The notes under the pieces are model-generated. The model was not told the DNA's origin. It searched no databases and saw nothing but the letters and a program-made list of their open reading frames with translations. The position numbers and the translations under genes are program-made. A stretch of 64,000 bases of DNA from Paenibacillus sp. MMS20-IR301 (lineage in GTDB: Bacteria; Bacillota; Bacilli; Paenibacillales; Paenibacillaceae): the NCBI RefSeq assembly GCF_032302195.1, contig NZ_CP135275.1, positions 5,919,501 to 5,983,500 of the forward strand, in the 5' to 3' direction. Shown here in pieces: positions 1 through 64,000 of the stretch. How positions within the stretch are numbered: the stretch's first letter is position 1; each line of letters opens with the position of its first letter.

Positions 1-1383
1 GGGCTGCAGGATAAATCCCGGCATATGCTGAGCGAAGAGGGCGAGGCGGTCATTGCCCGGATGCAGATGAACGGCTCCAAGGCGTGGGAGCGGCTCTATA
101 TGCAGACGCTGTCTATGCTGCGGGCTGATGTGGAGCTGGACGGCATACAGCAGAGCCTGTCGCTGGCGGAGCTGCGCAACCTCGCTTATGATTCCGATCC
201 GGCGGTACGGAAGGCGGCAGCCGAAGCTGAACACATAGCCTGCCGCAGCGTGGCGGAGCAGAGTGCAGCCTGTATCAATGCTGTAACCGGCGAAGCGGCA
301 GCCGTCTATGAGCTGCGGGGTTATACATCACCGCTGCACAAGGTGCTGGCGGCCTCGCGGATGGATGAAGAGACACTGCAGGTGATGCTGCAGGCGATCC
401 GGGAGAGCCTGCCGGACTTCCAGCGCTATTACGCCAAGAAGGCGGAGCTGCTGGGGGTTGCGGGAGGACTGCCATTCTATGATGTTATGGCGCCTGTGGC
501 GGGAACGGCTGCGGAAGCTTCTGCCGGCCGGATCAGCTATGAAGAGGCCCAGGCGATGATTGTGGAAGGGTTCGGCAGGTTCAGCAAGGAGCTTGGCGGT
601 TTCGCCCGCAAAGTGTTCCGGCAGCACTGGATCGATGCCGAGCCGCGGAGCGGCAAGGGCAACTTCGGCATGTGTGTCGATATTATCCCGATTGGGGAGA
701 GCCGGATCATTACCAGCTTCAATGGCAATTATATTGATGTGAGCGTGCTGGCCCACGAGATTGGACATGCGTATCACAGCAGCCATCTGGCCGGACAGAC
801 GATCGTTAATACGGATTATCCGGTGCCGATTGCCGAGACGGCTTCGATTTTTTGTGAGAGTCTGATGAATGTTGAGCTGCTGACCAGCCTGCCTGCGGAG
901 GAAGCAGAAGCCATACTGGAGCGGAGCCTCGCCGATGCCGGATACTATGTTGTCGACTTCTATGCCCGTTATTGCTTCGAGAGCGGGTTGTATGCCCGCA
1001 GGAAATCCGGCAATCTGCTAGTGGAGGAGCTGAACGGGCTGATGCTGGAATCGATGCAAGCCGCTTACGGCGACAGTGTGCTGCCGGGCTCCATTCATCC
1101 GTACCAGTGGATCAGCAAAGCCGGATATTATATGGCAGGCAATGAGTTCCTGAATTTCCCGTATTCCTTCGGTCTGCTGTTCTCCAAGGGACTGTATGCG
1201 CAGTACAAGAAACGGGGCGAAGGCTTCGTAGCCCGGTATGAGCAGTTCCTCTCGGCGAGCAGTACGATGAGCATTGCGGAGGCCGCGAAGCTGATGGATA
1301 TCGATGTGCATTCGCCCGCGTTCTGGCAGGATGCGCTCTCGCTGATCACCGGGGATATAGATAAATTTACGGGGCGGAAGTAA
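1..1383 (+). CDS. pepF: M3 family oligoendopeptidase, 5'-truncated by window edge
   Basis: Zinc metallopeptidase of the M3B oligoendopeptidase F type, a cytoplasmic enzyme that degrades short peptides. The reading frame is open from base 1 with no stop, so the gene begins left of the window; the ATG at 25 is an internal methionine. Counting from that ATG, the zinc motif HEIGH is at residues 244-248 and a downstream PIAETASIF segment about 30 residues later supplies the third ligand (Glu), the usual M3 arrangement. About 460 residues are visible against roughly 560-600 for the family. The stop is TAA at 1381-1383. Family assignment is firm; the exact subfamily (PepF versus related M3B clades) is inferred. 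Confidence 0.93.
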   Translation, partial: GLQDKSRHMLSEEGEAVIARMQMNGSKAWERLYMQTLSMLRADVELDGIQQSLSLAELRNLAYDSDPAVRKAAAEAEHIACRSVAEQSAACINAVTGEAAAVYELRGYTSPLHKVLAASRMDEETLQVMLQAIRESLPDFQRYYAKKAELLGVAGGLPFYDVMAPVAGTAAEASAGRISYEEAQAMIVEGFGRFSKELGGFARKVFRQHWIDAEPRSGKGNFGMCVDIIPIGESRIITSFNGNYIDVSVLAHEIGHAYHSSHLAGQTIVNTDYPVPIAETASIFCESLMNVELLTSLPAEEAEAILERSLADAGYYVVDFYARYCFESGLYARRKSGNLLVEELNGLMLESMQAAYGDSVLPGSIHPYQWISKAGYYMAGNEFLNFPYSFGLLFSKGLYAQYKKRGEGFVARYEQFLSASSTMSIAEAAKLMDIDVHSPAFWQDALSLITGDIDKFTGRK

Positions 1384-1486
1384 GGACGGATTTTTGCGCG
1401 GCGGAAGGTTCCTTTTTGCGGGGAATTGTGGTAGAACAGTAGTAGAAGTATACACCGCAGCGGCACAGAAAGGGATGCTTGATTGA

Positions 1487-1654
1487 ATGTATGTAGTGTG
1501 TAAGGAACACGTAGAGCTGGCCATCGACAAATTTGTGGACGAGTACGAGGATGCACCGGATGTTGTGGATCTGAAGGAGACGGAATTCTCGGACTGGGAC
1601 CCGCCGGCGAAATGTGCGGAATGTGAGAAGAATGCGGAATATCTGGTGGTCTGA
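1487..1654 (+). CDS. CxxH/CxxC mini-protein (BA_5709-like)
   Basis: A 55-residue protein with an N-terminal CKEH (residues 5-8) and a C-terminal CAEC (43-46) separated by a very acidic middle. This matches the small CxxH/CxxC family (BA_5709 type) of Bacillota, which is often encoded close to rlmH, as here. The four ligands probably bind one zinc ion; no function is known. The start is ATG at 1487, preceded at a usable distance by AAAGGGA. A strong hairpin follows directly. The gene is short but its composition, motif and context agree. Confidence 0.85.
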   Translation: MYVVCKEHVELAIDKFVDEYEDAPDVVDLKETEFSDWDPPAKCAECEKNAEYLVV

Positions 1655-1670
1655 GGACTGCCTGGATTAG

Positions 1671-1711
1671 AAAAAACACCCTGTAGCCGTGAATGGCCGC
1701 GGGGTGTTTTG
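1671..1711. terminator. Bidirectional terminator between convergent genes
   Basis: The stem AAAACACCC/GGGTGTTTT closes a GC-rich loop, with A-rich and T-rich flanks on both sides. It sits between the plus-strand mini-protein gene and the minus-strand efflux gene and can serve both. Confidence 0.85.
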
Positions 1712-1733
1712 GCGTTGATTATGAGTAACAGGA

Positions 1734-3146
1734 TCAGGCGTCTGCCGCTTCTGCCATGTCGGGAAGTGACCGGCCCGCTCTGCCCCGTCCGTAGATAAAG
1801 GCGGAGACAATCGCAACGATTGCCGCAATCGACAGTCCCCAGTAGATGTTGGAGTAAGCGGTCTGAAGCGGCAGGCTGCGCTGCCACTCCAGGGCACTTG
1901 CGGCCATCGCTACGCTGAAGGCTCCGCTGAAGAACTGCAGCAGCTGGAACAGGCCCATCCCGGAGCCAATCTGCGAGGAAGGCAGAATCCGGGAGATCTC
2001 ATTGGATACGCTGCTGGACAGCACGGTGAATGAGAGGCTCATAATCATATAGACGAGCATGACAGCCACCCACGATTGTCCGGCGAATAAGGCGAACAGT
2101 ACGGTCGCGGCCAGCACCAGCAGCGGTGCGAAGCGCAGAATACCGCCATTGCCGTAGCGGTCAATGACCCGGCCAACTGTGCGGGAGACGAAGATCGCCA
2201 GCAGCGAGCCCGGAAAAATAACGAGACCCGCATGGCTCGCGCTGAAGCCGAAGCGGTGGACCAGAATCTGCGGCAGCAGGAATAAGGTCGCGAAGCTGCA
2301 CAGATAAGAGGCGACCCCGATCAGAGCCAGCACCAGATAAGACCGGTTGCTGAAGAGCGCAGGCAGTACGAACGGGTCCGCTGTGGTGCGGATGCGGCCG
2401 ACGAATAAGGCAATCGCTACAATTCCGGTGAACAGGGCGAACCATAGCCCGCTGGTCAGGAACAGCAGCAGACCGGTGGTTCCGATGCCGAGGAATATTC
2501 CGCCCAGAATATCGAAGGAGCCGCGTGCCGGCACCTCCTTGGGCAGCAGAATCAGGAACAGCGGCACGAGCAGCAGAATCGCTGCCGTTACAGCGAACAG
2601 CCAGTTCCAGCCGAGGTACTCTACAATTGAGCCGCCTGCTACCGGCCCAAGGCCGAGGCCCAGGGAGACGGCGGACATAATGGTGGCCATGGCTTTGCCG
2701 CGGCGGGCCTGCGGGACATAACGGGTGAAGAGCACCAGCGACAAGGACATAACCGCGCCCGCACCGGAAGCCTGCAGGATGCGCACAATCAGCAGGAAGA
2801 TGAAGTTCGTACTGAAGAAGCCGGCAACTGCGGCCAGCCCCAGCGTCAGCAGCCCGATTACCAGCAGCCTGCGGATTGGCAGGAAGTCAGAGAGCCGGCT
2901 GTAGGTAATGGAAGCGATAGAGAACATGATCGAATACCCGGTCACGATCCAGGAAGCGGATGCCGCCGTGATTCCGAAGGTCTCCGTTACATCCGGCAGT
3001 GCCAAATTGAACATCGCTGTATTCATAATAACGAGCACGACAGCAACGCTGAATAGCAGGGTTAAGAGGCCTTCACGGGGAAGGCCCGGTTCCGGAGCAG
3101 CGGTTGAATCGTTTGAATTATCCTCAGATGTATGTAATGAGGTCAT
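1734..3146 (-). CDS. DHA2-type MFS drug efflux transporter
   Basis: A 470-residue multi-spanning membrane protein of the major facilitator superfamily, most like the 14-helix DHA2 drug:H+ antiporters (TetK/TetL/LmrB group). After a short charged N-terminus the first helix begins near residue 30. The antiporter motif C is visible as LGLGPVAGG near residue 165, and the loop 2-3 motif is weak. The substrate cannot be read from the sequence. It is transcribed alone from a promoter whose start region carries an inverted repeat. The nearest candidate repressor is the ArsR-type gene about 470 bp away in the opposite orientation; that link is inferred from position only. Confidence 0.88.
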   Translation of the reverse strand: MTSLHTSEDNSNDSTAAPEPGLPREGLLTLLFSVAVVLVIMNTAMFNLALPDVTETFGITAASASWIVTGYSIMFSIASITYSRLSDFLPIRRLLVIGLLTLGLAAVAGFFSTNFIFLLIVRILQASGAGAVMSLSLVLFTRYVPQARRGKAMATIMSAVSLGLGLGPVAGGSIVEYLGWNWLFAVTAAILLLVPLFLILLPKEVPARGSFDILGGIFLGIGTTGLLLFLTSGLWFALFTGIVAIALFVGRIRTTADPFVLPALFSNRSYLVLALIGVASYLCSFATLFLLPQILVHRFGFSASHAGLVIFPGSLLAIFVSRTVGRVIDRYGNGGILRFAPLLVLAATVLFALFAGQSWVAVMLVYMIMSLSFTVLSSSVSNEISRILPSSQIGSGMGLFQLLQFFSGAFSVAMAASALEWQRSLPLQTAYSNIYWGLSIAAIVAIVSAFIYGRGRAGRSLPDMAEAADA

Positions 3147-3206
3147 GAACGGCCACTCCTTTTAATATAGGTTGTGCCTGGAATGATCCAGACTAATGAT
3201 TAGATA

Positions 3207-3259
3207 GTTCGATTACTTACGAACAATTGAAATATAGCATGGGCTGTTGTAAAATGCAA
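3207..3259 (-). promoter_or_regulatory. Promoter and candidate operator of the MFS gene
   Basis: Read on the minus strand, TTGCAT (3254-3259) and TATATT (3231-3236) are spaced by 17 bp. Just downstream of the -10, over the likely start point, lies the inverted repeat GTTCG-N8-CGAAC (3207-3224), a classic repressor position. Confidence 0.6.
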
Positions 3260-3349
3260 TTATATAGATTGAACTGAAGAGCCTGTGGGACTTCCTGAGG
3301 TTACTGTTGCTAAGGAGTCCTCATTATAACGGCTCTCGGGGGAATGGTC

Positions 3350-3545
3350 AGGCAACTTCACCAGAAATCCTGCACAAAATACAACATTTCCCTCCTAAAA
3401 TCGGCTCAAATCCGAAATTGTTGCAAGAAATGCAGGATTTCACCTGCCTCAAGCGGTTTTTCCGGAGATTTGTTGTATTTAGTGCAACAATCCTCCCGAA
3501 CACGTAACGAGCTATGAACCAAAGTTGCAAAATGTACAACATTCA
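3350..3545. repeat. Cluster of four copies of a TTGCA..ACAACATTTC-type unit
   Basis: Within this non-coding stretch a unit of about 21-25 bp of the form GCA-N2-AAAT-N-CA-N-CATTTC recurs four times: near 3372, 3419, 3493 (inverted) and 3523. GAAATCCTGCA (about 3363) and TGCAGGATTTC (about 3431) form a perfect 11-bp inverted repeat, and AAATACAAC pairs with GTTGTATTT further on. The region could fold into an extended structure. The rest of the MFS-ArsR gap holds the two promoters. No other copy was noticed in the window by eye. Confidence 0.55.
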
Positions 3546-3616
3546 CAGTACCTAATATTCAGTAAAAGTCCAGACAGAAGATATATTTAATTCTGTACTC
3601 CAAAGGAGTCTTACTT

Positions 3617-3976
3617 ATGAAGCAGCTCCATCACCCGGACCGCAAGGATATTCAGCTCGCCTCCGTATTGTATGCGCTTAGCGACCCGGTCCGTTTATAT
3701 GTTGTGTCCGAAATCCGCAAGCATGGCGAGCAGGCCTGCAACAGCTTCAAGGTGCCAATTGCTAAGTCGACACTGACCCACCATTCCCGTACGCTGCGCG
3801 AAGCAGGCGTTATCAATACGCGGGCACAAGGCACGCAGCGCATTCTGTCATTGCGGACAGAGGACCTGGACGAGCGGTTCCCTGGACTGCTGGATTCGAT
3901 CCTGCAGGCTTACGAGAAGTCGGGGCAGGCTGAAGGGTTCGGGGAGCAGGGGGAATTGGGAGAAGAGCAGAGATAG
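3617..3976 (+). CDS. ArsR/SmtB-family winged-helix regulator
   Basis: A 119-residue DNA-binding protein. Residues about 12-95 form the ArsR winged helix: ASVLYALSDPVRLYVVSEI at the start, then KSTLTHHSRTLREAGVI as the recognition region. No metal-binding cysteine cluster is seen (a single Cys near residue 36), so it may respond to something other than a metal. The tail is rich in Gly and Glu. AAAGGAG precedes the ATG. It is probably the repressor of the divergent MFS gene, but that is inferred. A clear terminator follows. Confidence 0.85.
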   Translation: MKQLHHPDRKDIQLASVLYALSDPVRLYVVSEIRKHGEQACNSFKVPIAKSTLTHHSRTLREAGVINTRAQGTQRILSLRTEDLDERFPGLLDSILQAYEKSGQAEGFGEQGELGEEQR

Positions 3977-4033
3977 AGGGAGTAGCGGGAAGAGCGAAAA
4001 TATGAGATAAATATAGAGGATGAGTTGAAGCAG

Positions 4034-4059
4034 AAAGGACGTAGCGGATACGTCCTTTT
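4034..4059 (+). terminator. Terminator after ArsR gene
   Basis: The stem AAAGGACGT/ACGTCCTTT closes a short loop and is followed by a T-run, about 60 bp past the ArsR stop. Confidence 0.75.
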
Positions 4060-4154
4060 GCTGTTTCTATAATGTAATAACGATGATTGAACGGTGGACG
4101 TAAATTCAGTGAAAGCCACAGTTATATATACAAGCATAGTCATAGGAGGAAGTT

Positions 4155-4634
4155 ATGTTCATTCAAATTATCGGTGTAGGCAAATTGAAGGAAAAGTACC
4201 TGGTCAGCGGCATCGCAGAATATGCTAAGCGGCTTACGCCATACCTCAAATTTCAGATGATTGAGGTGGCGGATGAGAAAGCACCTGACAACCTCAGCGA
4301 TGCAGAGGTGGATCAGGTGAAGGTGCGCGAGGGCGAGCGTATCCTCGCGCACATCAAGAGCGAGGCGCATGTCATTGCGCTCGCGATCGACGGCAAGCTC
4401 TGGAGCTCCGAGGAGCTTGCCGCCGAGATCGACCGGCTCGGCACCTACGGGACGAGCCATGTCGTCTTCGTCATCGGAGGTAGCCACGGGCTCTCCGATG
4501 AGGTGATGCGCCGCGCGCAGCAGCGGATGAGCTTCGGCCGCATGACGCTGCCCCATCAGCTCATGCGGCTGGTGCTGGTGGAGCAGGTTTATCGGGCGGT
4601 GAAGATTAATCGGGGGGAACCTTATCATAAGTAG
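4155..4634 (+). CDS. rlmH: 23S rRNA (pseudouridine1915-N3)-methyltransferase
   Basis: A SPOUT-class (trefoil-knot) methyltransferase that methylates pseudouridine 1915 of 23S rRNA. It has 159 residues, the normal family length. The SAM-binding knot shows VIGGSHG at 106-112, and the conserved C-terminus runs from HQLMRL (134 onward) to RGEPYHK at the stop. AGGAGG lies at ideal distance from the ATG. The last codons and the six bases after the stop are repeated at the far end of the following AT-rich island, exactly as rlmH (orfX) serves as the integration site of SCC elements in staphylococci. The gene product itself is intact. Confidence 0.97.
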
Positions 4635-4640
4635 GGCGAA
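4617..4640 (+). other. Putative att site at the rlmH 3' end (rlmH-proximal junction)
   Basis: GAACCTTATCATAAGTAGGG (4617-4636) overlaps the last codons and stop of rlmH. It matches 13404-13423 at 18 of 20 positions and 10129-10144 at 14 of 16. CATAAGTAGGGCGAA (4626-4640) occurs as an exact inverted copy at 10107-10121. Staphylococcal SCC elements use the equivalent bases of rlmH as their core site. Confidence 0.8.
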
Positions 4641-4706
4641 ATTAATTAGGAGAGGTCTGTTGAACTCTAATTAGCAGTGTTTTTTCAAATTGTATAATTA
4701 TTTTAT

Positions 4707-4735
4707 GGCATCCGGTGGGGTGCCTTTATTATTTT
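4707..4735 (+). terminator. Terminator downstream of rlmH, inside the island
   Basis: The stem GGCATCC/GGGTGCC (one G-T pair) is followed by a T-rich run. The remaining bases up to 4866 are AT-rich and probably hold the promoter of the next gene. Confidence 0.65.
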
Positions 4736-4866
4736 CAACTCAGTTGCCTCCTCAATTAAATAGGCAGAATTAAGTAAAAGTATGTCGAAACAAGAAAAAA
4801 TTTATATACAATTTTAATATGGATTCTATACAATAGGAATATGGTGGAAAATTAGGAAGATAGGTT

Positions 4867-6084
4867 GTGGGCACCTTGTCGCGAAGCGCTGACTATACAA
4901 TACAAGGGTTTATTTATCAATTTAATAAGACACTACTAGAAATTTTAAATGATGAAGATGATGCAGTTATTTCAATAGAAGGTATCATTGAAGATATAGA
5001 AGTCGCTACTGCCCTTACAACAAGGGCAATACAGTGTAAATATCATGAGGAACAAGAGATTTTTACCCTAGGTAACGTGTACAAACCTATTCTTCAGATG
5101 ATGGAACATTATTTTGATAACGCAGATAAGGACATTGAGTATAAACTCTATGCGCATTTCCCAAACGAAAGAGAGGGTAGCAATTTCGAGATAAATGAGG
5201 AGCAGATAAAGACAATACTCCAATCACGTGATCAGAGGTTTCAAAGAATCATCAATAAGATAAATGGAAATGTTGATATTCCGGGTTTTCTTGAACGCTT
5301 TACTTTGGAATTTGGTGCTTCTCTGCAGGTGATTATTGAACGTATTACGTTGTCTTTGGAGAGAAATGGCCTACCAAGAGATGATATTGATACTTTATTT
5401 TATCCTAATGCCATTCAGATGATTGCAGACCTGAGTATACTTCATGAGGCCCAACAAAGAGTAATTAAGAAAACATCAATGTTAGAAAATTTGCAGCAAA
5501 TTAGGAAAACTGCAATCACAAGATGGACACGATCATTACGAACATTGGATAAAATATTATCCTCCAAAAGAAAACAGTTAAAAACAAATCTTGACAAGAA
5601 CTCAAGGTTGCGATACTTGTTTTTATCCCAACAATCTATTAATAATTTCAATGATGAAATAGTAAATTTTATATGTGACTTTATGAATAAGTATCATTTT
5701 AAAGAGGTACACGATAAAACACCATTAATTTGCATTAATTGTTCATTGGAGGTTTTTAAAGATATTCGAATAAGGTTGCACAAAAAGAATATTAGTTATA
5801 ATGATGGATTAGTGACTGATGAATATTTTGATAAGAATAAATTTCTGACAGGACCTGTACGAGCCAGACTAGGAAAGCAACTTTATTCTGACTTTCAATT
5901 ACGACTTCTACGATTTGATGAGAATGAAATAGGAATACTAAATGAAACAAAATGTGATGATTTTTTTCTGTTTTCAGATATAGTGCCTGACTTTGATTTT
6001 CAAGACGTAAATGTTGAACATATAAATCTAAACGAAATCGATCAAATCAAATTTGTTATGGGAATGGTGGACACGTATGAGTAA
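4867..6084 (+). CDS. DUF4297-like dsDNA nuclease subunit, HerA partner
   Basis: A 405-residue protein starting at GTG, with AGGAAG 7 bp upstream. The N-terminus (residues about 8-75) has the pattern of DUF4297/Cap4-type PD-(D/E)XK nucleases: GFIYQ near residue 15, an acidic strand IEGIIEDIEV near 39-48, then the catalytic strand AIQCKYH near 56-62, giving an E...QxK active site. The C-terminal 200 residues are helical and unrecognised. The gene overlaps the HerA gene by 8 bp, so the two are translationally coupled. DUF4297 proteins are known to assemble with HerA and cut DNA in anti-phage defence. Family membership is judged by motif, not by search. Confidence 0.72.
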   Translation: MGTLSRSADYTIQGFIYQFNKTLLEILNDEDDAVISIEGIIEDIEVATALTTRAIQCKYHEEQEIFTLGNVYKPILQMMEHYFDNADKDIEYKLYAHFPNEREGSNFEINEEQIKTILQSRDQRFQRIINKINGNVDIPGFLERFTLEFGASLQVIIERITLSLERNGLPRDDIDTLFYPNAIQMIADLSILHEAQQRVIKKTSMLENLQQIRKTAITRWTRSLRTLDKILSSKRKQLKTNLDKNSRLRYLFLSQQSINNFNDEIVNFICDFMNKYHFKEVHDKTPLICINCSLEVFKDIRIRLHKKNISYNDGLVTDEYFDKNKFLTGPVRARLGKQLYSDFQLRLLRFDENEIGILNETKCDDFFLFSDIVPDFDFQDVNVEHINLNEIDQIKFVMGMVDTYE

Positions 6085-7855
6085 TTTAATCGGTAAAGTA
6101 TTGTCTAGCTCCCCTAATAGTATTGTTGTTACAATACAAAATTTAAAGGCCCTTGAAGATAACAAGGATAAATTACAAATTGGACAATATCTAAAAATAG
6201 CAGATGGAAACAGCAATTATATTGTGAGCGTGATAAATAATATCAAAGCAATTGATTACAATATTGAGGATGACATTAAACTAATAATTGAAACGCAACC
6301 GATAGGCAGTATAGTTGAGGGAGATTTCCGTAGGGGAACTAAAAATTTACCTGTTCCAACTGAACCGGCATACATATTAGATTCTGGAATGCTTGATCGT
6401 ATTTTTGGGGCAGGTGCAGAATATAATTTTCCTATTGGCGTATTGTCCCAAAATGAGAACATTCAAGTAAAAGTAAATGGTGATAAGTTTTTTGGGAAAC
6501 ATATTGCTATTGTAGGCTCTACTGGTGCAGGCAAATCATGTACAGTTGCAAAAATACTACAAGAAGCCGTAGGTATTAATAATTCGTTAAATATAAATTC
6601 AGAGGACCAAAAAAATTCTCACATTATAATTTTTGACATACACTCTGAATATTCCGCTGCTTTTACACTAACACAAGAGCAGAATTTCACATTAAACAAT
6701 CTATCCGTGGATAAAATGAAATTACCTTATTGGCTTATGAATTCAGAAGAGTTGGAATCATTATTTATAGAGAGTAATGAAAATAATTCCCACAATCAGA
6801 TTTCAATGTTTAAAAATGCCGTTATCTTTAACAAGGAGAAACATAATCCTACAATCAACGACATTACATATGATACGCCTGTCTATTTCGATATTAAGGA
6901 AGTATTTAATTATATCGAAAACATGAATAGAGAAGTGATCAGCAAGCTTGAAACCGAAAATTGCCCTAAATTAGTAGACAATACGTTGGTAAGAGATCGT
7001 AAACAGTTCTACTTTAATAACGTATATGAATTTGTGTCACAGTCTACAGCCGCTGCGACCAAAGCTTCTAATGGTCCATTTCATGGTGAGTTTAATCGGT
7101 TTTTGTCCAGATTAGAAACGAAACTAACTGATAAAAGATTGAATTTTTTGTTGAATCCTACCAAAGAGAATGGTGAACTATATTCGACTAATGATTTTGA
7201 AGAACTCATGAAGCAGTTTTTAGGATATCTAAATAAAGCAAATGTCACAATTGTTGATCTTAGTGGAGTACCCTTCGAGGTTCTTAGTATAACAGTTAGT
7301 TTGGTCGCAAGATTAGTATTTGATTTTAGTTTCCATTATTCAAAAATCCAACATGATAGAGAATTACTTAATGATATCCCTGTAATGATTGTTTGCGAAG
7401 AAGCCCACAACTATATTCCGCGTAACGGTGGCGCAGAATATAATTCATCAAAAAAATCTATTGAGCGAATCGCCAAAGAGGGGAGAAAATACGGGTTAAG
7501 TTTAATGGTTGTAAGTCAAAGGCCTTCTGAAGTATCGGAAACAATACTAGCGCAGTGCAATAATTTTGTTTCACTTCGTTTAACAAACCCTAATGATCAA
7601 AATTTTATAAAAAACCTTATGCCAGATAGTACAAAGAATCTTGGAGAAATACTTCCAAATCTTGGGCAGGGTGAATGTATAGTCGTAGGTGATTCAATAA
7701 TAATGCCTACAGTTATAAAGATGGAAAAACCGGTGCCAGAGCCGAAATCTCAAAGTGTTCCATTCAGTCAAGAATGGGAGCAATCATGGAAACAGATAAC
7801 CTTTTCAGATATTATTAAGCGTTGGAGAAAAGAAGAAGGATTATTAGAACAGTAA
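6077..7855 (+). CDS. HerA-type ATPase (DUF87), defence-associated
   Basis: A 592-residue hexameric-translocase-type ATPase. The N-terminal part (1-130) resembles the HAS-barrel. Walker A GSTGAGKS is at 147-154, the Walker B-like strand VCEEAHNYIP at about 439-448, and the SQRPSEV sensor segment of HerA proteins follows about 40 residues later. The frame is open from 6053, but the ATG at 6077 is chosen because it overlaps the stop of the nuclease gene and has GGTGG upstream. In archaea HerA works with NurA in end resection; bacterial HerA paired with Sir2, DUF4297 or NurA-like proteins gives phage defence. Here the pairing with the preceding gene makes a two-gene defence module the best reading. 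Confidence 0.88.
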   Translation: MSNLIGKVLSSSPNSIVVTIQNLKALEDNKDKLQIGQYLKIADGNSNYIVSVINNIKAIDYNIEDDIKLIIETQPIGSIVEGDFRRGTKNLPVPTEPAYILDSGMLDRIFGAGAEYNFPIGVLSQNENIQVKVNGDKFFGKHIAIVGSTGAGKSCTVAKILQEAVGINNSLNINSEDQKNSHIIIFDIHSEYSAAFTLTQEQNFTLNNLSVDKMKLPYWLMNSEELESLFIESNENNSHNQISMFKNAVIFNKEKHNPTINDITYDTPVYFDIKEVFNYIENMNREVISKLETENCPKLVDNTLVRDRKQFYFNNVYEFVSQSTAAATKASNGPFHGEFNRFLSRLETKLTDKRLNFLLNPTKENGELYSTNDFEELMKQFLGYLNKANVTIVDLSGVPFEVLSITVSLVARLVFDFSFHYSKIQHDRELLNDIPVMIVCEEAHNYIPRNGGAEYNSSKKSIERIAKEGRKYGLSLMVVSQRPSEVSETILAQCNNFVSLRLTNPNDQNFIKNLMPDSTKNLGEILPNLGQGECIVVGDSIIMPTVIKMEKPVPEPKSQSVPFSQEWEQSWKQITFSDIIKRWRKEEGLLEQ

Positions 7856-7864
7856 TTATAAGTT

Positions 7865-7890
7865 AGGGGTGCGAATGCATCCCTTTATTT
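7865..7890 (+). terminator. Terminator of the nuclease-HerA operon
   Basis: The stem GGGGTGC-GAAT-GCATCCC is followed by TTTATTTATT, 10 bp after the HerA stop. Confidence 0.8.
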
Positions 7891-8040
7891 ATTCCAATAA
7901 TACCTAGTGGCTCATGATATTCTTAAATAGCTTTCTTTTTTTGAGATAATCTACTCTGAATACGACAAATACGCTCAGTCGGTGTTTCCGACTTAGATGT
8001 TTGAAGATGGCTGTCCGAGTGAGTTTTAATAAAATATTAT

Positions 8041-8061
8041 CTAACAACTTTAATCTGTTAG
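8041..8061. promoter_or_regulatory. Inverted repeat upstream of the DUF4365 gene
   Basis: CTAACA-N9-TGTTAG lies about 40 bp before the start codon, in the likely promoter region. Around it (7891-8097) there is no gene. The minus strand of 7928-8030 reads as an open stretch without a start and looks like decayed coding DNA. Confidence 0.35.
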
Positions 8062-8097
8062 TACCTCATTAAATATTAGGAATAGGAGAACGTAATT

Positions 8098-9936
8098 ATG
8101 CGTGATAATCTCCCAACGCGATTGGCAACATTTGATCAGGAAGAAGACAGTGTACTGAAATTTAAGCTCCTTGTCCCTAAGAGTAAATATCTGGTTCGCA
8201 CGGAATCGGGAGGTGATTATGGGGTTGACTTAATTCTCGAACTTAAAAAAAACCAATCTATGACTAATTTCCGAATACATATGCAGTTGAAAAGTAATTC
8301 AACGGGAAAGGTAAGCAACGGTGGTACTTTTGGGTTTTCAGTACCCGTCACTACGTTAAATTATCTGATGAACCAGCCGCGGTCTATCTTTGTTGTATAT
8401 GTAGAGAAGAGTAATTGCTTTCTATGGGAATGGGTTGCCGAAATCAATAAAGCCTGTGTAGATAAAGGTATAGAGTTATCAAGCACAAGCCAAAGAGAAG
8501 TGAAGCATGAGTTCCAGAGAGAACTTACTTATAAATCTTTTGACGAGATTTTTGATATGGTTATAACGCATGGGGATTTTACACGTGAGATATCCCTCCG
8601 CTTAATGAATGGTTTTGAAGTGGTTCCGGGCATTGGAGGACAAGTCGTTGATGCAATCGACTCTTTTAGAGAAGAATACGATCAGGCTCAGGAACTAGAG
8701 AAGGATTTTGAATTTGCGAAAGCTCTAGAAAAATATGACGCTCTATCTAAATTTCTCAGAACCGAGGGCATTTACGTAAAATGTGCTATTTTATCTGAAA
8801 ATGTAAATGATTATAAGAGAGCGATTAGTTATTGCGATAAAATATTAAATAACAATACTCGCCATTTCGAAGCAACCGTAATAAAAGGAACAAGTTTAGG
8901 ACAGTTAAGAAAATATAGGGAATCCATTACGGTTTTAGAGAAAGCCCTTTCGCTTGAAGAGAATTTCATTGTTCTTAATAATTTGGGATATTCATGGTGG
9001 ATGAACAACGATCCAGAGAAAGCGACTAAATACTATTTAAGAATCCTACAAATTGAACAGAGTGAAACAGTACAGACTCATATAAACTTGGCTCTCTGTT
9101 ATGATCAGATGTTTAATTTTTCTGAAGCCTTTCGACATATTAATATAGCTCTCAAAAATGATCCTTCAAGTTCTAAAGCCTTAGCGATTGTCGGCAAGTT
9201 TCATCGTTTTTTTGGCAGGCACGATATCGCAGAAAAGTATTTTAGGAGATCACTTGACATTAATCCACATAATTATGTAGCAATTTCGGGATTAGCTTTG
9301 ATTCTTGTTGAGAGAAGAGAAGATTTTGAAGCGGCACATTACTTTGGGATGTGGATGAAAGATTATGGACATACACTCTTCAAGGATAAACGAAAGAAAA
9401 AGCAAAATGTTATCATTGTAGATATGACGTGGAGAAGCTTTAAACCTATTCTGTTAAAGCAGCTTTCGAAAAGGAGATTTATGGTTAGTTTCGAAGATGG
9501 GGAGGAGCACCACCTTGAGGTTCAAAAAAAGGATTGGGTTGGAATCGGTGCCATATTAGAAAAGGATGAAGACGTGGAAACTCCTATAGTACCGTATTTA
9601 TTTAAAGTATACGAGCAAGAACAAGATGCCGTCCAGACCATTAAGCAAATATTGCAACAGGTTTCGTTAGCCCGATATGTTTTTATACCAGACACATATG
9701 TAGATGCAAATTCCAGTATACAAGTAATTATAAAGGAACTAGAAAAATCTGTTTTTTTCACGATCGTATTTAACGATTTCAGAATTACGGGTTCTACGAA
9801 TGCCTCAGACAAAGCCGGGTTTAAGCAATTTGTTAAATCATTTTCAACTTCAAAAGAGATTCAAATCCATATACGGGATGAAAATGAACGAAAAAATTTA
9901 ATTATCTGGGGCGTAAAAAATGTAACTATTTCTTAG
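8098..9936 (+). CDS. DUF4365 nuclease-like domain fused to TPR repeats
   Basis: A 612-residue protein. Residues 1-165 match the DUF4365 pattern, a restriction-endonuclease-like fold: GGDYGVDL at 38-45, then RIHMQLK at 59-65, giving D44...E48...Q63-x-K65 as a plausible active site. Residues about 190-440 are tandem TPR helices (for example at 240-275 and 345-410). The last 170 residues are not recognised. AGGAGA precedes the ATG. Stand-alone DUF4365 proteins are common in defence islands, and this gene lies between the HerA module and the AIPR gene. A nuclease effector with a TPR sensing or assembly part is inferred; no target can be named. Confidence 0.7.
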   Translation: MRDNLPTRLATFDQEEDSVLKFKLLVPKSKYLVRTESGGDYGVDLILELKKNQSMTNFRIHMQLKSNSTGKVSNGGTFGFSVPVTTLNYLMNQPRSIFVVYVEKSNCFLWEWVAEINKACVDKGIELSSTSQREVKHEFQRELTYKSFDEIFDMVITHGDFTREISLRLMNGFEVVPGIGGQVVDAIDSFREEYDQAQELEKDFEFAKALEKYDALSKFLRTEGIYVKCAILSENVNDYKRAISYCDKILNNNTRHFEATVIKGTSLGQLRKYRESITVLEKALSLEENFIVLNNLGYSWWMNNDPEKATKYYLRILQIEQSETVQTHINLALCYDQMFNFSEAFRHINIALKNDPSSSKALAIVGKFHRFFGRHDIAEKYFRRSLDINPHNYVAISGLALILVERREDFEAAHYFGMWMKDYGHTLFKDKRKKKQNVIIVDMTWRSFKPILLKQLSKRRFMVSFEDGEEHHLEVQKKDWVGIGAILEKDEDVETPIVPYLFKVYEQEQDAVQTIKQILQQVSLARYVFIPDTYVDANSSIQVIIKELEKSVFFTIVFNDFRITGSTNASDKAGFKQFVKSFSTSKEIQIHIRDENERKNLIIWGVKNVTIS

Positions 9937-10106
9937 GCAATTTGTCTCAAATCGTCGTTTCATAGATTAGAATTTTAGAAGATGAACTTTAGAATATGAA
10001 GGAACGCGACAGAACCCTTGCCGCGTATTTAAAAGGGGAGCGGTGAGCTTCGCAAAGCGATAAGCATCATTATATACTATTTTGAGTTCAGGCACCGACA
10101 TCGGCG

Positions 10107-10150
10107 TTCGCCCTACTTATGTTACGGTGAACCGTATCACAAGTGACGGC
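10107..10150. other. Internal att-like site with two opposed arms
   Basis: The left arm TTCGCCCTACTTATG (10107-10121) is the exact reverse complement of 4626-4640 at the rlmH junction. The right arm GAACCGTATCACAAGT (10129-10144) is a direct near copy of 4617-4632. Together the arms form an imperfect palindrome of about 45 bp centred on ACGGTGAACCGT. This fits a junction left by a second insertion. The rest of 9937-10291 holds only the hairpin at 10187-10221 and the 10-bp palindrome GGTGATCACC at 10250. Confidence 0.65.
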
Positions 10151-10186
10151 GAAAAGTCGGGGTGTTGGATATGGCAGGGGAGTGTG

Positions 10187-10221
10187 ACATAAGAATTTGC
10201 AGAGCCTCTGAGTTCTTATGT
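10187..10221. repeat. Stem-loop with 9-bp perfect stem
   Basis: ACATAAGAA pairs with TTCTTATGT around an inner AGAG/CTCT stem. There is no T-run, so it is not a simple terminator. It lies 40 bp from the internal att-like site and may belong to it. Confidence 0.5.
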
Positions 10222-10291
10222 TTCAGGAGTTCGTAGTTCTTTTTGATTAGGTGATCACCCATTATTTTCTAAAAATATGATATTATGAAGA

Positions 10292-10387
10292 ATGGGCAAT
10301 TGGTTTCGGATACAAGGCCATTACGAAGATATTGAAGATATTAATGAAGTTCGTCAATACAAGAACGTTATGCTGAATTACTGTTAA
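10292..10387 (+). pseudogene. Short ORF fragment sharing a motif with 11104-11232
   Basis: A 31-residue frame, MGNWFRIQGHYEDIEDINEV and so on, ends 20 bp before the next gene. Its EVRQ segment, and the DNA around it, recurs in the broken frame at 11104. Both look like pieces of one lost gene type. It could instead be a leader peptide of the gene at 10408. Confidence 0.3.
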
Positions 10388-10407
10388 TAGTAAAGGAGAC
10401 ATGAAGA

Positions 10408-10737
10408 ATGAAAGAAGACAATCGTGGAATTGCAATCTACCATGTAGTTAAAAGAAAAGAAGGGTTTGAGAAATCGGCGGAAATTTTGTTTACTTTAGTT
10501 AAGAATGCTCAAGAAAAATACCCAAACAAGAACAGAATGATTTACTTAGATATCGAGGGACATAAGAATAAAGATGGCGGCTTTGATCATGATTTGTTTG
10601 AATTGCAAAAAGAATTTATCCTTGGATTTTTAATGCAGTTTATATCAGAAGTAAGTATGCCATTGGGAAGATTTAAAAATGAAAATCAAAAAAATGATGT
10701 CCCAGATGGATTAAATATAATGCCTGCAAAGGATTAA
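10408..10737 (+). CDS. Unknown 109-residue island protein
   Basis: Not recognised. The ATG has AAAGGAGA 9 bp upstream and codon use matches the AT-rich island. The predicted protein is soluble and mixed alpha/beta: a basic N-terminal helix region, a strand MIYLDIEGH near 45-53, then a long amphipathic helix FELQKEFILGFLMQFI near 66-81 and a polar tail. It has no signal peptide or metal motif. It sits alone between the internal att-like site and the degraded stretch before the AIPR gene. A small antitoxin- or immunity-like role is possible, but nothing in the sequence proves it. Confidence 0.6.
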   Translation: MKEDNRGIAIYHVVKRKEGFEKSAEILFTLVKNAQEKYPNKNRMIYLDIEGHKNKDGGFDHDLFELQKEFILGFLMQFISEVSMPLGRFKNENQKNDVPDGLNIMPAKD

Positions 10738-11411
10738 TTGAAACAAGAATAACTACAGTGCATTCGAAAAGGGCATTAACTACGCGTAACACCCAATGCA
10801 CTATCGGCCATAGAGCCCTCGGTCGGTAGCAGTTATTTAAGGATTCAACAAGGCATTTCTGAAGCAGTAAAGCATTAACAACCGAACACAGTCGCCCACC
10901 TACCCGTATCAGTTGATGCGGGTGTCACTGTTGGTGGAGCAGTTTTCAAACGACTAGATTATTGGGGGATAACTCTAAAAGTGACGGCAAAAAAACTTGG
11001 TAGAAAAGTTCGTCTCGCCATATATTCGCCCTGTTATTGATCTTTGTGATGAAGGATAATTAACATAAAAATATGGCTAATAGGCTAGAACAGGCTATAT
11101 CGTGAAGTTCGTCAGTGTCAGAAACATTACTAAGAAATCTCCGCAGATGAGTACGAACAAATAAGGTTAACGCAATTTCTCACGGAAAAAACTGCTGAAA
11201 AAATGGAAGAACATAAACGAGATGAAAGTTAATTATAATCCATAGATAGAATTCAAAGCATATGCTTCAAAGTCAGACACCACTTAATACGCTTTCACGC
11301 ATTGGGCAATTTTTGCCTCGGTCCGACATAAATGCTTTACCTGTCGCGTAATGTTTAAGGCATCAAAATGCACAAAGTAAATAAATAACTAAATTTCAAG
11401 TTTTAATAATG
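10738..11411. other. Degraded non-coding stretch with coding remnants
   Basis: There is no intact gene in about 670 bp. Short frames interrupted by stops are visible, the clearest at 11104-11232 (plus strand). On the minus strand, from about 11370 down to 11281, a 29-codon frame reads HFDALNITRQVKHLCRTE. A GTGACGGC motif at 10981 resembles the one next to the internal att-like site. This is probably the scar of earlier insertions. Confidence 0.5.
11104..11232 (+). pseudogene. Broken coding remnant
   Basis: The frame reads EVRQCQKHY, a stop, then EISADEYEQIRLTQFL and ends EEHKRDES at TAA. The EVRQ start matches the fragment at 10292. No start codon or intact frame remains. Confidence 0.4.
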
Positions 11412-11420
11412 TGTTATAAT
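11412..11420 (+). promoter_or_regulatory. Extended -10 promoter of the AIPR gene
   Basis: TGTTATAAT is a perfect extended -10 (TG-N-TATAAT) 40 bp before the start codon. No good -35 is seen at 17 bp, as is usual for this class. Confidence 0.6.
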
Positions 11421-11459
11421 CCAAATATTACATGAGATGTGTTATGGGGGAGAAACAAT

Positions 11460-13211
11460 ATGGTCTTTATGGATAACTTTTTAGGTAGACAAGATTTAAT
11501 TAGTAAATATAAAGACAATGCTCTTTTATTATATTCTTTAGAGCTTCGTTTACAGTTAGAGGATATTCAAAGTGTTGCATCTGATGCTTTGACTGATGGA
11601 AATGATGATAAAAAGTGTGATCTTGTATATATAGATGAAGAAGAGGGTCTGGCAATAATTGCACAGGGTTATCATTCACAAAAAGATAGAAACTCCGCTC
11701 CAGCTAATAAAGCTTGCGATTTAAATACTGCAGTGACATGGTTGTTTAATGAAGACATTGAGAATCTGCCGTTAGATATAAGAGCCGCATCAATACAACT
11801 AAGACAAGCTATTAATGATGGGAAAATACATACCATTCAAATTTGGTATGTTCATAACTTACCAGAATCAAAAAATGTGTCTGATGAAATGAACGCAGTA
11901 AAGCTTTCGCTAATGAGCGCCCTAAAGTCATATACTGATAATCCAAAAGATATAAATGTAATTTCATTAGAAGTAGGTAAAGAGACTCTAAATAGATGGT
12001 ATAAATCTTCATCTGTTCCCATATTGGTAAATGATCCTTTTGAAATTAGCACCCCCAATGGAGGTTACCAAATAGTGGGAGATAACTGGACTAGTTATAT
12101 GACGGCTATTCCTCTAACTTTCTTATTTGATAATTATAAAAAATATAAAGATGACCTTTTCTCGTCTAACATTAGAGGATATTTAGGAAGTCTAAACAAA
12201 AAGAATAATATTAATAACGGTATTAAAAGGTCAGTAGAGAGCACACCTTCAAATTTTATGATTTATAACAATGGTCTTACAATTCTTGTTAATAATTTTG
12301 AAGAGGTTTCTATAAAAAATATTTCAGTGACAGGAATGTCAATTGTAAACGGGGCACAAACAACTGGAGCTATAGGATCTGTCCTTAACAGGCCGAGAGA
12401 GGATGCACTGGTTTCTGTAAGATTTATTAAATGCGATGATCCTAAAATACTCAGAGATATAATTGAATTTAATAATAAACAAAATGTGGTAGCCTCATCT
12501 GATTTTAGAAGTACTGATGAGATTCAGGACAATCTTAGAAGACAGTTTAATGAGATACGCAGTGTTGTATATCTCGGTGGGAGAAGAGGTGGAAGTGAGG
12601 ATAAGATTAAAAGATACTCGAATTTGATTCCTCATGATTTAGTAGCCCAATGTCTTTCTGCATTTCATCAAGATCCTAACACAGCATATAATAGAAAAAA
12701 GGAAATATGGGAAAATAATACTTTGTACTCGAGTATATTTTCAGAAAAAACTACAGCAAGGCACATGTTTTTCGTGTATTCACTATACCAAGCAATTGAG
12801 AAAAAGAAAGAGAATCTTAAACTGAATAAAACTAATCTGAGTACTACAGAGCAAGATATTTACGAATATTTGTCCGTTAGAGGTTCGACCTGGGTCCTAC
12901 TTGCTGCTATAGCAAGTAGTATGGATAATATATTAAATAAGCCACTGAGAGATCTCTTCGATTTAAAGTTCAAGCAGGAGATAACCTTTGAGGAGGCTGT
13001 ATTAATATGGGAACATCCTTTGGAAACAGCGCTTCCATTTGTAAGTTCATTGTTACCAGCTGTTAAAAACGGTGTAAAAACCAAAGATGTTATTAATAAT
13101 TCAGTAAAAGATTTTAAAGAAAAGACTGCTTCAATACTAAAACTTCTTTGGGCAACTCCAGGTTTGAAAATTAATTTTGAAGAATTTAGTAGTCGGACTG
13201 AGACTAACTAG
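11460..13211 (+). CDS. AIPR-family abortive-infection protein
   Basis: A 583-residue protein of the AIPR type (abortive infection phage resistance). The signature region is clear: NNGLTILVN near residue 270, VNGAQTTGAI near 296-305, and a conserved EFNNKQNVV segment near 340. The frame opens at GTG 11439, but the ATG at 11460 has GGGGGAG 7 bp upstream and is preferred. The N-terminal 200 residues, including a CDLVYIDEEEG strand near 55, may form a nuclease-like module, as proposed for some relatives. AIPR proteins occur in defence islands and with restriction genes; the mechanism is not established. It is monocistronic and closed by a long hairpin. Confidence 0.85.
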   Translation: MVFMDNFLGRQDLISKYKDNALLLYSLELRLQLEDIQSVASDALTDGNDDKKCDLVYIDEEEGLAIIAQGYHSQKDRNSAPANKACDLNTAVTWLFNEDIENLPLDIRAASIQLRQAINDGKIHTIQIWYVHNLPESKNVSDEMNAVKLSLMSALKSYTDNPKDINVISLEVGKETLNRWYKSSSVPILVNDPFEISTPNGGYQIVGDNWTSYMTAIPLTFLFDNYKKYKDDLFSSNIRGYLGSLNKKNNINNGIKRSVESTPSNFMIYNNGLTILVNNFEEVSIKNISVTGMSIVNGAQTTGAIGSVLNRPREDALVSVRFIKCDDPKILRDIIEFNNKQNVVASSDFRSTDEIQDNLRRQFNEIRSVVYLGGRRGGSEDKIKRYSNLIPHDLVAQCLSAFHQDPNTAYNRKKEIWENNTLYSSIFSEKTTARHMFFVYSLYQAIEKKKENLKLNKTNLSTTEQDIYEYLSVRGSTWVLLAAIASSMDNILNKPLRDLFDLKFKQEITFEEAVLIWEHPLETALPFVSSLLPAVKNGVKTKDVINNSVKDFKEKTASILKLLWATPGLKINFEEFSSRTETN

Positions 13212-13288
13212 AAATATAAAAAATTAATTCTGAGTCGTGTTCATTTCATAAAAGAAGTGTCTAGTTTTTTATAAGATGTGTGAATATT

Positions 13289-13352
13289 ATCCCCTTGGGT
13301 AGACAGTGGTAAATGCGTATATCCGCATCACTGTTTGTTCAAGGGGATTTAT
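13289..13352 (+). terminator. Long two-part terminator hairpin
   Basis: The outer stem ATCCCCTTG/CAAGGGGAT and inner stems ACAGTG/CACTGT and ATGCG/CGCAT stack into one long hairpin, followed by TTTATTT. Confidence 0.8.
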
Positions 13353-13403
13353 TTAAATCTATAAAGCGCGATTGTAGTTTTCTCGCGGTTAGAATAATAC
13401 GGT

Positions 13404-13423
13404 GAACCGTATCACAAGTAGGG
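13404..13423 (+). other. Distal att-like repeat of the rlmH island
   Basis: GAACCGTATCACAAGTAGGG repeats the rlmH 3' end (4617-4636) with two mismatches and shares GAACCGTATCACAAGT exactly with 10129-10144. It marks the right boundary of the island. Confidence 0.75.
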
Positions 13424-13590
13424 GCAAGTTTAAACTAAAGATTAGTAATGAATTTACGTGTGTTTTCTCTAAATAAGGTAATAAGCACGGTTTGTGAAGT
13501 AGTCAGACTTTTAGTAGAAATTAAATCCTTATTATTAACTTACTCAAAAATATCTTTTAACTGATCTACATTTATATCTACAATTTCTAG

Positions 13591-13719
13591 ATGCTTCAGG
13601 AAAAGAAAGATTTGATATTGGTTAAGTTGCTGACTCAATATGGTGCGGATGTGAGCGGGGGTTACAAACAGCTGTTACGTATTGTAGAGAAATGTGGTTC
13701 GGTTGTTGCTGTAGCGTGA
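13591..13719 (+). CDS. Possible 42-residue ORF or remnant
   Basis: The frame MLQEKKDLILVKLLTQYGAD and so on ends at TGA 13717-13719. It lacks a good ribosome site, and the minus strand is also open over much of it. It is probably a fragment. Apart from it, 13424-13829 holds nothing recognisable and is AT-rich. Confidence 0.25.
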   Translation: MLQEKKDLILVKLLTQYGADVSGGYKQLLRIVEKCGSVVAVA

Positions 13720-13829
13720 AAATTATTCACTATTAGAGATTTATAGATTGTTGTGATTGCTATCTATGAGGCGTCTTAATTTATATTGGGGGAACTATGG
13801 GGAATTCACAAAATATGCCCCGAAATAAC

Positions 13830-13875
13830 AATAAGAGCGGAACATAAGCTAACAGCTTCATGCCCTGCTCTTATT
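13830..13875 (-). terminator. Terminator of the XRE gene
   Basis: AATAAGAGC/GCTCTTATT encloses an inner AGCT/AGCT stem directly after the minus-strand stop. Confidence 0.6.
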
Positions 13876-13880
13876 TATAT

Positions 13881-14138
13881 TCACTCGTTTTCCTGCGCTT
13901 TCTCATACTCTATTTCAATCAGCTTGAAAAAATCAGACGGTTTGATTTTCAGCCCCTGGCAGAGATCAAATATTTTCGTGACAGAAGGCTCGTTTCTGCC
14001 AACCTCAATCATGGAAATATAGGATCGGTCGACGTTGCATTCATGGGCTAGATCTTCTTGGCTTAGACCTTGCTTGATACGTATAGCTTTAACGGTTTTT
14101 CCGATTATCTGCTTAATGATGTTGGACGGATCGCTCAA
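13881..14138 (-). CDS. XRE-family helix-turn-helix regulator
   Basis: An 85-residue single-domain Cro/CI-type repressor. The HTH spans about residues 13-66, with GLSQEDLAHECNVDRSYISM as the helix pair and EPSVTKIFDLCQGL after it. The start is TTG, with AAGGGG 9 bp upstream. It is divergent from a TPR-like gene, with an inverted repeat in between, so it may control that gene and itself. The C-terminus (residues 67-85) is acidic and may dimerise. Confidence 0.85.
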   Translation of the reverse strand: MSDPSNIIKQIIGKTVKAIRIKQGLSQEDLAHECNVDRSYISMIEVGRNEPSVTKIFDLCQGLKIKPSDFFKLIEIEYEKAQENE

Positions 14139-14159
14139 GGAAAATAACCCCTTTTAAGT

Positions 14160-14182
14160 CCATTATCAATCTGATATAATGG
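14160..14182. promoter_or_regulatory. Perfect inverted repeat, candidate XRE operator
   Basis: CCATTAT-N9-ATAATGG lies 22 bp upstream of the XRE start and contains TATAAT on the plus strand. The divergent gap 14139-14353 holds this and nothing else clear. Confidence 0.5.
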
Positions 14183-14353
14183 TCACAACAGATAAAGTAT
14201 TCAACAAAAAGTAAAATATATACATATTCTTACCTGTTCTGCACTCCTCTGTAGTTTCTCTATAATTCAAATTTACTCAACCCAAAACTTACCGCACAGA
14301 TAATGTACCTTCATAAAATAAAAATTATTCATAGTCTAAAGGAGGCTCTACCC

Positions 14354-15160
14354 GTGCGCCCTTCCTTTCTGAAATCATTCAACCTTGATGTTATTGTGGA
14401 GATGATAGAGATGGCTTGCCGACTGGAGAAATGGGACAAGGCCATTGAGACATCGGAGATTTTGTACGAATGTGTACAATGCCTGTATCAGGAGCAGCAA
14501 TATCGGAAGGCTAAGTCTTCGCCACTGTTAACAATCGAGCTTGAGCATCCACTGGTTTATTATTACGGATTCAGTTATCTGACTCGGGGAATGGCTTATC
14601 AAGAGAAGCGGGAGTATGGAGAAGCACGGGCATACATTGATAAATATGCCGAGTTGGGATGGTTAGAGGATTTAGGTGAGGACGGGCTGGAGGTTGTAGA
14701 GGAATTCCGATTTCTGGCCCAAGTGAACGGATATGCACTTGAGCTTCTGTCTGGCGGGGTGGGGGTTCTGACTTCTTATACTGCTTTTCTGCGAGAGAAT
14801 CCAGAAGAAGTACTGCCGGGATTGGATGTGATTCTGCAGGCTGCGCTGCGGTATGGGCTGGACGTGGACGAGTTGCTGATAATGTTCGCGGAGCATACAG
14901 CAGAATTCAGCACATATGAGGATGAGGGAAATCTAGAACACTTTTATCGCTTCACTCATCATTTGGCGCTGTATTATAAGCAGGCCGGAAGAATGATGGA
15001 AGCAATGGAGCAGATAGTGCAAGCTGTGAGACTAGCCTATCGGTCGGGGAATGAAAGTCACTCTACTAGAAGTCTGGCGCTCTTCGAATCGTTGCGCGAT
15101 TGGGCAACGGTGGAGCAGGTGAGCGAGGTTCAGGCGTTAATTAAGGGGCTAATACCGTGA
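14354..15160 (+). CDS. TPR-like helical protein paired with XRE regulator
   Basis: A 268-residue, probably all-helical cytoplasmic protein. The frame opens upstream at ATG 14303, but the GTG at 14354 has AAAGGAGG 8 bp before it and is chosen. Helix pairs resembling TPRs are seen near residues 10-45 (IEMACRLEKWDKAIETSEIL), 75-110 (GMAYQEKREYGEARAYIDKY) and 205-240. No enzymatic motif is present. In Bacillota, XRE and TPR proteins often act together or as one protein (Rap/NprR/PlcR-like), so a regulatory role with the divergent XRE gene is plausible but inferred. Confidence 0.65.
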   Translation: MRPSFLKSFNLDVIVEMIEMACRLEKWDKAIETSEILYECVQCLYQEQQYRKAKSSPLLTIELEHPLVYYYGFSYLTRGMAYQEKREYGEARAYIDKYAELGWLEDLGEDGLEVVEEFRFLAQVNGYALELLSGGVGVLTSYTAFLRENPEEVLPGLDVILQAALRYGLDVDELLIMFAEHTAEFSTYEDEGNLEHFYRFTHHLALYYKQAGRMMEAMEQIVQAVRLAYRSGNESHSTRSLALFESLRDWATVEQVSEVQALIKGLIP

Positions 15161-15313
15161 TGGATAAGAAAAAGAGCGTGGTGAGAATAACCTCTCTTTA
15201 TTGAATTTACATAAGATAGCGGAATCGCTTGAAGTTAATTTAGTTCAGTAACGGTACGTCAGCTAAGCTGATATACTTAGTCCATAAAGAGATGAACATG
15301 GAGTGATTAGGGG

Positions 15314-16078
15314 ATGATGAATTTATATGGAGCGGAGCATCACTTGATGGTGGTGTCAGACGCGATTGATGCGGAAGAACACCGGCATTCCTTTTTACAG
15401 GTGACGATCTCATTAACAGGAGAATTTGATATGGAGGTAGCGGGGCAAAGCTTGAGTTGTCCAGGGATCATTATCCATTCGAACGTCGTTCATCGCTTAA
15501 AAGAGGCGGGACACCCGCTGATGCTTCTTCTGATAGATAGCACCTCTGAGATGGCGGCAAGCTTTAGGCGGGTTCTGGAGGGACAGCAGGTTCATGTGTT
15601 TCCGCAAGGCATGATGAAGAGCATTCGCGAATTTGTGCAAAAAGAATATGCTGGCGTTAAGGACCCGGACAGCTATCGTTCTTTTCTGGGACAACTCATG
15701 GCGCTACTCGGCGTAGAACAGGTGAGTACAGCTATTGTTGATCCGAGAATAAGAGAGTTTATTCAGCGCATCAAAGATTGCACCGACTCCGAACACTCCT
15801 TAAGCCAATACGCCCGGCAATTTGGTTTATCGGGCAGCAGATTGTCGCACCTCTTTAAAGAAAATACCGGCATTTCGCTTAGCGGGTACATGGTGCTGCA
15901 CAAGCTGCAGAAGGCAACCTACTTCATTTTTGCGGGGCACAGCATTACGGATGCGGCCATGGCAGCAGGATTTGACAGTCCGTCACATTTAGCCGCCACC
16001 AGCAAGCAGTTGCTGGGAATGACGGCGAAGGGGATTCGCAAAGATAGCGTCTTTTTAAAAGTTTCTTGCCTGTATTAA
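15314..16078 (+). CDS. AraC-family transcriptional regulator
   Basis: A 254-residue protein with an N-terminal cupin-like sensor (residues 1-80; HRHSFLQVTI is typical of the AraC cupin) and a C-terminal double HTH (about 150-245), with SLSQYARQFGLSGSRLSHLF as the first HTH and ITDAAMAAGFDSPSHLAATS as the second. GGGG precedes the ATG at 15314. The effector is unknown. It lies 29 bp upstream of the transglutaminase-like gene and may share its transcript. Confidence 0.87.
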   Translation: MMNLYGAEHHLMVVSDAIDAEEHRHSFLQVTISLTGEFDMEVAGQSLSCPGIIIHSNVVHRLKEAGHPLMLLLIDSTSEMAASFRRVLEGQQVHVFPQGMMKSIREFVQKEYAGVKDPDSYRSFLGQLMALLGVEQVSTAIVDPRIREFIQRIKDCTDSEHSLSQYARQFGLSGSRLSHLFKENTGISLSGYMVLHKLQKATYFIFAGHSITDAAMAAGFDSPSHLAATSKQLLGMTAKGIRKDSVFLKVSCLY

Positions 16079-16107
16079 CCGTACAATGGGTGCAGGAGGT
16101 GTGTTCC

Positions 16108-16806
16108 ATGAGTGCATACTTGAAGGAAACTGAACTACTGAACTATTCTCACCCGTTGATCCAGCAAATTGTTCACAGCCGCCAGTGGGATTCGATGCCC
16201 AGGAGGGAGCAAATTCTCGGCATATACAACTACGTGCGTGACGAAATCCGGTTCGGCTATAACCGGGCGGATGATATTCCGGCATCGGAAGTATTACAGG
16301 ATGGCTACGGTCAGTGTAATACAAAGGGTGTGCTTTTTATGGCGTTGCTAAGGGCTGTGGGAGTGCCATGCCGTATGCATGGATTCGCCATTGATAAGAA
16401 GCTGCAGAAGGGGGCCATGAAAGGGTGGTATTATGAGCGGTCTCCCCAGGAGATCATTCATAGCTGGGTTGAAGTGTTATATGAAGACAAGTGGCTGAAT
16501 ATCGAAGGGTTTATACTGGATATTCCCTATTTGACCAAGCTTCAGCAAAAATTTGAACAGTGTACGGGTTCATTCTGCGGGTATGGCGTTGCAACCGATA
16601 ATTTTCAAAAGCCGGATATCTATTGGAACGAAAATGATACCTACGTGCAAAAAGAAGGAATCGTTCAGGATTTCGGGATTTATGACAGCCCTGATGCCTT
16701 CTTCAAGGCTCATCCGCAAGGGCTCGGTCCATTCAAGAAAATAATCTACAGCAGGGTGGTCCGGCATCTGATGAACCGGAACGTCGGTCACATAAGGCAG
16801 GGGTAG
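16108..16806 (+). CDS. Transglutaminase-like cysteine peptidase-fold protein
   Basis: A 232-residue protein starting at ATG 16108, with AGGAGG upstream. The transglutaminase-like core shows GQCNTKG with Cys70 and HSWVEV with His118. The third catalytic position, four residues after W129, is Glu133 rather than the usual Asp. There is no signal peptide, so it is cytoplasmic. Family members act as peptidases or amidases on isopeptide-type bonds, but the substrate here is unknown. It follows the AraC gene closely. Confidence 0.82.
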   Translation: MSAYLKETELLNYSHPLIQQIVHSRQWDSMPRREQILGIYNYVRDEIRFGYNRADDIPASEVLQDGYGQCNTKGVLFMALLRAVGVPCRMHGFAIDKKLQKGAMKGWYYERSPQEIIHSWVEVLYEDKWLNIEGFILDIPYLTKLQQKFEQCTGSFCGYGVATDNFQKPDIYWNENDTYVQKEGIVQDFGIYDSPDAFFKAHPQGLGPFKKIIYSRVVRHLMNRNVGHIRQG

Positions 16807-16826
16807 CTAACTGATGCTAAATGTGG

Positions 16827-16856
16827 AAAAGCGCAAGCCATTGGTTTGTGCTTTTT
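16827..16856 (+). terminator. Terminator after transglutaminase-like gene
   Basis: AAAAGC-G-CAA-G-CC pairs with GG-T-TTG-T-GCTTTTT, an imperfect stem with a T-run. Confidence 0.7.
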
Positions 16857-16942
16857 GCCGTAGCTTAAGTGCAGTTCTTATTTTATGATCAATGGTGCTG
16901 AGTTTGACTAGCGTGTAGCTTATGGATCATAAGGAGGAAGAA

Positions 16943-19186
16943 ATGACGGAATTATTAGCTCCAGCAGGAAATATGGAAGCTTTAAAAGCTGCAATATCTA
17001 ATGGGTGTGACGCAATATACTTAGGAATGCAAAAATTTGGTGCGCGCGCATACTCCTCTAATTTTGATGTAGAATCGTTAAAAGAGGCTGTTACGTATGC
17101 GCACCTGAGGGACGTTAAAATCTATGTTGCAATGAATACCATCGTTTTCGAAAACGAAGTTGAAGAGATGAAGGAACAGATACAAGAATTAAATGAAATC
17201 GGGGTGGATGGCGTTATTGTCCAGGACCTGACGGCTTTCGATTATATCGTTAACAACTTTCTTGATCTGGAAGCACATTGTTCCACTCAAATGGGAATAG
17301 ACGATGTAGACGGAACTTTATTATTTAAAGAGCTTGGTGCAAAAAGAGTTGTTCTGTCCCGTGAGGTGGAGATTGAGAAGGTAAAAGAGATCAAAAGAGT
17401 GGCTGACATCCCTTTGGAGATTTTCGTTCACGGTGCGTTATGTGTATCTTATTCGGGAAACTGTCTAATGTCAGGATTACTCGGCAACCGATGCGCAAAC
17501 CGCGGAAGATGTGTGGGTTCATGCCGTAAAGAGTATGAACTAATGGATGTGGCAACAGATACATCTTTAGGGAAAAGCTATATTTTGTCTACTAAGGACT
17601 TAAACACAATCGATTATATCCAGGATCTGAAAGAAATCGATTCTTTGAAAATAGAAGGCCGAATGAAAGCACCTACGTATGTTGCTAATGTTGTATCCAA
17701 ATATCGCAAAGCCTTAGACAATAAAATAACCGAAGAAGATAAGGAAAACCTGAAAAAAACATTCAACAGGACATTTACTAAAGGATATTTGTTCCGCGAA
17801 GACAGGAGGAATATTACAAACATCGTAAAACCTAATAACTTTGGTTATGAAATTGGAACCATCAGCAAGATTATTAAAGATACGTATGAAATAACACTTT
17901 CACGCCCTTTAAATCAGAACGATACCATCCGAATAAGTCACAACAATGAAGATGTTAATTTAACGGTTGCCAAACTGTACGACAAAGATGGCGAATTAAT
18001 CAACAAAGCAGAAGATGTCTGCTATATCAAAATCACAGAAAAGATGTCTACGGGAGATTTGGTATATAAAACGAAGGATTATTACTATTACAAAGAATTA
18101 GAAGCCTCACTGGAAAAAGAATTTAAGCGGTTTAATCTAGATATAAGAGTATATGCATATCCAGATTCAAAGCTCTTCATAGAGGCGGAGGGCTTAGGCT
18201 TTGGTTATACCTATGAAAGCGAGGAAATACTGGGCGAAGCCATTAATAATCCAACAACCAAAGACCAGGTAATCAAGCAATTCTCAAGATTGAATGATAC
18301 GATATTCGAACTTCATCAGGTCGATTATGAGGAATGCAATGCGTTTATTCCAGCTAAATTGTTAAATGCAGCCAGAAGAGATATTGTACTGGGCTTATAT
18401 GACTTAAAGCTTAACAGCCAGCAGAAAAGAACCAAGGCGGTGAAAGCAAAAGAAAAAATAAGCTTTACCCCTGAACAGCCATACCTTACGGCCTCTGTAA
18501 CGAATCAGGAACAGTATGATGCCTGCGTGAGCTGTGGAATTAAGGAAATCTATTTTGACAATGTGGTTAGAAGAAATCAGAATGATTATAAGGAAAAAGA
18601 AGGGCAGCTGCTAATTGGAGGATATGGCGGGATTCATCACTACAAAGAAACAAACCCGTTTGTTACGGACTATTCTCTAAACGTTATTAATGCTACGAGC
18701 TGCTATGAATTATATAAATTAGGTGCAAAACGAGTTACTTTATCTCATGAATTGAATAAGAGCCAAATTGAAGATTTAATGAATGCCTATGTTGAAGAAA
18801 ATGACGGCTATCCTGCACTGGAAATGATTGTTTATGGCAGGGCCCCTTTGATGTTTACGAAATATTGCCCCATGAAAAAAATGAATCAATGCAGAGTCTG
18901 CGAAACGAAGAGCTATGAGTTAAAGGATGAGCACGGAACATTCCCTATCCTTTCCCATGAGGATTGTACAACGACTATTCTTAATGGGAAGACGCTTAAT
19001 CTTCTAGATGAGCTACAGAACATCAAAGGAATTGAGGCATTCCGATTAAACTTCACAGTTGAATCCAAAGAGCAGGTTGTGAACGTAATTAGTATGGCCT
19101 CCGGCAAATTAAATGGCTCAATGAGTCATGCTGTCTTTAATCAGGAGACTGATACAAGAGGACATTTTAATAAAGAGATTGTGTAG
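16943..19186 (+). CDS. U32 family peptidase / RlhA-like RNA hydroxylation protein
   Basis: A 747-residue protein starting at ATG 16943, directly behind AAGGAGGAAGAA; the upstream ATG at 16922 is inside the ribosome site. The N-terminal U32 domain begins ELLAPAGNMEALKAAI. The conserved cysteine region reads HGALCVSYSGNCLMSG, then NRCANRGRCVGSC, about residues 165-200. A second collagenase-like region (about 385-500) and a further U32-like C-terminal half with a CPMKKMNQCRVC cluster near 640 complete the long form. E. coli RlhA and TrhP, of this family, hydroxylate 23S rRNA and tRNA; others are called collagenase-like. The gene is more AT-rich than the backbone, suggesting acquisition. Confidence 0.85.
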   Translation: MTELLAPAGNMEALKAAISNGCDAIYLGMQKFGARAYSSNFDVESLKEAVTYAHLRDVKIYVAMNTIVFENEVEEMKEQIQELNEIGVDGVIVQDLTAFDYIVNNFLDLEAHCSTQMGIDDVDGTLLFKELGAKRVVLSREVEIEKVKEIKRVADIPLEIFVHGALCVSYSGNCLMSGLLGNRCANRGRCVGSCRKEYELMDVATDTSLGKSYILSTKDLNTIDYIQDLKEIDSLKIEGRMKAPTYVANVVSKYRKALDNKITEEDKENLKKTFNRTFTKGYLFREDRRNITNIVKPNNFGYEIGTISKIIKDTYEITLSRPLNQNDTIRISHNNEDVNLTVAKLYDKDGELINKAEDVCYIKITEKMSTGDLVYKTKDYYYYKELEASLEKEFKRFNLDIRVYAYPDSKLFIEAEGLGFGYTYESEEILGEAINNPTTKDQVIKQFSRLNDTIFELHQVDYEECNAFIPAKLLNAARRDIVLGLYDLKLNSQQKRTKAVKAKEKISFTPEQPYLTASVTNQEQYDACVSCGIKEIYFDNVVRRNQNDYKEKEGQLLIGGYGGIHHYKETNPFVTDYSLNVINATSCYELYKLGAKRVTLSHELNKSQIEDLMNAYVEENDGYPALEMIVYGRAPLMFTKYCPMKKMNQCRVCETKSYELKDEHGTFPILSHEDCTTTILNGKTLNLLDELQNIKGIEAFRLNFTVESKEQVVNVISMASGKLNGSMSHAVFNQETDTRGHFNKEIV

Positions 19187-19238
19187 TTAAAAGAAGGCCA
19201 TTCAATGGAGACATCCCGAAAAAGAAGGAGAAGCGGCC

Positions 19239-19690
19239 TTGCTTAAGAAGAAGCATGTTGGTATATCCTCAATTACACTGATTGTGATTATGGTCGTTCT
19301 ATTCTTCAGTATGAGAAATATTCCTTTCGACGGCTCTTCTAACAAATCAGAGGAACCAGCAGCCACAATAGCGGACAAGGGAACCTATGAAAAGAAGAGC
19401 CTAACCGCGACCGAGGCACTGCGCCTTGGGTACTCAGAGGCGAAGAAGCTGACGGAGGAAGAGCCACTACTTCTTAACATAACAAGCATATTGATCCTAA
19501 CTCCTCCAAAACACGTCTGCTGCTAAGAGTTATGGGTATCTCGCCGAATTCTCCTAATCGTGAGAATGACAGTTTGAGAATGAGCGCTTTCTTTGATGTC
19601 AAAACTGGCGAAGTGATAAGCGCTACCGAGATGACAGGCTACGACAAGGATGGGAATACCATGTGGAAGAATATTGAGCTTAAATACTGA
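19239..19690 (+). pseudogene. Frameshifted membrane-anchored protein
   Basis: The first frame (TTG at 19239, AGAAGGAG upstream) gives a signal anchor, ITLIVIMVVLFFSM, then a polar stalk and LGYSEAKKLTEEE, and stops at 19526. Another frame, from about 19480, continues HIDPNSSKTRLLLRVMGIS to TGA at 19690 and reads as its natural continuation. A small indel near 19470-19485 has split the gene. The protein is not recognised; the C-terminal half looks like a small beta-rich extracellular domain. A sequencing error is the alternative. Confidence 0.6.
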
Positions 19691-19706
19691 TTCATAATTG
19701 ATGGAA

Positions 19707-19754
19707 CTTACTGTGCGTTACTGCTCATGGGCAGACGCAGGGTAAGTTTTTTTT
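19707..19754 (+). terminator. Terminator hairpin
   Basis: CTTAC...TGCGT...CTGC pairs with GCAG..ACGCA..GTAAG, then TTTTTTTT. The rest of the gap up to 19954 is AT-rich and shows no gene. Confidence 0.85.
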
Positions 19755-19954
19755 GTGTAAAGGTGTTAATGATTGTCTTTAGCTTTAATTCATAAATTAA
19801 CTCTGTATTTTCTAAAAAAAAAATTACGGCCCAAAGAAAAAGACTCTTCAAAAAGGGTGCTGAGTACTAGATCACGAATATGATATATGTGCCAAATATT
19901 TACTGATGGTTAAGAACTATCTGGTTGCATAGATCAACAACGAAGGAGCTAGTC

Positions 19955-20707
19955 ATGTTAAATTATACAAACACCACAACAGAATTATCAGATAGCGGCA
20001 TTGATACTGTGGTCATATCCGTCGGGGCTACAGAGCAATTCGGTCCTTATTTGCCAATGCATATTGATACTTTGATTGCTGAGCTTTACGCCAATGAGTA
20101 TGGTAAAGCACTAAATGCATACGTATTGCCTGTCTTGCCCTTTAATACCTCAGAAGAACATGCAGGGTTCAAAGGAACAGTTACTGTCAGTCCTAATATT
20201 TTGACTGCTATGCTTGAAGATATAATATTGGGTTTAAGAAGACAGGGTTTTAAGAAATATCTCTTATGTTCAGGGCATGGGGGAGCATATTGGTATAACG
20301 CGTTTATTAAACATATGAATTATAAATATCCGGATATCATTGTTATTTACCCCGGATATAACGGTTCGTGGGAAAATGCAGTGAAAGCAGCAGGGTTAGA
20401 TGGACGCAATGAAATGCATGGCGGGTTAACCGGTGTTTGTACGGCAATGTGGTTATGTCCTGAGCTTTTAAAGTTAGAAAATATGGGATCTGAAGTACCG
20501 GAAGAAAACAACCGATATTCCGATTATATTGGCTGGGACAAGCTCACAGAGGATGGTAACTGGGGATTGTTTAGCAAAGGACAATACAGTAATGAAGAAC
20601 TTGCTGAAAAAGGAAAAATCTTATGGATGACACTGATAAAAGGTCAGTGTGATGGATTAAAAGAATATCTCGAAGATGCCTATCTCAGGAAAATTGGAGG
20701 GATATAA
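19955..20707 (+). CDS. Creatininase-family protein with altered metal site
   Basis: A 250-residue protein of the creatininase/creatinine amidohydrolase superfamily, which includes MftE. The start is ATG 19955 with GAAGGAG upstream. The first metal loop reads EQFGPYLPMHIDT where the family has EQHGPHLPxxxDT: the metal-binding His after EQ is Phe, and the second His is Tyr. The later SGHGGAYW loop keeps its His. Either metal binding is changed or the enzyme is inactive. It is followed without any gap by the DUF2834 gene, so the two are cotranscribed. The substrate is unknown. Confidence 0.8.
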   Translation: MLNYTNTTTELSDSGIDTVVISVGATEQFGPYLPMHIDTLIAELYANEYGKALNAYVLPVLPFNTSEEHAGFKGTVTVSPNILTAMLEDIILGLRRQGFKKYLLCSGHGGAYWYNAFIKHMNYKYPDIIVIYPGYNGSWENAVKAAGLDGRNEMHGGLTGVCTAMWLCPELLKLENMGSEVPEENNRYSDYIGWDKLTEDGNWGLFSKGQYSNEELAEKGKILWMTLIKGQCDGLKEYLEDAYLRKIGGI

Positions 20708-21031
20708 ATGAAGTACTTTTACGGAATATTATCTTTTTTGGGACTCGTCTTGCCCTATTCGCAATTCATCCCTTGGATCGTGCACAACGGCCTTGATTTA
20801 AATCTCCTACTTGCGGCCATAACCAGTACACGTATCGGAGCTTTTGCATGGATGGATGTTTTGGTTACCGCGATTGTGCTTGTGGGATTCATTCTGTTAG
20901 AAGGCACCCGAAAGAGAATGAAAACTTTATGGCTGCCGGTTGTCGGTACGCTATTGGTAGGTCCTTCACTGGGGCTTCCCTTGTTTTTGTTTCTTAGGCA
21001 GTTACATTTGGAGAAAAACGTTCTAAAATAG
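20708..21031 (+). CDS. DUF2834 small membrane protein
   Basis: A 107-residue membrane protein with three predicted helices (about 1-25, 45-68, 75-100) and the DUF2834 pattern: LGLVLPYSQFIPW, a loop, then FAWMDVLVTAI. The start codon follows the stop of the creatininase gene directly. The function of DUF2834 is unknown. Confidence 0.8.
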   Translation: MKYFYGILSFLGLVLPYSQFIPWIVHNGLDLNLLLAAITSTRIGAFAWMDVLVTAIVLVGFILLEGTRKRMKTLWLPVVGTLLVGPSLGLPLFLFLRQLHLEKNVLK

Positions 21032-21224
21032 CATCAAAGTTGGGAACGGATAACCCAGCTGGAGGAGACATCTTCTGACTGATAATTATGAAGATGACCG
21101 GGGGTGGCCTTTCTGAGCTGCTGCGGTCGTCTCCCTTCTAACAAGAATGGAGAGTCTTTTAAGAGATGTGATGTATTGGATATTGTCTATTGAAGAGTCT
21201 ATTACTGTGAAATGAGGCTATTAT

Positions 21225-21616
21225 ATGCCATTATTTAATGAAAAAGACGAGTGCCGCTTAATTGAGGCTTTAAAAATACATATACCGGATATCGGGGAGC
21301 TGTTGAATTCGCCAGTGGATGAAGCAGAAATAATCGCAGCAGAGAGCCTGATTGGCTTCCAATTTCCTCATGAGTTCAGAAAACTATATTTGAAGCATAA
21401 TGGAGAGGGAGAGCAGGTCATGGGCGTCATGGCCGGATTCAGCTGGATGACCCTGCAATCAGTAACGGGTACTTGGAGAACGCGACAGGACCTACCTTAT
21501 GACATTATTTCCGGCAAACCTGATGCAGTAAGGAAGGCGGATATAAAAAGGGCTGGGTTCCTTTTGCTGAAGATGGCGGAGGTTCGTTATTGATAATGGA
21601 TTTGGAACCCGGCTGA
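21225..21616 (+). pseudogene. SUKH (SMI1/KNR4) immunity gene, frameshifted
   Basis: The N-terminal 105 residues follow the SUKH-1 pattern: AEIIAAESLIGFQFPHEFRK, LYLKHNGEGE, and FSWMTLQSV. Near 21545 the frame shifts. The frame ending at 21616 continues KGWVPFAEDGGGSLLIMDLE, the conserved SUKH strand, then stops early. SUKH proteins are immunity proteins of polymorphic toxin systems. DNA beyond 21616 has further coding-like traces (a VFTTDGI-like end near 21700). It was a single gene and is now decayed. The gap 21032-21224 before it also has only broken frames. Confidence 0.75.
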
Positions 21617-21805
21617 ATTCAGTAAATATTTTAATCTTAACTCTTATGGATGGTCGGCAATGTGAAAGAAATGAAGTTGTATTCACAACAGATGGAATCT
21701 GAATAAAAGGTCTCATTAATATAAGTTCATGTAAGCCTGATGAAGAAATATATTATTCCACTCAACAAGCTATTTTACAGCATACTGAAAGAAGGTAAAT
21801 AATAG

Positions 21806-22019
21806 ATGCCTAAACTAAAATGTAGATGTGGTTTTATTCACAATCTAAGCAATATCCCTGATAATGGATTTCTGGTAATAAGTGATAAGGACTACGAACC
21901 ATTACTTGAACTAGAAAGTAAAAGAGAAGTTCTTGGTTCTAGGCATCCTAGAGAAAGAACAGTTTGTTAATGAACTAGTGAGAAAGTCAAAGGATTGGGC
22001 AAAGTTACAAGGAAACTAA
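21806..22019 (+). pseudogene. Small CxC protein, frameshifted
   Basis: The frame from ATG 21806 reads MPKLKCRCGFIHNLSNIPD and stops at 21970. From about 21940 another frame, ILEKEQFVNELVRKSKDW, runs to TAA at 22019 and looks like the true C-terminus. The type (CRCG followed by an NLSNIPD segment) is often met in toxin-immunity neighbourhoods, but I cannot name the family. Confidence 0.5.
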
Positions 22020-22040
22020 ATAAAGAGAAGTTCTATAACC

Positions 22041-22667
22041 CTATTCCTGGATTTTGACGTTATCCACGATTGTATTTCCCCAGACCGGGAGCAAGCCCGG
22101 CTCCCCCACAAAGCGGCTTCCGGCTAATGAGCCGTCTTGAAACACAGCTCCTTCAAAGCTGCAGTCCTCAAACCGGCAATAGGTGAGTATAGCTCCGCGA
22201 AAGTTGGCGCCCTCAAAGCGACAGCGTGTAAATGATACATCGCTTGCTATGGCTTTACTTAAGTTGCTGCCTGTAAAATCGCAATCGGTAAACTCCTTGC
22301 TGATCCTGGCATGATTCAACTTGGCTCCCCGGAAAGAACAGCGGCTGAAGGTGTGAGTTACATAACGGCGATCTAATTTAACCCCGTCAAAGCAGCAATT
22401 AGTGAAGGTCGAGGTGTTCAAGCTTGCCGAATCCTCGAAACGGGCATAAGACAGATCGGCATCCTGTACGCTCAGGTATTGTATAGTCTCGGTCAAGGTA
22501 ACTCCCTGGAAATCCGCCCGTCCGGCCTCCGTCAGTCCGTAGAGTGATGCTGGGAAGGCGCGGTCTTGCTGGTGCAGATTATGTTTGCCGGTAACCGCAG
22601 CGAGCAACCGGTTCACTTCATGAAGCCGGTCTTCATTCCATCTTGCAACAAGTGACTTCTTATCCAA
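22041..22667 (-). CDS. Pentapeptide-repeat protein
   Basis: A 208-residue protein in which residues about 50-195 follow the A(D/N)Lxx rhythm, for example ADLSYARFED, CCFDGVKL, CSFRGAKLNHA and CRFEGANFRGA, predicting a right-handed quadrilateral beta-helix. The first 50 residues are helical. TTG start with AAGGAGG 8 bp upstream. Some family members mimic DNA and protect gyrase, but no function can be assigned here. It faces the opposite way from the immunity-like genes around it. Confidence 0.85.
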   Translation of the reverse strand: MDKKSLVARWNEDRLHEVNRLLAAVTGKHNLHQQDRAFPASLYGLTEAGRADFQGVTLTETIQYLSVQDADLSYARFEDSASLNTSTFTNCCFDGVKLDRRYVTHTFSRCSFRGAKLNHARISKEFTDCDFTGSNLSKAIASDVSFTRCRFEGANFRGAILTYCRFEDCSFEGAVFQDGSLAGSRFVGEPGLLPVWGNTIVDNVKIQE

Positions 22668-22766
22668 GATCAGTTCCTCCTTATATTCATTTGGTAAAAG
22701 TATGAATTGAAGTTACTATAATAGTATGATAAATATTATTGAGAAACCAGCCGGAGGAGGCATCTT

Positions 22767-23339
22767 ATGGGAAGATCATTCGCAAATCTGCATATCCAAT
22801 CGGACGACCTGGAGAAAATTATTGAAGCTTTAAGAGAGCTGAGCACCAGACATGGTGAAGTATTAGGTTATTCTAAGGGTGAGGCTCCAGAGAGCAAGCC
22901 TGTAATGTACGTAAGCCAAAGCAACGGGGGCTGGATCAGCGTGCTTCATGAATATTTCGTATGGGGTACGGTGAAGAAGATTGGGAGAACGCTGTCCCGG
23001 CTAATTGAAGCGCCAGTCATGACGGTGGGATATATGAATGAGGAAATCTTCGAGCTGTCGTTTTTTGAGCATGGGGACATTCAGGCCGAACGAATCTTTT
23101 GTGAGTCATGGACCCGGGAGGAGTATGAACAGCTCCGGGAAGAGCGTATCGATGACAGTTATCTGCAGCAAGTGCTGGGTATGAACGATGAGGCGGCCGG
23201 CGAATTCATCAGCATGACGAGTCCGGAACAAGCGGTAGAGAAGCTGTCAGAGATTGCAGGAATGTCTGTGTGGTGCGACTATGAGTGGGTGCCTTATGAA
23301 GAGACAATTAGAGAGCGTTTCCAGGCCTATTTTTTATAG
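22767..23339 (+). CDS. Unknown 190-residue protein in the immunity-gene cluster
   Basis: Not recognised. Soluble mixed alpha/beta protein, acidic (rich in Glu), beginning MGRSFANLHIQSDDLEKIIE with GGAGG upstream. A GGWISVLHEYF strand near 53-63 and a C-terminal VWCDYEWVPYEE are the most distinctive segments. Its size, acidity and place among SUKH, LRR and pentapeptide genes suggest an immunity-type protein, but this is inferred from context only. Confidence 0.7.
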   Translation: MGRSFANLHIQSDDLEKIIEALRELSTRHGEVLGYSKGEAPESKPVMYVSQSNGGWISVLHEYFVWGTVKKIGRTLSRLIEAPVMTVGYMNEEIFELSFFEHGDIQAERIFCESWTREEYEQLREERIDDSYLQQVLGMNDEAAGEFISMTSPEQAVEKLSEIAGMSVWCDYEWVPYEETIRERFQAYFL

Positions 23340-23366
23340 AACAAGCCATAGAAATGGGGGACGGAC

Positions 23367-24032
23367 ATGGACCGACTGAAGAACAGCGGATTCTATACGC
23401 TCAAATTTCTCATCACGCCGGAAGAGTTCCGGAGTGCGCTGAAGCTGCTGGAGCCTGCGGCGGCACAATTCTACCAGACTAACTTCTCCCGCACTGAAGA
23501 TACTTCAGAGCAGGTGGCGGAGGGGTACCGCAGCTACTATGAATATTTCATGACAGCGGAGAAAAGGGAGGGTCATTGTCCACTGTTCGTATACGCCATT
23601 GCTGTGCAGCCTGGGGATGAACAATCGGGATATCATATAAAGCCGGAAGACATCTCTTTCCCCCGCTACGGACAGTGGGCTGAGGACAGTTTGCCGTGTG
23701 TGATGGTCTCCTTTCCCAAAGGGTTCCAGATTGATCTGGAGGACGAACGCGGGAAGTATTATATCTACGGGGACATCCGGGAGCATAAGCCGCTTACCTA
23801 TGCGCTGTTCCAGAAATTCACCGGCGCTATCCGGAAAATAACCAAGCCGCTCCGCTTCTCGGCGCAGGACGCTGAGGCCATGAAGGAACAGAGGCCTGCT
23901 GTTCGCATCAGCCTGGGTGCAGCTCAAGACCTTAGCCACTCGTGGATGTTCAGCAAATACGGACTGAGGCTCCAGGGAAAATGGGGAGGAATAACAGATG
24001 CGCAAAGTGTGGAAAAAAAGAGTTCTATTTAA
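23367..24032 (+). CDS. Unknown 221-residue protein, coupled to the next gene
   Basis: Not recognised. Soluble, with a regular alpha/beta composition, from MDRLKNSGFYTLKFLI to a basic tail. It overlaps the following LRR-like gene by 35 bp in another frame, so the two are probably cotranscribed and translationally linked. GGGGGAC precedes the ATG. It has no secretion signal or catalytic motif. Confidence 0.7.
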   Translation: MDRLKNSGFYTLKFLITPEEFRSALKLLEPAAAQFYQTNFSRTEDTSEQVAEGYRSYYEYFMTAEKREGHCPLFVYAIAVQPGDEQSGYHIKPEDISFPRYGQWAEDSLPCVMVSFPKGFQIDLEDERGKYYIYGDIREHKPLTYALFQKFTGAIRKITKPLRFSAQDAEAMKEQRPAVRISLGAAQDLSHSWMFSKYGLRLQGKWGGITDAQSVEKKSSI

Positions 24033-25005
24033 CAATCCTGATACGCTGGACCCGGCTCAGATTGAGCAGGAGCTGCGCAGCGGCCACCAGGTTATTGTCC
24101 AGTTCTCCCACCCGGAGTTCTATGAACCCGTCTTGGAGGAAGTAGACGAGCTTTGCGCGCGCTATAATGAGGATTTCGGAGTGCGGTTCTATGCCCACTA
24201 TTCCTTGTCGTTTGATTGCCGTACCCTCTTAAGGATCCCCCATGTCAAAATGCTGCACCTTGATCTCGCTCAGGCTCATCACACGGAGGCTTTAGCCCAT
24301 TCGTATTTCCTGCACAGCCTGAACCTAGGAATCTACGAGCTAGAGAATTCGGAGATTCTGGGCTTAGACTCGCTAAGCTCGCTGAGAATCCTGACCATCG
24401 TCTCGGACAAAAGAATGCTTAATCTGCAATATTTCAAGGAGATTCCTTACCTGGAGGAGCTGCATGTAGGGGGAAAGGTCAAGAATCTGGAGGCTATAGG
24501 GCATCTGGAGAACTTGAGTTACCTGGCACTGCATTCGATCAGCAAGCAGCCGCTGCATTTCGTCAACCGGCTGCGGAAGCTGAGGCATCTGCGCATTCTG
24601 CTGGGAGGCCGGGAGCATATTCAGGAGATTGAACAGAATGAAATTGGGAGCTTGGAAATCACCAGAGTCCGCGGATTCCATGATCTGGGCAATATTACAG
24701 CCTTTCAGGGACTGAAGAGCCTGAAGATTGAAGATCAGATCAAGCTTGTGGAGATCAAGGTGGATCAGGAGATGAAGGCGCTAGAGGAGCTGACGATCAG
24801 GAATTGCAAGGGCTTGACCCGTCTGACGGGAATGGACCGGATGCCCGCGCTGCATAAGCTTAGTATTCTCCAGACCGCCATCGATTTCGAGGCCTTCATC
24901 CAGCAGAAGCTTCCCGGGTCATTATCCTCTGTGGAGTTTGCTACGTTCAAAACGAAAGCGGATCAGAAAATCCAAGAGACCTTAGTGAACTTAGGTTATC
25001 AATAA
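23998..25005 (+). CDS. Leucine-rich-repeat protein
   Basis: A 335-residue cytoplasmic protein. Residues about 90-300 carry irregular LRRs, e.g. LSSLRILTIVSDKRMLNLQ, LEELHVGGKVKNLEAIGH, LKSLKIEDQIKLVEI and LEELTIRNCKGLTRLTGM. The N-terminal 80 residues have a separate fold. GGGAGGAAT precedes the ATG. Such LRR proteins usually bind other proteins. In this cluster an immunity- or decoy-like role is possible. Its frame is continuous with the next gene except for one TAA. Confidence 0.75.
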   Translation: MRKVWKKRVLFNNPDTLDPAQIEQELRSGHQVIVQFSHPEFYEPVLEEVDELCARYNEDFGVRFYAHYSLSFDCRTLLRIPHVKMLHLDLAQAHHTEALAHSYFLHSLNLGIYELENSEILGLDSLSSLRILTIVSDKRMLNLQYFKEIPYLEELHVGGKVKNLEAIGHLENLSYLALHSISKQPLHFVNRLRKLRHLRILLGGREHIQEIEQNEIGSLEITRVRGFHDLGNITAFQGLKSLKIEDQIKLVEIKVDQEMKALEELTIRNCKGLTRLTGMDRMPALHKLSILQTAIDFEAFIQQKLPGSLSSVEFATFKTKADQKIQETLVNLGYQ

Positions 25006-25038
25006 AAGTTTCCCTATCCTAACTTTGTTGTATTCCGC

Positions 25039-25449
25039 GTGTTACCTGAAAGCTATGAGAGAAGAACGTCAAGGCGGTTCGATTGCAGGGATCATACTCT
25101 CTATTTGGATATCAGCCTGAGCTATGAACAATACCAGCGCATGTCTATGAATGAGCAGCGGGAGGCCTTGGGTATTCACCTATACAGCTATCTGGCAGAG
25201 TCCATTGCTAAATATACCAAGCATGCAGATAAGACCGTCCAAGATCAACTGCTGCAATTGGTGAAAAGCTGGATGCTGGCTAATCACTGGCTGGAAGGAA
25301 AAATTCATCAGGCGCGAATCCTCCTCTCACAAGAAATGGGACTCTATGAAGTCATCCGGACCTTGAAGATGCCACTAGAAGAGATTGAGTATATCTTGCT
25401 GCGCATGAATGACGATGCGCCTGCTGCTGTTCATCCTGATCATTTATAA
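25039..25449 (+). CDS. Immunity-like protein (Imm44-like), uncertain start
   Basis: A 136-residue protein. The segment RFDCRDHTLYLDISLSYEQY, then NEQREALGIHLY, resembles Imm44-type immunity proteins in which a strand of this form begins the domain. The GTG start at 25039 has no good ribosome site, and the frame is open back to the TAA of the LRR gene, so the gene may have lost its own 5' end or depend on coupling. Family assignment is tentative. Confidence 0.55.
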   Translation: MLPESYERRTSRRFDCRDHTLYLDISLSYEQYQRMSMNEQREALGIHLYSYLAESIAKYTKHADKTVQDQLLQLVKSWMLANHWLEGKIHQARILLSQEMGLYEVIRTLKMPLEEIEYILLRMNDDAPAAVHPDHL

Positions 25450-25482
25450 TCATCCCTTAGCAGGGAGATAGGGGGCACACGT

Positions 25483-25941
25483 ATGTATGAACGTCTAACA
25501 CAGAAATTGAGTACGACTTCCACTATCCGATGGTTTCCCGGCCATGGGGCCGAAGAGAGCTGGATTACCGAAGCCGAGGAGGAATTAGGCTTCAAGCTAC
25601 CGCCGTCTTACCGCTGGTGGCTGACCCACTATGGGAATGCCGGTCTAGGGGACGGGAATATTCTGACGCTCGTCCCCTCCGAGCATAGAGAGTATTCCGA
25701 CAGCGACCTTCTGTATATCCACCGGCTGAACCTTGCGGAGGATTGGTGGGTCAGCCGGTTTCCACACCGGCTGGACCTGTTCGTACCGGATAGCGATGAG
25801 CTGTATTACTTCGATACGTCTGCCCGGAATCAACAGGGAGAATTTCCGGTCATGCGGTATGATCTGATGAATGATCTGATCGACGAGTATGCCCCCACGT
25901 TCGCAGCATTCCTGGAACAGCTAATCGACGAACGCTCCTAG
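25483..25941 (+). CDS. SMI1/KNR4 (SUKH-1) immunity protein
   Basis: A 152-residue intact SUKH protein: EAEEELGFKLPPSYRWWLTH near 31-50, YGNAGLGDGNIL, then DLFVPDSDELYYFDTS near 99-114 and a C-terminal helix FAAFLEQLIDE. GGGGG lies 9 bp before the ATG. In polymorphic toxin systems SUKH proteins neutralise a nuclease or other toxin. No toxin gene is visible nearby, so this is an orphan or acquired immunity gene. It is the second SUKH copy after the broken one at 21225. Confidence 0.85.
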   Translation: MYERLTQKLSTTSTIRWFPGHGAEESWITEAEEELGFKLPPSYRWWLTHYGNAGLGDGNILTLVPSEHREYSDSDLLYIHRLNLAEDWWVSRFPHRLDLFVPDSDELYYFDTSARNQQGEFPVMRYDLMNDLIDEYAPTFAAFLEQLIDERS

Positions 25942-26030
25942 AACCCCTTAGCTGCCGGCCAGGATAGAGAGGAAGGATATGTTGATGAATGTGGCACAGG
26001 AATCCGAATGAACAAATGAATTCCACCCAG

Positions 26031-26067
26031 AGGAGGAGACGCTACTTTAGCGTCGCACATAATCATG
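26031..26067 (+). promoter_or_regulatory. Shine-Dalgarno separated from start by a hairpin
   Basis: AGGAGGA (26031-26037) is followed at once by a perfect hairpin GACGCTA-CTT-TAGCGTC (26038-26054), then 10 bases and the ATG at 26065. Linear spacing from AGGAGG to ATG is 28 nt, too long, but folding the 17-nt hairpin brings it to about 11 nt. No in-frame start exists nearer to the AGGAGG. Confidence 0.6.
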
Positions 26068-26985
26068 CGAGTCGACCGATTGCTCTCCATGCTGCTGATC
26101 ATCTCCGGTAAAGGTACGGTAACAGGCAAGGAGCTTGCCGAGCATTTCGAGGTATCCTTGCGGACAATCTACCGGGATATTGATAAGATAAGCGAAGCCG
26201 GTATACCGGTTGCAGCGTCCAGCGGCAAGGGCGGAGGCTACTATATTATGGACAGCTATAATATAGGCAGCCTCTTTCTGAACCGGGATGAAGCGCACAC
26301 GTTCGTAGCTGTAATGAAGAATTTACACGGCTTGTTTGGCAGGAATGAAGCTTTTAATGACATCATACTAAAGCTTGAACATACCTATAGGCAGGAGCCT
26401 GATAAGGACAAACTGACGCTGGATCTGTCCCATTTCAGCATGGAGCAGGAAATTAAAGAGTACCTTGGGATCATCAGCAAGGCCATCACGGATAACAGGC
26501 TGCTGGTGTTCAGCTATATCAACAGGAATATGGAATCCCTGGAGCGGACGGTAGAGCCAGGCTGGATGGACTTCCGCCACGGCCATTGGTATATGATCGG
26601 CTTTTGCCGGGTCAGAGGGGACTACCGCAGATTCAAGCTCGTGCGGATCAAGCATCTGGAGCAGGGACCGTCTTTTGCCCCAAGAGAGCTGCCGGATGAC
26701 CGGATCGCTGAGATTATTGAGCACAGTTATTCGCAGCGGGAAATACAGGTTGTGCTGAGATTCACTTCGCGAATCGGTGCGCAGCTAACAAAGTATTTCC
26801 AGAAAGAGAAGATTAGCCGGGATGAAGATGGCTTCTATCTCGTATCGGATACTTTTCCGTATGAGGAGGGTCTGCTGAAATTCATTCTAAGCTTCGGCAA
26901 GGAGTGCGAGCTGCTGGAGCCCCGTGAATTACGGGCAGAGCTGCAGCAATATATGCAAAATATGCTTCGATCCTACAATGACTGA
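26065..26985 (+). CDS. HTH-WYL domain transcriptional regulator (YafY type)
   Basis: A 306-residue protein: DeoR-like HTH at residues 1-60 (TVTGKELAEHFEVSLRTIYR), then a WYL domain at about 130-210 with RHGHWYMIGFCR, and a WCX-like C-terminus. WYL proteins bind ligands or nucleic acid and control DNA-damage, defence and metabolic genes. The start is ATG 26065, because MRVDRLLSMLL matches the family N-terminus. Translation may depend on the hairpin in its ribosome site. A terminator hairpin overlaps the stop. Confidence 0.9.
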   Translation: MRVDRLLSMLLIISGKGTVTGKELAEHFEVSLRTIYRDIDKISEAGIPVAASSGKGGGYYIMDSYNIGSLFLNRDEAHTFVAVMKNLHGLFGRNEAFNDIILKLEHTYRQEPDKDKLTLDLSHFSMEQEIKEYLGIISKAITDNRLLVFSYINRNMESLERTVEPGWMDFRHGHWYMIGFCRVRGDYRRFKLVRIKHLEQGPSFAPRELPDDRIAEIIEHSYSQREIQVVLRFTSRIGAQLTKYFQKEKISRDEDGFYLVSDTFPYEEGLLKFILSFGKECELLEPRELRAELQQYMQNMLRSYND

Positions 26986-27012
26986 CCCCCTGGTGTCAGT
27001 CATTGTGTTTTA
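26978..27012 (+). terminator. Terminator overlapping the WYL stop codon
   Basis: AATGACTGAC/GTCAGTCATT perfect 10-bp stem followed by GTGTTTT. Confidence 0.85.
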
Positions 27013-27079
27013 TAGTAGGGATATCGCCGGGAAGAATACATAACGCCCGCTATAACTAGGCTAGGAGTGAAATAATTAG

Positions 27080-27829
27080 ATGAAAGCCAGCAATATACAT
27101 GATAATTTCAATAATTTCGGTACGGAGGACTCGCGAACAGAACTGATACAGAGGCTGCAAAGATTGGAGGAGGCACGTTATAACCTGCGGGAGAGAGAAA
27201 GCTTGCAAGACCATACCTGTCTGATGCTGCGGTATATCGGCGATCCTGAGTCTGAGCTACGTGAGCAGATCTATTCCACGTTTCACGTATGGCTGAAGCG
27301 CGATAATAAGTTCTCAGATGCGGAGATGCGTCAGCTGTTGGCTGTCCTGCTGGATGACCGGCATTTGTTCTACCGGATTGGAAGCAACGGCGACCATAGC
27401 GTACTCACCAGGGCGTTTGCGGTTCTGCCTGTTGCTTTGATTGTAAATCGGCACAGGAACCATCCATTCCTGACTCCGGTTGAGTTCCAGCATCTGAAGC
27501 ATTCGCTGCTTCGCTATTACCGGGAGGAGAAGGATCTGCGAGGTTATCTGGAAGCCGAAGACTGGGCTCATGCCGCGGCTCACGGGGCAGATGCCCTGGA
27601 CGAGCTGATCCGCTGCCTTGAAAGCGATCATGCATTGCAGCGCGAGGTGCTGGGGGCGATTACAGGAATGCTGCATAATGGTGTTCGCATTTTTGACGAG
27701 GAGGAAGACGAGCGCATGGCCACGATTGTGGAGACGATGATTAGCAAAGCGCTGCTTCCCCAGCAGGAGATTGCCGGCTGGATTTATAGGTTGTCACAGT
27801 GTACGGAATGGCCGGATACGCGCGCATAG
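27080..27829 (+). CDS. DUF2785 family protein
   Basis: A 249-residue, mainly helical soluble protein. It has the DUF2785 pattern: LMLRYIGDPESELREQIYST near 48-67, LLDDRHLFYRIG, SVLTRAFAVLPVALI, and DLRGYLEAEDWAHAAAHGAD near 152-171. No catalytic function is known for the family. It is monocistronic, starting 11 bp after a TAGGAGT ribosome site. Confidence 0.85.
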   Translation: MKASNIHDNFNNFGTEDSRTELIQRLQRLEEARYNLRERESLQDHTCLMLRYIGDPESELREQIYSTFHVWLKRDNKFSDAEMRQLLAVLLDDRHLFYRIGSNGDHSVLTRAFAVLPVALIVNRHRNHPFLTPVEFQHLKHSLLRYYREEKDLRGYLEAEDWAHAAAHGADALDELIRCLESDHALQREVLGAITGMLHNGVRIFDEEEDERMATIVETMISKALLPQQEIAGWIYRLSQCTEWPDTRA

Positions 27830-27859
27830 AGAGTCGCTAGAGTAAACGGGAAAAATCTT

Positions 27860-27973
27860 GTGCGCAGCCTGTATTTTAGAACAAGAGCCCGCAATGACGG
27901 GGAGAAGCTTATGCTTACCGGCGCCATGCTGACGGCTGAAGCTAAATTAAACCGCTTTACAGAGGGGAATTAA
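27860..27973 (+). other. Short ORF, probably a remnant
   Basis: A 37-codon frame from GTG 27860, with no ribosome site, lies between DUF2785 and the peptidase-like gene. It may be a C-terminal fragment of a lost gene. Confidence 0.2.
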
Positions 27974-27994
27974 CACATATGGAGGTAATTGAGT

Positions 27995-28663
27995 TTGAGT
28001 ACTCACTACTATTTCAGCTGGTTTAATGATTTTTTTCCAGAGAAGCTGGCCCGATGTTTGCATGAGGATATCCAAGACCGGAAATCGCTGGTTATGATTA
28101 GCGCTGACCCGTCTGGTTATACAGATGAGCAGATTAACTATAATGACATTTCGGAATGGACATGGCTAACTCAGGCTAACCTTATTTTTGATGACTATCA
28201 TTTTATTGATTACCGTATGCAGAAGGAAGAGGCCCGGCGGTTCATTCAGAACGCATCTGTCATTTTTTTATGTGGCGGGTATCCTATTCTGCAGCATGAA
28301 TTACTGGCGGAATATGAATTATTGGATGGGATTAAGAACAGCAATGCCGTTATAATGGGCGCCAGCGCCGGTGCGTTAAACATGGCTGCCAAATGGTTAA
28401 ACGTGGATGACATTGACGATGACGCTGAAACGGGTACCATTTATAATGGGATTGGGTTCGATTATTTCGCCTATGAATCTCATGCTAAACGCGATTACGC
28501 CACATTTGTTCAGGGCTACCTGTTCCCCTTGTCTGAAGAGATTGATATATATGCGGCAGAACAGGAGAGCGTTATACGGGTAAAAGACGGCATTATAGAC
28601 ATAATGGGTCCTGTATATTTAATCTCCCGTTCCAAGATTCAGAAATTGGCTGAGACGCTCTAA
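27995..28663 (+). CDS. Class I glutamine amidotransferase-like / peptidase S51-type protein
   Basis: A 222-residue protein starting at TTG 27995, 9 bp after GGAGG (TTG at 27989 would be too close). The nucleophile elbow reads GASAGALNMA near 120-129 with Ser in the S51 (dipeptidase E) position, preceded by VIFLCGGYPILQ near 88-99. A C-terminal AAEQESVIRVKDG is also typical. The family contains aspartyl dipeptidases and cyanophycinases. The exact substrate is unknown. Confidence 0.8.
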   Translation: MSTHYYFSWFNDFFPEKLARCLHEDIQDRKSLVMISADPSGYTDEQINYNDISEWTWLTQANLIFDDYHFIDYRMQKEEARRFIQNASVIFLCGGYPILQHELLAEYELLDGIKNSNAVIMGASAGALNMAAKWLNVDDIDDDAETGTIYNGIGFDYFAYESHAKRDYATFVQGYLFPLSEEIDIYAAEQESVIRVKDGIIDIMGPVYLISRSKIQKLAETL

Positions 28664-28754
28664 TTAGGGCAGAAATGCTCAATCCGGATACGCACTTTAA
28701 GGCAAGAGTGGGGTACACAACTGGGATAATTTCAGGTTTGACGGTCCAGTGTGA

Positions 28755-28928
28755 GTGATTGATCCCTTAGCCGCAGGCTTGATTGCACGGAAGGCGGGAG
28801 CATTGAGTTGTCATGTACAAGTGGTGCCTGATGGCATCCCTAGTGAACTCTATGGTGAAGAGGCCGTATTCACAACACCTGGAATCTTCGATGATCTCTT
28901 GACATTATTGCGTATGGAATCAGAATAG
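28755..28928 (+). pseudogene. C-terminal remnant of a small protein
   Basis: An open frame, VIDPLAAGLIARKAGALSCH ... EEAVFTTPGIFDDLL, runs to TAG. Upstream it is continuous with WDNFRFDGPV through a single TGA. The VFTT-GI ending resembles the broken traces near 21700. There is no ribosome site, so it is probably a decayed immunity-type gene. The gap 28664-28959 holds nothing else. Confidence 0.4.
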
Positions 28929-28959
28929 GGAGAAGAGAACAGAAGTAAGGAGAAGGACT

Positions 28960-29745
28960 ATGTACACAATAGGTGAACTCGCTAATATCATGAGAATTTC
29001 TAAGGATAAATTAAGATATTATGAAGAAAAAGAGATTTTGACACCCATCCAAAATGAAGAAAATAATTATAGACAATATGATTTTAAGGATATAGATACT
29101 GTACTGGCAATAGAGTTCTACAGATCACTGGATTTGGAATTTAAGACGATCCAGAAGCTTTGCAAAGAAAGTGATATAAAGGATATGCAGGGTATTCTGG
29201 ATGACAAACACAACGAAATCATTCGAAATATAGCCAGATTAAATACTATAGCACTTAGAATTGAAAAGGCTAAAAAGGATTGCGATGATATCGAAAAACA
29301 CTTGAATAATTATTCAATTAGGCCCATGGCACCTATAAAAAGTTTGGGGGAAATATCAGATTTCAGGGCCTATAAGGAATTTGAAGTGATACATAATAAC
29401 AGGGATCAATTAGTTGAGGAACCCATTTTCAAGAGTCTAAAACGGTATATTACTTTTAACGAAGAGGGAATACAGTCGAATACAATGCTAGTCACCAAAG
29501 ATGTAGAGGTTGATAATACCGTAGACGAAAAGGATATTCTAGACTATAAAAAATGTATATATACTGTCGTTGAAGATGGAATGCAGTATGAGGGCGTGAT
29601 GGAAGATAGCTTTATAAAGGGTCAACGGTGGATGGCTGCCAATAATTATAAACATATAGGCGTAGCAATTATAGGCATGTTATTAGTAGGCTACCACGAA
29701 GGAATATTAAAGTCATATTTAGAAGTGTATATCCCCATTGAATAA
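28960..29745 (+). CDS. MerR-family regulator with GyrI-like effector domain
   Basis: A 261-residue regulator: MerR winged helix at residues 1-70 (MYTIGELANIMRISKDKLRY), a coiled-coil linker (about 75-115) and a C-terminal GyrI-like small-molecule domain (about 125-260). AAGGA precedes the ATG. It is AT-rich compared with the backbone, like the CPBP gene 81 bp downstream, and the pair probably arrived together. BmrR-like proteins of this design sense drugs; the ligand here is unknown. Confidence 0.85.
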   Translation: MYTIGELANIMRISKDKLRYYEEKEILTPIQNEENNYRQYDFKDIDTVLAIEFYRSLDLEFKTIQKLCKESDIKDMQGILDDKHNEIIRNIARLNTIALRIEKAKKDCDDIEKHLNNYSIRPMAPIKSLGEISDFRAYKEFEVIHNNRDQLVEEPIFKSLKRYITFNEEGIQSNTMLVTKDVEVDNTVDEKDILDYKKCIYTVVEDGMQYEGVMEDSFIKGQRWMAANNYKHIGVAIIGMLLVGYHEGILKSYLEVYIPIE

Positions 29746-29826
29746 GGAGGTTCACATCATACATTGACCTTGGGACGGCCCCATAGTTTAAGTTATAGAA
29801 GAATTAAATTATGGGGGGAACAGATT

Positions 29827-30549
29827 ATGAATAGCGGGCATGAGATCAGAAGTATATGGAAGCTTGTAGCACTTCACTTATTTCCAGGAATAGTGTTAAG
29901 CATAGTGTATATATTTTTATTGAATAGCGAGAGTTTAACAGAATACCCCAAAGTTGTTACGCTAGGTATAGCCGGGTTTTTCTCGATATTGCCTATAGAA
30001 CTGGGATATTTATTGTATGTTGCCAAAAAAGAAACGGGAAAATTCAATATCTTTAAGGTGATGGGCCTAAAAAGTAAGATGAAGGTTAAAGAATATGCAG
30101 TTTACACTCTTTTATTGCTCTCAGTGGCAGGAATACTTATGAAGGCATTACAACCCTTTTCAAATTACATATTGAATACAGTATTTCATTGGCTTCCAAA
30201 TGACTATAATTATGTCCAGGATATGAGCCTATTCAGTAAAAACTTCATTCTAATTGCAATAGCAGTAAGCTTCTTCTTTCTTACACTTATACTACCCATA
30301 ACGGAAGAACTCTATTTCCGGGGATTTCTACTGGCACGTATGAAATGGATGGGCAAGTATAGTGTGCTGGTCAATCTCTTATTGTTTGCAGTTTATCATT
30401 TCTGGTCTCCGTGGCTTATAGTTGCAAGAATTGTGGCCTTCTTACCCTTATTTTATTTGGTATACAAAAAAGACTCTTTAAAATTGGGGATTGCCGTACA
30501 TTGCTTGGCTAACTTTACAGATGTAGCAGCTTTAGTGATGTTACTATGA
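29827..30549 (+). CDS. CPBP (CAAX/Abi) family intramembrane metalloprotease
   Basis: A 240-residue membrane protein with six or more predicted helices. Active-site motifs of the ABI/CPBP family are intact: EELYFRG near 159-165, FAVYHF near 186-191 and HCLANF near 226-231. The frame opens at TTG 29764, but the ATG at 29827 has GGGGGAA 6 bp upstream. Family members process peptides or provide bacteriocin immunity. It probably forms a unit with the MerR gene just upstream. Confidence 0.87.
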   Translation: MNSGHEIRSIWKLVALHLFPGIVLSIVYIFLLNSESLTEYPKVVTLGIAGFFSILPIELGYLLYVAKKETGKFNIFKVMGLKSKMKVKEYAVYTLLLLSVAGILMKALQPFSNYILNTVFHWLPNDYNYVQDMSLFSKNFILIAIAVSFFFLTLILPITEELYFRGFLLARMKWMGKYSVLVNLLLFAVYHFWSPWLIVARIVAFLPLFYLVYKKDSLKLGIAVHCLANFTDVAALVMLL

Positions 30550-30570
30550 ATTCTATTACAAGTAGCCACG

Positions 30571-30596
30571 AAAAAAGGAAGTGTCTGCACACTCCC
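30571..30596 (-). terminator. Terminator of the PNPOx-fold gene
   Basis: On the minus strand GGGAGTGT-GCAG-ACACTTCC is followed by TTTTTT. Confidence 0.65.
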
Positions 30597-30652
30597 CTCA
30601 AGTTAACATTCTCTATCATCAACGATCTACTCCACATTACTCATAAGGTGAA

Positions 30653-31132
30653 TTACATAACGAGACTTGCCGTCTTATTGACGAAATCAATCTCATTTCG
30701 GATTCCTTTATGGGCGTCATTCCACAAGCCCTTTGTCAGGCGAACGCGCAGCAGGCAGGTGTTGGGGTCCTCGTCGTTGTTGGCATCGTAATACCAGTCG
30801 GCGAAAATGGTGCGCAGCTTGGTCATCATCTCCGCATTCTTCTCGTCACATACCCAGCCCAGATTCTCACCGATCCCATCGGCTGTAAAATTCTCAACAA
30901 TGATGCACACGGCGACTTCGGGGTTGCGGGCAATCTGCTGCATCTTGCCTGAGGTCGCGTAAGTGACAGTGTAGAACGCACCGTCCTCATAATAGGCGTC
31001 CACAATGCGGGAAGCAGGACGGCTTAGGCCACCAGGCCCCGGTTCCAGCGCGATGGTAGACAGCGTGATCAGCCCGTCCTTGTTACCCGCTTGTTCATTC
31101 AGCAGCTTCATGGCTTCGTCGTAATTGCTCAT
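30653..31132 (-). CDS. Pyridoxamine 5'-phosphate oxidase-fold (FMN-binding split barrel) protein
   Basis: A 159-residue flavin-type split-barrel protein. Typical segments are GLITLSTIALEPGPGGLSRP near 20-39, TYATSGKMQQIARNPEVAVC near 57-76 and a C-terminal RVRLTKGLW. AGGAGGT precedes the ATG. Such general-stress-type proteins bind FMN, F420 or haem; the cofactor cannot be decided here. It is transcribed on its own, in the opposite direction to the CPBP gene. Confidence 0.82.
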   Translation of the reverse strand: MSNYDEAMKLLNEQAGNKDGLITLSTIALEPGPGGLSRPASRIVDAYYEDGAFYTVTYATSGKMQQIARNPEVAVCIIVENFTADGIGENLGWVCDEKNAEMMTKLRTIFADWYYDANNDEDPNTCLLRVRLTKGLWNDAHKGIRNEIDFVNKTASLVM

Positions 31133-31213
31133 TATATTACCTCCTCAAAAGTCGTAAGGCATACATAACTGAGCATATCATTGTAAAATCCTGGTGCATG
31201 TGAAGAATGATAC

Positions 31214-31453
31214 TTACCCTACACCATCACTTTCTAACAGGGAGTAGAAATTATCGCGGTCTTCATTATCGAATTTGCCCAGCGCCCGTACCCGGACAAC
31301 CTCATGTCCGCCAAGCAGGTCGACTTCCTCGCCGTAACTGTTGTAGAGTGCGATCATATTACCCTCCTGATTCAGCTCCATATACCCGTAACAAGCTGCC
31401 TCCGGCACCTCACCGTACAAGAGCAAAAATCTGATCTTATCCACGCTGTGCAT
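31214..31453 (-). CDS. Unknown 79-residue protein
   Basis: Not recognised. Small acidic protein, MHSVDKIRFLLLYGEVPEAA, with beta-type composition, including GNMIALYNSYGEEVDLLGGH. AGAGGAG lies about 10 bp before the ATG, and codon use fits the GC-richer backbone, which supports it as a real gene. It stands alone between the PNPOx and WYL genes. Confidence 0.6.
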   Translation of the reverse strand: MHSVDKIRFLLLYGEVPEAACYGYMELNQEGNMIALYNSYGEEVDLLGGHEVVRVRALGKFDNEDRDNFYSLLESDGVG

Positions 31454-31690
31454 ACATGCAGAGCTCCTCTCTTACTTCCTTATCAATCTGAAGAATATTT
31501 TACGTGACCCCGGGCAAATTGGAAAAAGCGGTATGGTTCTGCATACCCGGAAATTCATTGCTATTTAGCGAGCATAAGGGGGAGAACCCTCGCTGTGCCG
31601 CTCGTACACACATTATTTCTTGACGGGACGCGATTTGGGGAGTATTATAACGTGCCAGTGAAATGGGCGAGCCGGGAAAGGGTGCAGTGC

Positions 31691-32638
31691 ATGAATAAAA
31701 CAGACCGTTTGTTAGCCATCGTGCTTGAGCTGCAGCGTAACGAAGTGTTACGGGCGGAGGATTTGGCTGCTATATTTGAAACAAGTGTGAGAACGATCTA
31801 TAGGGATATTCAGGCTTTAAGTGAAGCTGGCGTATCCGTAATCGGAGCACCCGGTCAGGGATATTCCTTAATGGAGGGGTATTTCCTGCCGCCCGTCAGT
31901 TTCACGGTGGAGGAAGCGGTGACGCTGCTTATCGGTACAGATTTCATCGAGCAGTCGTTTGATGCTCACTATGTCAGTAAGGCTCGAACTTCGAGGGGGA
32001 AAATAGAAGCGATCCTGCCGGAAGCGGTCCGCAGTGAGGCATCCCGGATTCGTAAAGGGTTTCGTTTGTTTTCATCCCCTGAAGAAGTATCCCGGACACA
32101 AGCTAAGGTGTACCTTGAAGCTATTCGTGAAGCCATGCTCGAGGAGAGGAAGATAAGCTTCACCTATGCAAAAGGCATCGCCGGGGCTGACGGGAGCCGT
32201 CAAAGTGTCCGTACGGTTGCCCCTTATGGAATTGTACTTCATCAAGGGTCCTGGATCCTTATCGCATGGTGTGAATTGCGTCAAGGTATCCGGCATTTCC
32301 GGCTGTCCCGGATGACGGAGCTTATTATACTGGAGGCGGGGTTCAAGCTGCCTGCAGATTTCAATTTGGATAACTACCGCCCGCCAGACGACCGCAATGT
32401 TCTTGTCCGTATCCATGTCGATTCTGACATTGCAGATAAGGTGAGGGAAGCGAACAATTTCTTTACAGAAACCATAGAGGAACATACGGATGGGCTGTTT
32501 ATCACTTTTCGTGTAAGGCAGCCAGAGGAATTGCTGCACTCGGTGCTCGGCTGGGGCAGCGGCGTAATGGTGATGGAGCCGGAATCCTTCCGGCACCGGG
32601 TTAGAGATGAACTGGAGAAGATGTTGAAACGCTACTGA
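31691..32638 (+). CDS. HTH-WYL domain transcriptional regulator
   Basis: A 315-residue regulator of the same class as the gene at 26065. HTH at residues 1-55 (LRAEDLAAIFETSVRTIYRD) and a WYL domain at about 140-225 (TVAPYGIVLHQGSWILIAWC). The frame is open further upstream, but MNKTDRLLAIVLEL matches the family N-terminus and GGAAAGGG precedes it. A perfect terminator overlaps its end. The DinB-type gene follows beyond that terminator. Confidence 0.9.
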   Translation: MNKTDRLLAIVLELQRNEVLRAEDLAAIFETSVRTIYRDIQALSEAGVSVIGAPGQGYSLMEGYFLPPVSFTVEEAVTLLIGTDFIEQSFDAHYVSKARTSRGKIEAILPEAVRSEASRIRKGFRLFSSPEEVSRTQAKVYLEAIREAMLEERKISFTYAKGIAGADGSRQSVRTVAPYGIVLHQGSWILIAWCELRQGIRHFRLSRMTELIILEAGFKLPADFNLDNYRPPDDRNVLVRIHVDSDIADKVREANNFFTETIEEHTDGLFITFRVRQPEELLHSVLGWGSGVMVMEPESFRHRVRDELEKMLKRY

Positions 32639-32664
32639 CATAAGGGTGTCAGTAGCGTTTTTGT
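32627..32664 (+). terminator. Terminator overlapping the second WYL stop
   Basis: AAACGCTACTGACA/TGTCAGTAGCGTTT, a perfect 14-bp stem, then TT. Confidence 0.85.
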
Positions 32665-32699
32665 ATACTTGGATAAAAAGTTAATTAAGGAGCTAATAC

Positions 32700-33248
32700 A
32701 TGATGATCACAACAAAAGAAGCATTAGAGCGTTTCGAGAAGACCGCAACCTACTATATTCATGAACTCAATCAATTCAGTCTGGAACAGCTGCAGGCTAA
32801 GCCCAGTGACAATGAGTGGTCCATGGGGCAGATGATCCGGCATCTCATTAACTCGGCGCTATACATGCAGCTTCGTAATATTGAGCAGTGCTTAGCATCA
32901 GATCAAGATCAGCAGGGGCTTCAATTGGAGAAAACAGAGAGAGGGGCTGCCGCATTTGCCCAAGGAAGCTTCCCGCCAATCCGGATTCAGGTTCCGCCTT
33001 CCCCGGAGTATACACCGGAGCAGCCTGAAACTAAAGAGCAGCTGAGCCAAGGGCTACAGACAGTCATTCAGAGAATGAAAGACATTGAACCTGACCTTGA
33101 ACAAGCTTCGAAACTAAATACAATAGCTCATCCGTCATTTGGCGGACTGTGTGCGGAGGAATGGTTCCTGCTTGTTGAAATGCATTACCGTCATCATCTT
33201 CTGCAGTGGGACCGGTTGAAGCAGGGGCTGGTGCAGGGAGCACGGTGA
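32700..33248 (+). CDS. DinB superfamily protein
   Basis: A 182-residue four-helix-bundle protein of the DinB/YfiT type. NEWSMGQMIRHLINSALYMQ near 38-57 contains the first metal His, and the C-terminal EMHYRHHLLQWDRL near 160-173 the others. AAGGAG precedes the ATG. Relatives are metal-dependent thiol S-transferases (bacillithiol-linked), but many have no known role. A weak GC hairpin (about 33267-33290) separates it from the convergent UbiB-like gene. Confidence 0.85.
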   Translation: MMITTKEALERFEKTATYYIHELNQFSLEQLQAKPSDNEWSMGQMIRHLINSALYMQLRNIEQCLASDQDQQGLQLEKTERGAAAFAQGSFPPIRIQVPPSPEYTPEQPETKEQLSQGLQTVIQRMKDIEPDLEQASKLNTIAHPSFGGLCAEEWFLLVEMHYRHHLLQWDRLKQGLVQGAR

Positions 33249-33322
33249 GCCCTGCCTTAAGTATAAGGAGAGGGCTCCGGCCCCTCCTATTCGCTTAGCT
33301 GATATTAATCCGACCTACGCCT

Positions 33323-35017
33323 CTACCGCTCCAGCTTACTGCGCTCACGCATAGCGTCCATCTGCCGGGCATGTCTTACCGCACGGCGATTTCCCCGCGT
33401 TCTGAGCTGAGTGAGCATAATGAGCAGCCCGGCACCCCCCAATACATAAGAAATGATATGACTTACTTCATTCCACATATTTGAAGCAGCCAGGACGAAT
33501 ACCGCTCCAATAAGGGCAGTAATGATTCGCCCTGTATTTTTATTTTGCGTATCGATCAATTTTTTCTCAAAAGAGCTCGACAGCTTTACCCGTAAATCTC
33601 CGCTATCCATTTTATCTACTGCAGACATGAACTTCTTGGTCGTTGGAAGGATGCCCCTGAGAAGTTTCTTGCCTTCATCTACAACGGTGGAGAAGACAGT
33701 TCCCCGCAGATCTTTAAGCACAACCTTTTGGATATAAGGCTTAGCAGTCCCGATCAGATCAATCTCAGGGTCCAGTCCCAGACAAAGCCCATAGATCGTG
33801 CCTAAAGCTTTTCCCAGAAATGTTGTATTTGCCGGTAGCTGAAAGGGCTGTGAGTAGAGGAAATTACGCAGATCTTCAGCATTGTCGCCTGACGTCACAA
33901 AACTAAGGTCGAACGTATCCCCGTTGATTTGATCGAACAGTAAGGAAAGATTCCTTGCAAACACCTCTAAATCTGTATTCCGTCTTAGAAATTTCAAACG
34001 GGTAAGGGCATCGATGGCGCCGGGGGCATCTTTTAAATACACCGCCATTAAAAGGGCTACCATTTGGTTCTTCATATCCCCGGGAATTCGCCCGACCATT
34101 CCGTAATCGATTAATGCGATGGTGCCGTCAGGCTGCACGAGAACATTACCCGGGTGCGGGTCTGCGTGAAAGAAGCCTTCTATTAGAACCTGTTCCACGA
34201 AAATTTCCATGAGTGACTTCGCTAACCGGGTCCGGTCCACCCCCCAGGCATCGAGCTGGGCGAAATTGTTGATCTTCACACCCTCCACAAACTCCATAGT
34301 TAATACTTTGGAAGTGGTGTAGGCCCAATGAATGTCTGGAACCACGATATCCTCCCGGTGGATGAACTGCAGCTGGAACTGTTCGGCATTGCGGCCTTCT
34401 TTTCGATAATCGAGCTCATCCATAACGGTCTCGTAGAACTCATCATATACCACATCGAGATCCATGAGTGCTGCAATCTGGGCCTGGCGTTTCAATAACC
34501 GGACAGCAACCTGTATCGACTTCGAATCAATTTCAATAATATCCTCGACCCCGGGACGCATCACCTTCACTGCGACTTCTTCCCCTGTCCGCAAGGTCGC
34601 CCGGTGTACCTGCCCCAGGGAAGCTGCAGCGACAGGAACCCTAGTAAATTCAGCAAAAAACTCGTTAATGGACCCGCTGAGTTCACTCTCAATTCTGTAT
34701 TGTATCTCAGCGAAATCTACCGGAGCAACGGAGTCCTGCAGCTTGGACAGCTCATCAAGAATTTCCTTCGGCAAAAAATCCGCCTGCGCACTCACATGCT
34801 GCCCAAGCTTGATAATTAATCCGCCCATCTCCATGGCGGTCTTCGTAAAATAGGCTGCCTGTTTCCGGTATAATGCTTTGGTTTTCGCTTCTAAGCGCCG
34901 TCTTGGCATAAAATACTTCTGCCTGCCCAGCCACCAGAAAGCCCAGGCGAACTTGAAAATCATCCGCATGGTTCTTCTGAACCGGGCATCCTTCAATAAT
35001 TTCAGGAATTCGCTCAT
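33323..35017 (-). CDS. AarF/UbiB (ABC1) family kinase-like membrane protein
   Basis: A 564-residue UbiB-type atypical kinase. The hallmark KLGQ is at 70-73, the Ala-rich nucleotide loop AAASLGQVH near 130-138, catalytic HADPHPGNVLV near 275-285 and the DYGMVG metal loop about 14 residues later. Two transmembrane helices end the protein. UbiB proteins support isoprenoid-quinone or lipid metabolism, and in Bacillota the exact role is open. GGAGGT lies upstream of the ATG. Its promoter carries a perfect palindrome between -35 and -10, so a dedicated repressor is likely. Confidence 0.9.
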   Translation of the reverse strand: MSEFLKLLKDARFRRTMRMIFKFAWAFWWLGRQKYFMPRRRLEAKTKALYRKQAAYFTKTAMEMGGLIIKLGQHVSAQADFLPKEILDELSKLQDSVAPVDFAEIQYRIESELSGSINEFFAEFTRVPVAAASLGQVHRATLRTGEEVAVKVMRPGVEDIIEIDSKSIQVAVRLLKRQAQIAALMDLDVVYDEFYETVMDELDYRKEGRNAEQFQLQFIHREDIVVPDIHWAYTTSKVLTMEFVEGVKINNFAQLDAWGVDRTRLAKSLMEIFVEQVLIEGFFHADPHPGNVLVQPDGTIALIDYGMVGRIPGDMKNQMVALLMAVYLKDAPGAIDALTRLKFLRRNTDLEVFARNLSLLFDQINGDTFDLSFVTSGDNAEDLRNFLYSQPFQLPANTTFLGKALGTIYGLCLGLDPEIDLIGTAKPYIQKVVLKDLRGTVFSTVVDEGKKLLRGILPTTKKFMSAVDKMDSGDLRVKLSSSFEKKLIDTQNKNTGRIITALIGAVFVLAASNMWNEVSHIISYVLGGAGLLIMLTQLRTRGNRRAVRHARQMDAMRERSKLER

Positions 35018-35056
35018 TCTTTTTTATCTACCTCCGGCCCGCTTTCATCCACGTAC

Positions 35057-35091
35057 ATTAGTATGATATTTCATACTAATCATATTTTCAA
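35057..35091 (-). promoter_or_regulatory. Promoter with palindromic operator of the UbiB-like gene
   Basis: Minus strand: TTGAAA (35086-35091) and TATCAT (35063-35068), 17 bp apart. The perfect inverted repeat ATTAGTATGA-TATT-TCATACTAAT (35057-35080) covers the spacer and -10. Confidence 0.65.
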
Positions 35092-35198
35092 ATGTGGCAG
35101 AAGAAATTCAACTTTTTACAATTTTATCTAGTCAGCAGGCAAAAGCTATGCTAATATCGTCTAAAATTAATAGATATTTATGGAGGGGGATTATACAT

Positions 35199-35597
35199 AT
35201 GGAAATCATCTATAAGCTTGATGAGATTGTAACCGCTGAACAGGTAGCGGAATTATTCCGGAAATCGGGAATTAAGCGGCCTGTGGACGATAGTGACCGT
35301 ATCCAAAAAATGATTCAGAACGCAGATGTAATTGTTAGTGCATGGTATGAAGATAAGCTTGTGGGCATTGCCCGTGCTATAACCGATTTCAGTTACTGTT
35401 GTTATCTGTCCGATTTGGCTGTGGATAAAGACTATCAACAAAATGGCATTGGCCAACGGCTTGTTGAATTGACACAAGAAAAATTAGGAGACGAGGTTTC
35501 TTTAATCTTGCTTTCCTCGCCAACAGCGTTGGAGTTCTATCCCCGTATTGGGTTTGAGAAATCGGATAAAGCTTTTATTATTCCCAGAAAAAAATAA
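35199..35597 (+). CDS. GNAT family N-acetyltransferase
   Basis: A 132-residue acetyltransferase. The acetyl-CoA motif is clear: YLSDLAVDKDYQQNGIGQRL near 70-89 (QQNGIG as the R/QxxGxG/A loop), followed by LILLSSPTALEFYPRIGFE near 104-122. The frame opens at 35094, but the ATG at 35199 has GGAGGGGG at good distance. It could be transcribed divergently from the UbiB-like gene and influenced by the same palindrome. The substrate is unknown. Confidence 0.88.
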   Translation: MEIIYKLDEIVTAEQVAELFRKSGIKRPVDDSDRIQKMIQNADVIVSAWYEDKLVGIARAITDFSYCCYLSDLAVDKDYQQNGIGQRLVELTQEKLGDEVSLILLSSPTALEFYPRIGFEKSDKAFIIPRKK

Positions 35598-35728
35598 GCA
35601 GAGACAATAAGATTAAGCAGCTTGCAGTACAGCTGTCTAAGAGTAAGTAGCCGCAAATAAACAGCACCATGCTCTTCATAGTTGAAGAGTACGGTGCTTC
35701 TTCCTCAAGTAGACCCTACTGTGCGGCG

Positions 35729-36433
35729 CTAGTCGATCGGATGATTAATGTGGTCCTGATAATAGTCGAAATATAACTGGTTCTGCGTACCCCGCACAGC
35801 ATAGAACACTTCGGAGACTGACTTGCCCCGCTGTTGCAGCATCTGCTCGAGCCACTGGGCGGTCAGCCCGTTGTGTGCAAGGTTGTCTTCCATAATCTTG
35901 CCGTCCATAATCAGCTCAACAGGGAAGGATTGAACGGCTGCGGCTTGCAGCTTCAGATCTTTGCGTGTCACCCACTCGTATTCGCTTTTCTTCTTGACGG
36001 ACAGCTTCCCGTGGTCTTCCAGGCAGGCATACTCCACTTCCTCCATATTGAAAATATCCTTTTCGCGCAAGGATTGGGCCAGGGAGTCGAGCGTGTAGCG
36101 GATTTTTCGCATGTTGTCATCGAGGATTTTACCGTTCTCAATTACGACGGTCGGAGTGCCGGAGACGAGCCGGTTCCATGTGCGATTCTCGAGCGCGATC
36201 TTGGACACGAGGAAAGAGATACCGAAGAAGATCAGCAGCGCTACGGTGATGAGTGAGTGGCTGAGCTTATAATTAAACGCCAGATTCGCCGCAATGGAGC
36301 CCAGGGTAATGCCGCTCACGAAGTCATGGAAGGTCATATTGGATATCGTTTGCTTGCCGAGAATCCTTGACGTGAACATGAGAAGGATGAAAGCGGCAAC
36401 CGTTCGAAAGATAACTTCTACATATGTTTGCAA
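35729..36433 (-). CDS. DUF421 (YetF-type) membrane protein
   Basis: A 234-residue protein with three N-terminal helices (about 5-85) and a soluble YetF-like C-terminal domain (about 90-225), including NGKILDDNMRKIRYTLDSL and a second copy-like LIMDGKIMEDNLAHNGL. TTG start at 36433, 8 bp after AAGGAG; the longer frame to 36469 runs through the ribosome site. B. subtilis relatives (YetF, YrbG, YdfS) affect spore germination and other envelope functions; the role here is unknown. Confidence 0.88.
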   Translation of the reverse strand: MQTYVEVIFRTVAAFILLMFTSRILGKQTISNMTFHDFVSGITLGSIAANLAFNYKLSHSLITVALLIFFGISFLVSKIALENRTWNRLVSGTPTVVIENGKILDDNMRKIRYTLDSLAQSLREKDIFNMEEVEYACLEDHGKLSVKKKSEYEWVTRKDLKLQAAAVQSFPVELIMDGKIMEDNLAHNGLTAQWLEQMLQQRGKSVSEVFYAVRGTQNQLYFDYYQDHINHPID

Positions 36434-36583
36434 TGGATGTACTCCTTGTTCTGATTTCTGGGGCTGCAAAAAAAGACCATATCTTAAGAATGGCCTTAAC
36501 CTTGTTTTTGTAGACGACGAAGGGATAAATTAAATAATTTTCTGAAACGAAGTGGGTTACATTCTGGAGTTTCATTAGTATTA

Positions 36584-36624
36584 CAAAAAAATCTGCACCT
36601 CGGAAGGGTTATTCCGAAGTGCAG
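36584..36624 (-). terminator. Terminator of the lipoprotein gene
   Basis: Minus strand: CTGCACTTCGGAA/TTCCGAGGTGCAG followed by ATTTTTTT. Confidence 0.85.
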
Positions 36625-36661
36625 GAGGGGTTTAATCTAAGGGAAGATGCATTTAGCTCGT

Positions 36662-37066
36662 TTATTTCTTTTTGTGTTCAAGTAAATCTTGTACATCTGT
36701 CAGTTTAAGAGAGTCTAATTTCAATTCCTCTAAACGGGTATTTAATCCAGCCTCAGAAGTATACGTCTGGCTCGTGCCATCCTCCATGTTGAGAATTCCC
36801 CATTGATTTATATCTCCAGATTCAACCCGCTTATATACAATATAGTTCTCGTTCCAACCAATCTGGATGATATCCGAATCAATGGCAACGGGAGAGCTGT
36901 CTTGCTTCTTGGACACATAGTTTAGTTCCCCGTCACTGCTAAAAAGGCGATAGTCGTGAGGAAGTTTGAGCACGTTGTCACTTTTGTCATCCCGGTAATC
37001 ATAAAGCATATTTGAACAACCGCTTAGAAGAAAAACAACAGCAAGAAGAAGAACAATTTGTTTCAA
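36662..37066 (-). CDS. Small lipoprotein, DUF3997-like
   Basis: A 134-residue secreted lipoprotein: KQIVLLLAVVFLLSGC gives a signal peptide and lipobox with the Cys at residue 17. The mature part, LPHDYRLFSSDGELNYVSK and then DIIQIGWNENYIVYKR, resembles DUF3997 proteins. The start is TTG 37066 behind GGGGAG; the longer frame to 37087 includes the ribosome site. The function is unknown. It is divergent from the Fur-controlled gene at 37368. Confidence 0.78.
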   Translation of the reverse strand: MKQIVLLLAVVFLLSGCSNMLYDYRDDKSDNVLKLPHDYRLFSSDGELNYVSKKQDSSPVAIDSDIIQIGWNENYIVYKRVESGDINQWGILNMEDGTSQTYTSEAGLNTRLEELKLDSLKLTDVQDLLEHKKK

Positions 37067-37305
37067 GTAAAAATCTCCCCTTTTCAAGCTGGTTGCCTAT
37101 ATTTACTTCCATTTTACACCAGAAACGGGGTATTTGCTAAATTATTTTGTATCTTGTGTAAACACTGATTCTTTTGAACTAATTTCTTTATATTCCATTT
37201 ATTGAGATTTTTATCTGAGATATGAAATTCATATCCAGTACTAATTCACACAGTCGTTTGCGAGCACGGTTTTGCTGCTAGGCGTGTTCGCTGTCTAATC
37301 TATCG

Positions 37306-37320
37306 TTGATAATCATTATC
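37306..37320. promoter_or_regulatory. Fur box upstream of AraC/siderophore-binding fusion
   Basis: TGATAAT-C-ATTATCA is a perfect 7-1-7 Fur operator, 48 bp before the start codon. The divergent gap 37067-37367 otherwise holds only AT-rich promoter-like DNA. Confidence 0.88.
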
Positions 37321-37367
37321 ATTTACTTTACGATACAGATAGAAGATTCAGCCAAGGGGGAAGGCCG

Positions 37368-39407
37368 ATGCAGGGGGAGCGGGGAACGACCAACTATTTT
37401 ACACAAGAGATGCTGGATATGGCCGTGCGGCTGTGGTCCCGGTCCTCTATTTCATTAATGGATGTCCGCCGCCAGGTGATCCGCATGGATCAGCCGCTGC
37501 TGAATTACAGGCTGCCGGCCAGTACACTTATGTACACCAGCGGGGAAAGGGCAGCTATCCAGCTGAATGAGCATTTGTTTAACACCGGGAAGTTCGGGAT
37601 TGTTCATGGCGGAAAAGGTACGGAGCTGTCCATTCATCCAAGCGGCACTAACTTAGAAATGTACATGGTGCTGTATAAGTCCGAGACGGCTCCATTCTAT
37701 AAAAGAGAGATCCGGCGCTTGCTGGAGCATATCAACCCATTTACACAAGTGTACGGGTTCGCTCCGGAGAATCCTGTTTTTTTCAAGGAGAAGTGCCGGA
37801 GTATGTTTGATTACTGGAGCAGTCCTTCCGAGCAGAATCTGTTTCATGCCAAGATCATGCTTTATCAGCTGGTTCATGAAATATACCGGGAGCTCGGACG
37901 CGGGAATATCCGTTACTTCGAGACCGATTATGTGGAGCTGGTTAAGCAATACCTGGACCGCCATTATACGGAGCCGGTATCCCTTCAGCTGCTGGCCGAT
38001 GGCCTGCCGATCAGCCGGAGCCTGCTTGGCAAGCTGTTCAGGAAACGGGAGCATAAGAGCCTCCAGGTCTATTTGAATGAGAAGAGGCTGGAATCGGCCA
38101 GGCACTATTTGCAGAACCCGGGTTTAACGTTGCAGGAGGTTGCGCTGGGCTGCGGCTTTACGGATGAACTCAATTTAAACCGGATGTTCAAGAAATACAT
38201 GTATATGACACCGGGCGATTACCGGAGAAAAATGATAGTTAAGCATACCAAAAACGATATTGATAACGATTCTCAACGTCTTTACAATGGGGTAGGACTA
38301 GACGAACTAGCCAAAACCACAGGAGACGGGGAGTTAGTAATGTTTGGACAGGCCAGAAGCAAGGAAATTCTATTACCGGCTGCTTTATGTCTTATGCTGC
38401 TTTTAACCGCCTGCGCGTCCACCGCGCCTGCAAATAATGCTTCAAGTACGGCTAAGCCGCAGGTGCAGGCCCAGGCATCGCCAAGCGCAGAAGCAAAGGA
38501 GACCGTAGCCGTGGCACAAACACGAGTTGTAACAACAGAGCATGGGGAAGTCGAGGTTCCGGCGGACCCGCAGAGGATTGTATATCTGGTAGGGAATAAT
38601 GTGGGCGACATCCTGCCGTTCGGCAAAACGGTTGTAGGCGTCGATCAATATGGTGATCCGTCGGTGCGTCCGGAAGCGTGGAAGCAGGAATGGGGCGCAC
38701 TGGTGTCAGCAGTATCAATTGTAGCGGGAAATGACCCCGAGAGCATACTGGCGCTGGAGCCGGATCTGATTATCGGTTCTGCTACCTGGTCCTCCCTGCC
38801 GATGGATCAGTTAAGCAAAATCGCTCCGACGATTTTCTATAACGAAATGTCCCCGCTTGATGAACGGATGACGTTCTTTGGCGAGATGTTCGGCATGCAG
38901 GACAAAGCACAGGAATTGATTACGCAGTATGCTGCAAAGGTCGAAGCTGCCAAGCAGCGCCTTATAGATGGGGGCATTTATGATAAGAAAATTGTGTTTC
39001 TGCAAGGGGTAGAGGATGGCACTCCAGGCTTGCAGGGAGATAAAACCAGAGGCATAATCTATGAGGACCTGGGTATGCATGCTCCGGAGATCATTGAGCA
39101 GGAATTTTTCAACCGTGAGAATAAGAATTCGGAAGGTTATTATTCACCCTTTTCCATGGAGGTTATGGGCAAGTATCTGAGCGAAGCTGATATTATCAGC
39201 TATACGAACTTCGGCTCTTCAGTGGAGAATCTGGAGTCGCAGTTAGCCTCAGTCGCCATTTGGAAGACGATCCCCGCAGTGCAGAAGGGCAATATTCAAT
39301 ATCATACTGCCACTGATACGCTAATTGATTATGACTATGCCAGCCGGATGGTGTCGCTCGACACATTTGTGGATGCTTTGCTTGAGCTTCCTATTGCGCA
39401 GAAGTGA
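37368..39407 (+). CDS. AraC-family regulator fused in frame to a siderophore-binding lipoprotein
   Basis: One frame of 679 residues. Residues 1-170 are a cupin-type sensor and about 195-290 the AraC double HTH (VSLQLLADGLPISRSLLGKL; LTLQEVALGCGFTDELNLNR). After residue 300 comes a complete lipoprotein start: ATG at 38340 (residue 325) with GGGGAG upstream, hydrophobic LLPAALCLMLLLTAC with lipobox Cys349, then a FecB/FhuD-type iron-siderophore-binding domain (about 395-675: DPQRIVYLVGNNVGDILPFG, LALEPDLIIG). A second Fur box lies in the frame at 38261-38275. So the binding protein may be made separately from an internal promoter and start, while read-through gives a fusion reminiscent of Btr. 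No permease gene is adjacent. Confidence 0.85.
   Translation: MQGERGTTNYFTQEMLDMAVRLWSRSSISLMDVRRQVIRMDQPLLNYRLPASTLMYTSGERAAIQLNEHLFNTGKFGIVHGGKGTELSIHPSGTNLEMYMVLYKSETAPFYKREIRRLLEHINPFTQVYGFAPENPVFFKEKCRSMFDYWSSPSEQNLFHAKIMLYQLVHEIYRELGRGNIRYFETDYVELVKQYLDRHYTEPVSLQLLADGLPISRSLLGKLFRKREHKSLQVYLNEKRLESARHYLQNPGLTLQEVALGCGFTDELNLNRMFKKYMYMTPGDYRRKMIVKHTKNDIDNDSQRLYNGVGLDELAKTTGDGELVMFGQARSKEILLPAALCLMLLLTACASTAPANNASSTAKPQVQAQASPSAEAKETVAVAQTRVVTTEHGEVEVPADPQRIVYLVGNNVGDILPFGKTVVGVDQYGDPSVRPEAWKQEWGALVSAVSIVAGNDPESILALEPDLIIGSATWSSLPMDQLSKIAPTIFYNEMSPLDERMTFFGEMFGMQDKAQELITQYAAKVEAAKQRLIDGGIYDKKIVFLQGVEDGTPGLQGDKTRGIIYEDLGMHAPEIIEQEFFNRENKNSEGYYSPFSMEVMGKYLSEADIISYTNFGSSVENLESQLASVAIWKTIPAVQKGNIQYHTATDTLIDYDYASRMVSLDTFVDALLELPIAQK
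38261..38275. promoter_or_regulatory. Internal Fur-box-like site inside the fusion ORF
   Basis: TGATAAC-G-ATTCTCA matches the 7-1-7 Fur pattern at 12 of 14 positions and lies 65 bp before the internal lipoprotein start at 38340. Confidence 0.65.
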
Positions 39408-39416
39408 AGTAAGGAG

Positions 39417-39468
39417 GCTTCCCCGTTGTCTGTACATCTGGAGAGATGTGCAGCGGCGGGGCTTTTTT
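39417..39468 (+). terminator. Terminator after the first fusion gene
   Basis: Nested stem CCCCG...CTG.ACATCT/AGATGT.CAG...CGGGG with TTTTTT. Confidence 0.85.
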
Positions 39469-39563
39469 ATGAAGGTAAGTTTGTTAAAAGAAGGAAATTA
39501 CGTACCATCTAGAGAATACCTGTTTCTGGAAGTTAAGTGAACAGGAAAGGTTGATACTCATTT

Positions 39564-40685
39564 ATGAACGGTAACAAAATTCATCTGCGCCCTCTGCTGT
39601 ATGCCCTGATCCTTATACTTGTGGCCACCAGCCTTACCGCCTGCAGCAGTAATACCCCCGCAAGCAAAGCCGCAGGTCAATCCACACAGCCAGCCAAGGA
39701 TACGCCAGTGGTAACACAAGCAACCGGCCGTATTTATCTGTACGGTGAAGCCCATGGCAATGCCAGGATTATGAATAAGGAATATGAATTGTGGTCTAAT
39801 TATTATCATAATGAGGGAATGAGACACTTGTTCATTGAGCAGTCTTATTTCACTGCTGAATACTTGAACTTATGGATGCAGTCGGATAATGACGATATTC
39901 TGGAGGAGCTTTATAAGGATTGGGAGGGGACAGCAATTCACACTCCAGATACCAAGACGTTCTTTCAGAACATAAAAAGCGGATGTCCGGAGACCGTCTT
40001 CCACGGTACAGATATCGGACATCAATATGATACTATCGGGAGCCGGTACTTGTCTTATCTTGCGGCCAGTGATCTTACCGAATCAGAGAAGTACACATTA
40101 ACAACCGAAGCAATTCAGCAGGGCGAGCTATATTACAGCGAAGAGGCTGACGTATACCGGGAAAATAAGATGACGGAGAATTTTATCCGCGAGTTTGAGC
40201 AGCTGGGCAGCGAGGACGTCATGGGTATCTACGGATCGGCACATACCGGGCTTGATGGAATGGACTATAGTACCCAATCTGTCCCTTGCATGGCTAATCA
40301 ATTACATAAGCACTATGGCAGCAGCCTTCTTTCAGAGGATCTGAGCTGGATTACTAAAGATATTGAGCCGCTGAGAGCGGATGAAATCACCTTACTGGGT
40401 AAGAAGTACACTGCATCGTATTATGGAAAGCAGGATTTGAGCGGGTTCAAAGATTATGCCTACCGGGAGTTTTGGCGACTAGAGGACGCCTATGAAGATG
40501 TCAAAGATCTGCCGCAGGTAGAGAATGTTCTTCCATACAATAACTACCTGATGCTGATTGAGACAGGCCAGGTCTTTATGATCAGCTATACCAGGACAGA
40601 CGGTTCAGTGGAAAAAGAATATCATTTGTCTAACGGCAAGGTTTGGGAGGGCATGCAAGTAACCCAACAGTTCAGGGCGGAGTGA
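39564..40685 (+). CDS. Lipoprotein with EreA/ChaN/TraB-like domain
   Basis: A 373-residue lipoprotein: signal LLYALILILVATSLTAC with lipobox Cys27, then a Thr/Ala/Pro linker. The mature domain has RIYLYGEAHGN near 57-66 and DVMGIYGSAHTGL near 220-232. The two GxxH-type motifs with an intervening FIEQSYF strand are the pattern shared by EreA, ChaN and Tiki/TraB proteins (haem binding, esterase or protease activity). The C-terminal 120 residues are extra. The ribosome site is weak (AGGAAAGG, 14 bp away). It follows the iron-regulated fusion gene, so a link with iron is possible but unproven. Confidence 0.7.
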   Translation: MNGNKIHLRPLLYALILILVATSLTACSSNTPASKAAGQSTQPAKDTPVVTQATGRIYLYGEAHGNARIMNKEYELWSNYYHNEGMRHLFIEQSYFTAEYLNLWMQSDNDDILEELYKDWEGTAIHTPDTKTFFQNIKSGCPETVFHGTDIGHQYDTIGSRYLSYLAASDLTESEKYTLTTEAIQQGELYYSEEADVYRENKMTENFIREFEQLGSEDVMGIYGSAHTGLDGMDYSTQSVPCMANQLHKHYGSSLLSEDLSWITKDIEPLRADEITLLGKKYTASYYGKQDLSGFKDYAYREFWRLEDAYEDVKDLPQVENVLPYNNYLMLIETGQVFMISYTRTDGSVEKEYHLSNGKVWEGMQVTQQFRAE

Positions 40686-40870
40686 CGGCCGTAATGCTTT
40701 TCCATTAATATTGTTCTTATAAAAAATTAGATAAATCTTAAAATTTATATTCATTAGTGATACACTAGGATCAGGATTGATCCCAAGCAGGTGTGTGGCT
40801 AAGTCACAAGTGCCAGAGCAGGAGTGCCTGCATCCTTCCTGCAAATCGTAGGGTAGAAGGACGGTAGAAT

Positions 40871-42394
40871 ATGAGCAACCAACAAACCAAAACAGATGTT
40901 ATTTTAATCGGTGCTGGAATCATGAGTGCAACACTTGGTTCACTGTTAAAGGAATTAGTGCCTGACTGGAAAATCACTGTGTTTGAGCGGCGTTCAGGTG
41001 CCGGCGAGGAAAGCTCGGGCGAGTGGAACAATGCGGGAACGGGGCATTCTTCCCTTTGTGAACTGAACTATACCCCTGAGCGGCCGGATGGATCTGTCGA
41101 TATTAGCAAAGCAGTCATGGTCAATGAAGAATACCAGCTCTCTAAGCAGTTCTGGTCCTATCTGGTGAACAGCAAACGGATACAAGATCCGCAGGATTTC
41201 ATCGTGCCTGTTCCCCATATGAGCTTTGTAGAAGGGCAGAAGGACATAAGCTTTTTGCAAAAAAGATTTGAAGCGCTTTCAGGTCATCCGCTGTTTCAAG
41301 GCATGGAATACTCTGATGATCCGGAGCAGCTGATGGAATGGATTCCGCTGATGATGAAGCACCGGGCACCGGGCCAGCGGGTAGCGGCTACAAGAGCCCT
41401 GTCGGGGACGGATGTTAACTTTGGCGCTCTGACACGCATCCTGTTCGATCACTTAAAAAACAATAATACCGATATCAGATTCAACCATCAGGTTGAGGAT
41501 CTTAAGCGTACTAAGGACGGCTCCTGGGAGCTGAAGGTACGAAATGCCGGCAGCGGCGCTACTCAGCGCCATACGGCTAAATTTGTCTTCATTGGCGGCG
41601 GGGGAGGCAGTCTGCATCTGCTGCAGAAATCCGGCATTCCGGAGGGAAAAGGGGTTGGCGGCTTCCCGGTGAGCGGACTGTTCATGGTGTGCAAGAAGCC
41701 GGAGATTGTGGCGCAGCATCATGCCAAGGTATACGGCAAAGCAGCGGTCGGTGCACCCCCAATGTCTGTGCCGCATCTGGATACGAGAGTAATCAATAAG
41801 CAGGAATCGCTCTTCTTCGGACCTTTTGCCGGCTTCTCGCCGAAGTTTCTGAAGTTCGGGTCCATGTTTGATCTGATAACCTCTGTTAAGCCGGACAATC
41901 TTGTGACCATGCTCGCGGCAGGCGCCAAGAATCTCTCGTTGACCAGATACTTGATCGGGCAGGTCATGCTGTCGAAAGAGCAGCGCATGGAAGCATTGCG
42001 GGAATTTGTCCCGGATGCGAAGGCTGAGGATTGGGAGCTGGTGGTGGCGGGCCAGCGCGTGCAGATCATTAAGGATACAGCTGCCGGTAAGGGGACGCTA
42101 CAATTCGGTACAGAAGTGATCAGCAGCGCTGATGGCTCGATAGCCGCCTTGCTTGGCGCTTCTCCCGGGGCTTCAACCGCCGTTTCGGTCATGCTGGAGG
42201 TCATCAGCAAATGCTTCCCGCAGCATCTCAAAGCCTGGGAGCCGAAGATTAAGCAAATGATTCCTTCTTACGGTGTCCCGCAGTCCGGTAACGCGGAGCT
42301 GTTAAACAAAATCCACGCTTCAGCAGCAAAATCACTCGGTCTGACTCATGGAGTTGAGGAGAAGGTCCAGCCGGTTAAAGTAATGCATTCATAG
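40871..42394 (+). CDS. mqo: Malate:quinone oxidoreductase
   Basis: A 507-residue FAD-dependent, membrane-associated enzyme that oxidises malate to oxaloacetate and passes electrons to quinone. The FAD-binding start [20 protein letters not shown] is at 10-29, the family signature [19 protein letters not shown] near 51-69, and the C-terminal [10 protein letters not shown] near 430. Length is standard. AAGGACGG precedes the ATG. The 5' region (40761-40870) contains the small hairpin GGATCA-GGAT-TGATCC (40768-40783) and a second GCAGGA/TCCTGC pairing, perhaps a leader structure, but no known riboswitch was recognised. Confidence 0.96.
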
Positions 42395-42404
42395 GAGCAG
42401 ATGA

Positions 42405-42435
42405 GAACTTTCCCGGCCGGGAAGGTTCTTTTTTT
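42405..42435 (+). terminator. Terminator after mqo
   Basis: GAAC-TTTCCCGG/CCGGGAA-GTTC stem followed by TTTTTTT, between convergent genes. Confidence 0.85.
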
Positions 42436-42448
42436 ACCTTCATAAGAA

Positions 42449-42817
42449 TTACAGATTCGCCAGAACTACGGCGATAATGGCTGCGAAAGCCGGCAGGCCC
42501 TGAACGAGCAGGATGGATTTCTTGGCTGTGATGCCGCCATAGACCGCAGCAACCCCGACACAGATCAGGAAGAACAGCTGAAGCTGATAAGCGAATGCGT
42601 TATCCGGATGGAGCAGGCCCCAGATTAAACCGGCGGCGAGAAAGCCGTTGTACAGCCCTTGGTTAGCTGCAAGCGATCGGGTCTCCTCAGCGAACTGTCG
42701 GGTGGTTCCGAACGCCTTCTGCGCTCTTGGGGTCGTCCACATGAACATTTCCAGCGCCAGAATATACACATGCTCCAGGGCAACAAGCGCTACGAGTATT
42801 GTACTTAGAATCATCAT
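42449..42817 (-). CDS. DUF1304 family membrane protein
   Basis: A 122-residue membrane protein with four predicted helices. ALVALEHVYILALEMFMW near 9-26 and ETRSLAANQGLYNGFLAAGL near 45-64 are the DUF1304 signature. Alternating start Met-Met. The function is unknown. It is convergent with mqo and monocistronic. The 206-bp gap to the next gene is AT-rich, with promoter-like DNA only. Confidence 0.87.
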   Translation of the reverse strand: MMILSTILVALVALEHVYILALEMFMWTTPRAQKAFGTTRQFAEETRSLAANQGLYNGFLAAGLIWGLLHPDNAFAYQLQLFFLICVGVAAVYGGITAKKSILLVQGLPAFAAIIAVVLANL

Positions 42818-43023
42818 TACAATCGCCTCCGCTAAATAAATTGCACAAAATCTAATTTAACAAAACTAAATATACCTGTATACGGACTATTAGTCAATCG
42901 TAATACGCAACATTTGGTTTTTTTTGTAACGGATGAAGGATTTTTCTAAGATCTATTGAAAGATATGAGTACCTGTGATGGATATGTCCGGGAATTCATT
43001 TGTGAGAAGAGGAATTTGAGCTG

Positions 43024-44286
43024 ATGTCCAAGATTCAGTTAGGCAGTACCCGATTAGCAGGTGCAGATGGTATTCGTGCAATCGCCTGTCTGTCCGTTAT
43101 CCTGCATCACTTGTCTCAAAAGCTGGCGATGCCGTTACAAAAGCCTTGGCTTCAAGAAGTGCAGTCAGTGCTCCTGCTGGGAAACAGCGGAGTTAGCCTG
43201 TTTTTTCTGTTAAGCGGTTTCTTGTTGTCCTTCCCCTTTTGGAGCGCCTATCTAACAAATGAACCTTATCCGAGTATCAGGACGTATACTGTGCGCCGTG
43301 CTGCGAGAATTATGCCCGGTTTCTATGTATCCTTCCTCGTCAGTCTGCTGCTCGTATGGAGGCTGGACATTCCTGTGGATTTCCTGTGGCGGCGGACCAT
43401 TACAGGCTTAACGTTTACATCGGGCTTCCACTATACAACGTTTTTTCCGTCAGAGCTGAACGGACCGTTATGGTCGATCAGCTTTGAGGTATTTTGCTAC
43501 ATGCTGATGCCTTTGTTTATGGCTCTATTGTTTGTAATCAGCAAGCGGCGCTCGTTCGGAAAAGCGATCCTGTTCTGGGTTGCCGTGTTCGGACTAATGC
43601 TTGCCGCAAACCTCCTCATTCACCATTGGCTTACACCAAGCGGGCAGAACAGGGGCTGGCAGTATGGCCAGATTGGCGGCGCCAAATTCTGGATGCCCAA
43701 TTACAACCCGGTCGGCTTCTTCGGCCACTTCAGCATCGGCATTCTGACAGCGGGCATAATGATCGCTATGATGCAGCGCGGAGCGGCGATAGAGCGGTTG
43801 CGCAAGCTCGGGCTGTTCGATGCTGCCGGAGCGGCGGCACTGGCGCTGGCCGGTCTGTTGATCTGGCGCATGCGGCATCAGGGTGAATTCGATTTCAGTC
43901 TCCAGCAGCAGCCCTACTTTTTCCCGGTGTATGCCATGTTGTTCGGTATTGTGCTGTTATCGGCACCCTTCAGCCTAATAATCGGGCGCTTGCTGGATAA
44001 CCGCTTTTTCCGGTTTACTGCTACTATTTCGTTCGGCCTGTATATCTGGCACTATCTGTTCATTATTCTGATCGAAAAGTACGGCATACAGGATTATCAC
44101 CATTCCGGGGTCAGTGATGTCTGGCGCTGGCTGGGCATCAGTACAGCTATTCTTGTAATGTCGTATGTAACGGCAGTAATCTCCTATTATGCCATAGAAC
44201 GGCCGTTTATAAACTGGTCGAAGGGCAAGCCTTCTGTGAAGAGTGGACGGGAGATGAATATGAACAGGTCCGGGAAGAGCGTATGA
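43024..44286 (+). CDS. Acyltransferase 3 family membrane protein
   Basis: A 420-residue integral membrane O-acyltransferase with about ten helices. The N-terminal motif ADGIRAIACLSVILHHL near 14-30 holds the conserved HH-type His, and NGPLWSISFEVFCYMLMPL near 148-166 is the second signature. Such enzymes O-acetylate polysaccharides, peptidoglycan or small molecules; the substrate is not readable. The last 4 bp (ATGA) overlap the next gene, so the two are translationally coupled. Confidence 0.88.
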   Translation: MSKIQLGSTRLAGADGIRAIACLSVILHHLSQKLAMPLQKPWLQEVQSVLLLGNSGVSLFFLLSGFLLSFPFWSAYLTNEPYPSIRTYTVRRAARIMPGFYVSFLVSLLLVWRLDIPVDFLWRRTITGLTFTSGFHYTTFFPSELNGPLWSISFEVFCYMLMPLFMALLFVISKRRSFGKAILFWVAVFGLMLAANLLIHHWLTPSGQNRGWQYGQIGGAKFWMPNYNPVGFFGHFSIGILTAGIMIAMMQRGAAIERLRKLGLFDAAGAAALALAGLLIWRMRHQGEFDFSLQQQPYFFPVYAMLFGIVLLSAPFSLIIGRLLDNRFFRFTATISFGLYIWHYLFIILIEKYGIQDYHHSGVSDVWRWLGISTAILVMSYVTAVISYYAIERPFINWSKGKPSVKSGREMNMNRSGKSV

Positions 44287-44828
44287 ATGATGGCTGCCTG
44301 CAGGAAGTAACGGATTTGCTCGGTGAGGATTTTGACCGCGATCCCGATAAACCGTTAGTTGTATTGATGTGCGGGATAGCCGGCTCGGGGAAAACGACTT
44401 TTTCGCAAAAAATGGAGCATTACGGGTACGTGCGTCTGTCTATTGATGAAGAGGTATGGTCGGTTAATGGGCGTTATGGAATAGATTACTCCCTTGAAGC
44501 GTACAGGGACAAATTGGATGAAGCACATATAAGATTGCGCCGTAAAATTGTACAGTGCATTCAGGACAAGAGGCAGTCTGTTGTTGACTCCAGTTTCTGG
44601 AACAGGGAGGAAAGAAATGAATACAAGCAGCTTATCGAAAATGCCGGAGGACAGTGGAGACTTATTTATTTGAGGGTCGATCCGGAGCAATTGCGGGAGC
44701 GTCTTAAGCTGCGCAGTCAACGCTTTGATGCTAATGCTGCCTTTACGATTACAGAGGAGCTGTTAACGGCGTTCATTAATGGGTTCGAAGTGCCTGAAGA
44801 TGAAGGGGAAATCGTAATAGATAATTAG
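44283..44828 (+). CDS. P-loop ATPase/kinase (AAA_33/zeta-like)
   Basis: A 181-residue P-loop protein. Walker A GIAGSGKTTFSQKM near 32-45, then SIDEEVW near 54-60 in the position where zeta-toxin- and kinase-like proteins carry the catalytic Asp, and DSSFWNREERN near 99-109. The family phosphorylates small molecules, nucleic-acid ends or sugars. Coupled by a 4-bp overlap to the acyltransferase gene; why the two belong together is unclear. Confidence 0.8.
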   Translation: MNDGCLQEVTDLLGEDFDRDPDKPLVVLMCGIAGSGKTTFSQKMEHYGYVRLSIDEEVWSVNGRYGIDYSLEAYRDKLDEAHIRLRRKIVQCIQDKRQSVVDSSFWNREERNEYKQLIENAGGQWRLIYLRVDPEQLRERLKLRSQRFDANAAFTITEELLTAFINGFEVPEDEGEIVIDN

Positions 44829-44913
44829 GGCCGTATACCGGCATCCGCCCAGGCGCCCGCTCCGCAGATGCATATGATGATTATGCCTATTCAATGAAAA
44901 GGAGCGATCACAT

Positions 44914-45309
44914 ATGGGATTTTTTCCAGCGCCGGGACCCGGCGGCGGATTTCCGGGATTTCCGGGCGGACCTGGTGGACCGGGAGGACCAGGAGGACCA
45001 GGGGGACCTGGCGGGTTCCCGGGAACTCCAGGCATACCGGGAGGCGCACCCGGAGGTGCCCAGCCGCCGAGCTCACCGCCGCCGCAATTCGTACCGCAAA
45101 TGTCGGCTACCGCGTATGCCGTTGATCCGGGCGGGATCAGACGCTGCCTGTTCCGTAACACCTACATCTGGCTGAACAATGGTGAGCAATTCTGGTTCTA
45201 CCCGGTATTCGTCGGACGCAATTCGATTGCAGGATTCAGATGGTTCGGTTTCTTCTGGGGCTACTTCGGCATTGATTTGAATCAGGTCCGCTCGTTCACC
45301 TGCTTCTAG
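44914..45309 (+). CDS. Collagen-like Gly-Pro protein with aromatic C-terminal domain
   Basis: A 131-residue protein. Residues 5-50 are almost only Gly, Pro and Phe, with GGP triplets. A Pro/Ser/Gln linker follows, and then a conserved C-terminal domain, RRCLFRNTYIWLNNGEQFWF, with two Cys (near residues 77 and 130) and GIDLNQVRSFTCF at the end. Such short proteins are frequent in spore formers and may be spore-coat or surface components. AAGGAG lies upstream. No signal peptide is present, which fits a coat protein made in the mother cell. Confidence 0.75.
   Translation: MGFFPAPGPGGGFPGFPGGPGGPGGPGGPGGPGGFPGTPGIPGGAPGGAQPPSSPPPQFVPQMSATAYAVDPGGIRRCLFRNTYIWLNNGEQFWFYPVFVGRNSIAGFRWFGFFWGYFGIDLNQVRSFTCF
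44965..45009 (+). repeat. Five tandem 9-bp GGP codon units
   Basis: Five successive units of the form GGN-GGA-CCN encode GGP repeats. Two adjacent copies (44983-45000) are identical, so length could vary by slippage in 9-bp steps without breaking the frame. Confidence 0.75.
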
Positions 45310-45322
45310 GAGGGACGGCATA

Positions 45323-45353
45323 AGAGAACAGCCCGCGGGCTGTTCTCTTTGTT
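45323..45353. terminator. Terminator after the collagen-like gene
   Basis: AGAGAACAGCCC/GGGCTGTTCTCT, perfect 12-bp stem, followed by TTTGTT. The 240 bp to the DegV gene are AT-rich promoter DNA (TATAAT at about 45530) without a gene. Confidence 0.85.
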
Positions 45354-45597
45354 GTGCTGATGGAATTAATATGTTGTGGGTTCCCTGCGAAGTGCACCTT
45401 TACATACCATAACCAGCCTAATCTTTAACAGGTATATCTATCATATAAAATGTGAATTTATGTCGAATTTAGTAGAAAAAAAGTATAGTAATTATTACGA
45501 AAGCGCTATACCGGCGCGTGGCTTCCTGTATAATTTACGAATATAAAGCTGCTGATTCCTGATCGTAGCCAATCCCTCACGAAAGAGAGTAGTGACT

Positions 45598-46488
45598 ATG
45601 AAATCCATCGCCTGGGTGACCGACAGCACCAGCACAATTGATTCTGAATTCGCTTTGAATAACCATGTGTATATTGTTCCGCTTCGCCTAATCGTCAATA
45701 ATGAATGCTATAAAGAAAATATCGAAATTAATGCCGGGCAATTCTATGATAAAATGCGGGAGCAAGAGAAGGTGGGCAGCTCCCAGCCGCCGATCGGTGA
45801 GTTCGTGGAATTATACGAGCGCCTGAAGGATGAATATGATGAAATTATTGTGATTCATTGTTCTTCTGAGCTTAGCGGTACTTTCCACACCTCGATGCAG
45901 GCGGCAGACATCGCCGGAGTGAATGTAATCGGGATTGATTCCAAGGTAGGTGCATACCCGATCCGCGAGATGATTCTGCGCGGCATTCACTGGCAGCAGG
46001 CAGGCTGCTCCGCACTGGAGATTAAGAGCAGAATCGACAATATTATTGAAGAGATGTCGTTCTACCTGATCCCCGCCAGCCTGAGCCAGCTGCACCGCAG
46101 CGGGCGGCTCTCCGGCTCGCAGTTTCTGCTGGGCCAGCTGATGCGGATACATCTGCTGCTGAAGTTCGATGAGGGCAAAATTGTCGTCGTCGATAAAATC
46201 CGCACCTTCAAGAAGACAAAGCAGAAGCTGCTGGAAACCATCCATCAGGATATCGGACGGTTTCAGGAGGTATGTATTATGCATGCCAACAATATGGAGG
46301 AGGCACTCAGCCTGGAATCAGCTATTAAGGTCATGTCCCCTTCTGTGCGTACAGAGATCATGACTTTTGTTCCGGTGGTAGGCGCCCATATGGGCGAGGG
46401 AACACTCGCGCTGTCCTGGATTAACCGTACCGCCATGAACAGTATCACTGCCCAGGATGATGTGCTTGAGCTTGCGCTCGAGGGCTGA
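45598..46488 (+). CDS. DegV family fatty-acid-binding protein
   Basis: A 296-residue DegV/FakB-type protein. AWVTDSTSTIDSEF near 5-18 is the classic start, followed by VPLRLIVNN near 25-33, SSQPPIGEFVELYE near 61-74 and HCSSELSGTFHTSMQAA near 86-102 (fatty-acid contact loop). In Gram-positive bacteria such proteins present exogenous fatty acids to the kinase FakA; no fakA is in the window. The ATG at 45598 follows GAAAGAGAG; a GTG two codons earlier is less likely. Confidence 0.92.
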   Translation: MKSIAWVTDSTSTIDSEFALNNHVYIVPLRLIVNNECYKENIEINAGQFYDKMREQEKVGSSQPPIGEFVELYERLKDEYDEIIVIHCSSELSGTFHTSMQAADIAGVNVIGIDSKVGAYPIREMILRGIHWQQAGCSALEIKSRIDNIIEEMSFYLIPASLSQLHRSGRLSGSQFLLGQLMRIHLLLKFDEGKIVVVDKIRTFKKTKQKLLETIHQDIGRFQEVCIMHANNMEEALSLESAIKVMSPSVRTEIMTFVPVVGAHMGEGTLALSWINRTAMNSITAQDDVLELALEG

Positions 46489-46539
46489 GCCTCACCCGGT
46501 GAAGGTGCCCGCAAAGCAACTGAGTTAAGCTCAAAGCCA

Positions 46540-46566
46540 AACCCCCACTTTGTGGGGGTATTTTCT
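46540..46566 (+). terminator. Terminator after the DegV gene
   Basis: ACCCCCAC-TTT-GTGGGGGT with TTTT. Confidence 0.85.
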
Positions 46567-46620
46567 GTTTGTTGACAGTATTAGCCGTATTCGTTATTGT
46601 GGGTAGAAACATGATCCAAT

Positions 46621-46635
46621 TGAGAATGATTATCT
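46621..46635. promoter_or_regulatory. Fur box upstream of second AraC/binding-protein fusion
   Basis: TGAGAAT-G-ATTATCT matches the 7-1-7 Fur pattern at 12 of 14 positions, 34 bp before the start codon. Confidence 0.65.
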
Positions 46636-46669
46636 ATTAGATCATTTAGAGGGAGCTTGCGAATCCGCT

Positions 46670-48597
46670 ATGGACGTTCTGAGACTTATTCAAATATGGA
46701 ACCAGGTGATAATGCGCGTGCTGGACGTGCGGCTGAAGCAGGCGGGAATGGACGGCGATCTGAATCAATACTGCTTGCCGGCAAGTGCGTTTATCTTCGC
46801 TTTCCGGGGACAAGGCGAGCTGTGGGTTGATGATGAGGTATGGCTGTGTGATCGTTTCTATGTGCTGCACGCCGGTAAAGGCTCCCAGGTAACGGTCAGG
46901 AGCAGGGGGCCGCTGAGTGTATATATTGTACTCTACAAAGCGTCGCTCCCCGCCTCGGCCCCGCGTGAATATCTTATGATGCTGCAGACATCCGACCCGT
47001 TTCAGGATAAGTGGGGGTTCTCACCTGGTGAGCCTCTGGCCATGCTTGAGCTGCTTCAAACGATACACAGCGGATTCAAAGCTGATGATGAATTGACCCG
47101 GCTGTCAGCCAAGGGAGATTTCATCCGCTTCGTTCACGCTGTTCTGAGAGAGCGCCTGTTAGGAGCGGGTGAGCTATCCTTACCGGAGCAGGTTATCCGG
47201 TATTTGTCCAGGAATTACCGTAATCCAATCTCGCTTGAGGAGCTTTCACGGCAATTGAATTACAGCCAGCAGTACATTTCAAGAAAATGTAAAGAACAGA
47301 CGGGGCTCAGCCCGCTGGACTACGTCATTCGTTTCCGGATGGAAGATGCAAAGGCGCTGCTGGCCGGTACGATGGCCACGCAACAGGAAATTGCGTCACA
47401 TGTCGGTTATCCGGATCTTATGTATTTCAACCGGATGTTCAAAAAGTATGCAGGCGTCACGCCGGGGCAATACCGCAAACTGTTCGGCCAGTCCGTTTCA
47501 GATTATGCAAGGAACAGGTCACAATCGTCCGTTGCTCCAAGCCGGTCATTACGCTATCCTTTTCATGTGAGTGATATTGATTATCAATTTCAACAGGATG
47601 GGGCGAATAAAATGACTAGAGCAACCAGAAGTTTATATGCAGTGATGCTGTTATGCTTAACCGTGATGTTAACGGCTTGCGGGGGGCCGGCAAACAACGG
47701 AGGCACAGCGCACAGCCAAGTTGCTGTCAGCGCTTCTCCGGCCGCGATCGTCCAAGAGGCAGAGAACACGGCATCGCCGGTGACCAAGATTGTCAAGACC
47801 GCTTTCGGTGATGTCGAGGTTCCGGCACATCCTCAGCGTGTAGCGGCAATCTCTTATCTCGGCACTGTGCTTGCGCTGGATGTCAAGCCGGTTGCAGCCG
47901 AATCATTCTTGATGTCGAGTCCTTATCTTGAGGGAATGCTGGATGTCGTGACGGATGTAGGAGACTCACTGGAGAAGCTGCTGGAGCTGGCTCCGGACTA
48001 ATCATAACGCATAATCCACAGCCTGAAGTAGTCGAGAGTTATCAGAAGATTGCACCTACGGTATCTGTTCCTTACAATCAGTTCGCATCCATTCAGGAAG
48101 AAATGCTGTATTTCGGCGACTTACTGGATAAAAACGAGGAAGCGAAGAAATGGAACGAACAATTCGAGCAGGAAATTGCCGACATCCGGGAGAAGGTCCA
48201 GCAAGCCGTTCCCGAAGGAAAGACACTCTCGATTATGCAGGAGTATGATGGCAACGTGAGCCTGTTTGGTCCGAAGTCGGGACGGGGCGGCCGGCTAATG
48301 TATGAAATCATGGGGCTGAAGCCGCCGGCGGCAGTTCCCGAGTATATGCTTAAGGAATCCTACTATGAATTCTCGCTGGAGAAGCTTTCAGAGTACATGG
48401 GTGATTATCTGATTCTGACAACGGATGCCAGCCTGGAATCGCTGCAGGCTGATCCGATCTGGGGATCGCTTGCACCGATCCGCGACAACCGGGTATTCCT
48501 GTGGACGGAGAACCAGTCCTGGTACCGTGACCCGATCGCGGTGAACAAACAAATCAACGAATTGACCGACTGGATCATCGAGGCTGCAGGCCGGTAA
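46670..48597 (+). pseudogene. Second AraC / siderophore-binding lipoprotein fusion, frameshifted
   Basis: The same architecture as the gene at 37368. AraC sensor (1-170) and double HTH (about 185-280: ISLEELSRQLNYSQQYISRK; ATQQEIASHVGYPDLMYFNR), then an internal lipoprotein start (ATG 47611, GGATGGGGCG upstream; LLCLTVMLTACGG) and a FecB-type domain. The frame stops at 48001 after LEKLLELAPD. In the -1-type frame from 47998 it continues LIITHNPQ and runs to 48597 (ending TDWIIEAAGR), the normal rest of the domain. One base appears to be missing near 47997. The AraC part is intact and may still work. A sequencing error cannot be excluded. An internal Fur box lies at 47572. Confidence 0.8.
47572..47586. 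promoter_or_regulatory. Internal Fur box inside the second fusion ORF
   Basis: TGATATT-G-ATTATCA matches the Fur pattern at 13 of 14 positions, 25 bp before the internal lipoprotein start at 47611. Confidence 0.75.
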
Positions 48598-48627
48598 TTA
48601 TCAAAGTTAAGTAGATCGAACAACGGC

Positions 48628-48660
48628 AGAGCCATCCCATATGGGATGGCTCTTAAATTT
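48628..48660 (+). terminator. Terminator after the second fusion gene
   Basis: AGAGCCATCCCAT/ATGGGATGGCTCT, perfect 13-bp stem with an AT-rich tail. Confidence 0.85.
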
Positions 48661-48746
48661 GCCGGTCAGCAATTACAATTACAGGTGCAACCTATCCCGC
48701 AAATTTCCTACTATATAGATAAGAGTGTTGCAAAGGAGAATAACGG

Positions 48747-49304
48747 ATGGAAGACCAAGGGATAATCCGCCTATACTTACAGCGTTCACAGCAGGCTATT
48801 GTTGAGACGAAGAATAAATACGGGGCATACTGCAGGGTGATTGCCAGAAACATTCTTCCCAGTAATCCGGATATTGAGGAATGTGAGAACGATACCTATC
48901 TGGCGGCATGGAATGCCATCCCCCCGAATCTGCCCGAGAAGCTTCCTGTTTTTCTGGGGAGAATTACGCGGAATATTGCGCTGGATAAGCATAGTTATAA
49001 TACAGCGAAGAAGCGCAGCCGGGAGTTTGAAGTGATTTTGACGGAATTAGAGGAATGTATAGCCGGCCCGGCGACGGTAGAAACAGAGTATGAAGCAGGA
49101 GAGACGGCAGGTTTAATCAATCAATTCCTGTATGGCTTAGATGAGCAGAACAGGAATTTGTTTATCAGGAGGTACTGGTACGCCGATTCCATTAAAGAGC
49201 TCTCCAGAGAATTTAAGATGAGCAGCAGTAAAGTGAAGTCCATTCTGTTCAGGCTGCGGAATAAACTTAGAAGTCATCTGAAGCAGGAGGGGGTAGACCT
49301 ATGA
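48747..49304 (+). CDS. RNA polymerase sigma factor, ECF-like sigma-70
   Basis: A 185-residue sigma factor. The region-2 part (about 20-85) has NPDIEECENDTYLAAWNAIP, where the sigma2 domain usually has the D/E-x-x-Q core, and GRITRNIALDKHSYNTAKKR. Region 4 (about 125-180) ends with SIKELSREFKMSSSKVKSIL. AAGGAG precedes the ATG. It overlaps the following membrane-protein gene by 4 bp (ATGA), the usual layout of sigma/anti-sigma pairs. Confidence 0.88.
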   Translation: MEDQGIIRLYLQRSQQAIVETKNKYGAYCRVIARNILPSNPDIEECENDTYLAAWNAIPPNLPEKLPVFLGRITRNIALDKHSYNTAKKRSREFEVILTELEECIAGPATVETEYEAGETAGLINQFLYGLDEQNRNLFIRRYWYADSIKELSREFKMSSSKVKSILFRLRNKLRSHLKQEGVDL

Positions 49305-50245
49305 CAAGAGAAGAGTTGTTCAAGGCAATCGGGCATGCGGATGAGGCGTTGATTGAAGCGGCCGGACAGAACAGAAGTCATCCAAGGAAAAAAGGCTTTT
49401 CAAAAAAGTGGGTGGCCCTGGTCGCCTGTCTGGTCCTGTACAGTTCAACTGCTTCAGCCTTACTGGCAACAGAGTATTACAAAAAAAATCAGAATTCCGA
49501 GCCATACATCCGTTACTTAAGACCAGAGAATATGGAGTTACAGCCGGCCACCCAGTACGATGCACTGAAATTTCTGCAGGCCTTGAAGGGTGACAATGAA
49601 GAGCATATCTACATCGCCATTAATCGACTGGTAGAGGGCTTCAATGATCCCAGCCTGAGGGCAAAAGCTTTAAAAATGATTCAGCCTTTTGCAAATGATG
49701 CCAACCCCAAAATTGCCGATGCAGCTGCCTTCGCCATAGATATTCTGTCGCAAAGTTACCGGAGCCCTTATATTGTAAAGCTGGCAGACGGGAGCATGCT
49801 GTTTACGTTATTTAACAACTATTCCGATTATGGAAGCCAGAACGTGCTATGGAGAATTCAAGATAATAAGCTAAAAGAGTATTTAAGCTTCTCTGCACCG
49901 TCGATGTATATTACAGACATTATACCTTCACCGGATAAGAGGTTAGTTGCGGTAGTAACCTGCTCTAATAAAAGCGATTTCGTGGAAATCATTGATGTGG
50001 AGGCAGGAAGGCACAGTCCCGAGCTAATCGAATCCGCAAGGGTCAAATATGGTGCGGAGCAAGGCATCGACACCTGGATCCGTACGGATCATGAGAATTA
50101 CAGCTATGCCGATAAAATCGTGTGGAAGAATAATGACACCCTGCAGTTTGAGGGTTCTCTTGCTTATCAGGATACGGAGATCATTGAGAATGTCACTGTA
50201 GCGTACCAGTTCAGTAAAAGGGTAATAGAAGTAAGAAAGAACTAA
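49301..50245 (+). CDS. Membrane protein, probable anti-sigma partner
   Basis: A 314-residue protein with a short cytoplasmic N-terminus, one transmembrane helix at about 37-57 (WVALVACLVLYSSTASALLA) and a large outside domain. Residues 85-155 look like HEAT-type helical repeats (HIYIAINRLVEGFNDPSLRA; IADAAAFAIDILSQS); residues 160-310 are beta-rich. No zinc-finger HxxxCxxC is seen, so it is not a standard ZAS anti-sigma factor. Coupling to the sigma gene is the main reason for the anti-sigma call. Confidence 0.65.
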   Translation: MTREELFKAIGHADEALIEAAGQNRSHPRKKGFSKKWVALVACLVLYSSTASALLATEYYKKNQNSEPYIRYLRPENMELQPATQYDALKFLQALKGDNEEHIYIAINRLVEGFNDPSLRAKALKMIQPFANDANPKIADAAAFAIDILSQSYRSPYIVKLADGSMLFTLFNNYSDYGSQNVLWRIQDNKLKEYLSFSAPSMYITDIIPSPDKRLVAVVTCSNKSDFVEIIDVEAGRHSPELIESARVKYGAEQGIDTWIRTDHENYSYADKIVWKNNDTLQFEGSLAYQDTEIIENVTVAYQFSKRVIEVRKN

Positions 50246-50308
50246 GAAGCAGGCGTGGTACGGATGATTGCTGGTGGAGCACGGCGTTAACCGGAATGCC
50301 GGCAGGCA

Positions 50309-50350
50309 AACAGCCTTTCAGTTCCCTCCCGGGAGAGCTGAAAGGCTGTT
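50309..50350. terminator. Terminator between convergent genes
   Basis: AACAGCCTTTCAG/CTGAAAGGCTGTT, perfect 13-bp stem with an inner CTCCCGGGAG part. Confidence 0.8.
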
Positions 50351-50372
50351 CTGCATGGCTTCGTCCGCTTCC

Positions 50373-51020
50373 CTAGAACTTCTCCGGAAACTGTTTGATA
50401 ATGCCCGCTGTCAGCATATCCGCGAAATGGATCATATGCTCCTCATTCTTGTCCGTTGCTGCGATAGAGGCTTGCCAGTCACCTTTGATCGTATCAAGCA
50501 CGATGTCTGTAACTAACTGAAGATGCTCATACAGCATGTCCTGCAGGGTTTTGAAGGACCAGTTCGGGTTCAATTGACTTAAGTAAGCGGCGATATCGTC
50601 AGCATTCTTATGCCATTCAGCCTGCAGCTTCTTCACATCAGCCTCGTTGCCTGCTTTGGCAGCAGCTATAATCTTTCCCCCAATTACAATATGCTCTGTT
50701 AAAAGAGCGGCCAGCTTATTGCCTGCGGCCTCCCCGTAGTATGGTTTGAATATATTACCGATGTCCTGCTGGTTTCTCAAAAGCCGGTCTAATACGTCCT
50801 TCTGATCCGGGATATTAGCGATGGCGCTGACAATGTAGCTCCGTGTCCATATCGTATGGTCAATCCACACCTTCTCCATATCGCCTTTCAGCTGCACCAT
50901 CTTCGGGCTTAGGCAAATGGCTTGTTTCTTGCCGCCTGCCTGTGCCTGCACGGGTCCTGCTGCTTGCGTCAAGGCGAGAACGAGCACTAAGGTTAACGCC
51001 AGCAACCATTTGTTCTTCAA
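50373..51020 (-). CDS. Secreted helical-bundle protein
   Basis: A 215-residue protein with a signal peptide, LLALTLVLVLALTQAAGPVQA (about 5-25). The mature part has two related halves, each with a WxxHxxW/T or WHKN-type helix: KVWIDHTIWTRSYIVSAIAN near 50-69, and LLTEHIVIGGKIIAAAKAGN near 107-126. This looks like a four-helix bundle family common in Bacillus and Paenibacillus and without proven function. The AGGAG ribosome site is at good distance. Confidence 0.75.
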   Translation of the reverse strand: MKNKWLLALTLVLVLALTQAAGPVQAQAGGKKQAICLSPKMVQLKGDMEKVWIDHTIWTRSYIVSAIANIPDQKDVLDRLLRNQQDIGNIFKPYYGEAAGNKLAALLTEHIVIGGKIIAAAKAGNEADVKKLQAEWHKNADDIAAYLSQLNPNWSFKTLQDMLYEHLQLVTDIVLDTIKGDWQASIAATDKNEEHMIHFADMLTAGIIKQFPEKF

Positions 51021-51184
51021 GTTTATCTGCTCCTTTATAGGGGTGAATGGGATAGCTCGTATTATTATGTCTGGAGCGGAATTATATATTCAGAGAATAT
51101 TGCCTCGCAATTGTTGTTGTACAATCCTCTATTTACAAATATCATAGATTCATATACTCCTGAAAGGGTCAGGCAGGTGGAGCT

Positions 51185-51691
51185 ATGGGTCGCAGCAGAA
51201 ACGTCCTTGTTGGCATTGCAGTTACACTGATACTCGCGGCGGCAGCTTTGGTCGTCAGCTACAATAACTCCAAGGCAAAGTATGATGTTTTCCGGGAGCA
51301 CAGCGGGTTGTTTGAAGCCGTGAAGGATGGGACCGGGCTTCTTATGACCCGCCTGGATAACCGGAGCGATATTAGTAATACCTTTATCTACTCGAATAAC
51401 GGAAATGCTATAGGCCATCAGTTCCTGGAAGGTGTGGGGGCGGGCCTGCAGGGCAAGGTACAGCAGATTATAGCATCATCAGCAGACAAGCTGAACTTTG
51501 TGAGATACAGCAGACAGGACGGGAAGAGCCTCATTAGGTTCGTGTTTGACTGGGAAGGCGAGAACGGCAACACCTATCATATAGTGTATTGTGACAGCCG
51601 GGATCTGGTCGAGAAGACTTATAGTGAGGAGGCTGTTAAATACGGGCTGGATAAACTGGCAGATGGCTGGTACGGGATAGAGATCAAGTGA
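51185..51691 (+). CDS. Unknown membrane-anchored protein
   Basis: Not recognised. 168 residues: an N-terminal anchor or signal (VLVGIAVTLILAAAALVVSY, about 7-26) and an exported beta-rich domain, ending LADGWYGIEIK. GGTGGAG precedes the ATG. Its end overlaps the convergent VOC gene by 8 bp. A role in the cell envelope is all that can be said. Confidence 0.7.
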   Translation: MGRSRNVLVGIAVTLILAAAALVVSYNNSKAKYDVFREHSGLFEAVKDGTGLLMTRLDNRSDISNTFIYSNNGNAIGHQFLEGVGAGLQGKVQQIIASSADKLNFVRYSRQDGKSLIRFVFDWEGENGNTYHIVYCDSRDLVEKTYSEEAVKYGLDKLADGWYGIEIK

Positions 51692-52133
51692 TCCTGCCGA
51701 AATCAACCTCTTCAATAAATTCGATGACTTCCCCGTTAGGACTGTGAATGAGTGCGTTCTTCACCAGCAGCGGCGGTTCGCCAAGTGAAAGGGTATCCGG
51801 TGCTACGAAAGTCCTTGCTCCATGAGCAAGGGCTTTTTGATATATTTCCTCCACATTATCCACGTAGAATGCGAAATGTAATAACGCTCCGTGAGCAATC
51901 TGGTCTTCGGATGCTGCTTTCTTGCCTTGAGCCGGGATTACAGCTTCATTATCAAAAATCTCAAGGCAGGTTCTGCCGTCAGGTGAAATCAGCATCGAAG
52001 CTTCCTGGATGCGGAAGAGCGGCAGGCTCCAGTGATGCCCCCGTTTAAATCCTAAAACCTCAATATAGAAGGCAATGGTCGCTGAATAATCTCTGGCTTG
52101 AATCGCTACATGTGCTAGTCCGTTTACGCTCAT
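51684..52133 (-). CDS. VOC superfamily (glyoxalase-like) protein
   Basis: A 149-residue VOC-fold protein: GLAHVAIQARDYSATIAFYI at 5-24 and LHFAFYVDNVEEIYQKALAHGA near 85-106, with C-terminal GEVIEFIEE. The metal positions His8, Glu58 or nearby, His86 and Glu139 are compatible with a metalloenzyme. AGGAGG precedes the ATG. It is divergent from an Lrp-type regulator that may control it. The reaction is unknown. Confidence 0.85.
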   Translation of the reverse strand: MSVNGLAHVAIQARDYSATIAFYIEVLGFKRGHHWSLPLFRIQEASMLISPDGRTCLEIFDNEAVIPAQGKKAASEDQIAHGALLHFAFYVDNVEEIYQKALAHGARTFVAPDTLSLGEPPLLVKNALIHSPNGEVIEFIEEVDFGRIT

Positions 52134-52279
52134 TACTTGGCCTCCTTGCCTGATATGTACTTAATTATAGTTGTGATAAAGCATAAACCATATGCAATTA
52201 CCAAGGTGTTTATAGTAATATGATTCATAAATGTAAGGTTATTTCGGTAAATTGTCTTATGAATTAAGGAGGTATATGA

Positions 52280-52714
52280 ATGGATTATCCTATCGATGAG
52301 ACTGATAAAAAAATCATGGCTCTGCTCCAGTACAATGCACGAATGCCGATCTCCCAAATCAGCAAAGAGGTTGCTATGTCCCAGCCCTCGGTCAAAGAGA
52401 GAATCACGAAGCTTGAAGAAAAGAATATCATCTCCGGATATCACACCGTTTTTAGTCTGCAGGAGCTGAACCGGGGAACGACAACCTTCATCCTGCTCAA
52501 AACAGAGCATTGCCAGGCACTGGCTGATTACTGCCGGGATGCCAGTGAAGTAACGGATGTGTTCCGCATCAGCGGGGAGTACAACTATCTTCTTAAGGTT
52601 CAGACCTCATCGATTGAAGAGCTTGCCGGATTCCAGGATTCGCTGATCAAGTTCGGACCTTCCAAGTCTCATATCAGTATGAAAAATATACTGGAGAACA
52701 GGGTTTTGCTGTGA
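52280..52714 (+). CDS. Lrp/AsnC family transcriptional regulator
   Basis: A 144-residue regulator: AsnC-type HTH at 1-60 (LQYNARMPISQISKEVAMSQ; VKERITKLEEKNIISGY) and a RAM/AsnC effector domain at 65-140, with VFRISGEYNYLLKVQT. AAGGAGG precedes the ATG. The gap to the VOC gene contains TTCATAA-N23-TTATGAA (about 52225-52262), a possible operator. It probably regulates the divergent VOC gene. Confidence 0.88.
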   Translation: MDYPIDETDKKIMALLQYNARMPISQISKEVAMSQPSVKERITKLEEKNIISGYHTVFSLQELNRGTTTFILLKTEHCQALADYCRDASEVTDVFRISGEYNYLLKVQTSSIEELAGFQDSLIKFGPSKSHISMKNILENRVLL

Positions 52715-52748
52715 CGGGATAAATAAAACTTCTTCTTTATTTTTTTTA

Positions 52749-52802
52749 TTTGCCAATAAAACTTGGCATGTTATAATAATTATGCCAAGTTTTATTGGCA
52801 AA
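52749..52802. promoter_or_regulatory. Perfect 21-bp inverted repeat with embedded promoter
   Basis: Left arm 52749-52769, right arm 52782-52802, identical as reverse complements over 21 bp; the 12-bp loop holds TATAAT. TTGCCA (52750-52755) in the left arm and the extended -10 TGTTATAAT (52769-52777) are 16 bp apart, so the whole promoter lies inside the palindrome. It leads into the DUF6442-XRE operon. It may also act as the terminator of the Lrp gene. Confidence 0.7.
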
Positions 52803-52832
52803 GGCTTGCGAATCCGGGAGGAGGCGTTTTTG

Positions 52833-53150
52833 GTGAATAAAGAAGAAATATTGGAGAGAAGCAGAGGAGAAAAGAGGGACGAAGGCAAGGAGTTTGTGTC
52901 CCATTCAGGCAGAAAAACCGGAGTCATGGCAATGGTAATTCTATTTGTCATTCTGGCAGTGTTCAGCTTGTATAATAACCGTCAGGAAACTACCTATGCG
53001 TTAATAACGATGTTCTTCGGGTATCTGGGCAGTGAGAGCTTCGGGATGTATAAGTTAACCCATGCGAAGACAGATTTACTTAAAACGGTTATAGGATGCA
53101 TTGTATGTATTGTCTTTCTAGTGTTGTATATTAACGGGGTGGCGAATTAA
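52833..53150 (+). CDS. DUF6442 small membrane protein
   Basis: A 105-residue protein starting at GTG 52833, 8 bp after GGGAGGAGG. NKEEILERSRGEKRDEGKEF at the N-terminus is the DUF6442 signature, followed by three predicted helices (about 29-48, 53-70, 78-100). Such proteins are regularly encoded just before a short XRE regulator, as here (1 bp gap). The pair is widespread in Bacillota; its function is not known. Confidence 0.82.
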   Translation: MNKEEILERSRGEKRDEGKEFVSHSGRKTGVMAMVILFVILAVFSLYNNRQETTYALITMFFGYLGSESFGMYKLTHAKTDLLKTVIGCIVCIVFLVLYINGVAN

Positions 53151-53151
53151 G

Positions 53152-53358
53152 ATGACCGGATCTCTGGTTCTAAAAAATAAACTGCGGGAGGCGCGAGGGG
53201 AACACAATCTGTCCCAAACGCAGCTGGCAGAAATGGTTGGGGTGTCAAGAAATACAATAAGCTCGATAGAAACAGGGCAGTTTAATCCCACTGCAAAATT
53301 GGCTTTAATTATTTGCATTGCGCTGGATAAAAAATTCGAGGACTTGTTTTATTTCTGA
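53152..53358 (+). CDS. Short XRE regulator (YgzD type)
   Basis: A 68-residue Cro-like protein that is only the HTH: LSQTQLAEMVGVSRNTISSI at about 20-39, then NPTAKLALIICIALDKKFED. The start ATG is one base after the DUF6442 stop, with GGGGTGG upstream. It probably binds the palindrome in front of the operon and represses it. A terminator follows. Confidence 0.88.
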   Translation: MTGSLVLKNKLREARGEHNLSQTQLAEMVGVSRNTISSIETGQFNPTAKLALIICIALDKKFEDLFYF

Positions 53359-53408
53359 TGATCCGGGAGCACCTGTTGAGCTGCGCAAGATATATAACTG
53401 TACTGCAA

Positions 53409-53447
53409 ACATCGCCGGCCATTGCGCCTCCGGCGATGTTTTTTTTA
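53409..53447 (+). terminator. Terminator of the DUF6442-XRE operon
   Basis: ACATCGCCGG/CCGGCGATGT with TTTTTTTT. Confidence 0.9.
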
Positions 53448-53506
53448 ATAAAGCCCTTCCCTGCCGTGGACCTTGGTATAAATGTCTGCGATGTGGAAAA
53501 TTCTGC

Positions 53507-53549
53507 TTGCATCTAACCGGATCACCTGCTATATTGATAGTAACAATAT
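53507..53549 (+). promoter_or_regulatory. Promoter and candidate NrtR operator of the NAD operon
   Basis: TTGCAT (53507-53512) and TATATT (53530-53535) are spaced by 17 bp with an extended -10 (TGC). ATATTG-N7-CAATAT (53531-53549) overlaps the -10 and start point, the place for a repressor. The last gene of the operon is NrtR-like. Confidence 0.65.
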
Positions 53550-53613
53550 GAAAATAACAAAAATTTAATAAGTATTTCCAACAAGGATTACCGGAGAAAC
53601 GGAGGAATGCAGC

Positions 53614-54291
53614 ATGCAGAAGGTTCTGGGTAACTGGAGGGTGTTCGAGGTAGTCTGGCTGGTCCTGTTCACAATAACAGGAGTGGTGTTCACGTTCCTG
53701 TCTAAGGATTCGTTATTCGGATTTACGGTCTTTATCACAGGAGTACTGTGTGTGGTACTTACGGCGAAGGGTAAGCTGGCTAGTTATGTCTTTGGGATGT
53801 ACAATACGTTCGGTTATGCTTATCTGGCATATATCAACGGGTTATTCGGAGAGGTTATGCTGAATCTGCTGTTTTTTGTCCCGATGAATATTGCAGGCTT
53901 TTATATGTGGAAAAAGAATATGCAGAGCGGCAAGCTGTCTATGCTTCAAATGAAGGCCAAAGGCGTACTTCTCACTGTAGCGGTCTGTGTCTCGGGAGCG
54001 CTGCTGCTGGGATTCGGCCTATCGTTCATTCCAGGGCAGAACTCGCCTTATATCGATGCTGTAACAACTGTGTTATCTGTCGTAGCAACCATCCTGATGG
54101 TGAGAAGATTCAAGGAGCAGTGGCTGGTCTATATTGTACTGAATATGTTCACAGTAATGCTATGGGTCATCCGGATGCTGGATGGAAGCAGTGAAGGTCC
54201 GCTGATGATTGTCATGTGGAGCGCTTATCTTATTAACGCCGTATATGGCTACTATAACTGGAACAAGGGTGCGAAGGAGGCAATGGCATGA
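53614..54291 (+). CDS. pnuC: PnuC-type nicotinamide riboside transporter
   Basis: A 225-residue membrane protein with about seven helices. GKLASYVFGMYNTFGYAYLA near 53-72 and VMLNLLFFVPMNIAGFYMWK near 81-100 are typical of PnuC, as is QWLVYIVLNMFTVMLWV near 170-186. It takes up nicotinamide riboside by facilitated diffusion, driven by phosphorylation in the cell. It overlaps nadR by 4 bp, whose kinase domain would trap the substrate. GGAGGAA precedes the ATG. Confidence 0.92.
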   Translation: MQKVLGNWRVFEVVWLVLFTITGVVFTFLSKDSLFGFTVFITGVLCVVLTAKGKLASYVFGMYNTFGYAYLAYINGLFGEVMLNLLFFVPMNIAGFYMWKKNMQSGKLSMLQMKAKGVLLTVAVCVSGALLLGFGLSFIPGQNSPYIDAVTTVLSVVATILMVRRFKEQWLVYIVLNMFTVMLWVIRMLDGSSEGPLMIVMWSAYLINAVYGYYNWNKGAKEAMA

Positions 54292-55301
54292 AGCGTCTTG
54301 GGTTAACACTCGGCAAGTTCGCTCCGCTGCATAAAGGGCATCAATTCATGTTCGATACGGCGCTTCAGGAGGTCGACGAATTGATTGTGGTGATCTACGA
54401 GACGGCGGTCAGTCCTGTTCCGCTGCAGGTGCGGGCAGACTGGATCCGCAAGCTCTATCCGTCATCGGTCCGGGTCATTGAAGCCTGGGACGGTCCCGAC
54501 GGGTACTCAGATGACCGGGAGCATGAGATCCGGGAAGAGCAATATATTCTGGGTCTGCTGCAGGGGGAGCAGGTGACCCATTTTTATTCCAGCGAGTTCT
54601 ACGGCAAGCATATGAGTATTGCGCTGGGGGCCATCGACCGGAGGGTGGATGAAGCCCGGCAGCAGGTGCCGGTATCAGCCACCATGGTCCGCTCTGATCC
54701 CTACAAATACCGGGATTATGTAAGTGGCATCGTATACCGGGATTTAATTACGAAGGTGGTATTTGTAGGTGCGATGTCTACGGGCAAGTCCACGATTACC
54801 GAAGCGCTGGCCCGGCAGTACAGGACGGCTTACGCCAGTGAATACGGACGGGATTATTGGACGGAGCATCAGGTGGACCGCCGGATCGGCATTGAGGCTT
54901 TTGATGAAATAGCTGCGGGCCATATTGAGCGGGAGCAGCAGGCGCTGCAGGAAGCGGACCGGTATCTGTTTGTCGATACGAATGCAATTACTACTTATAT
55001 GTATGCGCTCGACTATCACGGGCGGGCCCCGGAGCTGCTGACCCGGCTTGCGCTGGAGAATGCGCAGCGGTATGATTTGTTCTTCCTGTGCGATGACGAT
55101 ATTCCTTATGACGATACCTGGGACCGCAGCGGCGATCAGAAGCGGCATGTATTCCACAAGCAGATCATAGCTGATTTGAAGGCACGGCGGATTCCTTATA
55201 TTACGCTTAGGGGAACGCTTGCTGAACGGATGCGGAAGGTAGACGAGGTGCTCGCGAAATTCCAGCCGTATGGTAACTATTTCGGAGAGCAGCAGAACTA
55301 G
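54288..55301 (+). CDS. nadR: NadR: NMN adenylyltransferase / nicotinamide riboside kinase
   Basis: A 337-residue bifunctional enzyme. The N-terminal nucleotidyltransferase has GKFAPLHKGHQFMFDTAL (8-25) and VSATMVRSDP near 123-132 (the ISGTxxR-type loop). The C-terminal kinase has the P-loop VGAMSTGKSTITEAL near 161-175 and EYGRDYW near 184-190. It lacks the N-terminal HTH of enterobacterial NadR, as in other Gram-positive relatives. It phosphorylates imported nicotinamide riboside and converts NMN to NAD. Coupled to pnuC by ATGA overlap. Confidence 0.93.
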   Translation: MKRLGLTLGKFAPLHKGHQFMFDTALQEVDELIVVIYETAVSPVPLQVRADWIRKLYPSSVRVIEAWDGPDGYSDDREHEIREEQYILGLLQGEQVTHFYSSEFYGKHMSIALGAIDRRVDEARQQVPVSATMVRSDPYKYRDYVSGIVYRDLITKVVFVGAMSTGKSTITEALARQYRTAYASEYGRDYWTEHQVDRRIGIEAFDEIAAGHIEREQQALQEADRYLFVDTNAITTYMYALDYHGRAPELLTRLALENAQRYDLFFLCDDDIPYDDTWDRSGDQKRHVFHKQIIADLKARRIPYITLRGTLAERMRKVDEVLAKFQPYGNYFGEQQN

Positions 55302-55334
55302 CTTATATTGACAAGAAACCGGGAGGCGAAGAAA

Positions 55335-56225
55335 GTGGAATTATTGGATCGGGACGGTCTTACAGAACGTCAATTCATGGAGCAGTACAAGGCAGGGGAT
55401 TATGAGCGGCCGTCAGTGGCCACGGATATGGTCATCTTCACGGTGACGCAGACGGAGACGGACAATTACCGCAAGCTTCCGGAGAAGGAGCTGCGTATTC
55501 TGCTGATCCGCCGGGGCGGGCATCCCTTCCTTGGGAAATGGGCACTGCCGGGCGGGTTCACGCGGTCCAGCGAGACCGTGGATCAATCTGCTGCGCGCGA
55601 GCTGAGTGAGGAGACCGGCGTAGAAGATGTGTATTTGGAGCAGCTGCAGACGTTCACCGATGTCGGGCGCGACCCGCGTACCTGGGTCATGAGCTGCAGC
55701 TATATGGCCTTAATCGACAGCAGCCGGTTTAAGATTCAGGCCGGGGATGACGCGGATGATGCGGCCTGGTTCAAGGTAAGCTACCGGCTGCTGCGCGAGC
55801 ATAAGGAGCTGCTGGAAGAAGGCTACGTCAAGACTTGGACCTATGAGCTTAAGCTAAGCAGTGAAGAGGAAGAGCTGACAGCGGTGATTAACCGCACAGT
55901 GACTGCAAAGCCAACTGCCAAATCTACAGTATATGCTATAGAGTCGAATGACGGGCTGGCTTTTGATCATGCCAAGATCATTGCCTACGCGGTCGAGCGG
56001 CTGCGGAAGCAGACGAATGATACGGATATTGCGCTGCATCTGATGCCGCCGCTGTTCACTCTGACGGAGCTGCAGCAGGTGTATGAAGTCATTTTGGACA
56101 AGGAGCTGCTGAAGGCCGCCTTCCGGCGCAAGGTCGCGGAGCTAGTCACGGAGACGGATAACTACACAGAGAACGCCGGGCACCGGCCATCCCGGTTGTT
56201 CCGGAGGAACTGGGCGGAAATGTAA
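55335..56225 (+). CDS. nrtR: NrtR-type Nudix regulator of NAD metabolism
   Basis: A 296-residue protein starting at GTG 55335 behind GGGAGGCG; the longer frame to TTG 55308 includes the ribosome site. The Nudix box is complete at 74-96 (G74, E80, R88-E89, E92-E93, G95). The C-terminal winged helix reads PPLFTLTELQQVYEVILDKE and AFRRKVAEL, the NrtR signature. NrtR proteins sense ADP-ribose and repress NAD genes. An intact box means it may also hydrolyse ADP-ribose. Last gene of pnuC-nadR-nrtR, likely autoregulated through 53531-53549. Confidence 0.88.
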   Translation: MELLDRDGLTERQFMEQYKAGDYERPSVATDMVIFTVTQTETDNYRKLPEKELRILLIRRGGHPFLGKWALPGGFTRSSETVDQSAARELSEETGVEDVYLEQLQTFTDVGRDPRTWVMSCSYMALIDSSRFKIQAGDDADDAAWFKVSYRLLREHKELLEEGYVKTWTYELKLSSEEEELTAVINRTVTAKPTAKSTVYAIESNDGLAFDHAKIIAYAVERLRKQTNDTDIALHLMPPLFTLTELQQVYEVILDKELLKAAFRRKVAELVTETDNYTENAGHRPSRLFRRNWAEM

Positions 56226-56258
56226 AGACTGTATCATACAAAACGGGAGGGAACGGTT

Positions 56259-56699
56259 ATGAATATGGGAAGTGCTGTCCTGCGGACGCTGGAGTTCAGC
56301 CAGGAGCTGGATTTGCTGCACAAGCATATTACCGGCAGCGGTCTGCCGGTGTCCAAGAGTGATTCTTTTGATAAGCAGGTTATTCTGCTTGAACAATATC
56401 AAGGCGAAGATACGTTTCAATCCACATACAAGACAATGAAGAGGGTTAATATTCTGTCCGGATTGTTCGCTTTGCCTGTATTGCTGATTGTGGCTGCCGC
56501 CTTCATCTATGGACGTTATATCGACCGCGATTATGATGTTTTCGGATATTTTGTAGATCATCCCGTTATGTATCTCGTGCCGGCTGCGCTAATCGTAGTG
56601 ACGCTGGTATTGGCAATGTTTCACTCGGCACTGCGGCGGAAGCTGTATGGCAGTATATACCCGGATCTCAAAAGAAAACTGGGGATGAATGCGGCCTGA
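56259..56699 (+). CDS. Unknown two-helix membrane protein
   Basis: Not recognised. 146 residues: a cytoplasmic N-terminal 65 residues, helix about 67-85 (LSGLFALPVLLIVAAAFIYG), a short loop DRDYDVFGYFVDHP, helix about 102-122 and a basic tail. GGGAGG precedes the ATG. It is 33 bp after the NrtR-like gene and may be cotranscribed. No motif points to a function. Confidence 0.7.
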   Translation: MNMGSAVLRTLEFSQELDLLHKHITGSGLPVSKSDSFDKQVILLEQYQGEDTFQSTYKTMKRVNILSGLFALPVLLIVAAAFIYGRYIDRDYDVFGYFVDHPVMYLVPAALIVVTLVLAMFHSALRRKLYGSIYPDLKRKLGMNAA

Positions 56700-56727
56700 G
56701 AGCCGCATCCTCCCCCGGTTATCAAAG

Positions 56728-57609
56728 CTAAAGGCGGCCGGTAACGGTCTGGCCCTTCAGCGGCCGCAGATGATCCTTCCACCGGATGTTCAGGGACCGT
56801 GAGCCGAACAGGTCGGATCCGTCCGACATCTGAAAGTGCAGATGCGGCTCGCTGGAGTTGCCGGAATTGCCGAGCTTGCCGATGACCTGGCCTGATATGA
56901 CGTTATCCCCCTCTTGTACTGTGACCGATCCTTGCTTCAGATGCGCCAAAAAGCTATATTCCCCGCCGTGATCAATTACAACTACGTTACCTGCCGCTTC
57001 CTTCTCATTCATTACGCCAACGGGCGTATTATCAGGAATATCCTGTATAACCCTGATGACAGTTCCGTCAGCGGGAGCGGTGATATCCTTTCCGAAGGCA
57101 TAATAGCTCTCATTATCGGCAGGATCGCCCTGATAGGAGTATCCATTCACTTCCTGCACGAAATCATAGGCGTAGCGCTGGCTCTCGTACTCATAATGAT
57201 AATTGTCAAGCATGTTGCTGCCGCCCCAGAACACGAACCAGTCCCCCTCGAACGGCGGGGACACGACAGTTTCTGTTAGGGCTTGATCTGTCACGGGATA
57301 GCTGTCAAGATTGGTGATACTCAGACCCAGAATCATGCCGGTCTCATCAAAAAAAGCAAGAATTCCTTTGGCGCCGGTATCGCTTATCCATACCCGCTGC
57401 TCACTGCCGTTCAGCTTCACCACAGTAGAAGGCGTAAAAGAGGTAACCTCCTGAATGAACGCAGAACCCATCTCCGTAAAGTCTGCCTCACTAATGTACT
57501 GTTTGAAGTCGGGGCTGAAACGCTCATAAATCCCGCTATAATTGCCGCTCAGCAAAGCTTCAGCCAGATCTTCCGGCTGCACTGCATATTGTCCGTTTTG
57601 GCTGTTCAT
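56728..57609 (-). CDS. M23 family metallopeptidase with DUF3887-like N-domain
   Basis: A 293-residue protein. Residues about 10-100 form an NTF2/DUF3887-like domain. The LytM-type M23 domain follows: QRYAYDF near 143-149, DITAPADGTVIRV near 178-190, then VVVIDHGGEYSFLAHL near 220-235 and NSSEPHLHFQM near 263-273 with the HLH zinc ligands. In this subfamily the first ligands come from the RYAYDF segment. No signal peptide is visible, which is odd for a wall-lytic enzyme. Start ATG 57609 with GGAGGAG upstream; the frame open to 58089 is the antisense of the next gene. Confidence 0.85.
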   Translation of the reverse strand: MNSQNGQYAVQPEDLAEALLSGNYSGIYERFSPDFKQYISEADFTEMGSAFIQEVTSFTPSTVVKLNGSEQRVWISDTGAKGILAFFDETGMILGLSITNLDSYPVTDQALTETVVSPPFEGDWFVFWGGSNMLDNYHYEYESQRYAYDFVQEVNGYSYQGDPADNESYYAFGKDITAPADGTVIRVIQDIPDNTPVGVMNEKEAAGNVVVIDHGGEYSFLAHLKQGSVTVQEGDNVISGQVIGKLGNSGNSSEPHLHFQMSDGSDLFGSRSLNIRWKDHLRPLKGQTVTGRL

Positions 57610-57696
57610 TGGGCGCGCTCCTCCTATTTCTTTTTGATATATTATATACAGTGTATTCCAGGTTTTCAAAAGAGCAGTATAAGGAGGTAAGATAAG

Positions 57697-58428
57697 TTGA
57701 AACGGGATCACAAACAGAACGGCTTCCTGCCCGCCATGAACCAGACCATCAACATCCTGGTTGTTGAGGATGATAATGATATTAATCAATTGCTGTGCGA
57801 TATTATCCGCAGAAGCGGCTATATTCCCCAGTCCGCGTTCTCCGGAACCGAAGCGATGCTCTATCTGGAGCGGCAGGCCTGGGATCTGGTGCTGCTGGAT
57901 CTCATGCTTCCGGGCATGGACGGAGAAGGGGTCCTTGGCTATATTGCTGAGCACAGCGCCGCTCCGGTCATCATTATTTCCGCCAAGCTGGACCAGAAGA
58001 CGAAGATTGAGACGCTGCGGACCGGGGCGGATGATTATATTACGAAGCCGTTTGATATTGAAGAGGTCTCGGCCCGGATCGATTCCCATTTACGCCGGGC
58101 GCAGCGTGCGATGGAGCGCCTCCAGGTGCAGCAGCTGCAGCACAAGGATATCGTGGTGGATACGGAGGCTAAATCAGTTAGCGTCCAGGGGGCAGAGCTT
58201 GCTTTTACCGCCCGGGAATATGAGATTCTGGCGCTGCTTATGCTGTCTCCGAAGAAGGTCTTTACCAAGGCCAATCTGTTTAAAAGCGTCTGGAATGAAG
58301 AGTTCCATGGCGACGACAATACGATCAATGTGCATATGAGCAATATCCGCAGTAAGCTGGCGAAGGTGAATCCGGATGAGGAATATATCGAGACGGTCTG
58401 GGGAGTAGGGTACCGGCTCAAAACTTAA
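57697..58428 (+). CDS. OmpR-family response regulator
   Basis: A 243-residue regulator. Receiver domain about 18-130 (VVEDDNDIN with the acidic pair; phosphorylated Asp in LLDLMLPGMDG near 67; ITKPFDIEEV with the conserved Lys-Pro). Winged-helix DNA-binding domain about 150-240 (LAFTAREYEILALLML; YIETVWGVGYRLK). TTG start 9 bp after AAGGAGG. The partner kinase is probably the last gene of the same cassette (60184), with two ABC transporter genes between them. Confidence 0.92.
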   Translation: MKRDHKQNGFLPAMNQTINILVVEDDNDINQLLCDIIRRSGYIPQSAFSGTEAMLYLERQAWDLVLLDLMLPGMDGEGVLGYIAEHSAAPVIIISAKLDQKTKIETLRTGADDYITKPFDIEEVSARIDSHLRRAQRAMERLQVQQLQHKDIVVDTEAKSVSVQGAELAFTAREYEILALLMLSPKKVFTKANLFKSVWNEEFHGDDNTINVHMSNIRSKLAKVNPDEEYIETVWGVGYRLKT

Positions 58429-58508
58429 GGTTTGGTTAAGAATTAAGCTAAGCCTTTCTTATGTTTTCCTTTCTATACTAAGAGCATCACATAAGGGAGG
58501 TGCCAAGG

Positions 58509-59432
58509 TTGAGCGAATATGTGCTGAACACACATGACTTATGCAAGCAATACAGCGGGCAATTTGCGCTGAATAAAGTGAATCTATCAATTAAAAAGGG
58601 TTCGATTTACGGTTTCATCGGGCAAAACGGGGCCGGGAAATCCACGCTGATCCGGCTTGCCGCAGGACTGGCCTATCCGACTACAGGGACGATGGAGCTG
58701 TTCGGTGAAAGCGATGAGCGCAAACAGATTGAAGCCAGAAAAAGAATCGGGACAATTATCGAGGGTCCGGCGCTCTATGCGCATATGACGGCTGAAGACA
58801 ATCTGGAGGCGCACCGGCTGCTCCGGGGCATTCCGGGTAAAGACCCGGTCCAGCGGATTCTGTCACTCGTCGGGCTTCAGGACACGGGGAAGAAGAAAGC
58901 AAAGCATTTCTCCCTGGGCATGAAGCAGCGGCTGGGGCTCGGCATTGCTCTGCTGGGCGATCCGGAGTTCCTGATTCTGGACGAGCCGATTAACGGGCTG
59001 GACCCGATGGGCGTTGTCGAAATCAGGGAGCTGCTTAAGAAGCTGAACCGGGAGTACGGAATCACCATCTTAATCTCCAGTCATATCCTCAGTGAGCTTC
59101 ACTTATTGGCTACACATTACGGTATTATTCATAAAGGTGAGCTGCTGGAGCAGCTGACCGTAGCGGAGCTGACTGCCAAATGCCAGCAGTACCTGCATAT
59201 CAAAGTGGATAATCCGGATAAAGCAGCGGCTGTTATCGAAACGGTTCTGGAGACACGGGAGTTTGAAGTGCTGCCGGGCGGGACGATCAAGCTGTTTAAG
59301 TATCTGGAGGCACCAGGTAAAGTGTCTCAGACACTTACCGGTGAGGGATTGATTATCGAGCAATTCATGCCGATGGGGGAAGACCTGGAATCCTATTTTA
59401 CAGGCCGGATCGGAGGTGTTCAGCATGGGTAA
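58509..59432 (+). CDS. ABC transporter ATP-binding protein, BcrA/lantibiotic-resistance type
   Basis: A 307-residue ATPase. Walker A GQNGAGKS near 41-48, signature FSLGMKQRLGLG near 134-145, Walker B FLILDEPINGLDP near 155-167 and the H-loop SSHILSE near 191-197. The C-terminal 90 residues form the regulatory tail seen in BcrA-like proteins. TTG start with GGGAGG 8 bp upstream (the GTG at 58500 is within the ribosome site). The last 8 bp overlap the permease gene. Probably removes bacitracin, lantibiotics or other peptides from the membrane. Confidence 0.9.
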   Translation: MSEYVLNTHDLCKQYSGQFALNKVNLSIKKGSIYGFIGQNGAGKSTLIRLAAGLAYPTTGTMELFGESDERKQIEARKRIGTIIEGPALYAHMTAEDNLEAHRLLRGIPGKDPVQRILSLVGLQDTGKKKAKHFSLGMKQRLGLGIALLGDPEFLILDEPINGLDPMGVVEIRELLKKLNREYGITILISSHILSELHLLATHYGIIHKGELLEQLTVAELTAKCQQYLHIKVDNPDKAAAVIETVLETREFEVLPGGTIKLFKYLEAPGKVSQTLTGEGLIIEQFMPMGEDLESYFTGRIGGVQHG

Positions 59433-60171
59433 TCTGTTCAGGGCAGAGTGGTTCAAGCTGATGAAAGACCCTGTGTTCCGGCTGCTGATTACGGTGCTAG
59501 TGGCTGTATCGGCATTGTACCCGTTATTAATGTTCTTCGATACCGGAGATCCGGTTCTTATGGACGAGCTGTATATGTACAATATCCTTGGCGGCAACAA
59601 CTATGTGATCAGGCTGGTTCCCTGTGTTCTGGCCGGCTTCTTCATCTCCAGTGAATATTCCAGCGGTACGATGAAAAGCATCGCGGCCTCCGGCAACAGC
59701 CGTCCACGGATTTATACAGCCAAGCTGATAGTCTACTCTGCGGGCTCGGTTCTTATTGCACTTGTGCTTCCGGTAGTGATGACCGGGGTCAGCTCGCTCT
59801 ACTTCGGGTTCGACCATATGCCGGAGCTAGACTATTATGTGCAGACAATCGGGTTAACGATGCTATACGCAGCTGCCTTTGCCTCTATAATGGCGCTTTT
59901 CTCGAGCATCTTTACGGATAGCGGACGGGCGATTGCCTTCCTGCTCTTGTTCTTTTTGCTGATAGACAGTATTCTCTATTTGCTTGCTTCCAAGCTGGCG
60001 CTGTTCGAGTTCTTCTTCAATTATTCCATATTTAAGCTGCTGGTGGATGTGCCCCGGATCCTTATGACAGACAGTACGGACTGGTTCGCTCTGTTGTCTG
60101 TGCCTGCACTTACATTTGCCGTGTTCGGATTGCTGGGCAGCTGGCTCTATAACAGGAAGGAAATTAAATAA
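59425..60171 (+). CDS. ABC-2 type permease of peptide-resistance transporter
   Basis: A 248-residue permease with six predicted helices (about 19-40, 56-76, 103-124, 140-160, 170-190, 222-240). MGNLFRAEWFKLMKDPVFRL is the typical ABC-2/LanE-like start, and SSEYSSGTMKSIAASGNSR near 75-93 the conserved cytoplasmic helix. ATG 59425 follows GGAGGT; the frame open to 59416 is less likely. Forms the transporter with the ATPase before it. Confidence 0.88.
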   Translation: MGNLFRAEWFKLMKDPVFRLLITVLVAVSALYPLLMFFDTGDPVLMDELYMYNILGGNNYVIRLVPCVLAGFFISSEYSSGTMKSIAASGNSRPRIYTAKLIVYSAGSVLIALVLPVVMTGVSSLYFGFDHMPELDYYVQTIGLTMLYAAAFASIMALFSSIFTDSGRAIAFLLLFFLLIDSILYLLASKLALFEFFFNYSIFKLLVDVPRILMTDSTDWFALLSVPALTFAVFGLLGSWLYNRKEIK

Positions 60172-60183
60172 GCGAAGGGGCAG

Positions 60184-61098
60184 GTGAGACACATTCTCTG
60201 GATGACTGCGATAAGTATAGTAGCGTTACTGGTGGTGCTTGCCTGCCTTTATTGTGTGAAAAAAGAGCTGCGGAGAGTTACCCGGCAGCTCCGGCAGCTG
60301 AACAGCGGCACCTCGGCGAAAAAGATTGATCTCGCCTATTTCGATAAGGATCTGGAGCGGCTGGCTGAGGCGGTGAATGAGCAGATTGATCAGACCCGGC
60401 AGGCGAATGCCGACAAGCGGCGGACGGAATATGAGCTTAAGCAGGCGATCTCCAGCATCTCGCATGATATCCGCACCCCGATGACCTCTATTCTCGGCTA
60501 TGTTCAGTTTCTGGAGACAGAAGACATAACCCCGGAGCAGCGGGGGAAGTATACGGAAATTGTTAAAAAAGGCGCACTCCGGCTGAAGGTGCTGCTGGAG
60601 GACTTCTTTGAGCTGTCGATTATTGAGTCTGCCGATTACCCGCTGAACCCTGAAGCCGTGAAGCTGAATGAGCTGCTGCCGGAGGTGCTGGTCGGGTTCT
60701 ATGAGCAGTTTGCTGCCCGGCAAATTGAGCCGGTGATTCATATTCCTGAGGAAGAGGCGGCAGTTGTAGCCGACCCGTCTGCGGTGAAGCGCGTAATAGA
60801 GAATCTGGTGATGAATGCCATCAGGCATTCCAGCGGAAAGGTAGTGATTCAGCTGGAGAAATCCGGTCCGGCGGTCCGGCTGACCGTCAGTAATCCTGCT
60901 GATCTGCTACGCGAGCAAGATCTGCAGTATCTGTTCAACCGGTTCTACACCGGTGATCAGCCCCGCACCGGCAAGGGCACCGGGCTCGGCCTGTCGATTG
61001 CACGGAGCCTGATGCTGAAGATGAATGGTGAATTGTCTGCCGAGCTTAAGGGGCAACAGCTGTTCATGGTTTGTGAGTGGCAAGGGAAGCCGTCGTAG
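60184..61098 (+). CDS. Sensor histidine kinase with one membrane helix
   Basis: A 304-residue kinase: a single N-terminal helix (about 5-24), a linker, then SISHDIRTPMTSILGYVQFL near 91-110 with the phosphorylated His, and an ATPase domain with NLVMNAIRHS (N box), a weak D-box region and GKGTGLGLSIA (G box) near 260-275. It has almost no extracellular domain, as in kinases that sense through a linked ABC transporter. GTG start with AAGGGG close by. Its end overlaps the convergent kinase gene by 35 bp. Confidence 0.88.
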   Translation: MRHILWMTAISIVALLVVLACLYCVKKELRRVTRQLRQLNSGTSAKKIDLAYFDKDLERLAEAVNEQIDQTRQANADKRRTEYELKQAISSISHDIRTPMTSILGYVQFLETEDITPEQRGKYTEIVKKGALRLKVLLEDFFELSIIESADYPLNPEAVKLNELLPEVLVGFYEQFAARQIEPVIHIPEEEAAVVADPSAVKRVIENLVMNAIRHSSGKVVIQLEKSGPAVRLTVSNPADLLREQDLQYLFNRFYTGDQPRTGKGTGLGLSIARSLMLKMNGELSAELKGQQLFMVCEWQGKPS

Positions 61099-62464
61099 GA
61101 ATACTCGTTGAAGGAATACTCAATGTTACCTCTGCTCCGCCGGAGGAGGAGACATTGCCCAGGTGTAAGCTTCCTCCATGCTGCAGTGCAGCGGACTTCG
61201 CGATATACAGTCCCATTCCGTGGTGGCTGCCGGAGCTGCGGCTTCGGTCGCCCCGGTAGAACTGGCTGGCAGCGTCCTTCAGATCGGCCTGTGAGAAACC
61301 ACCGCCTGTATCCGTAACCGTGAAGTGAACGGCATTTGCATCACCCCGGACAGAGAGAGTCACGCTGCCTTGCGGGGGCGTATACTCCGCCGCATTCGCT
61401 AATACATTGATAATTCCCCGCTGCAGCAGCTCCTTGTTAATGAAGAGAAACTCCGGAAGGCTCTCCTTTTGTATAGAGGTCTGAAGTTCTCTGCCCGAGG
61501 CAAGTGCCTTCAATTGGGCCTCAAGCGCATCAATAACGTCTTTGACCGGGACATGCGACTGCTGATGAAGAGATTCGGCCTGCATGCCTGACAGATCAAT
61601 TACCTCCTGCACATACGCTTCAATATCTCCGGCACTGCGGATAATGTATCCGTTGTATTCACGCTGGGCCTCATTCTGCGGTGTCTCCGCCAGCAGCTCC
61701 GCATTCCCCCGGATGATGGTCAGCGGCGTCTTAATATCGTGGGCCAGCGCAGATATCTGCTCCCTGCGGGAACGCTCCAGCTCCCATTGGCGCTTAAGCG
61801 AAGCATGCAGGGCATCCTTCATCTGGTCAAGTGAGGATAGCACTTCGTCAATCTCGCGGATGCCGCTGGGTTTAATCGTGAACTCCAGATTCTCGCGCCG
61901 GATGCTCTCTGTTGCCTCCTGTAAGCCGGTCAGCTTCTCGGACAGCCGCCGGCCGAACCGGGCAGCGAGCAGGGCTGCCTGCAGCAGAATGGCAAAGATG
62001 AAGAGCAATAGGGCCAGCAGCTGGGGATTCGGCAGATGACTGCGCAGCTGCGCAGAGGCATACTGCGGCGTTAGGCTGTAACGGAAGATCCAGAGCTCCT
62101 GTCCGCTCCAGGCGGTTGTATAGTAATAAGAGTCTTGAGTCTTCCCTTGCCGTACCATCTCCCAGGCATGAGCGGCCGCGCCCTGATTCAGATTACCGGA
62201 CAGCAGAACTCCTTCCCCGTTGAAAACCGCATAATCGAGCATTTCCGGAACACTGCCGGGCGTTACGGTACTGCCGGAGACAAGGTGCTGCTTGAACGCA
62301 GCAATCTCCTTCTCGGCATAGTTGGCAGGCAGAACGGAGCCTGAAGCAAAAGCAAGCGTGAATAGGCTAAGTATCACCACCAGCAGCAGAATCGTGCCTG
62401 CACTCAAGAATAGAAGGTATTGCAGGAAAAAGGTGCGAAGCCGCACCGGCTTGTTTCGTCTCAC
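61064..62464 (-). CDS. Sensor histidine kinase of LanFEG-type operon
   Basis: A 466-residue kinase: helix about 14-37, an extracellular domain (about 40-140), a second helix about 147-168, HAMP (about 170-220), SALAHDIKTPLTIIRGNAEL near 242-261 with the phosphorylated His, NVLANAAEYTP (N box), DTGGGF and HHGMGLYIA (G boxes). GTG start at 62464 overlaps the TGA of the regulator gene by 4 bp. Tail-to-tail overlap of 35 bp with the kinase gene of the other cassette. Pairs with the regulator upstream in the operon. Confidence 0.9.
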   Translation of the reverse strand: MRRNKPVRLRTFFLQYLLFLSAGTILLLVVILSLFTLAFASGSVLPANYAEKEIAAFKQHLVSGSTVTPGSVPEMLDYAVFNGEGVLLSGNLNQGAAAHAWEMVRQGKTQDSYYYTTAWSGQELWIFRYSLTPQYASAQLRSHLPNPQLLALLLFIFAILLQAALLAARFGRRLSEKLTGLQEATESIRRENLEFTIKPSGIREIDEVLSSLDQMKDALHASLKRQWELERSRREQISALAHDIKTPLTIIRGNAELLAETPQNEAQREYNGYIIRSAGDIEAYVQEVIDLSGMQAESLHQQSHVPVKDVIDALEAQLKALASGRELQTSIQKESLPEFLFINKELLQRGIINVLANAAEYTPPQGSVTLSVRGDANAVHFTVTDTGGGFSQADLKDAASQFYRGDRSRSSGSHHGMGLYIAKSAALQHGGSLHLGNVSSSGGAEVTLSIPSTSIPTTASLATHKP

Positions 62465-63123
62465 AGCTTCCACTTGTATCCAATCCCCCAGATCGTTTCG
62501 ATGGCATCCACTCCGCATTTACCCAGCTTGGCACGGATATTCTTGATATGCTCCGTAATCGTGCTGCTGTCGCTTTCCCCGTTATAACCGAAGATTGCTT
62601 CATAGATATGCTCTTTAGAGAAGACCTGCCCGCGGCTGCGAGCCAGAAACTCACAGATTTCATATTCACTTTTGGTCAGCGGCACTTTGTTCTCCTGGAC
62701 GAACAGCTCTTTACCGGAAAGGTTAAAGCGGACCTGCTCCAGATAGAGCACCTTCCGCCGCTCTCTGCCCTCCCGCCGGAGATGGGCCTGAATCCGCGCC
62801 CGCAGCGCGCCTATGCCAAAGGGCTTCACAATATAATCATCTGCCCCTAAGCCAAGGCCATACATCAGGTCGCTCTCCAGCGTCTTAGCCGTAACAAACA
62901 GGATCGGGCAATCTACTGCTGACCGGATCTCCCGGCAGAGAGTGAAGCCGTCCACACCGGGCATCATTACGTCGAGCATAATAAGATCATAGGCGCCAAG
63001 GTCAATCCGGCGCACTTGTGCAGGATCAGACATTACCGTTACCAGATGCTGATCGGCAGCAAGGGCGCTGCGGATCAGCGACAAGATAGCGGGTTCATCG
63101 TCTACTACAAGTATTTTTGCCAT
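62461..63123 (-). CDS. OmpR-family response regulator of LanFEG-type operon
   Basis: A 220-residue regulator: receiver about 1-115 (VVDDEPAI; Asp in MLDVMMPGVDG near 51; VKPFGIG), winged helix about 130-220 (VPLTKSEYEICEFLARSRGQ; IETIWGIGYKWKL). The start is ATG 63123 with AGGGAA upstream; the TTG at 63138 is less likely. It is 30 bp downstream of the permease gene and coupled to its kinase. Resembles SpaR/NisR-type and related regulators of lantibiotic response. Confidence 0.9.
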   Translation of the reverse strand: MAKILVVDDEPAILSLIRSALAADQHLVTVMSDPAQVRRIDLGAYDLIMLDVMMPGVDGFTLCREIRSAVDCPILFVTAKTLESDLMYGLGLGADDYIVKPFGIGALRARIQAHLRREGRERRKVLYLEQVRFNLSGKELFVQENKVPLTKSEYEICEFLARSRGQVFSKEHIYEAIFGYNGESDSSTITEHIKNIRAKLGKCGVDAIETIWGIGYKWKL

Positions 63124-63153
63124 ATTCCATTCCCTCAATTATAGGTTGTAGGT

Positions 63154-63912
63154 CTAATTATCGCTTGATCGTCCCTCCCACCGCCGGAACCATATGCAGG
63201 ATAGAATAACAGCTAGTATTGTTCCCGCTGTGCAGAGCGTAATTCCGGCCTTAAGTTCAGGTAAAGCAGGGGGTAGTATAGTGCCGGAAGCATGGATCGT
63301 CCATAAAGAGATGAAGCGGGTACCCCAGGCAAACGGGGTATAGGGCCAGGGGATATCGCCAAGTCCCGTAAGCATTAAGGCAGCGATGAGGCTGCCCGCA
63401 ATTCCTGCTCCGATGGAAGCCCCTTTCCCTAAGCGAAGACTGATGAAGAGATGCATAACATAGAGAAAGATGCTGCTGCCGAACAGGATGACTGCCCCCG
63501 TGAGGTAAAAGGGTATCCCCAGCCTGTCCTGCTGCAGAATTCCGCCGAACCCCAGGGCAAAGATGAGATAGGCCAGCAGGATGGCTCCAAGACCAAACAG
63601 CAGCAGAAGCAGGAGCTTACTTATATAGGCTGAAATTTTATTAGCGGGCATAGCAAGCATCCCTTGAAACTGTCCTGCGCCGGCCTCCTGTTCCGCAGAC
63701 ATGGAGCAGACAAGTCCAATCAGTGCAGGTAATGCACAGCCCAGAGATTGTATGAATACGAGCGCTTTATCAATAGCATTCCATGGTGAGTATGAATAGT
63801 ACGCCAGGAACACTGCTGTTCCGATCAGCGGAGCCAGCAGATGGATGAGTATAAATGGTGTGCGCCGGGTTTTGAGCAAATCCGCTCTTAGCAGTCCGGG
63901 TAATGATGACAT
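63154..63912 (-). CDS. Lantibiotic-immunity ABC permease, MutG/LanG type
   Basis: A 252-residue permease with six predicted helices. LPGLLRADLLKTRRTPFILI at 4-23 is the typical LanE/LanG start, and SAEQEAGAGQFQGMLAMPAN near 70-89 the conserved cytoplasmic segment of this class. GGGAGG precedes the ATG. Only one base separates it from the stop of the upstream permease gene, so EG order is kept. Lantibiotic immunity or general peptide resistance is the family role; no lantibiotic precursor or modification gene is in the window. Confidence 0.85.
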   Translation of the reverse strand: MSSLPGLLRADLLKTRRTPFILIHLLAPLIGTAVFLAYYSYSPWNAIDKALVFIQSLGCALPALIGLVCSMSAEQEAGAGQFQGMLAMPANKISAYISKLLLLLLFGLGAILLAYLIFALGFGGILQQDRLGIPFYLTGAVILFGSSIFLYVMHLFISLRLGKGASIGAGIAGSLIAALMLTGLGDIPWPYTPFAWGTRFISLWTIHASGTILPPALPELKAGITLCTAGTILAVILSCIWFRRWEGRSSDN

Positions 63913-63913
63913 T

Positions 63914-64000
63914 TTAATTCGCCTCCCGTTTGCGGAACCACGCTGCAGTAAGGAAGAAGAGCAAGCCGAACCAGGCCAGGGAGACGAGTGTATCTGGCAG
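63914..64000 (-). CDS. C-terminus of a second ABC permease (MutE/LanE type), cut by window edge
   Basis: 28 codons and a stop are visible: LPDTLVSLAWFGLLFFLTAA then WFRKREAN. A last transmembrane helix with a basic end is the usual end of ABC-2 permeases. The position directly upstream of the MutG-type gene points to LanE. The gene and the expected ATPase (LanF) lie to the right of the window. Confidence 0.75.
   Translation of the reverse strand: MPDTLVSLAWFGLLFFLTAAWFRKREAN

What the first reader, a model, noticed from the sequence alone, without database searches (positions are those of the whole stretch)
4617..13423. SCC-like island at the 3' end of rlmH outside staphylococci
Seen: the last 18 bases of rlmH plus two more (4617-4636) recur at 13404-13423 with 18 of 20 matches; everything between is AT-rich and full of defence-type genes, while both flanks differ. 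Known: staphylococcal cassette chromosomes insert at exactly this point of rlmH and leave such direct repeats. Inference: this is an SCC-type element, or a member of a wider rlmH-targeting class, in a Paenibacillus-like genome, with anti-phage cargo instead of resistance genes.
Basis: partly seen in the sequence, partly recalled or inferred. Interest (0 to 1): 0.9.

Follow-up and report, generated by a model that had tools for sequence, protein, structure and literature searches.

The report
Recombinase-less cassette array at Paenibacillus rlmH
A bacterium of the Paenibacillus kind carries, at the end of the gene rlmH, a short row of inserted DNA cassettes built like the staphylococcal cassettes that spread methicillin resistance, but without their insertion enzyme and here loaded with phage-defence genes; many of its relatives carry similar rows.

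Summary
The repeat is real (18/20; best of 300 randomised islands 16/20), but this is not one island. A third direct copy at 10123-10144 is fused to an inverted half, so 4617-13423 is at least two tandem cassettes (about 4617-10129 and 10129-13404), the second probably holding a decayed rlmH 3' end. In the genus, 75 of 95 genomes examined carry further rlmH-end copies within 20 kb (192 same-strand, 4 opposite, 1 in a shuffle). Relatives show exact empty sites (G059/G100; G072/G093) and a 6.9-kb cassette without recombinase genes, 99.97% identical in two species whose rlmH regions are 89% alike. CcrB-like recombinases lie within 50 kb downstream of rlmH in 14 of 100 genomes. The window's genome matches neither serine-recombinase family tested, so the array fails SCC's ccr criterion; it works like a ccr-less pseudo-SCC, presumably moved in trans. 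Cargo: a DUF4297-HerA pair, an AIPR/AbiU-like gene, a DUF4365-TPR gene. SCC-like rlmH islands in Enterococcus and P. pinistramenti are in print; the census of small, mostly recombinase-free arrays seems new. The exact empty site of this array was not found.

The parts
4155..4634 (+). rlmH (RlmH, SPOUT methyltransferase), target gene
   Evidence: PF02590 E 2.5e-57; one match in the genome
4617..4636 (+). att site at the rlmH end (left junction of cassette 1)
   Evidence: rlmH is followed by GGGCGAA as in 32 of 98 genus rlmH ends; left half lacks the inverted repeat (6 of 26)
4707..4724 (+). terminator-like hairpin in the left end of cassette 1 (no excess of such sites over shuffles)
4867..6084 (+). 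DUF4297 nuclease of a DUF4297-HerA defence pair
   Evidence: NCBIfam DUF4297_antiphage 9.8e-44, 149.9 bits, below its cut-off of 300; solved DUF4297 8ziq 4.6e-75
6077..7855 (+). HerA ATPase of the pair
   Evidence: PADLOC HerA 4.2e-178; NCBIfam HerA_antiphage_2 643.4 bits, below its cut-off of 850; solved partner 9c1m_M 5.1e-241
8098..9936 (+). DUF4365 + TPR protein, defence candidate (weak)
   Evidence: PF14280 2.1e-11, TPR; PADLOC PDC-M02A 5e-6
10107..10144 (.). palindromic att site between cassette 1 and cassette 2
   Evidence: 14 of 26 half-site positions complementary
10408..10737 (+). 109-aa ORF, no family
10900..10990 (+). probable decayed rlmH 3' end (10900-10973) followed by a decayed att (fossil junction)
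   Evidence: alignment; (score 45, best null 42); the decayed att part is read by eye
11460..13211 (+). AIPR-domain protein, AbiU-like
   Evidence: PF10592 1.2e-33; PADLOC AbiU 2.4e-38; start could be GTG 11439
13378..13431 (+). right-hand att; 13404-13431 is identical to rlmH-end arms of three relatives
   Evidence: 11 of 26

Best explanation
4617-13423 is a tandem array of at least two small, non-autonomous, SCC-like cassettes inserted at the 3' end of rlmH of a Paenibacillus chromosome. An incoming cassette is placed between rlmH and its neighbour (inner junctions may be used too); its left end rebuilds the last rlmH codons (..EPYHK stop) and its right end supplies an inverted half-site, so inner junctions are imperfect palindromes centred on GA (..ACGGT-GA-ACCGTATCAYAAGT..). 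In relatives the exchange point falls within GAACC. Inferred, not shown: the exchange is done by a Ccr-type large serine recombinase supplied in trans by autonomous rlmH elements that circulate in the genus and are absent from this genome. Cassette 1 brings a DUF4297-HerA abortive-infection pair plus a DUF4365-TPR gene; cassette 2 an AIPR/AbiU-like gene and a probable fossil of an older rlmH end.
For: Three direct copies plus an inverted one. A matrix built on 17 sites of early genomes finds 192 same-strand, 4 opposite-strand and 1 shuffled site in 1.83 Mb downstream of rlmH; 61 of 79 genomes outside the training set have one or more; 0 sites in 400 kb of other chromosomal DNA. Internal sites match the palindrome at 12.6 of 26 positions, rlmH ends 6.8, displaced control 6.6. 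Empty site: G059 rlmH runs straight into DNA that in G100 lies beyond a 16.0-kb element with two Ccr-like recombinases, RadC and a Prim-Pol protein. G072 rlmH runs straight into a cassette that in G093 lies behind 3.65 kb of two other units, and a CTT/CGT variant stays with the cassette, placing exchange within GAACC. Cassette X: 6,855 bp, 99.97% identical in G105 and G015 though rlmH regions are 88.7% alike, bounded by att on both sides, no recombinase among its six ORFs. CcrB-like hits of 170 bits or more: 24 of 31 lie within 50 kb downstream of rlmH (14 genomes), 2 elsewhere on its contig, 5 on other contigs; weaker hits 3 of 40 near. Of 75 genomes with further att sites only 7 have such a hit.
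Against: No recombinase in the array, and no PF00239 or PF07508 match in the genome: the actor is inferred. G072 and G093 also lack any PF00239 match although their arrays differ, so the act was earlier or by something else; deletion between short repeats could explain part. The array's own exact empty site was not found; 13432-13830 matches none of 97 fetched relatives. 19 of 58 exact att 23-mers on rlmH-bearing contigs lie elsewhere, so rlmH is not the only place such sites occur. 20 of 95 genomes show no further site in 20 kb; 10 of these have a CcrB-like hit, perhaps because their elements are longer, which was checked only in part. The Ccr count rests on one query at E 1e-30.
Confidence: 0.8

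Rival explanations
1. The cassettes are fixed, decayed remains: one old ccr-bearing composite element that lost its recombinase by deletion, with later gains and losses coming only from recombination between the short att repeats or from homologous exchange of flanks.
For: No serine recombinase now; G072 and G093 have none either, and loss between short direct repeats could give the G072 state; probable fossil rlmH end in cassette 2.
Against: Loss cannot bring in cassette X: 99.97% identity stops at att on both sides while the rlmH side is 88.7% alike and the other side differs. G087/G109 share a cassette at 98% with rlmH ends at 89%.
Confidence: 0.15
2. A tyrosine recombinase of phage or IME type, not Ccr, makes these insertions.
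For: G014 carries a PF00589 integrase beside rlmH and a 26-aa RlmH tail duplicate about 40 kb away; the window holds a probable fossil rlmH tail; the window's genome has seven PF00589 matches.
Against: In G014 and G108 the rlmH tail itself is altered, unlike the short palindromic sites; no PF00589 match lies within 250 kb of rlmH in the window's genome; Ccr-like genes cluster at rlmH. It may explain the fossil at 10900-10990 alone.
Confidence: 0.05
3. Chance repeats in AT-rich DNA; ordinary variable region beside rlmH.
For: The right flank is AT-rich as well.
Against: 18 of 20 against a best of 16 in 300 randomisations; genus-wide strand-biased sites; exact empty sites.
Confidence: 0.01

Closest known systems
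Staphylococcal cassette chromosome (SCC) and ccr-less composite SCC, e.g. SCCmecC2865 (PMC8407400, passages read)
   Same: Same point of rlmH, direct repeats with a TATCAYAA core, inverted repeats at inner boundaries, tandem composites with internal att, a case without ccr
   Different: Other genus; no resistance genes seen; no match to the serine-recombinase families in the genome; units in the genus census are small (median 3.4 kb); a genus Ccr relative scores 394 bits where NCBIfam's CcrB cut-off is 900
Enterococcus cassette chromosome ECC (PMC6222049, passages and one section read)
   Same: rlmH target, TATCATAA, inverted repeat in attR, several attR sites in some
   Different: ECC carries ccrAB; the window array does not
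SCC-like rlmH islands with Pol-SSB, including Paenibacillus pinistramenti (PMC10061031, passages and part 1 of the Results read)
   Same: Paenibacillus, rlmH, tandem composites with several rlmH-end repeats, genetic-conflict cargo, large serine recombinases
   Different: That paper starts from primase-bearing elements with recombinases; the window array has neither
DUF4297-HerA defence complex (PMC11291478, passages read)
   Same: Adjacent nuclease and ATPase, near full-length alignments to solved complexes
   Different: Sits in an rlmH cassette; both proteins score under NCBIfam's cut-offs; activity untested
Integrons (recalled)
   Same: Arrays of mostly few-gene units at one site, diverse cargo, enzyme not in the units
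   Different: No tyrosine integrase at the site; palindromic att of SCC type; ORF orientation only 421:233

Membership tests
SCC | insertion at the 3' end of rlmH | tested here: met
SCC | direct repeats at both ends | tested here: met
   18 of 20
SCC | inverted repeats at the ends | tested here: met
   14 and 11 of 26 at the inner and right sites, 6 at rlmH, control mean 6.6
SCC | ccr gene complex | tested here: not met
   no PF07508 and no PF00239 match in the genome; no CcrB-like hit at 1e-30
SCC | excision / circular form | not testable with these tools
   needs PCR or reads
ccr-less pseudo-SCC (SCC-like cassette) | att-bounded unit at rlmH without ccr, found as a discrete movable block | tested here: inconclusive
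   bounds met for the window; movement shown for other cassettes, not for these two (searches find no close copy in 100 genomes)
SCC CcrB (recombinase of relative G013) | NCBIfam SCCmet_CcrB cut-off 900 bits | tested here: not met
   393.8 bits, E 1.2e-117: related, not an equivalog
DUF4297-HerA | both genes adjacent and near full length | tested here: met
DUF4297-HerA | NCBIfam equivalog cut-offs | tested here: not met
   DUF4297 149.9 of 300 bits; HerA 643.4 of 850 bits
Integron | tyrosine integrase beside the array | tested here: not met
   nearest PF00589 match about 257 kb away

The most novel reading that the evidence does not exclude
The rlmH end in Paenibacillus is an integron-like cassette platform of serine-recombinase type: a large pool of small, mostly recombinase-free cassettes of general adaptive cargo is shuffled between species by Ccr enzymes acting in trans, and staphylococcal SCC is one specialised branch of this older system of Bacilli.
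Probability: 0.35. Interest if true: 0.78.

Novelty: new variant of a known kind. Interest (0 to 1): 0.58.

Why it matters
Where SCC came from is an open question (recalled). Here is a genus in which about four in five genomes examined carry further rlmH-end sites (75 of 95), few of those have a Ccr relative (7 of 75), and a cassette without a recombinase has moved between species. Cassette capture, trans-mobilisation and array growth could be tested in it. It also corrects a simple reading: a defence island at rlmH need not be an SCC, and defence is one cargo among many.

Tried and rejected
One single island: rejected (third direct and inverted copies). Defence as the class's general cargo: not settled. 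PADLOC at 1e-10 on 100 of 518 mid-size cassette ORFs lists 180 families, of which 25 are shown: generic ABC-type models (mad3 in 7 ORFs, mad8 in 3, AriA in 2), then models that each match one ORF (Drt4, Drt6, RT_UG30, type I specificity, type II, orphan and DISARM methyltransferases). 100 of 249 control ORFs list 10 families, mad3 in 6. So defence looks enriched, but many models hit the same few proteins and no union count was possible. The commonest Pfam hits are ABC transporters, AraC/TetR regulators and oxidoreductases. Close DNA copies of the two window cassettes in 100 genomes: none (best a 66% stretch of cassette 1 in G096, not at rlmH). Reading GGGGCAAG after rlmH as 'unoccupied': seen at 13 of 98 ends, but 9 of these 13 genomes have further sites, so it is no clean label. 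Rfam families in 4-15 kb: none at gathering scores. Promoter and terminator scans: no excess over shuffles. A solved relative of the AIPR protein: none at E 0.01. Rows dropped before counts: G046 and G101 (not fetched), G049, G067, G090 (under 5 kb downstream), G019 and G023 (other genera); units under 800 bp. G014 and G108 were kept as misses although their rlmH tails are prophage-altered.
Full report
OBSERVATION. The rlmH-end repeat is confirmed: 4617-4636 against 13404-13423, 18 of 20; the best of 300 randomised islands is 16 of 20. A 22-base copy at 10123-10144 is identical to 13398-13419, and 10107-10128 is an inverted copy of 4619-4640 (91%), so 10107-10144 is an imperfect palindrome. 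At 10900-10973 lies a probable decayed rlmH 3' end (local score 45; best of 300 shuffles 42, best of 44 other window segments 42), followed, by eye, by a decayed att. The stretch therefore holds at least two units: cassette 1 (about 4617-10129) and cassette 2 (about 10129-13404), the latter probably with a fossil junction inside.

CARGO. Cassette 1: a DUF4297 protein (4867-6084) and HerA (6077-7855), both aligning over nearly their full length with solved DUF4297-HerA chains (8ziq, 9c1m), though under NCBIfam's cut-offs. A system of this kind defends by abortive infection through a dsDNA nuclease (PMC11291478, passages). Then a DUF4365-TPR protein (8098-9936). Cassette 2: a 109-aa orphan and an AIPR/AbiU-like protein (PF10592 1.2e-33, PADLOC AbiU 2.4e-38). 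No recombinase is among them, and the 7.69-Mb single-contig genome has no match to PF07508 or PF00239 and no CcrB-like hit at 1e-30. Seven PF00589 (tyrosine integrase) matches exist, none within 250 kb of rlmH.

GENUS CENSUS. RlmH was found in 100 of 100 genus genomes. I had DNA downstream of rlmH for 98 of them (the window included) and scanned the 95 with at least 5 kb. A 23-position matrix built from 17 sites of the first genomes gives, at 18 bits or more, 192 sites in the rlmH direction, 4 in the other and 1 in a shuffle, over 1.83 Mb; 75 of 95 genomes, and 61 of 79 outside the training set, have at least one. Twenty 20-kb segments from elsewhere in 20 genomes have none. Internal sites carry the inverted half (12.6 of 26 positions, against 6.8 at rlmH ends and 6.6 in a displaced control), as described for ECC, whose attR contains inverted repeats (PMC6222049, section read). 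Successive sites bound 185 units of 800 bp or more, median 3.4 kb, median GC 0.42 against 0.51 in control segments; 51 of 185 have a single ORF of 120 aa or more, 39 have two.

MOVEMENT. (a) G059 against G100: in G059 the rlmH end runs straight into DNA that in G100 begins at a second att 15,993 bp downstream (94.5% over 1,509 bp). The G100 insert carries two large serine recombinases, RadC and a Prim-Pol protein. (b) G072 against G093 (last 270 bp of rlmH 98.1% alike): the cassette beside rlmH in G072 is third in G093, behind 3.65 kb of two other units; the base that distinguishes CTT from CGT stays with the cassette, so exchange lies to its left, within GAACC; a 304-bp gene-less unit is present in G072 and absent in G093. 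(c) Cassette X: 6,855 bp at 99.97% in G105 and G015 while rlmH regions are 88.7% alike; first in the array in G105, second in G015; genes: response regulator, histidine kinase, FtsX-like permease, two ABC ATPases, ABC-2 membrane protein; no recombinase among the six ORFs. Of the 185 units, 17 have a relative over at least 75% of both lengths in another genome, in 9 pairs, so the pool is very diverse.

WHO MOVES THEM. The CcrB-like protein of G013 gave 71 hits in 39 of 100 genomes at E 1e-30. Of 31 hits with 170 bits or more (18 genomes), 24 lie within 50 kb downstream of rlmH (14 genomes), 2 elsewhere on the contig and 5 on other contigs; of 40 weaker hits 3 are near, two of these being pieces of genes already counted. 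A scan of named genomes returned 43 relatives; 20 have a complete rlmH within 10 kb, in Paenibacillus, Cohnella, Saccharibacillus, Amphibacillus, Ureibacillus, Metabacillus, Pseudalkalibacillus, Ornithinibacillus and Neobacillus. So Ccr relatives beside rlmH occur in several genera, while 68 of the 75 genomes with further att sites have no hit of 170 bits (one query only). Conversely, 10 genomes with such a hit show no second site in 20 kb; for two of them, G069 and G084, exact att 23-mers lie 25-50 kb downstream. That the arrays are served in trans is inference. Against it: G072 and G093 differ in their arrays but have no PF00239 match at all; a helper must have been transient, or short-repeat deletion did part of the work.

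LIMITS FOR THE WINDOW ARRAY ITSELF. Its exact empty site was not found. G033, G066 and G096 have the 28 bases 13404-13431 directly at rlmH (28 of 28), but 13432-13830 has no match in the fetched DNA of 97 other genomes, and homology with G033 resumes only at about 13824. No near copy of either cassette was found. 13404 as the right end of the array is therefore likely, not proven. Exact att 23-mers also lie away from rlmH (19 of 58 on rlmH-bearing contigs), so secondary sites exist.

KNOWN OR NEW. In print: ECC in Enterococcus faecium (PMC6222049), a ccr-less composite SCC in S. sciuri (PMC8407400), and rlmH islands, some with several rlmH-end repeats as in Paenibacillus pinistramenti, in Bacillota (PMC10061031, which also notes genetic-conflict cargo). 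P. pinistramenti appears as a natural positive control. An SCC-related island outside rlmH in a staphylococcus is also reported (PMC10581047, seen in search listing only). My searches listed no paper describing genus-wide arrays of small recombinase-free rlmH cassettes; the library lacks most subscription journals and holds no bioRxiv preprints, so this is not proof of absence. I call it a new variant of a known kind.

GENUS LABEL. The window's own species was not identified.

Noticed in passing
G014 (L046-L049) and G108, rlmH region: The rlmH tail is altered and a 26-aa RlmH C-terminal duplicate lies about 40 kb downstream; G014 has a tyrosine integrase beside rlmH, so a second recombinase class uses the same gene end. 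The integrase of G108 was not examined.
   Followed up: partly
L163 (G070) 7584 and 10012; 19 exact 23-mers in other genomes: att-like palindromes also occur far from rlmH, some in pairs bounding small units (oxidoreductase-like plus MarR-like ORFs, by eye, in L163): possible secondary arrays.
   Followed up: partly
G072, 2951-3255 bases after rlmH: A 304-bp gene-less unit bounded by att on both sides, absent from G093.
   Followed up: no
window 4693-4805 and 10129-10268: Noncoding left ends of both cassettes resemble left ends of other cassettes in G007 (74%) and G093 (72%), beyond the att itself: possible conserved recognition or insulating sequence.
   Followed up: partly
window 16922-19186: A 754-aa ORF (peptidase U32-like by my reading of the sequence, not tested) sits at variable distance downstream of rlmH in 11 relatives, in some right after an att.
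   Followed up: no
window 46670-48001 and 48103-48597: Two ORFs laid out like halves of one AraC plus substrate-binding-protein gene, compare the single ORF 37368-39407; probably a broken gene. Described only.
   Followed up: no
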